A stretch of DNA of 30,328 nucleotides from a virus. This document shows positions 1 through 30,328 of this stretch, piece after piece (within the stretch, counting starts at the first letter, position 1; each line of letters starts with the position of its first letter). The translations under genes were made by a program, and so were the position numbers. Below the pieces are notes generated by a model. The model ran no database searches and was not told the origin of the DNA. It saw only the letters and a list, made by a program, of their open reading frames with translations. The DNA lies in the IMG/VR virus record IMGVR_UViG_3300025168_000415, positions 1-30,328 of that record; one strand, given 5' to 3'.

Positions 1-1
1 G

Positions 2-70
2 TCAAGAGTCATGACTTCTAGAAGAGAAGGGGTGTACCCCCCAGAAAAAGGGGCCCCACAAGTACATTAA
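2..70 (+). CDS. 3' part of a 32-aa basic protein (allele-1 copy)
   Basis: The window opens inside a short reading frame whose complete copy is at 29450-29548. The visible part encodes the last 22 residues, including VYPPEKGAPQVH, and ends with TAA at 68-70. The two copies differ by two bases that lie in one third-codon position and one glycine-to-glutamate change, so the frame is kept. That pattern favours a real gene, but the peptide is too short to assign. It ends about 75 bases before the promoter of the next gene. No function is known. Confidence 0.45.
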   Translation, partial: SRVMTSRREGVYPPEKGAPQVH

Positions 71-75
71 ATTGA

Positions 76-100
76 GTGTGGGTAATACGTACTCCCTCAC
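76..100. other. Inverted repeat between the 32-aa ORF and the cassette promoter
   Basis: GTGTGGG at 76-82 can pair with CCCTCAC at 94-100 except for one T-T mismatch, with TACGTA in the loop. It lies between a stop codon and the TTGACA promoter and is conserved in the second copy (29554-29578). It has no T-run, so it could be a terminator, an operator or neither. Confidence 0.35.
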
Positions 101-143
101 AAATATCCATGTATTGAGAAAGGGCTAGTATAAAGGAAAAGAA

Positions 144-172
144 TTGACAGGTGACTACGCTTAAGATAAGAT
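144..172 (+). promoter_or_regulatory. Sigma-70-type promoter of the allele-1 regulator gene
   Basis: TTGACA at 144-149 and TAAGAT at 167-172 are separated by 17 bases. One GTGACTACG repeat fills the start of the spacer (151-159) and another follows the -10 box (173-182), 22 bases apart, which is two helical turns. This is the arrangement expected for a repressor that blocks RNA polymerase. It should drive the regulator gene at 212 and probably the terminase genes. Confidence 0.75.
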
Positions 173-378
173 GTGACTACGGTAAATAAAAAGAAGAACT
201 AATAAAGTAGTATGGAAGACATAACAGTAAGAGAGTTTAAGGCGAGGATAAGCCATTACTTAAAGCTAATGAGAGAAGGAGAGAAGATAAGTGTGCGTGG
301 GCAGATAATTGCTAACGTGACTACGGGTGACCACGGCGTGACCACGGATGTACAGAAAAAGGAGGTAAGTGTAGTCAC
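151..378 (+). promoter_or_regulatory. Type-A operator array: six copies of GTGACYACGG
   Basis: Copies lie at 151-159, 173-182, 317-326, 327-336 and 338-347, with one inverted copy at 371-378. The first two are in the promoter. The other four are inside the coding sequence, where the codons give the residues VTTGDHGVTTD. Spacings of 10, 11 and 22 bases place sites on the same face of the helix. The array is absent from the other allele apart from one remnant (29846-29854). Confidence 0.7.
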
Positions 379-700
379 GGAAGATAAGCCAGTGGCTAAG
401 AGTAGTGTGATAGAACAGTTGAGAGCGCAGGTTAAGCAGATTGAGAATAGGGGGAAGGTTCAGTTTGATTCGCTACCGCCAGAACCAGAGATATGGCATA
501 AGGAAGAGTTGGAAGAAGAGGAAGAGCATTTGCCACAATGTGAGTTATGTAAATGTGAGAATGCAGAGAGAACAGTATTTGATGCGGGAGATCGTGGAGA
601 AGTGGATATATGTTTAAGATGTGCGAAGGGCAGGTACGCGGGGAGTATGAAGTTTTTCGATAAGTATTGGAATGGATTGCAAAAAATTAACAACTATTAG
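212..700 (+). CDS. Phd/YefM-like DNA-binding regulator with C-terminal zinc ribbon, allele 1
   Basis: This 162-aa protein has three parts. Residues 3-35 (ITVREFKARISHYLKL, then KISVRGQII) match the pattern of Phd/YefM antitoxins, whose N-terminal fold binds DNA as a dimer. Residues 36-100 are a polar linker followed by a run of glutamates. The C-terminus has a zinc ribbon with cysteines at 110, 113, 134 and 137. No toxin gene sits beside it, so I read it as a transcriptional repressor or centromere-type protein and not half of a toxin-antitoxin pair. Repeated GTGACTACG sites in its promoter and gene suggest autoregulation. The second allele (29678-30136) keeps the C-terminus but has a different N-terminus and different repeats. 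Confidence 0.6.
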   Translation: MEDITVREFKARISHYLKLMREGEKISVRGQIIANVTTGDHGVTTDVQKKEVSVVTEDKPVAKSSVIEQLRAQVKQIENRGKVQFDSLPPEPEIWHKEELEEEEEHLPQCELCKCENAERTVFDAGDRGEVDICLRCAKGRYAGSMKFFDKYWNGLQKINNY

Positions 701-702
701 AT

Positions 703-870
703 ATGGCAAAAAAGATAAACAAAAGGATGCAGGAGTTTGCGGATGTTGGAGGTAGAGGGAAATACGAGATGAGTAAAGGGCAGGGAAGAAGTGCAGAGAC
801 GATAGCTGCTATATTCAAGGAGTATAGGGAGACAGGATCTATTGACGAAAAAAAATGGGCAATAAGATAA
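703..870 (+). CDS. 55-aa conserved protein upstream of the small terminase subunit
   Basis: A 55-aa basic protein starts three bases after the regulator gene ends and overlaps the start of the next gene by 16 bases, so it is part of a compact operon. The first 20 residues differ from the second copy at 30139-30306. From GYEMSKGQGR-like residues onward (position 766) the DNA is identical in both, so the cassette boundary falls inside this gene. The conserved part reads RSAETIAAIFKEYRETG, a predicted helix that could be a helix-turn-helix or packaging-related segment. I do not recognise the family. Confidence 0.6.
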   Translation: MAKKINKRMQEFADVGGRGKYEMSKGQGRSAETIAAIFKEYRETGSIDEKKWAIR

Positions 871-892
871 CTAAAAAGGAGAAGGATAAGGC
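766..892. repeat. Right flank of the variable cassette, identical to 30202-30328
   Basis: These 127 bases match 30202-30328 exactly (offset 29436) and run to the end of the window. Identity is lost abruptly before 766, which looks like a recombination or assembly-bubble boundary. The offset differs by 42 bases from that of the left flank, equal to the length difference of the two cassette alleles. Confidence 0.9.
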
Positions 893-1427
893 GGACAGGT
901 TCTTCCGTAGTTTGGAGGTGGGAGATAAGAAAGCTTTAGAGGACTGGAAAATATCGCGAGAGAACAGGGATTTCATACTGGCTTTGGAAGCGCATGACGG
1001 AGACCCGTATGCGGCGTTTAAGAGTTTGAATGTGCAGTATCGTAAATGGCCTAAGGAGAAATGTCAGAGTCGCGTAGTGGAGATATTGCGGAGGACGGAG
1101 GTGCGTGGTGCGATCGAGGACGCGTTAAGAAGTTATAAGGTTTTTCCTAGTAGGATTATAGGGATGATAGAGCGGATAGCGAGTACAGCTGATCGGGATA
1201 CGGACAGATTGAAGGCGTTAGAGATGTTAGGTAAATGGTGTAGGATATTTAATGAGGATAGTAAAGTTGTGAACGTACATAATAATTTAAACATATCTGA
1301 AGATGCAGCAGTCAGACTCTTGGAACGAAGACACAAGTTCGATATTGGACAAGGAGGAAAGTTCCTCGGAGTTAACGTCGCGGGAGATACAAGCGATGTT
1401 GTGGATGGGGAAACGGAACCTAATTGA
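855..1427 (+). CDS. terS: Terminase small subunit
   Basis: This 190-aa protein lies directly before the large terminase and overlaps it by 125 bases. It is predicted to be the DNA-recognition subunit that brings the packaging motor to the phage genome. Evidence is the gene position, an N-terminal region rich in basic residues, and the segment DRLKALEMLGKWCRIF (about residues 116-131), which resembles the helical motif near the end of many TerS core domains. The C-terminal 50 residues are polar and probably flexible. The first 38 bases recur at the window end. Confidence 0.7.
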   Translation: MGNKITKKEKDKADRFFRSLEVGDKKALEDWKISRENRDFILALEAHDGDPYAAFKSLNVQYRKWPKEKCQSRVVEILRRTEVRGAIEDALRSYKVFPSRIIGMIERIASTADRDTDRLKALEMLGKWCRIFNEDSKVVNVHNNLNISEDAAVRLLERRHKFDIGQGGKFLGVNVAGDTSDVVDGETEPN

Positions 1428-2862
1428 TTATTGTGTTTTAACTCAAAAGAACTATAAAAGTAATTGGCATCACGAACTGATAGCCAGGAAGCTGCAGAAG
1501 GTTGCTATGGGCAAGTGCAGGCGTTTAATGATCTTCTTACCGCCTCGGCATGGGAAAAGCGAGCTAGCTAGTATTAAGTTTCCCGCGTGGTATCTAGGGA
1601 GGTATCCTAATAAAAGCATTATTAGTTGTTCATATTCAGCTGATTTAGCAGAAGACTTTGGTAGATATACTAGATCGCAGGTTGATACGGAAGTGCATAG
1701 AAAGATATTCCCTGAATGCCAGCTTTTAACTGGAAGTAAATCTGCTACTAGATGGAAAGTTTCTACTAGAGGAGGTTATAGAGGAACTGGTGTAGGTGGT
1801 TCGATTACGGGGGCAGGTGCAGATGTTCTGATTATTGATGATCCAATTAAGAATAGAGAAGAAGCAGAGTCAGAAACTATTAGGAGAAAGGTTTGGGATT
1901 GGTATACCTCAACAGCTTATACGCGTTTAGAAAAAAACGGATGCGTGATATTGATTATGACCAAGTGGCACGATGACGATTTAGGTGGAAGACTTCTAGA
2001 TCTTGAAGGAGAAAAGGGATACCACTTGAATACAAAGGCTAACCGCTGGGAAAAAACAACTACTACTTATCCGTTAGGTTGTAAGGTTGGTAAGTGGGAC
2101 GTGCTGCGTTTCCCCGCTATCGCAACGGAACCTGAGGAGTTCAGGAAAAAAGGAGAAGCTCTTTGGCCACAAAAGTATTCGCTAACAGAGCTGCTATCCA
2201 TAAAGGAATCTATTGGGATACGAGACTGGGGATCGCTCTACCAACAAGATCCAGTTACCGAAGAAGGAAGAGAGTTCAAGGAAGAATGGCTTAAGTACTG
2301 GGATACTTTGCCTGACAAACTTACTTACGTGACTACAGTCGATCTAGCTATCTCGAAGAAAGACCATGCCGATGATTCGGTTGTTCTTACTGCAGCTATG
2401 GATAGGAACGATAGGATCTACATAATCGAATATAAAAACTGGAAAGCAGATCCATCAGAAGTTATTGCTGAAATATATAGACAACAAGGACTTTATGATT
2501 CTCGTGTGGCAATTGAAGCTGTAGGGTACCAGTCCGCGTTAGCCCACTATTTGAAGATTGAAGGAAAGCGTAGAGGAAAATACCTGCATGTCTCACAAAT
2601 CCATACTAGATCTAATAAAGAAACAAAGATCCGAGGACTTATTCCCTTATATGCTAATGGACTTATCTTCCATCCACGGAATAGAGCAGAGGTTCTCGAA
2701 GACCAACTCAAAAGATTCCCGTCAGGTAAACATGACGATACGATAGATGCACTTGCGATGTCTCTTCCCTACTTGAAACGTCCATTACAGAAATTCCTAG
2801 ACCCACTTAAGAACTTAAAGATGCGCTATACTAAAGACGGTAGGCCTTATTTCAAGAAGTAA
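1303..2862 (+). CDS. terL: Terminase large subunit
   Basis: The packaging ATPase and nuclease, up to 519 aa. The ATPase has Walker A PPRHGKS (residues 80-86), Walker B VLIIDD (175-180) and a coupling motif MTKWHDDD (219-226). The RNase H-like nuclease has acidic residues at D347 (TTVDLAIS), E405 (VAIEAVGYQ) and D478-D482 (KHDDTIDALA). The ATG at 1303 overlaps TerS by 125 bases. ATGs at 1396 and 1405 would give a more usual overlap and keep all domains, so the start is uncertain. No Shine-Dalgarno site helps to choose. Confidence 0.95.
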   Translation: MQQSDSWNEDTSSILDKEESSSELTSREIQAMLWMGKRNLIDYCVLTQKNYKSNWHHELIARKLQKVAMGKCRRLMIFLPPRHGKSELASIKFPAWYLGRYPNKSIISCSYSADLAEDFGRYTRSQVDTEVHRKIFPECQLLTGSKSATRWKVSTRGGYRGTGVGGSITGAGADVLIIDDPIKNREEAESETIRRKVWDWYTSTAYTRLEKNGCVILIMTKWHDDDLGGRLLDLEGEKGYHLNTKANRWEKTTTTYPLGCKVGKWDVLRFPAIATEPEEFRKKGEALWPQKYSLTELLSIKESIGIRDWGSLYQQDPVTEEGREFKEEWLKYWDTLPDKLTYVTTVDLAISKKDHADDSVVLTAAMDRNDRIYIIEYKNWKADPSEVIAEIYRQQGLYDSRVAIEAVGYQSALAHYLKIEGKRRGKYLHVSQIHTRSNKETKIRGLIPLYANGLIFHPRNRAEVLEDQLKRFPSGKHDDTIDALAMSLPYLKRPLQKFLDPLKNLKMRYTKDGRPYFKK

Positions 2863-2891
2863 TTGCGTTTTTACTAGTTATTTGATATAAT
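2863..2891 (+). promoter_or_regulatory. Candidate promoter before the portal operon
   Basis: TTGCGT at 2863-2868 and TATAAT at 2886-2891 are 17 bases apart, with an extended -10 TG. The expected start point, near 2898, is about seven bases before the ATG at 2905, so the transcript would have almost no leader. Confidence 0.55.
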
Positions 2892-2904
2892 AAACAACAG
2901 CGAT

Positions 2905-3168
2905 ATGAGTATTAAAAAAATCCACGAACGGGCAAATCGTAAAAGAAGGCGCTATGACCATATTGCCTGGGAAGGAATTTGCAAAAAGTGTGGGATTAAA
3001 AAATTTATTTTCGGACATGATATCCGCAGAGATTACGGAGACGGATACAAGGACATGAGGGACGAAACAATCGAATGCATAAGCCAGGAATGTGCTGGAA
3101 AGATTAAGGTCAAAAACAAACTACCGCCTTTACGGGCACTTCATTTAATCGATATCAGTAAACGATAA
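2905..3168 (+). CDS. Small zinc-ribbon protein between terL and portal
   Basis: An 87-aa basic protein with a likely zinc site: CKKC at residues 26-29 and cysteines at 58 and 63. The N-terminus is strongly basic (RANRKRRRY). It sits between the large terminase and portal genes and ends two bases before the portal ATG, so it is co-expressed with the packaging and head genes. A nucleic-acid-binding role is plausible from the charge and zinc site, but the family is not recognised. Confidence 0.7.
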   Translation: MSIKKIHERANRKRRRYDHIAWEGICKKCGIKKFIFGHDIRRDYGDGYKDMRDETIECISQECAGKIKVKNKLPPLRALHLIDISKR

Positions 3169-3170
3169 CT

Positions 3171-5054
3171 ATGGCAAAACTAAACTCCGAAGAGCGTGCA
3201 AGGACCTTGGATTGGATGGTTCAGGTTAACATGGATTTTGATAACCTTACCACTAGGCTAAGAAACAAATGGCTTGATTGGTACAGAATGTACCGAGTAT
3301 TTGAGAACCAGGAAAGATTACCTGGTCAGTCTAATATTTTCATTCCAAAGATTTTTGAAATCATTGAGAAGAAAGTACCACCAGTAATAGCAAAGGATCC
3401 TAAATTTATTGTTACTCCTAGGACTAACGAAGCAACGGCTTATGTAGGGGCTATTCGTGATGCTTTAAACTTTTGGTGGGACGAAGATGGGATGCAGGAA
3501 AAACTAGAGACATGGGTTAAAGACGCGTTTATATATGGAGTTGGTTTCTTAAAAGTAGATTGGTATCAAGAAACAAAGATTCAAACATCCGTTGAAGTTG
3601 AGATTGATGATGACGGGAATGTAGTAGAGAAGGAATATGAAGAAGAAGTTGTTTCGTTTGAACGACCAACTGCAGATCTAATTTCTATATTTGATGTTAA
3701 GGTTGATCCAAGAGTTGAGAACTTTAAAGAAGGTGTTGGAGTTTTACAAACATTACCAAACATGAGGTTCGGAGATTTATTAAAGCTAGATCCTGAACAG
3801 TATGACTTATCAGAAATCAAAGGTTTGAATCCAGAAGAACTACAAGACTCAGGGTTCGCAAGTACGCAGGTGCAAGAACAAGAATGGGATAAAGGAATTA
3901 GTGACGTAAGTGAAAGGATAGATAAAAACCAGATTACCCTACAGGAATACTGGGGGCAATTTTCTAAAAGCGGAAAAGCTAAAGACGAAAGGGAATATAT
4001 AATTACTGCAATTGTTGTAGGAGGAAGTCCTCAATACATTATAAGATGTGAAGTAAACGAACTAGGGTTTAGACCGTTTGTAAAAATGGACGACAGAAAA
4101 ATCAGAGGAGAGTTTTATTCAGTAGGAGAGGTTGAACCATTAGAAGGATTGCAAGTTGAGTATAACAACTTAAGGAATGCAAGACTTGATTTCAACAATG
4201 CCGTTAATTTCCCTGAATGGATCTACAATATAAATGCTGGAATCAATCCTGCTAACTTGGTTCATAGACCAAACAATATTATACCAGTGGACTTACCACT
4301 AGGCTCAGATATTAGAGGAGTGATTAGACCAGTAGAGAAACCGATACAACCAATGAGTGGGTATAATGAAGAAGCGCAACTTAACAGAGATTTTCAAACT
4401 GTATCACAGACCGTAGACTTTACTGACCGAGGTGGATCAGCAGGATTTACTAATACCGCTCGTGGTATTCTTGCTAGAGATGCACAGGTTAATACACAGG
4501 TTAACAATATCGTTAAACACTTAGAGTCTTCAATAGCAGAGCTTGGGGAAATGTGGCTTGCACTAGCAGAAAACTTTGCTGAAGAATCAGAAGCTATAGT
4601 TGTTAGAAGACCAAGAACTGAAGCAGACTTTTTAAAAGACAAGATTTCGCTAGAAGATGCTCCACAAAAATTTACAAAAATAGATACAGAAGTTTTAGGA
4701 GATGCTTTACATAACTACCAAGTAAAGATTGAGGCAGGTTCAACTACGGCTTACGACTCTAGAGGGAAAGCTCAAGACGCAGTTAACATTGCTAACACCG
4801 CAGTTCAATACGCAGCTGTAGGAGTTCCAGTTAACCTAACAAAGATATTCAAAGACATACTAAGAGATTCATTCCAGAAGGCTAACCCAGAATCTTACCT
4901 GATGGAAACTCCGCAACAAACCGGACTAGAAAATGCATTAGCAGAACAAATGATAGGTGGTGGAATACCAGAGGCAGGAAACGCTTTAAGGTCGCAAGGA
5001 GCGCCTGTAACAAACAAGGCTCCGTTACAACCGTCACAGCCTAGCAACTACTAA
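3171..5054 (+). CDS. Portal protein, P22-like
   Basis: A 627-aa protein in the usual portal position after terL. It should form the dodecameric ring at the capsid vertex through which DNA passes. The N-terminal third (GQSNIFIPKIFEIIEKKVPPVIAK, shown here only as a landmark near residues 50-75) and the helical region ending in AELGEMWLALAENF near residues 455-470 resemble portals of podoviruses such as P22. The length agrees with large podoviral portals. The C-terminal 60 residues are rich in Gln, Pro and Ala and probably disordered. Confidence 0.85.
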   Translation: MAKLNSEERARTLDWMVQVNMDFDNLTTRLRNKWLDWYRMYRVFENQERLPGQSNIFIPKIFEIIEKKVPPVIAKDPKFIVTPRTNEATAYVGAIRDALNFWWDEDGMQEKLETWVKDAFIYGVGFLKVDWYQETKIQTSVEVEIDDDGNVVEKEYEEEVVSFERPTADLISIFDVKVDPRVENFKEGVGVLQTLPNMRFGDLLKLDPEQYDLSEIKGLNPEELQDSGFASTQVQEQEWDKGISDVSERIDKNQITLQEYWGQFSKSGKAKDEREYIITAIVVGGSPQYIIRCEVNELGFRPFVKMDDRKIRGEFYSVGEVEPLEGLQVEYNNLRNARLDFNNAVNFPEWIYNINAGINPANLVHRPNNIIPVDLPLGSDIRGVIRPVEKPIQPMSGYNEEAQLNRDFQTVSQTVDFTDRGGSAGFTNTARGILARDAQVNTQVNNIVKHLESSIAELGEMWLALAENFAEESEAIVVRRPRTEADFLKDKISLEDAPQKFTKIDTEVLGDALHNYQVKIEAGSTTAYDSRGKAQDAVNIANTAVQYAAVGVPVNLTKIFKDILRDSFQKANPESYLMETPQQTGLENALAEQMIGGGIPEAGNALRSQGAPVTNKAPLQPSQPSNY

Positions 5055-5063
5055 CATATATAT

Positions 5064-5363
5064 ATGAATATAACTCAATGGAAAGAAAGGATGCGAGTGG
5101 CTAAAGAGAGAAAAGTTATTGATAATATACAGGAGAAGTTAGCTTTAGAAATAAATACTAAGGCTAAAAACTTAAGGGCTTTGGCTAGAACTCCAGGATG
5201 GAAACATTTAAACGAGTACTTCGAGCACAAAGAAAAGCTCTTGAGAGATAAGCTAGAGTTGTGTAAAAAGGAAGAGCTAGTAAACGTACAAGCTGAACTT
5301 AAAGCAGAGAAAGAGTTAAGACGTTTTATTGAAAACGCAGTTAAGTATATTGATAATCAGTAG
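5064..5363 (+). CDS. Small coiled-coil protein of the head region
   Basis: A 99-aa, highly charged and almost entirely helical protein with heptad-like spacing. It contains RTPGWKHLNEYFEHKEKLL at about residues 42-60, a pattern found in small conserved proteins between portal and scaffold genes of several podoviruses. It starts nine bases after the portal stop and is followed by a hairpin. A role in head assembly is inferred only from position. Confidence 0.7.
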   Translation: MNITQWKERMRVAKERKVIDNIQEKLALEINTKAKNLRALARTPGWKHLNEYFEHKEKLLRDKLELCKKEELVNVQAELKAEKELRRFIENAVKYIDNQ

Positions 5364-5369
5364 TAGCGT

Positions 5370-5399
5370 GAAACTTGCCTAAACTCCAAGGTAGGTTTC
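5370..5399 (+). other. Intergenic hairpin before the scaffold gene
   Basis: GAAACTTGCCT at 5370-5380 and AGGTAGGTTTC at 5389-5399 form an 11-bp RNA stem (two G-U pairs) around the 8-base loop AAACTCCA. There is no T-run after it. It may be a partial terminator, an RNA-processing or stability element, or a translation control site for the scaffold and capsid genes. Confidence 0.55.
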
Positions 5400-5424
5400 A
5401 ATCTATTACTTAATTCAAATACAC

Positions 5425-6114
5425 ATGTCAGAAGAAAACTTGGAGTCAAACGACCAACCCGTTGAGGAGTCAGACCAACCAGAAGTAAATTCTAACGACG
5501 AGGAAGACAACCTCGACGAAGATCAACCTCAGGTAGAGGAATCAGACGAAGAGGAAAGTATCCCGGAAGCCGAGTTAAAGGCGGGATATATGCGTCAGTC
5601 AGATTACACTAAGAAGACGCAGGAGCTTGCAGAAATGCGTAAAGAAATTGAAGCTCTTAAAAAACGAACGACAGTTCAGCCAAAAGCAAAGCTTTCCCCT
5701 GAATACGAAAAAGCCAGACAAACTATGAGGAGTCTTGGATTTCTTAGTAAGGACGATATGGCAGAAGAATTCAGGCGTATGGGCGCAAAGAAGGAAATGG
5801 CTAGCGATGCTAAACGGCTTAATGTTTCTGCTGATATTATTGGAGCTGCTCGTCACTTACAAGCCAGTAAGGGGATGAAAGGCGAAACAATAAGTATCGA
5901 CGACGCTGTCAACATTTTAGCTCAAGGGGCACGAACCAAGAAAGTTGTAAAAAGAAAATCGGTTGGTGCTAAAGGGGGTAGTGCTTCCGCTCCTAAGAAA
6001 TCAAGTAGTCAGATTGAACTATCAGAGTTTAGAAAGCTCGATCCCACTTCGGATAAATATTCTAAGGTTATAAAGGATTGGAGATCTGGAAAACTCAAAA
6101 TCATTAACAACTAA
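5425..6114 (+). CDS. Capsid scaffolding protein
   Basis: A 229-aa protein placed between portal and capsid genes. Residues 1-50 are very acidic, then GYMRQSDYTKK (54-64) matches a signature common in phage scaffolding proteins, followed by a coiled coil with many Glu and Lys (65-80) and a basic C-terminal half. Scaffolds guide procapsid assembly and leave before or during DNA packaging; the basic, helical C-terminus is the part that usually binds coat protein. Confidence 0.8.
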   Translation: MSEENLESNDQPVEESDQPEVNSNDEEDNLDEDQPQVEESDEEESIPEAELKAGYMRQSDYTKKTQELAEMRKEIEALKKRTTVQPKAKLSPEYEKARQTMRSLGFLSKDDMAEEFRRMGAKKEMASDAKRLNVSADIIGAARHLQASKGMKGETISIDDAVNILAQGARTKKVVKRKSVGAKGGSASAPKKSSSQIELSEFRKLDPTSDKYSKVIKDWRSGKLKIINN

Positions 6115-6119
6115 TTATT

Positions 6120-6512
6120 ATGATGAATTATACATTCGCTGGTGTAGGAGACATAAGTGATGCAGATGGAACAAGTCAGCTTGCATATGTCGCTCCATAC
6201 TCAGGAAGACTAAGCATTGCAGAATCTACTTTTATGTGGACAGAAGCAACAGGAACACAATCAGGTACTCAAGGAATTTTATCAATTGAAGTTGCAGGAA
6301 CAGAATATGCTACATTAACAGCCGGGCAATCATCTCCTGTTGGAACTGCTCAGCACTATACTGTCGTTGCAAGTGGAGACACTGATGCAGGAAACCCAGT
6401 GGTTTACTTTGACGCAGGCGACACTATTGAGCTGCTTGTAAAAACTCAGGCTGTAGGAGGAACAATTATTGGGGATGGCGCTGCCTACCTAGCAATTACT
6501 TTTGCTGCCTAA
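6120..6512 (+). CDS. Putative capsid decoration protein
   Basis: A 130-aa protein rich in Ala, Gly and Thr with alternating beta-strand patterns and no charge clusters. Its place between scaffold and major capsid genes is typical of head decoration or cement proteins, which sit on the outer capsid surface. Two adjacent ATG codons (6120 and 6123) could both serve. No motif identifies the family, so the assignment rests on position and composition. Confidence 0.55.
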   Translation: MMNYTFAGVGDISDADGTSQLAYVAPYSGRLSIAESTFMWTEATGTQSGTQGILSIEVAGTEYATLTAGQSSPVGTAQHYTVVASGDTDAGNPVVYFDAGDTIELLVKTQAVGGTIIGDGAAYLAITFAA

Positions 6513-6536
6513 CTATTAATTAATATAAAATAAACT

Positions 6537-7361
6537 ATGCCTAATATAACAAATACTACTGCAGACGTTTTCTTGGCAGAAGTCTTCAGTAAAGAAGTAA
6601 TCAGAGAAACAAACCCAAAATTAGTTTTAGCTAAACTGGTTAAAAGATTTGACGACGAAGCTAGAATGGGTAATGACTCTATCAGTGTGCCGACAATTAC
6701 AAACTTTGTTGCCAATGATAAAGTTTCTAATGTACCAGTTTCATTCCAAGCGAATACAGAAACTGATATTATAATCACAATCGACCAACACAAAGAAACA
6801 TCTTTCTTACTGGAAGATATTACTGAGTTACAGTCAAAACAAGACTTGATGAATCACTATACAGATGCAGCATCTACAGCTATCGCAAGAGCAATTGATA
6901 CTTCACTTGCAGCATTAGCTTTAGGTTTCTCAACAGCGACTGGTGTTTACAATACAGCTATTACTACTGACGTAGTTCTAAACTCAATTGAGGCTTTAGA
7001 CCTTGCTGATTGTCCTGAAGACGACAGATCATTTGTTTTCAGATCAGACGTTAAAAGAGATCTACTAGATCTTGCAGCTTACACATCTAGCGATTTTGTA
7101 GGAGGAAAACCAACTGAATCTGGAAATATCGGTAGACTTTATGGTGTAGACACATTCATGTCTAACAACCTAATCTTTACTGGTGGTACTAACAGAAACA
7201 ACATGTTGTTCCACAAAGATGCGTTAGCATTAGCTATGGCTCAACAACCTAGAGCGCAAGCTGAATATTCTGTTTCTCAACTTGGACACGAACTAGTTGT
7301 AGATACAGTTTACGGAGTAAGAGAAATGAGAGATGACTTTGGAGTTTTGGTAAGAACTTAA
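6537..7361 (+). CDS. Major capsid protein, HK97 fold
   Basis: A 274-aa protein directly after scaffold and decoration genes. It has the features of a small HK97-fold coat protein: an N-terminal helix (DVFLAEVFSKEVIRE), a strand-rich middle, and near residues 195-212 the segment GNIGRLYGVDTFMSNNL, a common capsid motif. The C-terminus has VVDTVYGVREMRDDFGV, which also recurs in this family. No protease gene or cleavage signal is seen, so maturation probably does not involve head proteolysis. Confidence 0.85.
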   Translation: MPNITNTTADVFLAEVFSKEVIRETNPKLVLAKLVKRFDDEARMGNDSISVPTITNFVANDKVSNVPVSFQANTETDIIITIDQHKETSFLLEDITELQSKQDLMNHYTDAASTAIARAIDTSLAALALGFSTATGVYNTAITTDVVLNSIEALDLADCPEDDRSFVFRSDVKRDLLDLAAYTSSDFVGGKPTESGNIGRLYGVDTFMSNNLIFTGGTNRNNMLFHKDALALAMAQQPRAQAEYSVSQLGHELVVDTVYGVREMRDDFGVLVRT

Positions 7362-7375
7362 TAGTCTTTTTATAT

Positions 7376-7399
7376 GGTGGGGATTTTCGAGTCCCTACC
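7376..7399 (+). other. Hairpin after the major capsid gene
   Basis: GGTGGGGA at 7376-7383 pairs with TCCCTACC at 7392-7399 (one G-U pair) around an 8-base loop, TTTTCGAG. It follows the coat gene by 14 bases. Without a T-run it is a weak terminator at most, but it could protect the 3' end of a capsid mRNA. Confidence 0.55.
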
Positions 7400-7426
7400 T
7401 ATGAGAATATTATTTAATAAAATGTT

Positions 7427-7810
7427 ATGAAAAAATTAGACACATCTACTGCTTGGGTTGAAAACTCAAAAGGAATGGTATCAGCTGCACCACAATATTT
7501 AGCTGACTATTTCGTAGGAACTAGACCTGGTTGGAAGTACGCTTCGCCAGAAGAAGTTTCTGATGTCAAGCAATATCCTGCAGACATGGAGCTAACAGAA
7601 CTGGGAGTGAAAAGAAGAAGAAGAGCAGCTGAAGTTGCAGCTATTAAGGTTGGGAAAAAGGCAGAAGAAAAAGCAAAGATGGACGCAGTGGAAGAAAAAA
7701 CTGACGGCCTAACATACAAAGAGCTACAAGCTTTAGCTAAAGACAAAGGTGTTCCTAACTACTGGTCAAAGAAAAGCGAAACTTTAAAAGAAGAGCTAGG
7801 TATGCTATAA
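7427..7810 (+). CDS. Virion-region protein with C-terminal HeH/SAP-like domain
   Basis: A 127-aa protein. The C-terminal 33 residues (95-127, TYKELQALAKDKGVPN then KKSETLKEEL) look like the helix-extension-helix fold of SAP, LEM and HeH domains, often found at the end of phage head-completion proteins. Residues 60-85 are basic and helical. It follows the coat gene and a hairpin. It may contact DNA or the capsid vertex, but the family was not identified. Confidence 0.6.
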   Translation: MKKLDTSTAWVENSKGMVSAAPQYLADYFVGTRPGWKYASPEEVSDVKQYPADMELTELGVKRRRRAAEVAAIKVGKKAEEKAKMDAVEEKTDGLTYKELQALAKDKGVPNYWSKKSETLKEELGML

Positions 7811-7823
7811 TAGGGGCAATTAG

Positions 7824-7848
7824 TTGGCGTGGATGGAAAGCTCGTCAA
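7824..7848 (+). other. Weak hairpin before the next virion gene
   Basis: TTGGCGTG at 7824-7831 pairs imperfectly with CTCGTCAA at 7841-7848. It is the third stem-loop in the capsid gene cluster, at the junction between two genes, and is the least stable of them. Confidence 0.3.
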
Positions 7849-7881
7849 GTATTAAATAATTAAAAATTAACCAAAAAAAAC

Positions 7882-8328
7882 ATGGCATTACCTTCTTCGA
7901 GACAACAAAGAGAGTACGACAAGTTTGTTGAACGTGGCGATGGCCAAACAGCCGTAGCAACTGATTCTGAAGCTTATCAGTTTTCTCAAACCTTAATTAG
8001 TTTCACAAACGCCGGTGCAGGAACGTATGTAGGTTACTTAGATATGAAAGGCGCAAAATACGCAGGAATACAATTTGAAAAGTTCGGAGGTACAGATACT
8101 ACTACTGTTACATTAGAGGCGACAATCCAAGATGATGGAACACTGGCTCCAGCAATTATAACTTGGCAAGACGTAACGGCAGCCTTTACTGGTTCTGCTA
8201 ATTTTACTACAGACGCAATGATGTTTTTAGACACTGTTATTGCTTGTAAATATATAAAAGTTCAAGTGGTTGTAGCAGGTGGAGCTAACGACGCTGACTT
8301 TGACGTATACGCAAAGCTCACTACATAA
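7882..8328 (+). CDS. Beta-rich virion protein
   Basis: A 148-aa protein. After a polar N-terminus (SSRQQREYDKFV) it is made of predicted beta strands with frequent Thr, Ala and Gly, as in tail or head-surface jelly-roll proteins. It lies between the coat gene and the fibre genes. The segment TTVTLEATIQDDGTLAP resembles strand pairs in phage structural domains. Function is unknown beyond a likely place in the particle. Confidence 0.6.
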   Translation: MALPSSRQQREYDKFVERGDGQTAVATDSEAYQFSQTLISFTNAGAGTYVGYLDMKGAKYAGIQFEKFGGTDTTTVTLEATIQDDGTLAPAIITWQDVTAAFTGSANFTTDAMMFLDTVIACKYIKVQVVVAGGANDADFDVYAKLTT

Positions 8329-8361
8329 GAGTGTGTTTCATAATATTTAACTTACAATAAC

Positions 8362-8757
8362 ATGACAGTAACTTTATCTTCAAAGGTTGGAGTACTTACA
8401 TCTCCTTTACAGGGTGGTTTAGATTTAAATAATAAACCCATATACCAAACACAATATTCTAATGGTACTTCTGGTGCGACACCTACGGTAGACTTTACGG
8501 CTAACGGGAACTCACAAGGTATTGAATTAGACAACAATGCTACTTTTACTTTTACTGCTCCGCCAGGAGCTTGTCACTTAACTCTTTTGTTTCAACAAGA
8601 CCCAACTGGAGGACATGCAGTTACTTGGCCTGGGATAGTTCAATGGCAAAGCGGTACGGAACCAGTATGGACAACCGCTGCAAACGATATAAACATAGCG
8701 TTCTTCTATTTTGATGGTGCTAGATATAACGGATCAGGATTGGTAGACGTTTCTTAA
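8362..8757 (+). CDS. Small tail-fibre-type protein
   Basis: A 131-aa protein. Its second half (AVTWPGIVQWQSGTEPVW, then a stretch ending FFYFDGARYNGSG) matches a pattern that is common at the C-terminus of phage fibres, where strands end in a W-P and a G-x-Y-x-G motif. Here it stands alone in a short gene just before the giant fibre. It may be a separate fibre tip or a trimerisation partner. Confidence 0.65.
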   Translation: MTVTLSSKVGVLTSPLQGGLDLNNKPIYQTQYSNGTSGATPTVDFTANGNSQGIELDNNATFTFTAPPGACHLTLLFQQDPTGGHAVTWPGIVQWQSGTEPVWTTAANDINIAFFYFDGARYNGSGLVDVS

Positions 8758-8769
8758 ATAAAATAAAAC

Positions 8770-11700
8770 ATGGCGAATAAAATATTTACTACAGCTGCTT
8801 CCGCTACAACCGCCAGTGGTTCTGCGAATAGGCATCTAGGGGTTCCAATTGAGATAGAACCAGGATGGATTTTGCAGCTGGTCTGTCCTAGCAGCACTAC
8901 GTTTGCTACAATAGATTACTCAGTGGATGTTGCAACTGGAGCTATAGGTGCACGGACTGCACACACTGTTATAGGAGTTGCTCCTACGAATAGTGGGATT
9001 ACACTTACTGACAGTGTGTTGTTTGATTCAACTCATATGTTGTCAGTCTTTCAAGATGCTACTAGTGGAAATATAAATGCAATGATTTGTGAATGGGACC
9101 CAGCAACTCATACACATACCAGCCATACAGTTACTGACCTTGGGATTGCTGGTGGGGGTGCTGGTACTGGGTTTTTTGTGAATATGGAAAAGATTGACGC
9201 TACGCATTACCTAGTTGTTTATAATACTTATGCAAGTTTAATGTCTCAGGTTATAGAAGTTAACGCTGGAACTTACGCAGTGACTACGGTTGGTACGCCT
9301 TTAACTGTAGCTACCACTCCGTCAGTTGCACAGGGCCATGTGGTACAGATTGACGCTACACATTATTCAATAAGTTATACTTATAGAAATGCTGCTGCGA
9401 CAGCTAGTGGGTTTTTCATGATCGTCGAAGTTAACCTGGGTACTTGGGATGTAACTACAGCAACTGCAGAAACTGACTTAGGTTTAGGAGCCCCAGCTAA
9501 TTCTTATATTACGAGTTATTATATTGATTCGCTTACTTGGACTTTTAAAGTATCGGCTACCAAGGTGGTTGTTTTTTACAATACAGGGACACTCGCAACT
9601 AATAAAACATGTTACAGAATTGTAGATATAAATATTAGTACCTGGGTGATTACAGTTGGAGCCTTACAGTTATTGGGAGGACAGACATCTGGATATATGA
9701 GTGCGGCTTATTTAACACAGCCTGACCTTACTGTAGCAGAAGGATATTTTAGTTGTAATGTAAGGCAATATAGATCGCAATCAATGTATAAGATAGGTTT
9801 TGATGCAGTTAACGGTATCATTACAATACTTTCAAATGCTTTCAATGCATGGACAAACGGTCAATTGATGAGGTATTCACCAATGGGGCAAGTGGCAGAG
9901 ATGAATGGAGGAGATATTATTGTTCAATGTTACAGAGAGGCTAACGGGGGTTTCCCCCGTATACGTTCTGTTTTCAATACCGATTCGCCAACAACAGTTG
10001 GTTTAATAGGGCCAGTCGCTAGTGGAACAACTGGAACTCAGGGTCAAGAACGAAACTATCCAGATATTGTCGCTATAGATGCTACGCATTTCGTTGCGTT
10101 AGGTACGACATCAGCCTATCCATTTATAACGTATGGAGTAGACGCAGCTGGACAGATACAGCTTTTAGACGCCAGCTTTAATACAGCTTATTACGGTAGT
10201 GTAACTGGTGTTATGCTTGATAGTACACACATGCTGCTCTCAATAGATCAATATAAATTTAGAGTCGCAGAGGTTGATGCTAACTATATTGGGAGCTGGT
10301 CAGCAGCAGAAACATCATTATCCTCAGGAGGGACTGACACTCACAATGGCGTGAGGATGTATATAGCCGGAGAAGATGCTAGTTATTATTATGTAATTGT
10401 TAATAGATATTCTACCGGAACTACTAGTGCGGCAAGTGTAGTTAGTATTGATAAGGCAACATGGGTAATTGCGCAAGTAGGTTCTGACTTAACAGGAATG
10501 GGTACTAACGATGGGTATGATATGACTCCAATTGAGGGGTATACGGACAAATGGTTGTGTGTATATCAAAATACTACTTTAAGAGCTATAGTGGTTGGAG
10601 TGAACGGATCTTTTGAGCCAGTTCTTGAAGGAGCAGAATTTGACTTTGGTTTTGTAGGCGATTTTCCAAATGTACAAAGTGTTGATGCAACACACGCCGT
10701 AGTGACATATAGTGATGGTGGCTTTGATGGATGGGCAGAAACCCTAGCGATAAATGTAGGAACATGGGCAGTATCAGTAGCATCTGCTGCAGCATTTGAA
10801 TTTGAGCCAATATGGTTAAACGAGTTTAAAAGCCGTTTAGTTAAGGTAGATAACAACCATGTTGCATTAATATGGGGGAATACGAGTTCATCAAATTATG
10901 TAAATTATAATAGCAAGAGTTCTCTTGGGGTTCTTGAAATGGACGCGTCGACCTACAACCTTACGATGCCACAGAATATATTATTAATAGCTGGCGAGGG
11001 TGATCAGTCGGCGTTGGGTCTTTTAGATTCCGATACTATTATGTCTTCAAGTTCCACAGATACTCTTAGCGGCTCTAGTTCGTCATACAATATCCAGCTT
11101 TGGGATGTTGCTGCAGGATCTGTTACTCCTACTCAGGTTGTAATAACTTCTGCGGGAGTTGATTTTACAGCAGGGGCTTCTACTACATTACAAGTTCAGG
11201 TTCAAGATGCAGGTGGAGTTCTTGACGCATCAGACAATACAACTCAAATAACATTTACTCCTACATCACAGGGACAAGTAACTGGTGTGGTAACTGGAGC
11301 TAATATATCTGGTACAGGTGCAGTAGGTAATCCAAGAGTTGTACAAGTAGCTGGAGGTGTAGCGGAAGTTACAATTGAAAACGTAACAATAGAGACTTTT
11401 GAAATAGCGATGACTAATAGTATTGGTTTAACTGACCCGGCAAACGATTCGATAACTACAAGTGCAGGGGTAGCAGCAAAGGTTGTGTTCACGCAAGATC
11501 CAACATCAGCAGTAGCAGGTGTTAATTTCTCACCAACTATTACCGCATCAATTCAGGACGCTTATAACAATGTTGTTAATTCAACAGCCAACGTTGTGTT
11601 ATCTATTAACACAGGGGTAGGTATTTTGAATGGTGTAACAACAGTAGCGGCAGTTGCTGGTGTAGCTACATTCAGCAGTATTAATATTAACGAGGCAGGA

Positions 11701-12504
11701 ACCTTTATATTAGATGTTGATTCTACAGGGTTAGCTACAGATACTTCGCCTAACTTTACTATAAGTCCAGCGGCAGCGTCTGCTGTAGGTTTAAAAGGGG
11801 CGGCTGCAGATTTCACTGCGGGAGGAAGTTCTACTCAAATAATTCAAATACAAGATGCATTTGGGAACTTAATTGCTTCAGACAGTACTACGCAGGTTAC
11901 ATACTCACCTACATTAAGTGGAGCAGTAACAGCCGTAATAGTAGGAACGAACGTAGCTGGTACTGGTTTACCTGGAGCAACAAGAACAGTGCAGGTTGCT
12001 GGAGGTATATCACAGATAACTTTAGAAGATACAGTAGCGGAAACGTTCGAGATTGTATTCTCTAATAACGGAGGTTTCAGTAATCCAGCAAATGATTCAA
12101 TCATAGTTTCTGCAGCGGCAGCTACTAAGGTTAGCTTAACTGGAGCTGGTTCTAACTTTGTTGTTGGAGGTAACACTACAGTTTCTCTACAGATACAAGA
12201 CACATACAATAACTTAATCACAACGGATAGCACTACACAGGTAACGCTTACGCCTACTCTAGCTGGACAGATCTCAGGAGTGGTAACTGGTACCAACATT
12301 TCTGGTACGGGCGCACCTGGGGCAAACAGAGTCGTAGAGGTTGCAGGAGGAATAGCGTCAGTAACAGTAACTAACTTAGTAATACAGACATTTGAAATAG
12401 CGTTTATTAATGACGGGGGATATTCAAATCCTGCTAATGATTCGATTGAGTCCTTGGCTATTGTCATAGGTGGAGCTGGGGTTATGGTAGGATTTATGTT
12501 TTAA
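8770..12504 (+). CDS. Giant 1244-aa propeller and Ig-like virion fibre
   Basis: The largest gene. Residues 1 to about 780 contain a repeated D-A/S-T-H motif followed by hydrophobic residues, at about positions 86, 143, 195, 437, 484 and 639, with a degenerate DNNH at 694. This looks like blades of a beta-propeller. Four Ig-like modules follow, starting near 788, 902, 1003 and 1118. Modules one, three and four share QDA/T-N-LI-DSTTQ, GTGAPG and NPANDSI-type segments; the second is a different Big/filamin-like unit. The protein ends in a hydrophobic tail (LAIVIGGAGVMVGFMF). Such proteins usually bind host surface sugars or proteins. Confidence 0.7.
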   Translation: MANKIFTTAASATTASGSANRHLGVPIEIEPGWILQLVCPSSTTFATIDYSVDVATGAIGARTAHTVIGVAPTNSGITLTDSVLFDSTHMLSVFQDATSGNINAMICEWDPATHTHTSHTVTDLGIAGGGAGTGFFVNMEKIDATHYLVVYNTYASLMSQVIEVNAGTYAVTTVGTPLTVATTPSVAQGHVVQIDATHYSISYTYRNAAATASGFFMIVEVNLGTWDVTTATAETDLGLGAPANSYITSYYIDSLTWTFKVSATKVVVFYNTGTLATNKTCYRIVDINISTWVITVGALQLLGGQTSGYMSAAYLTQPDLTVAEGYFSCNVRQYRSQSMYKIGFDAVNGIITILSNAFNAWTNGQLMRYSPMGQVAEMNGGDIIVQCYREANGGFPRIRSVFNTDSPTTVGLIGPVASGTTGTQGQERNYPDIVAIDATHFVALGTTSAYPFITYGVDAAGQIQLLDASFNTAYYGSVTGVMLDSTHMLLSIDQYKFRVAEVDANYIGSWSAAETSLSSGGTDTHNGVRMYIAGEDASYYYVIVNRYSTGTTSAASVVSIDKATWVIAQVGSDLTGMGTNDGYDMTPIEGYTDKWLCVYQNTTLRAIVVGVNGSFEPVLEGAEFDFGFVGDFPNVQSVDATHAVVTYSDGGFDGWAETLAINVGTWAVSVASAAAFEFEPIWLNEFKSRLVKVDNNHVALIWGNTSSSNYVNYNSKSSLGVLEMDASTYNLTMPQNILLIAGEGDQSALGLLDSDTIMSSSSTDTLSGSSSSYNIQLWDVAAGSVTPTQVVITSAGVDFTAGASTTLQVQVQDAGGVLDASDNTTQITFTPTSQGQVTGVVTGANISGTGAVGNPRVVQVAGGVAEVTIENVTIETFEIAMTNSIGLTDPANDSITTSAGVAAKVVFTQDPTSAVAGVNFSPTITASIQDAYNNVVNSTANVVLSINTGVGILNGVTTVAAVAGVATFSSININEAGTFILDVDSTGLATDTSPNFTISPAAASAVGLKGAAADFTAGGSSTQIIQIQDAFGNLIASDSTTQVTYSPTLSGAVTAVIVGTNVAGTGLPGATRTVQVAGGISQITLEDTVAETFEIVFSNNGGFSNPANDSIIVSAAAATKVSLTGAGSNFVVGGNTTVSLQIQDTYNNLITTDSTTQVTLTPTLAGQISGVVTGTNISGTGAPGANRVVEVAGGIASVTVTNLVIQTFEIAFINDGGYSNPANDSIESLAIVIGGAGVMVGFMF

Positions 12505-12518
12505 CTTTTGAGTATAAT

Positions 12519-12743
12519 ATGGAAGAAGTAATAGGGTATTTACCAACAATGGTCATAATAATCACAGTAGTAGTTTGGTTAGTCCGTATGGAAGGAAAGG
12601 TTAACCATTTAGATAACGAGGTTAAGGAAGTTAAGCAAGAGGTGCATAACGTACTCGAGTTGAAACCACTGATTGTACAAATACAAAACGATATTAAATG
12701 GATAAAGAAACTTATAGAATCTAAATTTACTAATAAAAATTAG
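12519..12743 (+). CDS. Small membrane-anchored coiled-coil protein
   Basis: A 74-aa protein with a single membrane segment at residues 8-22 (PTMVIIITVVVWLV) and then a coiled coil rich in Val, Glu and Lys (27-70). It starts 14 bases after the giant fibre gene, with a TATAAT box directly touching its ATG. The shape recalls spanin-like or haemolysin XhlA-like lysis accessories, but it lies far from the lysis genes. It could instead help in DNA entry or fibre attachment. Confidence 0.6.
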   Translation: MEEVIGYLPTMVIIITVVVWLVRMEGKVNHLDNEVKEVKQEVHNVLELKPLIVQIQNDIKWIKKLIESKFTNKN

Positions 12744-12745
12744 TT

Positions 12746-13432
12746 ATGACAGGACAACAAATTATAGACAATGCTAGAACAGACATGGCTATTGATCCAG
12801 GCAAAGAGATATGGACGGATGCACAGCTACTTAGGTATTTAAATGAGGGGGCGTCATTTCTTTACGCTAAAGCAAGTTGGAAGTATGAGTTTAAAGATGG
12901 AACAGTTAACCCGTTAGTACTAGGTCAGGCTAACTACGCATTACCTGCTGACTTCAGAAGACTGTTATGGATTAAGGTTATTGATAATACAATGCCAGTT
13001 ACGGCTAACTCTTCAGTTATTCCTATGGTAACTAATGACTTGTCAAACTTTCAAAAGACAAGAGACATGGACGCTACAGGGATTGGCCCAAGCTTTGCGT
13101 ATATAGAGGATAGTGAGCTTTACATATGGCCATTACCAAACGCAACAGCAGTAGCTACTTATAGTTTGAAATTTAAATATGTTAAGTATCCTTCAGAAGT
13201 AACAGGAGTAGACACACCAATCTTCCCAGCTGAATGGCACTTTATCTTAGGAAACTATATAAGATATAGAGCGTTCGCTAGTAAACCAGGTGGAAATAAT
13301 AAGGTCTATGCACAAGATGCTTTAAACGAATGGGAGCTTTGGAGTAAGAAAGCGATAGCGGATATGCTACATATACAAGACGAAAGACTTACATATATTA
13401 TGCCAATATTGCCATCTAATAATCCTAAATAA
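12746..13432 (+). CDS. Head-to-tail adaptor protein (gp4 / gp11-like)
   Basis: A 228-aa protein. The opening segment (IIDNARTDMA, then WTDAQLLRYLNEGASFLYAK) is typical of podoviral adaptor proteins such as P22 gp4 and T7 gp11, which form a ring under the portal. A strand-rich middle (ANYALPADFRRLLWIKV) and a C-terminal helical pair agree with that fold. Its stop overlaps the next gene's start as TAATG, so the two are translationally coupled. Confidence 0.75.
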   Translation: MTGQQIIDNARTDMAIDPGKEIWTDAQLLRYLNEGASFLYAKASWKYEFKDGTVNPLVLGQANYALPADFRRLLWIKVIDNTMPVTANSSVIPMVTNDLSNFQKTRDMDATGIGPSFAYIEDSELYIWPLPNATAVATYSLKFKYVKYPSEVTGVDTPIFPAEWHFILGNYIRYRAFASKPGGNNKVYAQDALNEWELWSKKAIADMLHIQDERLTYIMPILPSNNPK

Positions 13433-14988
13433 TGTCCACGATTAACATCAGCAACTTTACAGGGGGACTGAATACCGGAGAGGAAGAAACTATCCGGGAC
13501 AATGAGTTGGCTTTAGCTAGGAATGTTTCCTATGATTACCAAGGAATGCTAGGTGTTAGGCCTGGTCTTTTAAACTTTGGTGCAGAGATACCAGGTGTAG
13601 ATGGGATTCATAGTATTTACTTTACTACCTTCACTACTGGAGTAAGGATCTTGCTATGTACAGCAGGTACAGATGTTTACCTATATGATGAGGGAACAAG
13701 TACATGGAACAGTATTCAATCTGGATTAACAGATGGTTTAGATTTTAGCTTTATCACATATAAGGATGTTGTTTATTGGTGTAATGGTACAGATGACTTT
13801 ACTAGTTACGATGGGACTACGGTCGTACCATATCCTGCAGTAATAAAGCCTAAGTATATGGCAGTACAAAATGATGTAGCTTATGCAGCTGGTATTTCTA
13901 CTGATCCTAGTACAGTGTTTTATACCGCAGCTAATCCAGCTTCAATCAATGCTGACGGGTTTTCAAATGATGAGCCTGTTAACCAGGACGAAGGAATCAT
14001 TACAGGGATTAGACCACTAGGAGCTTTACTTGTTGTAGGAAAGAGTCAGGGGATTTACCTAGTGAATATCTTTACAACTACCCCAACAATAGAAGCTTTA
14101 GATTTTGAAGGAGACGTTACGTCTCATAGAAGTATGGTTAGTGTGGAGAACAACATGATATTCATGAGCACTAATGGAGTTTATTCTTTATCGCAAAGAC
14201 AAGGAACCACAGGTTCTTATAGAGCTTATGCTTGGTCTGAGAACATTGAGAAAGATGTTAAGGCGATAGAAGATAAGACTTCAGTATCAGCTGTTTATTT
14301 TCCCCGTACTAACAATGTTTTTATGAGCGTAGATTCTGGTGAGGTAAGTAGACCAGACAAGATGTTTTTATTAAACACTTTAGTTTCTATACCTGGTCAG
14401 TACAAGTTTGCTTGGACAGAGTATACCAATATTACAGCCAATGACTTTACTATATACGAAGACGCTAATGGTATAGAAAGATTACTGGTAGCTAATTCGT
14501 TTGGTGGACAGGTGGTAGAGATGGAAAGAGAAGATCAATATTCAGATAACGGGTTAGAGATAGGAACCATTATGAGAACAAAGACTTTTGACTTTGATGT
14601 TCCTCAAGCATATAAAGTATTTAGAGGATGTAACCTAACTGGATTTATAACAACTAACGAGACAGTTACATTCAAGGTGGACATTGATGGGGTAGAAACT
14701 TCAAAGACATTTACTGGTACGCCCTATGCTACAGGTGATGATTCAGATCCATTCCCTCTAGGTGAAGAGGACTTAGGGATAGATCCTTTAGGAGGAGGCC
14801 CAGTAGCCACAGATGGTCTAGACTTTTATATATTTACAAGCCGTCGTAGTTTCCAGAAGTACGGACTTCGTATGACTATACAAATTGAAACAACCAGTTT
14901 AAATTCTAGTATGAAGATGACGAAACTAGCATTCCCAGTAGAAGCTATGGACGACACTATATTTCCAACAGATTACATTGTAACGTAA
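13432..14988 (+). CDS. Tail nozzle / hub beta-propeller protein
   Basis: A 518-aa protein beginning INISNFTGGLNTGEEE and then LARNVSYDYQGMLGVRPG, the standard opening of phage nozzle proteins related to T7 gp12 and P22 gp10. It is strand-rich, with repeated blade-like segments, and follows the adaptor gene, as in other podoviruses. It should form the hexameric tip that continues the DNA channel and binds the fibres. Confidence 0.75.
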   Translation: MSTINISNFTGGLNTGEEETIRDNELALARNVSYDYQGMLGVRPGLLNFGAEIPGVDGIHSIYFTTFTTGVRILLCTAGTDVYLYDEGTSTWNSIQSGLTDGLDFSFITYKDVVYWCNGTDDFTSYDGTTVVPYPAVIKPKYMAVQNDVAYAAGISTDPSTVFYTAANPASINADGFSNDEPVNQDEGIITGIRPLGALLVVGKSQGIYLVNIFTTTPTIEALDFEGDVTSHRSMVSVENNMIFMSTNGVYSLSQRQGTTGSYRAYAWSENIEKDVKAIEDKTSVSAVYFPRTNNVFMSVDSGEVSRPDKMFLLNTLVSIPGQYKFAWTEYTNITANDFTIYEDANGIERLLVANSFGGQVVEMEREDQYSDNGLEIGTIMRTKTFDFDVPQAYKVFRGCNLTGFITTNETVTFKVDIDGVETSKTFTGTPYATGDDSDPFPLGEEDLGIDPLGGGPVATDGLDFYIFTSRRSFQKYGLRMTIQIETTSLNSSMKMTKLAFPVEAMDDTIFPTDYIVT

Positions 14989-14999
14989 CCCCTTAATAA

Positions 15000-16895
15000 A
15001 TGACAAACACAACATTAGCTCCATTAGAAAATGCTTATAAGACTGTTCTAACAGCTTCGATTGACGCTGTAACAACTACTATCATAGTAGATGTTGCTCC
15101 AAGCATTACAGTACCAGCAGGGAAAAAGATTCCTGCAGTACTTGATCCTAAGAATAACTTTAGAGAAGTAGTTTTTATTACTAACATTGCAGGCTCAACA
15201 TTAACAGTTGAAAGAGGAGAAGCTGATTATAGCGGTGGACCTAGTACAGCTAACGCGCATAGTGCTGGATCTACTATAGTAATAACAAATCCTTTTAATA
15301 TATTTAAAGATTACGCAGACGCTATAGATAGTAAGTTAGATAACGATGGTGGTAATCCCACAACAACATGGGACTTAGACGTATCAGGTTCTAACTTTAG
15401 ATTTAGATTAGATGGTGCTACAGGAGACATGTTATTTACAGACGACAACCAAGCTGAGGTTTCATTATCTACATTAGCTGCGGCGGCAGGAGTAGACGAT
15501 AAGGCTAAAGTTTCAGCTGCAGATACAACTAGTAGTTATTTAGCTACTAAGATAGTTGCCGGTACTGGAGGAGCTGTGGCTATTTTAAATCCAGGAGGAA
15601 ACGAAACATTAGAAATTGGCCTTGATCCAACTGGAGCAGGAGTATCAGACCATGAAATTTATACACCAGCTTTCTTAACAGGAGGAAACGCTCCGGAGAT
15701 AGTGGTAGCGATATGGGATTCAGTAAGCGATGGTGCATTCAGTATAACTATAGATGGTGCAGTTAGAGAGATGACAGGCTTGAACTTCCAAACGCCAGCA
15801 GTAACTAGTATGGCTGAGGTAGCTGCAGTAATACAAGCAGGTATAAGAACAGTAACAGGTTCAAATGAAACATGTACTTGGAGTGGAACAGCGTTTGTAA
15901 TAACTTCAGCTCTGACAACAGTTGCTTCAGCAGTTACGGTTACTTCAACGATAGCAGTACCAGCAGGTACAGATATATCAGGAGCAGGTGGAGCTTATAT
16001 GGATTGTGATGCAGGTTCTACTGCAGTTGCTACGGCAGCAGTTTTAGATCCAACAGCAGATGCAGGAAGCCTAGTTGTTTTAGCGGCTAGTGGAAATATA
16101 AACGGAGCCTTGGTAGATGCGAACACTTTAGGATTAACTGCTAAGGGTTCACTTGCTACGGCTAGTGACGCAACAACGAAAACAGAATTAACAGTAGGTG
16201 CAGATGGGGAATTTTTAAAGGCTGATGCAACAGCGCCTGGCGGTTTAGCTTGGGGCGAATCATCAGCAGATTATGTAGGTGTCGGAGCTAACACACCAAA
16301 AAATATGAATTTTACGCTGCCATTTATTGATTGGGTTGAATTTAGCCTATCATCTTCACAAATAAGTGCTTCTACATATTATGTAACATGTGCTACATCA
16401 GGGGGAACAGTATCAGCTTTTGTAGGCCCAACGCTTGACACGAGTGTATCCGCTGCTTTCTTAACGTGGGATGCTACATTTACTAAAATAACCGTTGATT
16501 GGTGGATGACTGCAGCTCTATTGGGAGGAGATAGCCAGTATGGATTAAGTAGTAGTCAAGCCGCTGGTTTTAATAGGAGTGCCCCGAATGTAAATGGATG
16601 TTATTTCTTTTGGGACGTAGGAACTACATTGTCCATAGTAACGTCAGATGGGGTGGCAACAACGACAACAGCTTTAGTAGGCCCACCTGCTATAAACGAG
16701 TTGCAGAATTATAGAATAGAACATGACCCAGGAGTAGATACTAAGTTTTATCTTAATGGAGTATTGGTTGGTACACACACCACAAATTTACCAACTGGGA
16801 CGGGCTATGTATATTTTGGAGCAGGGCTAGATGATGATGGTTCTGGTACAGATTCCCTTAACCTAGGGCCTATTGCGGTTAACATAGACTTATAA
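15000..16895 (+). CDS. Tail fibre with C-terminal lectin-like domain
   Basis: A 631-aa protein. The first 110 residues (LENAYKTVLTASIDA, VVFITNIAGSTLTVERGE) resemble virion-attachment domains of podoviral fibres. The middle is low-complexity, rich in Ala, Gly and Thr. The final 190 residues, from about 440, have strand patterns and FYLNGVLVG near the end, as in concanavalin/LamG-type domains that bind glycans. It is the best candidate for the receptor-binding protein. Confidence 0.65.
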   Translation: MTNTTLAPLENAYKTVLTASIDAVTTTIIVDVAPSITVPAGKKIPAVLDPKNNFREVVFITNIAGSTLTVERGEADYSGGPSTANAHSAGSTIVITNPFNIFKDYADAIDSKLDNDGGNPTTTWDLDVSGSNFRFRLDGATGDMLFTDDNQAEVSLSTLAAAAGVDDKAKVSAADTTSSYLATKIVAGTGGAVAILNPGGNETLEIGLDPTGAGVSDHEIYTPAFLTGGNAPEIVVAIWDSVSDGAFSITIDGAVREMTGLNFQTPAVTSMAEVAAVIQAGIRTVTGSNETCTWSGTAFVITSALTTVASAVTVTSTIAVPAGTDISGAGGAYMDCDAGSTAVATAAVLDPTADAGSLVVLAASGNINGALVDANTLGLTAKGSLATASDATTKTELTVGADGEFLKADATAPGGLAWGESSADYVGVGANTPKNMNFTLPFIDWVEFSLSSSQISASTYYVTCATSGGTVSAFVGPTLDTSVSAAFLTWDATFTKITVDWWMTAALLGGDSQYGLSSSQAAGFNRSAPNVNGCYFFWDVGTTLSIVTSDGVATTTTALVGPPAINELQNYRIEHDPGVDTKFYLNGVLVGTHTTNLPTGTGYVYFGAGLDDDGSGTDSLNLGPIAVNIDL

Positions 16896-16915
16896 ATAAT
16901 TTAACAATATATAAT

Positions 16916-18454
16916 ATGGCATTAATAGAAGATCAACCACTGCCGACTACTATAGAAGACGTGAACATAGCTGCCTTTACTCCAGATATAAACAAGGTAA
17001 CTTCACAGTTTGCAGAATTCTATGGTGCTCCATCAGCAGCAACAACACCGGCAGGACCAGGTGCACCAGCGTTACCGGTTGCAGTTCCTGCATTCAGTGG
17101 ACCAACACAAACAATAACAGGCCCATCAGGAGACCAGTTTTCAGTAGGACCTACAGGAATAACTCCTTTAACTCCATCAGTAGCATCACCAGCAGCAGCA
17201 GCAGTATCAGCAGGAGCAGCTCCTTTTGATATCAATGCGTTCATGGAAAGTTCAGTTCCTTCAGTGGATCCAAACGCTTACGCTCTCGCACTAGAGCAAC
17301 AGCTGGCTACACTGGGAGAGACTGAAGACTTTGTAGCAGGTGAGTTAGCAGGGGAAACAGTAAGAAGAGAATCAGAGATACAAGATGAGCTAGCTATACA
17401 GCAAGCTTCATTGGAGGCAATGTACGCTCCTAGATATGATGAGCTAGAGAGGGGACTATTAAGGGCGCAAGAATCAGCAGCGTTTGGTTCAGCAGCAGCT
17501 GGATCAGTAAGAGGAAGCAGAGCAGCACAGAAACAAGTAGACCTATCACAACAGGCAGCTCAAGCAGAGCAAGCCTTGGCAGCAGAACAAGGTATGCAAT
17601 TAAGATTAATAGAAGCAGAGTTAAGAGGAGAACCTGATGCAGTACTAGATGCTTTAAAAGATAGGGTGTCCTCTTTAAGTACTACAAGACAACAGCTACA
17701 GACACAGATGGTATTAGCTGAAGAAGAGCTACTAGGAATACAAGCAACTATAGCAGCTGAAGTACAAGAAAAGCAGTTGCAAATGCACCTGGATTACTTA
17801 GCGGATCGAGGTTTAACGATGGATCCGTTCACTGGGGAGACAGTAACTAGCTTGGTGGGACAAGAGATGAAATCTAACTTAGCATTACAAGATGCTCAGA
17901 CAGCAGAAATATATGCGCAACTACAACAACCAGACTTACAGGTTGAATATTTTAATGACGAAATGGGAAACACATACGCTAACCTGGTTGACTTAAAGAC
18001 AGGGACGTTAGAAACAATAGAGTTAGGAAGGCTTAACGCAGCACAGAAGTGGGCTATAGAAGCTTTGAATGCACCAGTGATGTCAGGTTATGGAGGATCT
18101 GGTGGAACAGTTACAGAAGGCTTAGATCTAGATGATGTAGCTAAAGCGCTAATAAAAGAAGGAGAAACTATTGGCTCTTTATATAGTAGTATAAAGTCAG
18201 GAGGAGAACTTTCTAAGGAGCTTTCTAGTATGGGGTTAACATCAAGTCAAAAGGAGGAAGTCATGAACACTATGTTTGAAATGGAAAAGACTATGAGTTC
18301 ATCTTATTATGACGTGAAAGCTACAACGGAAGCATTAAAAGAGGGTGTGGGTAATTTAGCGGGTATGTACGGGAATGTATTGGCTCCATATGCAAAGGAT
18401 GTAAGTCTTGGGGATGCAGCTAAAGGTTTCTTTGGCGGGTTGTTTGGATTTTAA
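16916..18454 (+). CDS. Coiled-coil ejection (internal virion) protein
   Basis: A 512-aa protein. Residues 1-105 are rich in Pro, Ala and Gly, and much of the rest (about 120-290) is long helix with many Gln, Glu and Ala. After a small beta segment (about 335-365, QVEYFNDEMGNTYANLV) another helical part follows. The position after nozzle and fibre and before a 985-aa protein matches ejection proteins of podoviruses, which are packed inside the head and released into the cell to carry DNA across the envelope. Confidence 0.6.
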   Translation: MALIEDQPLPTTIEDVNIAAFTPDINKVTSQFAEFYGAPSAATTPAGPGAPALPVAVPAFSGPTQTITGPSGDQFSVGPTGITPLTPSVASPAAAAVSAGAAPFDINAFMESSVPSVDPNAYALALEQQLATLGETEDFVAGELAGETVRRESEIQDELAIQQASLEAMYAPRYDELERGLLRAQESAAFGSAAAGSVRGSRAAQKQVDLSQQAAQAEQALAAEQGMQLRLIEAELRGEPDAVLDALKDRVSSLSTTRQQLQTQMVLAEEELLGIQATIAAEVQEKQLQMHLDYLADRGLTMDPFTGETVTSLVGQEMKSNLALQDAQTAEIYAQLQQPDLQVEYFNDEMGNTYANLVDLKTGTLETIELGRLNAAQKWAIEALNAPVMSGYGGSGGTVTEGLDLDDVAKALIKEGETIGSLYSSIKSGGELSKELSSMGLTSSQKEEVMNTMFEMEKTMSSSYYDVKATTEALKEGVGNLAGMYGNVLAPYAKDVSLGDAAKGFFGGLFGF

Positions 18455-18469
18455 TAACATAAAAATGTA

Positions 18470-21427
18470 ATGGGAAAATATGATTACTTAAAGAAGCTTA
18501 CTCCTAGTACTTCGACCTCGGCTCCTTCGGCCAGCAAGTCCACAGGAAAATATGATTACTTAAAAAAGCTTACTCCTAGTACTTCAACCAGCAATGCAAC
18601 GGATAAGTATGGTTACTTAAAAGACCTTGCTTCTGGTAGTGGTTCTTATACTAATTTAGCGTACGAGAAAGAGAGAGGTATCTTTGAGGGAAACTTTCTT
18701 GAGAAGATAATAGATTTCTTTCAGATCCCAGAGTATGGACTTTCGGGATATAGGTATCCTGAATCTGGTGGAATCTGGGAAGCTATCAAGGGGGCCAAGC
18801 TGCCTTCTGAGATTACAGGAACTACGGGAGCTGAAGGCCTTGCCATGGATATAGCTGGAGATCCTCTTACTTATTTAACTGGAGGACTTACAACTTTAGG
18901 TAAAGCTGCATTAAAAAAGACTGCATTAGGAACTGCTAAAAAGTTTGCACCAAAGGTAGGGAAGAAGATAGGACAGGAGCTTGTTGAGAAAACAGTTAAG
19001 GAAGCTGCGCCACTAGCTACAACTCTTGGTAAGCAAGCAGAGCTGGGGCAAAGAGCGCTTGTAAATCTAGGTATTCCTTTTACTGGTCTATCTGTCCCTA
19101 TAATAAAAGGAGAAAAAATATTAAAAGGATTAACAAAGGCGGGTGATGTATTCAAAGGAACAAAACTAGGAACAGGTTTAGAAAAGGCTTTTGGTTTAGT
19201 GCCAGCTACAGGAAAGATAGGAACTGAGGCGATAGAACAACAAGCTACAATAAACAAATCCATACAAGAGGCTAAAAAACTAATGAAACGTAAGCAGAAA
19301 GTAGTGGACGGAATGGCAGTAGAAGTACTTGAACAATATATTAGGAGAGGAGACAAGCTGAGCAAGGAGGACTTTGATGCTTTTGGTAGAAACGTCAGGC
19401 AATATGCAGCTGCTATTGGAACTGAAGTTAAACCAGCTTATGAAGTCATGTCTAGTGTAGCGACAAAACTATTTGATGATTTAAAACCAGTGGCCAAGGA
19501 GATCAAACTTGCAGCAGAGGAGATCATCCCCTTAACTTCACGGTTGGCAGGGAAAGGGTTTACTAATGTTCCTATAGAGAAATCAACTAAGGGTCCTCGG
19601 ATAGCAGGAAAAGAACTAGGAGGATTACAGAGCTTAGAGAAACTATCTGGAGGTTCCAAGATTGGGGGCAAGATTGCTATAACAGGTAAGACTGAAGGGA
19701 GAATTGTTACTACTGGTCAGAAAGTAGTTAGGATAAAGGATGATTGGTATGACAGCACTGCGGCAGCTAAGATAAAAAATCTTATAAACAAGCAAGGTGT
19801 ATTAGAGTCAGAGCTAAAGACAAACCCAAGTGCAGCAGCTAAGGCTAGACTTCAGTATATAGAGGACGAACTAGGAGCTTTAATGAGTACAGGGATGAAA
19901 CGTACAGGAGCTTCTTCAAGTGAAGTGAATACAGCGCTTCGGAAAGTAGGACAAGATCCTATGTATAGTGAAGATATTTTTCAAGAGATGTTTGCTACAG
20001 CTTCAGGAGCTGGTAAAGCTGCGGTACGGAAAGAGGCAGCGGAGGTATTGAAAAACACACCTGGTCTTTTAGTGAAGATTCCTGAAGGGGGAATCCCTAA
20101 AGGACTTGTTAAGGTTGACCTCCCTGATCTTAAAGGATATGCAACTACACCTGTAATAGCCAAAGCTCTTAACGAAACATATACTAGCTACAGTTCTTTG
20201 GGTGCAGTAGAAGATACGTTCCGTGCCTGGAACACTGCACAAAATCATTTAAAAGGTGTTCTTACTTATGTGAATATAGCTTTCCATGCTAGGAATGTTG
20301 TAAGTAATCTTTGGATGTCTGTCATTGGCGGATTAAAAAGTCCAATTAGTTTTACTAAGGGATATACAATTAGTGCAAAGGCTAACAAGCTAAAGAAGAA
20401 AGGATTGTCAGGAGAAAAATTATATAAAGCTTTAGGTACAGATGGGAAGTATTATAAGGAGGCAGTAGAAGCAGGGCTTGGTGGAACAGGTGCTTTCTAT
20501 GGGGATCTAGAAAAGACTTTCTCTAAGAAGAATTTTGTATATGAATACACAGGGAAAGCTGGTGCGTATCTAGAAGATTCAGCCAAGCTTGGACTGTATA
20601 TAGATAAAAGGAAACAAGGGTTCTCTCCTTTTTCAGCTGCACAAGAAGTTAGAAAATACTTGTTTGATTACACAGATCTAACAGACGTTGAAAGAATATT
20701 GTTTAAAAGTGTTATGCCTTTTTATACCTGGTCAAGAAAGAACATCCCGTTACAGGTTGGAATGTTGATAACTAAACCTGGTACTGTTACCGTTTTAGAT
20801 AAAGCAAAGAAGGCGGTAGAGAGTATGGTTGAAGGAGAACCACTAGACCCATCTCTTTTACCTGAATGGATGCAGGAAGGGTTTAATCTTTACTTAGGAG
20901 AAAATGAAGATGGACTTAAAAACTACTTATCTTTAAATGGGTTCTTGCCTACAGTTTCTTTAGGAGAACTGGATGATCCACTTGGTGTTGTTTTTAGGGG
21001 GATAACTCCACTGTTAAAAACTCCTTTAGAGTTGGTTAATAACTACGATTTCTTTTTTAAGAAACAGATAAGGGAATATGAAGGGCAAAGAAAACCTGTC
21101 TTTGGTATGGACATTCCTTTGCTTTCAACTCCTGAAGGAAGAAAGATTTTAGATTTAGTTAGACCAATCAAAGATGTAGAAGCGCTTTTAGGTTTGGATG
21201 AGTTTGCTAACGATCGTACTAAGGTTTCAAGATTAATAAAATATATAGGAGGACTTAACATTAAGAATTACTCAGAGGAAAATCAGATAAAGTCTTTTAA
21301 CTATGGCATCAGGGATAAGATTTTTCAGCTTAAGAAAGCTATTAAAAAGGAGAGCGACAATGAAGCGATGGTGGCTGAGTTACAGATCTTACTAGATAAG
21401 CTAGAAGATTCAATTATTGAAACCTAA
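18470..21427 (+). CDS. Large ejection protein, 985 aa
   Basis: A long, Lys- and Ala-rich helical protein. The N-terminus has two near-perfect copies of GKYDYLKKLTPSTSTS and a third degenerate one (KYGYLKDL). Around residues 710-760, the segment DYTDLTDVERILFKS, followed by PFYTWSRKNIPLQ, resembles the domain of large polyvalent and ejection proteins (LPD38 type; recognised from pattern only). It is the last gene of the virion block and probably works together with the 512-aa protein to form a conduit for DNA. Confidence 0.6.
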   Translation: MGKYDYLKKLTPSTSTSAPSASKSTGKYDYLKKLTPSTSTSNATDKYGYLKDLASGSGSYTNLAYEKERGIFEGNFLEKIIDFFQIPEYGLSGYRYPESGGIWEAIKGAKLPSEITGTTGAEGLAMDIAGDPLTYLTGGLTTLGKAALKKTALGTAKKFAPKVGKKIGQELVEKTVKEAAPLATTLGKQAELGQRALVNLGIPFTGLSVPIIKGEKILKGLTKAGDVFKGTKLGTGLEKAFGLVPATGKIGTEAIEQQATINKSIQEAKKLMKRKQKVVDGMAVEVLEQYIRRGDKLSKEDFDAFGRNVRQYAAAIGTEVKPAYEVMSSVATKLFDDLKPVAKEIKLAAEEIIPLTSRLAGKGFTNVPIEKSTKGPRIAGKELGGLQSLEKLSGGSKIGGKIAITGKTEGRIVTTGQKVVRIKDDWYDSTAAAKIKNLINKQGVLESELKTNPSAAAKARLQYIEDELGALMSTGMKRTGASSSEVNTALRKVGQDPMYSEDIFQEMFATASGAGKAAVRKEAAEVLKNTPGLLVKIPEGGIPKGLVKVDLPDLKGYATTPVIAKALNETYTSYSSLGAVEDTFRAWNTAQNHLKGVLTYVNIAFHARNVVSNLWMSVIGGLKSPISFTKGYTISAKANKLKKKGLSGEKLYKALGTDGKYYKEAVEAGLGGTGAFYGDLEKTFSKKNFVYEYTGKAGAYLEDSAKLGLYIDKRKQGFSPFSAAQEVRKYLFDYTDLTDVERILFKSVMPFYTWSRKNIPLQVGMLITKPGTVTVLDKAKKAVESMVEGEPLDPSLLPEWMQEGFNLYLGENEDGLKNYLSLNGFLPTVSLGELDDPLGVVFRGITPLLKTPLELVNNYDFFFKKQIREYEGQRKPVFGMDIPLLSTPEGRKILDLVRPIKDVEALLGLDEFANDRTKVSRLIKYIGGLNIKNYSEENQIKSFNYGIRDKIFQLKKAIKKESDNEAMVAELQILLDKLEDSIIET
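18473..18592 (+). repeat. Tandem 72-bp-spaced coding repeat
   Basis: The DNA for GKYDYLKKLTPSTST occurs at 18473 and again at 18545, with very few base changes, and a third more diverged copy starts near 18602. High identity in silent positions suggests a recent duplication inside the gene. Confidence 0.75.
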
Positions 21428-21443
21428 ACTATAATTTAACCAA
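21424..21443 (+). promoter_or_regulatory. Intergenic element CTATAATTTAACCAA, copy 1
   Basis: Nineteen of 20 bases match 22809-22828. TATAAT at 21430-21435 lies 14 bases before the GTG start of the protease gene. No good -35 hexamer is present at 17 bases. It may be a late promoter using only a -10-like box, or a translation-start signal. Confidence 0.4.
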
Positions 21444-21449
21444 TCTTAC

Positions 21450-22091
21450 GTGATAGTAGCTGATTACTTAGACTATGATACGGCAGAAGTATGGGACCAG
21501 GGGAAGAGTATAACATGTACAGCACATGCATTCTTCACGTTACTAGCTGAGCACATACAACAGGACACAGGGAAAGAAGTAGAGTTTGATTTTCAAGAAC
21601 ACTTTGATTATATGGAAAGATATAGAGAGGCAGCTAAGATTGTGCGAGGAGACAAGACTATAAAGAAAAGGAGAATAGAGGCTTTATGCATACTGGCTGA
21701 GAGTACAGGGTTCCTAACTAAGACAGGCGAACGAGTTGCAATAAAGAAGTATAGACGTTGTCCATTTCTTAAAAACTTTAAATTCCTATGCAAGACTTTA
21801 CAAAACACTGGGCCTCTTATCTTTGCAGTACACAGGTACAGCGGTCACAAACTAAACCCAAAGAATACAGACATAGTAGACCCCGTGAAAGCAGGAGCAA
21901 AAAAGAAAAAGATGGGACATGCAATGATGATTAGAGGATTCGATAGGCAGTCTCAACTGTTCAAGTTCCAGAACTCTTGGGGGAAAGAAGACTCAATAAA
22001 GTACATGCCGTTCGATGTCTTTAAAGATATAGTTATGTATGCCTACATAATAGAAGGTGTATATATAGTTACTAAACCACAAACAAAATGA
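21450..22091 (+). CDS. Papain-like (family C1) cysteine protease
   Basis: A 213-aa protein with the catalytic layout of papain. Q17 and C23 are in QGKSITCTAHAFF, H157 is in GHAMMIRGFD, and N175 is in FQNSWG, the classic NSWG signature. It begins with GTG; the first in-frame ATG is after the catalytic cysteine, so GTG is needed. It has no signal peptide. The gene overlaps the M23 peptidase by ATGA. Genuine C1 proteases are uncommon in phages, unlike CHAP or NlpC/P60 lysins. It could act on peptidoglycan peptides, virion proteins or host proteins. Confidence 0.8.
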   Translation: MIVADYLDYDTAEVWDQGKSITCTAHAFFTLLAEHIQQDTGKEVEFDFQEHFDYMERYREAAKIVRGDKTIKKRRIEALCILAESTGFLTKTGERVAIKKYRRCPFLKNFKFLCKTLQNTGPLIFAVHRYSGHKLNPKNTDIVDPVKAGAKKKKMGHAMMIRGFDRQSQLFKFQNSWGKEDSIKYMPFDVFKDIVMYAYIIEGVYIVTKPQTK

Positions 22092-22606
22092 TTACATGCA
22101 GTGTTCAAAACACAGGAATGTTTAACGGAGTATGGGTTCAAAAACGCCCAAGGATAACTCAGTACTTTGGAGAGAACCCACAAATATATTCTAAGTTTAA
22201 AATGAAAGGACATAACGGCATAGACTATGGTGTGCCAGTTGGTACAAAAGTCTTTGCTCCTATGGATGGTATAGCTAAAGTTAAAGACTCAGGTGTAGAA
22301 GGTTACGGTTTACATGTTAAGATTCGTAATGAGTTTAAAGCAGCCGAGATGGTGATAGCTCATCTAAGCCGAGCAAGTGTAGTGAATGGAAGTAGGATCA
22401 GTGCTGGAGATCTAATCGGCTACAGTGGGAACACAGGCTTCTCAACAGGTCCTCACGTACATGAAGGCTTCAGACTTCTAAAGCCAAACGAGGGGAACAT
22501 ATATACCTGGCAAGTTTTAAACTATGACAACGGGTATCTGGGGTACATTGATTATATTGAGTGGGTAGTATGTTGGAAGGGAACGTTAGTTAAAAATACT
22601 TTATAA
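22088..22606 (+). CDS. M23 (LytM-type) zinc metallopeptidase, likely endolysin
   Basis: A 172-aa protein. The M23 zinc site is complete: H42 and D46 in GHNGIDYG, H92 in AHLSR, and the H-x-H pair 123/125 in GPHVHEG. These enzymes cut peptidoglycan cross-bridges or stems. There is no signal peptide and no separate binding domain, so release through the holin encoded nearby is likely. ATGA overlap with the protease gene suggests coupled translation. Confidence 0.85.
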   Translation: MITCSVQNTGMFNGVWVQKRPRITQYFGENPQIYSKFKMKGHNGIDYGVPVGTKVFAPMDGIAKVKDSGVEGYGLHVKIRNEFKAAEMVIAHLSRASVVNGSRISAGDLIGYSGNTGFSTGPHVHEGFRLLKPNEGNIYTWQVLNYDNGYLGYIDYIEWVVCWKGTLVKNTL

Positions 22607-22620
22607 TTTAATAATAATAT

Positions 22621-22812
22621 ATGGATGAAGCTACAAAACAAAAGATCATGGAGCTAATACCGCTTCTTGATAACGAGCTGCTAAATAACCTACTTAATGA
22701 TGACGCTTACGCTGAAGACTTTGGGTACAGGGTTAGATGGAATTTAATTAATGACGCTGAGCTAGTCTTCGTTAATCAGTTAGCTGATAAGTTAGCAACG
22801 CTTAAAAACTAA
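22621..22812 (+). CDS. Small acidic protein of the lysis region
   Basis: A 63-aa acidic protein, rich in Leu, Asn and Asp, predicted to be helical (ELIPLLDNELLNNLLND). It lies between the M23 and holin-like genes, with TATAAT at 22602-22607 just before it. It has no membrane segment. Possible roles include lysis regulation, but the family is unknown. Confidence 0.6.
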   Translation: MDEATKQKIMELIPLLDNELLNNLLNDDAYAEDFGYRVRWNLINDAELVFVNQLADKLATLKN

Positions 22813-22828
22813 TCTATAATTTAACCAA
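22809..22828 (+). promoter_or_regulatory. Intergenic element CTATAATTTAACCAA, copy 2
   Basis: Matches 21424-21443 in 19 of 20 bases. TATAAT at 22815-22820 lies 15 bases before the holin ATG, with a weak TTAGCA 17 bases upstream of it. The position relative to the start codon is almost the same as in the first copy. Confidence 0.4.
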
Positions 22829-22834
22829 ATTATT

Positions 22835-23026
22835 ATGGCTAAAAAGAAATGCAAACCTGTATGGAAAAGTAAGACCATGTGGTTTAACGCTATCACTCTT
22901 GCATTAGGAGTGTTAGAAATTATCAATGGAGTTTACCTAGTAGACTCACAACAATTACTGTTGATAAACGGTGTAGGTAACTTACTTCTTAGGTACGTTA
23001 CAAATACAGGTGTTGTCTTAAAGTAA
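22835..23026 (+). CDS. Holin-like small membrane protein
   Basis: A 63-aa protein with a basic N-terminus, W-K-S-K-T-M-W-F-N entering a hydrophobic segment (16-34), and a second one (41-53) reading LLLINGVGNLLLRYVT. The same order of motifs (K-S-K-T-x-W-F-N, then INGVGN-LLRY-T) is common in small phage proteins annotated as holins or holin-like. Its position after the M23 gene at the end of the rightward operon supports a role in lysis. Confidence 0.6.
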   Translation: MAKKKCKPVWKSKTMWFNAITLALGVLEIINGVYLVDSQQLLLINGVGNLLLRYVTNTGVVLK

Positions 23027-23059
23027 AATATAATAGTAGTATTTGTCATTGCGTAGTCT

Positions 23060-23088
23060 TTGACTAGGTATACCAAGTATGCTATACA
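23060..23088 (+). promoter_or_regulatory. Rightward promoter 1 in the convergent gap
   Basis: TTGACT at 23060-23065 and TATACA at 23083-23088 are 17 bases apart, with TGC before the -10. It points towards the 3' ends of the leftward operon, where no rightward gene exists. Confidence 0.55.
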
Positions 23089-23095
23089 ATATTAA

Positions 23096-23125
23096 TTGAC
23101 AGGGAAAAGAAATTTTTCTTAGAAT
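23096..23125 (+). promoter_or_regulatory. Rightward promoter 2 in the convergent gap
   Basis: A perfect TTGACA at 23096-23101 and TAGAAT at 23120-23125 are 18 bases apart. The expected start point, near 23132, coincides with the first base pair of the structured RNA that follows. Confidence 0.6.
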
Positions 23126-23131
23126 GAGGCT

Positions 23132-23203
23132 CGGAAAGCACTGGTCACTGTTGGTCCCTCAACTCACTGAATCTGGACTACAACAACACAGCGGTGCTTT
23201 TCG
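23132..23203 (+). ncRNA. Candidate structured small RNA
   Basis: The segment folds on paper into a compact structure. An outer stem pairs 23133-23143 with 23192-23202 (11 bp, two G-U). Inside, 23149-23153 pairs with 23184-23188 (TGTTG/CAACA) and 23154-23157 with 23175-23178 (GTCC/GGAC), leaving a 5-base bulge and a 17-base loop. It lies in a gap between converging operons, downstream of two promoters and without a reading frame. It could be a regulatory RNA, an antisense RNA to the leftward operon, or simply a terminator, although a T-run is missing. Confidence 0.5.
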
Positions 23204-23208
23204 TGTAT

Positions 23209-23397
23209 CTATTTCCATCTCTTAAGTCCTATCTTATATGTTTTGTTCGGTGTGTGTAGACCTTTAAACTTAGTCTTACGCCATTCTATTTCTTCTTTAG
23301 CAGTTATGTCTCCCTTCTTTGCTGCACGCTCTAGGATCTCTTGGTAGCTTAAGTTGTTTTTGTTCTTGGGCTTTTTGTTGTAATCTTTTTTTGGCAT
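23209..23397 (-). CDS. 62-aa basic protein, last gene of the leftward operon
   Basis: Lys-rich, with SYQEILERAAKKGDITAKEEIEWRK as a helical centre (landmark near residues 17-41). It overlaps the RuvC-like gene by 49 bases in the -1 frame. An A-AAA-AAG slippery heptamer lies in the overlap, so it may be made as a C-terminal extension of the resolvase as well as, or instead of, from its own ATG. Confidence 0.6.
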   Translation of the reverse strand: MPKKDYNKKPKNKNNLSYQEILERAAKKGDITAKEEIEWRKTKFKGLHTPNKTYKIGLKRWK

Positions 23398-23840
23398 TTT
23401 TTATTAGGTTTTTTTTTGCTAGTAGCTATGAGGTAGTAGTCACAAAACATTATACAATCTAGGACGTGTTCGCTTTCTATCTCTGGGTACTGGTCTTTAT
23501 AGAACAGCGCTATCTCTTTCTTCTTAGCATTACCTTTTCCAAGAACAACTTTCTTACAGGTAGCATCTTGTACCTCTATCGTAAGTATATCTTTAAACTC
23601 TGCCGCAGCTTCTATCACTCCAATCATTTTACCATGTGACATTATCACGTTGTAATGTCTAGTAGGATATGGAATTAAAATAAGATCAGGTCGCCACAAG
23701 TTTATTAAATGTTTAACGTAAGTCTGTAATCCTAAAAGACTTTTCTTGTACTGATACTCTTCGGAGAACTCTAGCTCTTGGTCGATCATTACGGCCACGC
23801 CACAGGTTACTCCTAAATCAATTGATAGTATTGTGAACAT
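23349..23840 (-). CDS. RuvC-like Holliday-junction resolvase
   Basis: A 163-aa RNase H-fold protein. Motif one is ILSIDLGVTCGVAV with D8. The central segment KKVVLGKGNAKKKEI (about 96-110) is highly typical of RuvC, and the last motif is ESEHVLDCI with E124 and D128. The second acidic residue expected after the third strand is not evident: the segment reads LILIPYPTR where many have an IE-x-P pattern. It would resolve branched DNA for packaging or recombination. Starts nine bases downstream of a small membrane-protein gene. Confidence 0.75.
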   Translation of the reverse strand: MFTILSIDLGVTCGVAVMIDQELEFSEEYQYKKSLLGLQTYVKHLINLWRPDLILIPYPTRHYNVIMSHGKMIGVIEAAAEFKDILTIEVQDATCKKVVLGKGNAKKKEIALFYKDQYPEIESEHVLDCIMFCDYYLIATSKKKPNKKCQKKITTKSPRTKTT

Positions 23841-23846
23841 ATAAGT

Positions 23847-23969
23847 TTAAAGTATAACTGAAATAATTTTAAGCCAAACTACCTCAAGTAAATAGAATAA
23901 CCTGAGTAAGATTTCCAAAGCAATTAATACTGCCACAACTTTTGCAAAGAAAGTGAGTGCGTTTTTCAT
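23847..23969 (-). CDS. 40-aa hydrophobic membrane protein
   Basis: A short gene that fits exactly between the exonuclease stop (23977) and the resolvase start (23840). The protein is almost wholly hydrophobic (FFAKVVAVLIALEILLRLF and VVWLKIISVIL), with two basic residues at the start, so it should span the membrane once. The tight spacing on both sides supports a real gene. Function unknown. Confidence 0.55.
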   Translation of the reverse strand: MKNALTFFAKVVAVLIALEILLRLFYLLEVVWLKIISVIL

Positions 23970-23976
23970 AGTGTTT

Positions 23977-24813
23977 TTATTTAAAGGCTTCTGAGTATTT
24001 CTTTATATCTATTAGTTCTTCTACTGTATAGCCGGGTTCAACGCCCTGCCTTTGAAGAATCAAATCTTTATATCCGCTATAGTTAATAGCCCAAGGATGA
24101 CCACTAATTACTTTCTGATTAGCCCTAGCTTTTTTAACTTCTGATTTAGATACCTTTGTCCAATCAATCTGACTAGCCGGTATCTTGTATAGGTATTCAG
24201 GTTCAGGTTCTTGACTAGGCAGAACATGATTTGTGTATAGGTCTTGCCATCTTTGGTAGGTATCGTGCAAATTAAATCCATAATCCCCACAAAGAAACTG
24301 CTTCTCATTTATTCTATGTAGTGTGAACTCAAACATCTTCCCGTTCCCACGCTCCATATAGAATAGCTTTCCTTTATCCTGATCTAATGCGTCCATGTAG
24401 ATAGCAAGCTGCTTCAAGTAAGACTCCCTAGCTTTGCCCTGTTCTAACTGTTTTTGCTGCCAATACCCGTAAAAGGTTTTCACCTCTATGGGATAGCCAT
24501 CTACATGTAGTGCATCTATATATCCAGAGATAGGAACTCCTAACCTATCCATTCGTATTCGTATTTGATCCTCGCTCTTCTGAACTTCACCAGCTCCAAT
24601 CCACTGTTCTACTAAGGCTTCTTCCATCATCTTCCCTGCGTTCATTAACACTTGGGCCTCAGCCTTTATAGGGTTGGTTGGTTTAGTTCCCTTCCATCGG
24701 TGATAGATTTCAAAGAGCATTGTCTCTGACTCACTAGCCCAGAAGGTATCCTTCTTCTTGTCCCTAATCCTAGGTGACTCAAGTATCTTTCTTGTTTGAT
24801 TAATTAAGCTCAT
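23977..24813 (-). CDS. PD-(D/E)XK exonuclease, RecB/Cas4-like
   Basis: A 278-aa protein. The nuclease core has E64/E65, D100 in GYID, E110-V-K112 (IEVKTFYG) and the Q135-x3-Y139 motif (KQLAIYM), in the order expected for RecB-family and Cas4-like exonucleases. No Cas4-type cysteine cluster is seen. Beside an SSB and a resolvase it probably processes DNA ends in phage recombination. Its ATG overlaps the end of the upstream 58-aa gene by 14 bases. Confidence 0.8.
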   Translation of the reverse strand: MSLINQTRKILESPRIRDKKKDTFWASESETMLFEIYHRWKGTKPTNPIKAEAQVLMNAGKMMEEALVEQWIGAGEVQKSEDQIRIRMDRLGVPISGYIDALHVDGYPIEVKTFYGYWQQKQLEQGKARESYLKQLAIYMDALDQDKGKLFYMERGNGKMFEFTLHRINEKQFLCGDYGFNLHDTYQRWQDLYTNHVLPSQEPEPEYLYKIPASQIDWTKVSKSEVKKARANQKVISGHPWAINYSGYKDLILQRQGVEPGYTVEELIDIKKYSEAFK

Positions 24814-24976
24814 ATAAATTTTGGATTATTGTTGCAACCTTCTTAGCTTCCATAACACTCTCCACACTAGGTGGCCTAACATTCATTCTGTCTCCGCCAT
24901 ACTTAGCTATGTAAGCATTGAATGCTTTTTCATCTGAGGCGATCTGCTGAATTGTTAAATGGTTAAATCCTTTCAT
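24800..24976 (-). CDS. 58-aa protein upstream of the exonuclease
   Basis: A short gene reading MKGFNHLTIQQIASDEK at its start. It ends 14 bases inside the exonuclease gene and starts 17 bases after the preceding short frame, so it fits the operon. It contains a predicted C-terminal helix (SVMEAKKVATIIQNLYEL). The overlap with the next gene suggests coupled translation. No family recognised. Confidence 0.55.
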   Translation of the reverse strand: MKGFNHLTIQQIASDEKAFNAYIAKYGGDRMNVRPPSVESVMEAKKVATIIQNLYELN

Positions 24977-24993
24977 GGTCTTGTGGTTAAAGA

Positions 24994-25092
24994 TTAATGT
25001 CTAAGTTCTAAAAGCATACTGTCCAGGCCTAATGCAGAATGCAAATATAGAATTGATATAATTACAAACGCTCTCCATAAATAAGTCATCAT
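24994..25092 (-). CDS. 32-aa putative single-span peptide
   Basis: ATG-ATG at 25087-25092 opens a 32-residue frame only four bases after the stop of the zinc-finger gene. It contains RAFVIISILYLHSALGL, a possible membrane segment. It is very short, and another frame also runs through here, so this is a weak call based on the spacing and the hydrophobic stretch. Confidence 0.3.
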   Translation of the reverse strand: MMTYLWRAFVIISILYLHSALGLDSMLLELRH

Positions 25093-25096
25093 ATTA

Positions 25097-25267
25097 CTAT
25101 TGGTTAAGATCTTTACAGTTATCCTCAGCTACCTCCGAGTATGGGTAGTCAAACTCTTTCTGAAACTCTACGATATCTTTGGTTAAACCTTTAGCTGCAC
25201 AGCCAAAGCTGCAAAAGTAATCGGTCTCACCTAGTATCGGTTGATCACACGTTCTACATTTGGGCAT
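25097..25267 (-). CDS. 56-aa zinc-finger protein
   Basis: The N-terminus has C4-x2-C7 and C19-x3-C23 (KCRTC then FCSFGC), a compact zinc site. The remainder is acidic. It is the first gene after the promoter at 25295-25323 and heads the group that runs to the resolvase. Small zinc proteins in early phage operons often bind nucleic acid or host proteins; no specific role can be given. Confidence 0.6.
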   Translation of the reverse strand: MPKCRTCDQPILGETDYFCSFGCAAKGLTKDIVEFQKEFDYPYSEVAEDNCKDLNQ

Positions 25268-25294
25268 AGTATGTTTGGTTATATGTTCGTAAAC

Positions 25295-25323
25295 ATTGTA
25301 TACACTGGTGACTACAAAGTCAA
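25295..25323 (-). promoter_or_regulatory. Leftward promoter with a type-A operator in its spacer
   Basis: On the minus strand TTGACT (25323-25318) and TACAAT (25300-25295) are 17 bases apart. The spacer contains one GTGACTAC site on the plus strand (25308-25315), the same motif that is repeated in the allele-1 regulator promoter. It should drive the zinc-finger, exonuclease and resolvase genes, and links their control to the variable regulator. Confidence 0.6.
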
Positions 25324-25511
25324 GACTTTTTTTCCATCACTACTAATCCGTTCTCTGCTAAGACTTTTCTAATTAGCTCTTCGTTGTGAGGTGCTACTGC
25401 TGACTTGTTGTTTGCCCATCTCCATACTTGGGCACGTCCTTTGTTTAACAGTCTTGCCAATGAGGCTTGTGTCATTCTGTTGCGATAAATTGTTTCGCTT
25501 ACGTCTATCAT
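25320..25511 (-). CDS. Small XRE/Cro-type helix-turn-helix regulator
   Basis: A 63-aa protein. Residues 13-40 (MTQASLARLLNKGRAQVWRWANN) form a helix-turn-helix of the Cro/CI kind, with the recognition helix around RAQVWRW. It lacks any C-terminal oligomerisation domain. It starts with an ATGA overlap at the end of the preceding gene. Its end lies on the -35 box of the downstream promoter. Confidence 0.75.
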   Translation of the reverse strand: MIDVSETIYRNRMTQASLARLLNKGRAQVWRWANNKSAVAPHNEELIRKVLAENGLVVMEKKS

Positions 25512-25909
25512 ATCTTTGGGGTTATTTGTTTCTCCATTAAGTTGGTTTGCTTTCTAGCCGAAATGAACTTGTTTGTTAAGTAATTATATTTAACTTCGGC
25601 GATGTCACGTTTAGTCATGGCCTCAATTACTAGTGCTTCCTTGTCCACAGCGTCCAATTCTGCATCGATTTTACGCTCTGTCGCAGTTTTCTTGCGTGAA
25701 CTGAGAGTAAGAGTCATCATCTTCTTCTTGTGCTCTAATTTGGCGCTTAAATAACTTCGGTTTAAATAGGCATGTTGTTCTTCAGCGTACGCCATCCATG
25801 CTGGTAACCTGTTAAGCAGCAAGCTCACATCCCAAGTCTCCACTTTCTGGACCAGGCCTTTCAGTGTTTCGTTGGGCGAGTTCTGATTTGTTGAGGTTGA
25901 TTTCTCCAT
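25508..25909 (-). CDS. Coiled-coil protein of the replication operon
   Basis: A 133-aa charged and helical protein, with Lys- and Glu-rich segments such as SAKLEHKKKMMT and AELDAVDKEALVIEAM. Its first 33 codons overlap the tail of the HNH gene (98 bases) in another frame. An ATG at 25795 would avoid the overlap but cut off 38 residues that look protein-like. Family and function unknown. Confidence 0.6.
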   Translation of the reverse strand: MEKSTSTNQNSPNETLKGLVQKVETWDVSLLLNRLPAWMAYAEEQHAYLNRSYLSAKLEHKKKMMTLTLSSRKKTATERKIDAELDAVDKEALVIEAMTKRDIAEVKYNYLTNKFISARKQTNLMEKQITPKI

Positions 25910-26108
25910 TGTGAATTAAGTTATGGCATCGTAGGCATACCAGGATACAGTTGTTTGGATCGTCCCATAGATCGGGTCTAGCTCCTCGACTCTGAAGGTG
26001 ATGAGCACAGCAAGCGTCGTCTTCGAAATACCTTTTGCATACCTGGCAGATATTGTTTTCTCTTTCTCGTACCAGCCTGTGTAACTCCTTCATGTTCTTC
26101 TTAGCCAT
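25812..26108 (-). CDS. HNH endonuclease
   Basis: A 98-aa protein with CQVC (21-24), HH (36-37), N53 and CLRCH (58-62) with H66, the order of a zinc-bound HNH nuclease. The domain ends near residue 74; the remaining C-terminal part overlaps the next gene and shows no conserved pattern. It is free-standing and adjacent to SSB, not to the terminase as is often seen. It may act in replication, or be a homing-type nuclease. Start overlaps the SSB stop as TAATG. Confidence 0.8.
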   Translation of the reverse strand: MAKKNMKELHRLVRERENNICQVCKRYFEDDACCAHHLQSRGARPDLWDDPNNCILVCLRCHNLIHNGEINLNKSELAQRNTERPGPESGDLGCELAA

Positions 26109-26449
26109 TAGAATGGCAGGTCAGATTCTGGTATTACATAGTCGTCTACTACTGGTGTTCCTCCAGGGTTTTCTAGTTTCTCTAGTCTAGCTTCTAGCTC
26201 AGCAACCTTAGCGATTAATATATCGAACTTGTTAGGAACTTTAAATTTCTTATACATCTTTCCGTTGTATTCTTCTTCGAAGAGCTCAACATCTTTTGTT
26301 TCTCCAGCCTTCCAGTGCATCATCTCTTCGCTACCAAAACCGTTGTACCAAGTTCCATCTACTGAAATACTGGCAGCGATGTAAGGTTTGTTTGTTCTAG
26401 CAGAAACTTTTCTTTCTACCTTCACATGTTGTAATACTACTTGAGTCAT
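26108..26449 (-). CDS. ssb: Single-stranded DNA-binding protein
   Basis: A 113-aa protein with an OB-fold-like N-terminal region (strands such as YIAASISVDGTWYNGF), a short coiled coil (ILIAKVAELEARLEKLE), and the acidic tail VDDYVIPESDLPF. This tail matches the SSB C-terminal tip (acidic residues then P-F), by which SSB proteins recruit replication partners. It should coat single-stranded phage DNA. A well-formed promoter lies just upstream. Confidence 0.75.
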   Translation of the reverse strand: MTQVVLQHVKVERKVSARTNKPYIAASISVDGTWYNGFGSEEMMHWKAGETKDVELFEEEYNGKMYKKFKVPNKFDILIAKVAELEARLEKLENPGGTPVVDDYVIPESDLPF

Positions 26450-26473
26450 AGTTGATTGGTGTTAGTGGTGATT

Positions 26474-26502
26474 AGTATACTTTGTTTATATAGTTAGGTC
26501 AA
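26474..26502 (-). promoter_or_regulatory. Leftward promoter of the SSB gene group
   Basis: On the minus strand TTGACC (26502-26497) and TATACT (26479-26474) are 17 bases apart. It begins just inside the end of the preceding gene and precedes the SSB start by 25 bases. It gives SSB, HNH and the following genes their own start point. Confidence 0.6.
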
Positions 26503-26987
26503 GCCTTTCCGTATTTTAACCTGTTGCCTAGTTCATCTTCCGCATCTTTAAGTATTTTGCAGTAACCTCTTGGTGGTTTCTCATCTGTGTTACGCATTGG
26601 GTTCTCATGAGCAGCTAACATTTCTGGCAGGTAAACAGGTTCACCGCTTCTTAGTAGTTTGTTTTGCACATAAGCCAATGCAGCTTCAGGGTCGTACTCA
26701 ACAGCACGTCTTCCCTCTTCAGTTGTAACTATCTTTGCTGTCTTGCAAGCAGCGTATGTGAAATTGTATTCTCTAGCTGGTAGCATTCCTCTTTTCTTTT
26801 TCCATTTCTTGCTATCATCCCTAGCCGTTGGGTCTGCTAGGTGGAAGTAATCAATACTGTCGAACTCAACAATCCAGTCTTGGCCTACAGCTACGTTACC
26901 TGATGCTCGCATGTACTCCTGCACCAAGTGCCGTGGTAGTTCTCCATGTGGAGTTCTGCACATCTCTACAGTCTTAGTCTTTTCCAT
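26499..26987 (-). CDS. Hypothetical protein of the replication operon
   Basis: A 162-aa protein if translation starts at the ATG at 26987, which begins MEKTKTVEM and lies 11 bases after the replication gene's stop. A longer frame from 27032 would overlap that gene by 34 bases. The protein is basic with a central KKWKKKRG stretch and alternates helix and strand. No conserved motif or family recognised; context suggests a role in replication. Confidence 0.6.
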   Translation of the reverse strand: MEKTKTVEMCRTPHGELPRHLVQEYMRASGNVAVGQDWIVEFDSIDYFHLADPTARDDSKKWKKKRGMLPAREYNFTYAACKTAKIVTTEEGRRAVEYDPEAALAYVQNKLLRSGEPVYLPEMLAAHENPMRNTDEKPPRGYCKILKDAEDELGNRLKYGKA

Positions 26988-26998
26988 GTTGTTATGGG

Positions 26999-27832
26999 TT
27001 AGTTTATATCTGGTAGTTCTACTTTGCTCCAATCAATGTCTCTATCTGATTCCTTCTGGCTATACCCACCACCAACTTCATCTTCCCAACACTCTTGGTT
27101 TAACCAGGTGGCAGGATGTGGGATGTATGTACCATCATCTTTAGTCCACTGCTCTTGATACTTCTGTTTCTCTACGGCTGATATCAGTATGTCGGCAGTA
27201 GTTTTACTTAACGCCTTAGCAAAAGCTTTCCTAGCTCCACCCTTCCCAGCCTTGCGGGGATAGACAATCCAGAACTTATCAAAGTCCTCCAGATCTTTTT
27301 TCTTTTTAGCGGAACTTTTTCTTTTTTGTTTAGTCTTCTCATCAACTAACGAAGTGTTAAAATCCTTCTCACCCAATGAGCCGTCAGGCGAATGGCCAGT
27401 GTGTGTATTCTTTATGTTCTTTTCTTTCTTTAGCTTCTTATCTATGGTTACTTGTTGGTTATCTGTTGGTTGCTTGCTGGTTACTTGACTGTTCACTTGC
27501 TGGTTAACCACCTGGTACTCATAGTAGTTATTTACCTTTATTAAGCTGTATCTGTTAGTTGTTTTGATGGTTAACTCGCCGGTTAGCTTTAGTTTATTTA
27601 GGGCAGTCCTTACTTGTTGCACCGAAACCTTACTGTCCTTACCAGACAAGGCTTGAGAGATATTTTCTCTTGAGGTTATAAACTCTCCTCTTTTAATAAC
27701 TATTCCTCTCCACTTCTTGTCTTCAAAGTTCGCTCTTAAAAGGCAGTACATAAAAACCCTGAAGATATTGTCGTCCTCCCACCACTCCCAGTCTAACGTT
27801 TTTCTATGTATCTTTATCCATCCATTATCCAT
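26999..27832 (-). CDS. Replication initiator / replisome organiser, lambda-O-like
   Basis: A 277-aa protein. Residues 1-100 (WIKIHRKTLDWEWW, then a helix-rich part) have the look of a winged-helix replication protein. Residues 105-190 form a low-complexity Gln- and Lys-rich linker. The C-terminal part, with FDKFWIVYPRKAGKGGARKAF and PHPATWLNQECWEDE, is a signature of phage replication proteins that bind helicase or loader proteins. The linker DNA contains 11-bp iterons (27446-27509), as in the origin inside lambda gene O. This is therefore the probable origin region. Confidence 0.75.
   Translation of the reverse strand: MDNGWIKIHRKTLDWEWWEDDNIFRVFMYCLLRANFEDKKWRGIVIKRGEFITSRENISQALSGKDSKVSVQQVRTALNKLKLTGELTIKTTNRYSLIKVNNYYEYQVVNQQVNSQVTSKQPTDNQQVTIDKKLKKEKNIKNTHTGHSPDGSLGEKDFNTSLVDEKTKQKRKSSAKKKKDLEDFDKFWIVYPRKAGKGGARKAFAKALSKTTADILISAVEKQKYQEQWTKDDGTYIPHPATWLNQECWEDEVGGGYSQKESDRDIDWSKVELPDIN
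27446..27509 (-). repeat. 11-bp iterons inside the replication gene (putative origin)
   Basis: On the plus strand, units read GGTTACTTGTT (27446), GGTTATCTGTT (27457), GGTTGCTTGCT (27468), GGTTACTTGAC (27479), TGTTCACTTGCT (27490), then GGTTAACC (27502). The first four are exactly 11 bases each, one helical turn, so a protein could bind side by side on one face. Codons give the Gln/Thr/Val-rich linker. An AT-rich zone lies on the higher-coordinate side. Confidence 0.7.
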
Positions 27833-27837
27833 TGTAT

Positions 27838-28188
27838 TTAACCGTTAAGTTTTAATCCTTCCTTCTTTAGTAATATTTTATAGTCCATTATTGTATCCTG
27901 TAATTTACTCCAAAGAATATCAACCGCCTTAGTAGTAACGCTTTTTTCTCCGTCAAAAATATCAACCAAATAATTAACAATGTCATACCACTCATTTATT
28001 ATAACATCATCTAAGTGTCCATTCTTATCTAGAGGGCAGCCCAAAGAATACAAAAATTTATCCACTGCTTTGTCTGTAAACCCAAACATATCTCCATACA
28101 ACGAACCCTCTAAAATCCTGGCTGCTTTATTTCCTAGCACCTCCATGTTAAGAAGCAAGGCGAACTGATCTTTTAATACTCTATCCAT
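27838..28188 (-). CDS. Hypothetical first gene of the leftward operon
   Basis: A 116-aa helical protein rich in Asp, Leu and Lys (for example VDKFLYSLGCPLDKNG and KAVDILWSKLQDTI). It begins next to the divergent control region and ends five bases before the replication gene. No motif or family recognised. As the first early gene it could be regulatory or act on host functions, but this is only position. Confidence 0.6.
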   Translation of the reverse strand: MDRVLKDQFALLLNMEVLGNKAARILEGSLYGDMFGFTDKAVDKFLYSLGCPLDKNGHLDDVIINEWYDIVNYLVDIFDGEKSVTTKAVDILWSKLQDTIMDYKILLKKEGLKLNG

Positions 28189-28215
28189 ATTGTTAGCTGT
28201 TAAATAATAAACAAT

Positions 28216-28305
28216 TTACCGCTCCCACAGGAGATGTTGGGAACCACGAGTAGAAGCGGTAAGCTATCTATTAGTTCTAGTAGTTGAATCATTCTATGGT
28301 TCCCA
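28216..28305. promoter_or_regulatory. Structured control region between divergent operons
   Basis: TTACCGCT (28216-28223) pairs perfectly with AGCGGTAA (28255-28262). Within it CCCA (28224-28227) can pair with TGGG (28238-28241). TGGGAACCA (28238-28246) can instead pair with TGGTTCCCA (28297-28305), a perfect 9-bp inverted repeat. The two alternatives exclude each other. This could be an operator pair for DNA or an RNA switch in the leader of either operon. No confident leftward promoter was found. Confidence 0.5.
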
Positions 28306-28367
28306 AACCTTACGATCATATAATATACAAAAGACTCACGCATTGCAAGGGTAAAACCTTATTTTTA

Positions 28368-28396
28368 TTGAATAAAGCTGTTAAATGTGCTAGTAT
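28368..28396 (+). promoter_or_regulatory. Rightward early promoter
   Basis: TTGAAT at 28368-28373 and TAGTAT at 28391-28396 are 17 bases apart, with TGC before the -10. The start point near 28403 lies about 17 bases before the ATG at 28420. It should drive three small genes to 29078. Confidence 0.6.
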
Positions 28397-28419
28397 AGAA
28401 ACATTAGTAACTTCTACCT

Positions 28420-28614
28420 ATGAGAATAATAATCGACTTAGACGAAGGAAGCGCGACAATGGAATGCGATACCGACATGACGGTTGAAGACGCACTCGAC
28501 GCTAAATACCTCCTAAATGAATTCTTATTAGCAGTGTCTAGAAGCAAATCGGAGGATCGAGCGATACAATCCATCATGTACGAAGCTACTAACCAAATTC
28601 CTAACAACAAATAG
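28420..28614 (+). CDS. 64-aa acidic protein
   Basis: First gene of a short rightward group. The protein has a strand-like start (RIIIDLDEGSATMECDTDM), then helices rich in Glu, Asp and Leu. It is strongly acidic; small acidic early proteins may act as DNA mimics or inhibitors, but there is no specific motif to support that. It ends one base before the next ATG. Confidence 0.6.
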   Translation: MRIIIDLDEGSATMECDTDMTVEDALDAKYLLNEFLLAVSRSKSEDRAIQSIMYEATNQIPNNK

Positions 28615-28615
28615 T

Positions 28616-28807
28616 ATGGCAAAGAAATCAAAAGACTGGATGCAGAAAGTAACTAAGGATATTGAAGCACGAGGCACAAAAGGTGTCTGTACAGGTGACA
28701 AATACGGAGGACCAACATGTAAACCAGGTACTAAAAGGTATAATCTAGCAACAACATTCAGAGGAATGGCTAAAAAGAGAAAATCAAAGTCCCCAAAGAA
28801 AGTATAA
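28616..28807 (+). CDS. 63-aa basic conserved small protein
   Basis: A very basic protein with MAKKSKDWMQK at its start, GVCTGDKYGGPTCKPG (23-38) with cysteines at 25 and 35, and YNLATTFRGMAKKRK near its end. This combination resembles small conserved proteins in uncultured phage genomes, known to me only as a pattern. It may bind DNA or be packed in the virion. Function unknown. Confidence 0.65.
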   Translation: MAKKSKDWMQKVTKDIEARGTKGVCTGDKYGGPTCKPGTKRYNLATTFRGMAKKRKSKSPKKV

Positions 28808-28817
28808 CAACAAAAAC

Positions 28818-29078
28818 ATGGCCGACTTCAAGATCACTAAAGGTACAGCAAAGGATAAAACATGGAAAGCTGTTGGTAAAAACCCCAAGACTGGTAGACA
28901 AATGACTATACAGGGAGGACAGAAAGGCGCAAAGGTTATGCCAGGCACTACAAAGGCTAAATCATTCCTGGCTAGACATGGTAAACCGGAAACACCAAAG
29001 CAACTAGTTAATGATCGTATTTGGAAAGGAAAAGCTAAAATAGGAAGTACTGTACGAATACCACATGAATTGTTTTAA
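28818..29078 (+). CDS. 86-aa basic conserved small protein
   Basis: A basic protein with TIQGGQKGAKVMPGTTKAKSF (landmark near residues 30-50), ARHGKPETP and a C-terminal GSTVRIPHELF. It resembles small phage and giant-virus proteins with a similar basic, ARH-containing ending, by pattern only. It is the last gene of the short rightward group, ten bases after the previous one. Confidence 0.65.
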   Translation: MADFKITKGTAKDKTWKAVGKNPKTGRQMTIQGGQKGAKVMPGTTKAKSFLARHGKPETPKQLVNDRIWKGKAKIGSTVRIPHELF

Positions 29079-29123
29079 CTAGAACACATTCTTAAAAGAA
29101 CTTCAAGTACACAACTAACCAAA

Positions 29124-29154
29124 AGGTTTGTAACAAATAATATTGTGCAAACCT
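29124..29154 (+). terminator. Terminator-like hairpin after the small early genes
   Basis: AGGTTTG (29124-29130) pairs with CAAACCT (29148-29154), and ACAA / TTGT pair inside, giving a long stem. It lies 45 bases after the last small gene. It has only a weak T-rich tail, so termination is likely but not certain. Confidence 0.45.
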
Positions 29155-29194
29155 AGTTTAGTGTTTAACAGAAGGGGAAAGTAGAACCCAGTTA

Positions 29195-29290
29195 AGAAAA
29201 GCGCCGAATCCCTAAAGGTCACTTACTGGTACAAGCATAGTAGCTAATACCTAATAGATTAGAAAAAACGCCGATACTCTAAAGGCCACT
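29195..29290 (+). repeat. Two tandem structured repeats with conserved CGCCGA / CTAAAGG core
   Basis: Units at 29195-29223 and 29261-29290, 66 bases apart, share AGAAAA, CGCCGA, CTAAAGG and CACT at the same relative places. The flanks pair differently: CCAGTTAAG with CTTACTGG in the first, TAGATTAG with CTCGTCTG in the second. Inside, GCC pairs with GGT or GGC. The core is kept while the stems vary with pairing retained, as for a structured RNA or a protein-bound site. Confidence 0.5.
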
Positions 29291-29449
29291 CGTCTGTCTT
29301 AACCACCTATTAACTATTACCCTTAAAGGCCCTCTCTAATTGTTTTCTTTCTTTTAGAAAACCCTTTCTTTCTTTCGATAGTTTTCTTAAGTTTATCAAA
29401 ACAAAGACGAACTTGAACTGGAAAACCAAAACCGGTGAAAGGCTAAACT

Positions 29450-29548
29450 ATGGCTAGTTTAAACGGTAAACGTGCAGAGTCAAGAGTCATGACTTCTAGA
29501 AGAGAAGGGGTGTACCCCCCGGGAAAAGGGGCCCCACAAGTACATTAA
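29450..29548 (+). CDS. 32-aa basic protein (complete copy)
   Basis: ATG at 29450 opens a frame of 32 codons ending VYPPGKGAPQVH. The partial copy at 2-70 keeps the frame with one conservative base change and one Gly/Glu change. Its first residues are basic (GKRAESRVMTSRREG). It lies between the non-coding region and the variable cassette. It has no recognisable motif. A purely structural DNA role for this strongly palindromic stretch is also possible. Confidence 0.45.
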   Translation: MASLNGKRAESRVMTSRREGVYPPGKGAPQVH

Positions 29549-29600
29549 ATTGAGTGTGGGTAATACGTACTCCCTCACAAATATCCATGTATTGAGAAAG
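29479..29600. repeat. Second copy of the left flank (1-122)
   Basis: Matches 1-122 with two substitutions at the run of C and A after GTGTACCCCCC. Followed by sequence that is unrelated to 123 onward, up to the C-terminal coding part of the regulator. Confidence 0.9.
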
Positions 29601-29625
29601 GCTAGGGGAAGGCAATAACTAATAC

Positions 29626-29842
29626 CGTATGACAATAACGTTTGACATTATAAAAACGTATGACATATAATGAAGACATGAAAAGAGTAACAACAAGAGA
29701 GTTTGTCCGCAAATTTGGCTCGCTTAAGGGAGAAACGTTTATAGTGATGGACAGAACGAAACCAATTGGTACATACACTCCGTATGACGAAAAAGCTGAT
29801 CGTATGACAAAGTCTGAGGAACGTATGACAAGTCGTATGACA
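29626..29842 (+). promoter_or_regulatory. Type-B operator array: seven copies of CGTATGACA
   Basis: Copies lie at 29626-29634, 29639-29647 (CGTTTGACA), 29657-29665, 29781-29789, 29801-29809, 29822-29830 and 29834-29842. The first three flank and overlap the promoter and the last four are inside the gene, encoding repeated R-M-T residues. One type-A site, GTGACTACG, remains at 29846-29854. Positions correspond to those of the type-A array in the other allele. Confidence 0.7.
29642..29671 (+). promoter_or_regulatory. Sigma-70-type promoter of the allele-2 regulator gene
   Basis: TTGACA (29642-29647, itself part of an operator copy) and TATAAT (29666-29671) are 18 bases apart. An operator copy lies in the spacer directly before the -10 box. 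The start point should lie at about 29678, the first base of the ATG, so the transcript may be leaderless. Confidence 0.75.
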
Positions 29843-30136
29843 AACGTGACTACGCCTGTACAGATAGAAGATAAGCCAGTAGTTCAGGATAAGGTTCAGT
29901 TTAATTCGCCAGCACCAGAACCAGAGGTATGGCATAGGGAGGAGTTGGAAGAAGAGGAGGAGAAGTTTGTTAGGTGTGAGGCGTGTAAAAGTAATCGTGC
30001 GGAGAAAACGTTTTACGATCCGGGAGATTTTGGTGAAGTGGATATATGTCGGCAATGCGCGAAGATGAAGTACGCGGGTAGTCCGAGAACGTTCGATGGG
30101 TATTGGAAGAAGTTACAAGATATTAACGTATATTAA
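29678..30136 (+). CDS. Phd/YefM-like DNA-binding regulator with C-terminal zinc ribbon, allele 2
   Basis: A 152-aa protein starting MKRVTTREFVRKFG, the same fold type as in allele 1 but a different sequence. The linker (36-60) carries repeated R-M-T residues encoded by the operator copies. From about residue 72 it is clearly related to allele 1 (KVQFNS, EPEVWHREELEEEEE), with zinc cysteines at 100, 103, 124 and 127. The ATG at 29660 lies before the -10 box and is rejected. N-terminal replacement with conserved C-terminus suggests changed DNA specificity and a kept partner interaction. Confidence 0.6.
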   Translation: MKRVTTREFVRKFGSLKGETFIVMDRTKPIGTYTPYDEKADRMTKSEERMTSRMTNVTTPVQIEDKPVVQDKVQFNSPAPEPEVWHREELEEEEEKFVRCEACKSNRAEKTFYDPGDFGEVDICRQCAKMKYAGSPRTFDGYWKKLQDINVY

Positions 30137-30138
30137 AT

Positions 30139-30306
30139 ATGGCTAAGAAAAGAAACATAAAGATGCAGGAGTTCCCGAAAGGAGAGAAGAGGGGAAGATA
30201 TGAGATGAGTAAAGGGCAGGGAAGAAGTGCAGAGACGATAGCTGCTATATTCAAGGAGTATAGGGAGACAGGATCTATTGACGAAAAAAAATGGGCAATA
30301 AGATAA
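30139..30306 (+). CDS. 55-aa conserved protein upstream of terS, allele 2
   Basis: Second copy of the 703-870 gene. The first 20 residues (MAKKRNIKMQEFPKGEKRGR) are different from allele 1, while the rest is identical in DNA from 30202 onward. It follows the regulator stop by two bases and overlaps the next gene by 16 bases, as in allele 1. Confidence 0.6.
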   Translation: MAKKRNIKMQEFPKGEKRGRYEMSKGQGRSAETIAAIFKEYRETGSIDEKKWAIR

Positions 30307-30328
30307 CTAAAAAGGAGAAGGATAAGGC
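30202..30328. repeat. Second copy of the right flank (766-892)
   Basis: Exact copy of 766-892, including the end of the 55-aa gene and the start of terS. The window stops here, so the overlap was cut by the end of the sequence. Confidence 0.9.
30291..30328 (+). CDS. terS: 5' part of the terminase small subunit gene (repeat of 855-892)
   Basis: The first 38 bases of terS repeat here and are cut by the window end. They confirm that the sequence runs back into the start of the same genome unit. Confidence 0.85.
   Translation, partial: MGNKITKKEKDK

Follow-up and report, generated by a model that had tools for sequence, protein, structure and literature searches.

A putative phage regulator gene and its matching repeat arrays exchanged as one cassette upstream of the terminase genes

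Introduction

Each end of the uncultured phage record IMGVR_UViG_3300025168_000415 (30,328 bp, analysed over its whole length and here called the window) carries a gene for a putative DNA-binding regulator, and each of these genes is accompanied by its own family of short repeats. A preliminary description of the sequence proposed that regulator and repeats are replaced together. The question raised by this locus is whether the two versions, here named T1 and T2, are separate genes or variants of a single locus, whether the type of regulator predicts the type of repeat in related phages, and what such a pairing could be for.

Results

Gene content and position of the regulator

Those gene products of the window that were scanned against Pfam and PHROGs included terminase, portal, capsid, a metallopeptidase, a Cas4-like nuclease and a DnaD-like replication protein; among them no integrase or lysogeny gene and no partition ATPase (ParA/ParM-type) was recognised. 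The regulator is the first gene of a long same-strand run which continues with a small ORF, TerS, TerL, portal and onward structural genes. No toxin gene adjoins it, its neighbours being the small ORF (55 aa; 703-870, plus strand), which has no toxin match, and then TerS. No promoter better than that of the regulator was found between this gene and terS, and there was no Rfam match. A strong promoter-like site elsewhere in the window (TTGACA-18-TAGAAT, 11/12 consensus letters; 23096-23125, plus strand) lies in the intergenic gap at which the late and replication gene blocks converge, with no obvious plus-strand gene downstream.

Two non-coding elements were found 5' of the regulator. A conserved leader palindrome, GGGGTGTACCCC, which holds a TGTAC core, precedes both the T1 and the T2 alleles (30-42 and 29508-29520). 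About 400 bp of non-coding DNA at 29086-29480 contain repeated CTAAAGGYCACT-like elements (29192-29223 and 29259-29290) that are also found in contig L043, and this region is a candidate origin or packaging element. The DnaD-like gene was inspected as a competing origin, with no convincing repeats.

Repeat arrays of the T1 and T2 alleles

The T1 regulator gene (212-700, plus strand; 162 aa) encodes a predicted N-terminal Phd/YefM-like domain, a linker and a C-terminal zinc-ribbon-like domain with the pattern CxxC...CxxC. Its promoter, TTGACA-N17-TAAGAT, is found at 144-172 on the same strand. Six GTGACYACG-type sites are associated with the allele, two of them in the promoter: the first, GTGACTACG, lies in the spacer (151-159, plus strand), and the second immediately 3' of the -10 element (173-181, plus strand). 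Three more plus-strand sites begin at 317, 327 and 338 within the gene (317-346), followed by an inverted copy with one mismatch (370-378, minus strand). When up to one mismatch is allowed, these six sites compare with 0.13 expected for the locus.

The T2 regulator gene encodes 152 aa from an ATG at 29678 (29678-30136, plus strand), behind a promoter with 12/12 consensus letters (TTGACA-N18-TATAAT; 29642-29671, plus strand). Seven plus-strand CGTATGACA-type sites were counted, against 0.15 expected: three putative promoter operators at 29626, 29639 (CGTTTGACA) and 29657 (29626-29665), and four within the gene at 29781 (ending in ACG), 29801, 29822 and 29834 (29781-29842). The six and seven sites in equivalent promoter and intragenic places given in the preliminary description were thus recovered, with the same counts.

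The intragenic copies fall in different reading frames (0, 1, 0, 2 in T1, the last one inverted; 1, 0, 0, 0 in T2). The T1 and T2 repeats are therefore repeats of DNA and not of peptide, and a peptide-repeat reading was rejected for both. Elsewhere in the window, no 240-bp stretch outside the regulator locus contained more than one T1- or T2-type site.

One locus with two population variants

The last 127 bp of the window are exactly those of 766-892, and its first 42 bp are those of 29479-29520. A length of 127 is a common assembler word length, and we attribute the overlapping ends to an assembly bubble, the genome being closed or permuted. Regulator genes are single in the relatives: seven contigs have one each, and in an eighth (G002) the only copy is split by nothing more than a run of ten N, so that a frameshift reading of this gene was rejected as an artefact. 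The exact 127-bp overlap and the single copies in relatives led us to reject T1 and T2 as two genes of one genome; they are variants of one locus, which most simply represent two coexisting strains of the sampled population.

Contig G001 carries T2. Its alignment to the window, which spans 455-14833 (14.4 kb), has 99.2% identity with the diverged 3' part of the cassette counted in. In 100-bp steps, the first 5.7 kb past the cassette were mostly 98-100% identical, with one step of 95%, in terS. The exchanged piece spans approximately 122 to 765 (about 640 bp) and takes in the promoter, the regulator gene in full and the first part of the small ORF that follows. It had been proposed that the N-terminal domain differs between alleles while the C-terminus is conserved. 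The T1 and T2 N-termini are indeed only 27% identical, no better than shuffled sequences (z = 1.3), and the C-termini 53-60%, but the C-terminus is included in the exchanged piece.

Four of the nine contigs of this phage group start within about 150 bp of the boundary between leader and cassette, namely the window (position 1, equivalent to 29479), G001 (29524), G003 (29513) and L009. Such starts fit either coexisting alleles that break assemblies or a physical genome end. A second mosaic region was seen at 18161-21430 of the window, where the gene for a 985-aa protein is approximately 70-87% identical to G003 or unaligned, between flanks that are 92-94% identical.

A third type and the concordance of regulator and sites

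Relatives were gathered through TerL, TerS and a family alignment, and all of these queries returned the same few contigs, giving eight related viral contigs. Seven of them (L003, L004, L005, L006, L007, L008 and L012) encode T2 proteins and contain 6-7 T2 sites. The remaining contig, L009, represents a third type, T3, with a different N-terminus. Of its seven TGTACA sites, three lie in the promoter (TTGACA-N17-TAAAAT; spacings of 22 and 17 bp) and four in the gene (21, 12 and 12 bp). Across all types the arrays contain 6-7 sites, against 0.1-0.3 expected.

The regulator type predicts the putative operator type at every locus, in all three types (T2 in seven contigs and in the window), as the preliminary description had anticipated. 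The TerL tree indicates about two replacement events: L009 is sister to L008, a T2 phage, and TerL is identical in the window and L003 although their regulator types differ. The sample behind this concordance is small, since it comprises only three types and about two such events.

Comparison of the three alleles showed a common layout. In each genome all sites fall in one cluster of about 230 bp, and a sigma70-like promoter is overlapped by sites in all three. The T1 and T3 promoters share the arrangement TTGACA-[site]-TAANAT-[site], with one site beginning within about 2 bases 3' of the -35 element and the next directly after the -10 element, 22 bp apart, and only the letters of the sites differ. 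In T2, the -35 element lies within one site, and another site fills the spacer beside the -10 element. The second group of sites lies in the linker-coding region in each type, and most spacings are 10-12 or 20-21 bp. For T3, whose intragenic sites share a single frame, the argument for a DNA repeat rests on the promoter copies.

The N-termini of T1 and T3 are 53% identical (z = 17 against shuffles), and no relatedness of the T3 N-terminus to T2 was detectable by sequence. Within T2, N-termini are 90-95% and C-termini 77-84% identical, the reverse of the pattern between T1 and T2. Between the T2 allele of the window and L008, synonymous change was found in 6/38 codons of the N-module versus 182/467 of TerL; this low value fits a recent spread of the module or a constraint from the embedded sites.

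Single sites of a foreign type were found beside the arrays. In the window, the T2 array is followed by a T1-type site (29846-29854) and a TGTACA (29857-29862), both on the plus strand (29846-29862). The T1-type site is exact in all T2 alleles except L012, where it has one mismatch, and one TGTACA follows the array in all T2 alleles except L008. The T1 allele also carries one TGTACA (349-354), the T3-type hexamer. Such sites may be remnants of previous arrays that stayed behind at a recombination junction. The count of lone TGTACA hexamers in T1 or T2 is within chance; a T1-type site, as found in T2 alleles, would be expected less often by chance, but the same letters encode a conserved Asn-Val-Thr-Thr. 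The relic idea is attractive but unproven, because the residues encoded at these sites are also conserved.

Identity of the regulator domains

The N-termini of T1 and T3 matched PF02604 at its start, with E values of 0.032 and 0.049; the scores of 14.4 and 13.8 bits do not reach the curated cut-off of 29.8, and the profile did not match T2. A structure search with the T2 model (Foldseek) returned Phd-type antitoxins as all of the top 11 PDB matches, with E values of at least 0.16 and low pLDDT, and the first match in BFVD was a PhdYefM protein of phage S-CAM1 (E 0.13). The predicted models were poor, with mean pLDDT of 54 and 49. The TGTACA core of the T3 sites, and the 12-bp spacing of some of them in the gene, are those of the YefM/Axe operator (PMC7730913; PMC4803016). 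None of these three weak lines is decisive alone; together they support a Phd/YefM-type DNA-binding domain. The Phd-like half of the earlier label "Phd-like, zinc-ribbon" thus gained three weak independent lines of support, while the only sign of the zinc ribbon is the CxxC...CxxC pattern.

The regulator was not filed as an antitoxin, since it scores below the PF02604 cut-off and has no toxin neighbour, and the locus is not a bona fide toxin-antitoxin system. Searches of the regulator family against Pfam, NCBIfam, PHROGs and PADLOC gave nothing convincing, a T1 single-protein scan of viral contigs gave no match, the T3 query matched only itself, tblastn found no T1 homologue in phage records, and neither the regulator family nor TerL was matched in genome contigs. 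Within a limited search of open-access papers, no earlier account of a phage regulator of the Phd-type, zinc-ribbon kind came up.

Discussion

Proposed function

The reading we prefer, to which we give an even chance, is that the locus encodes an autorepressor heading the packaging/late operon, with a specificity that is exchanged as a cassette and works like that of immunity groups. Autoregulation is well supported by the anatomy of the promoter region: the regulator would block its own sigma70 promoter by binding the two or three operators there, and the three or four operators in the linker-coding DNA would probably strengthen repression through cooperativity, looping or a roadblock. In this way the regulator would set the level or timing of the packaging/late operon, and it probably tunes this operon since it heads the same-strand run and no better promoter was found before terS. 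From the same gene order and absence of a better promoter we infer that the regulator promoter also drives terS and terL.

Protein and sites must match, so a specificity can change only when both change together, and the location of sites inside the gene means that one recombination moves protein and sites at once. Intragenic sites could thus be a simple answer to the problem of changing regulator and operators simultaneously, and in these phages, whose backbones are nearly identical, the two are swapped as a single cassette. A purely private autorepressor hardly explains why one backbone carries several specificities, and action across phages would make sense of it: most likely the specificities persist because the regulator made by one phage also acts on another phage of its type that infects the same cell, as with immunity groups. 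The sequences show matched arrays, sites that overlap the promoter, exchange of the cassette and agreement of regulator and site in three types, whereas DNA binding, repression, late-gene control and an immunity-like role or benefit are inferences. Classical lysogenic immunity is not indicated, because the proteins scanned included no recognised integrase. No operators were found at early lytic promoters or genome-wide, the clusters being confined to the regulator's own locus, which leaves no obvious target among the other phage promoters. More tentatively, and in our view less likely than not, the locus could be a distinct immunity-like type-specificity system, combining a Phd/YefM-derived domain, a zinc ribbon, and promoter and intragenic operators, in which natural phage populations maintain several specificities through cassette swapping and lone sites of former types persist at the junction.

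Alternative explanations and known systems

The strongest mechanistic rival has the layout of lambda O, in which the protein would be a replication initiator, or the locus a packaging (pac) or partition element, with the sites as iterons and the types as replicon-specificity groups. The lambda origin lies inside gene O, whose product has a DNA-binding N-terminus, a flexible linker and a partner-binding C-terminus (PMC7466680; PMC6022878). The phage locus resembles it in its putative N-terminal DNA-binding domain, in having one locus per genome, its sites concentrated as in an origin or centromere, and in the three to four type-specific sites inside the linker-coding region; spacings near 10-12 and 20-22 bp also resemble iterons, and the regulator gene is close to terS. 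Its sites, however, occupy the promoter too, in all types, and no AT-rich unwinding stretch was found (no 40-bp stretch exceeds 80% AT, and the richest lies at the 3' end of the gene). A DnaD-like replication protein is encoded elsewhere in the phage, no ParA-like protein was recognised among the proteins scanned, and the position among packaging genes counts against the lambda O layout. We consider this explanation unlikely.

Only slightly more probable, and still improbable in our judgement, is an orphan antitoxin-derived autorepressor, or an antitoxin against a host toxin, whose types reflect drift and phage mosaicism with no immunity or exclusion. The autoregulated yefM-yoeB, axe-txe and phd-doc operons offer a close likeness, in the weak domain match, the sites that occupy the promoter spacer and adjoin the -10 element, and the TGTACA core of T3, in part at YefM/Axe spacing. 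The genomes are mosaic elsewhere too (18.1-21.4 kb), and the homologous T1 and T3 N-termini, with changed sites, indicate that gradual change occurs. Unlike those operons, the phage locus has no adjoining toxin gene, a next ORF without toxin match, a zinc-ribbon-like C-terminus, three to four internal sites, two other site types and a place at the head of a packaging operon. Swapping would also bring little gain to a private autorepressor, yet the backbones on which T1 and T2 coexist are nearly the same. That the pattern is a biologically meaningless artefact of assembly is very improbable: the two alleles do stem from two overlapping contig ends, but seven other contigs independently contain T2 and one more contains a third type, which already refutes an artefact for the alleles themselves.

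For the preferred autorepressor with exchangeable specificity, there are parallels in immunity systems. In Cluster A mycobacteriophages, short repeated stoperators co-vary with repressor type, are found genome-wide, as many as 30, and include one at the repressor's own promoter (PMC6550527). Both systems have short sites that match the regulator type, also at its own promoter, but here the sites are at one locus, there is no sign of the same repressor family, and no lysogeny genes were recognised.

In lambdoid immunity regions, phages that are otherwise alike exchange cI/cro together with their operators as one unit. The swapping of regulator and putative operators as a single cassette is the same here, whereas the phage locus has a single gene, intragenic operators and a probable Phd-type rather than helix-turn-helix domain.

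If the types truly exclude each other, these would be immunity groups that use an antitoxin-type DNA-binding domain, in phages where no lysogeny genes were recognised, and their specificity exchange would have been seen in wild populations on a backbone of approximately 99% identity. Even if the protein is merely an autorepressor, T1, T2 and T3 would form a natural series for change of DNA specificity in Phd-type proteins.

Other TerL relatives

The more distant TerL relatives that were inspected, L013 and L015-L019, have no such gene upstream of terL. In the T2 contig L012, TerL (2365-5034) is 889 aa long, with an apparent in-frame intein after approximately residue 173; nested in another frame inside the insert is an ORF (3020-3874) for an HNH-like, cysteine-rich protein of 284 aa. 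Contig L011 may share this insertion, since its TerL match begins at residue 174.
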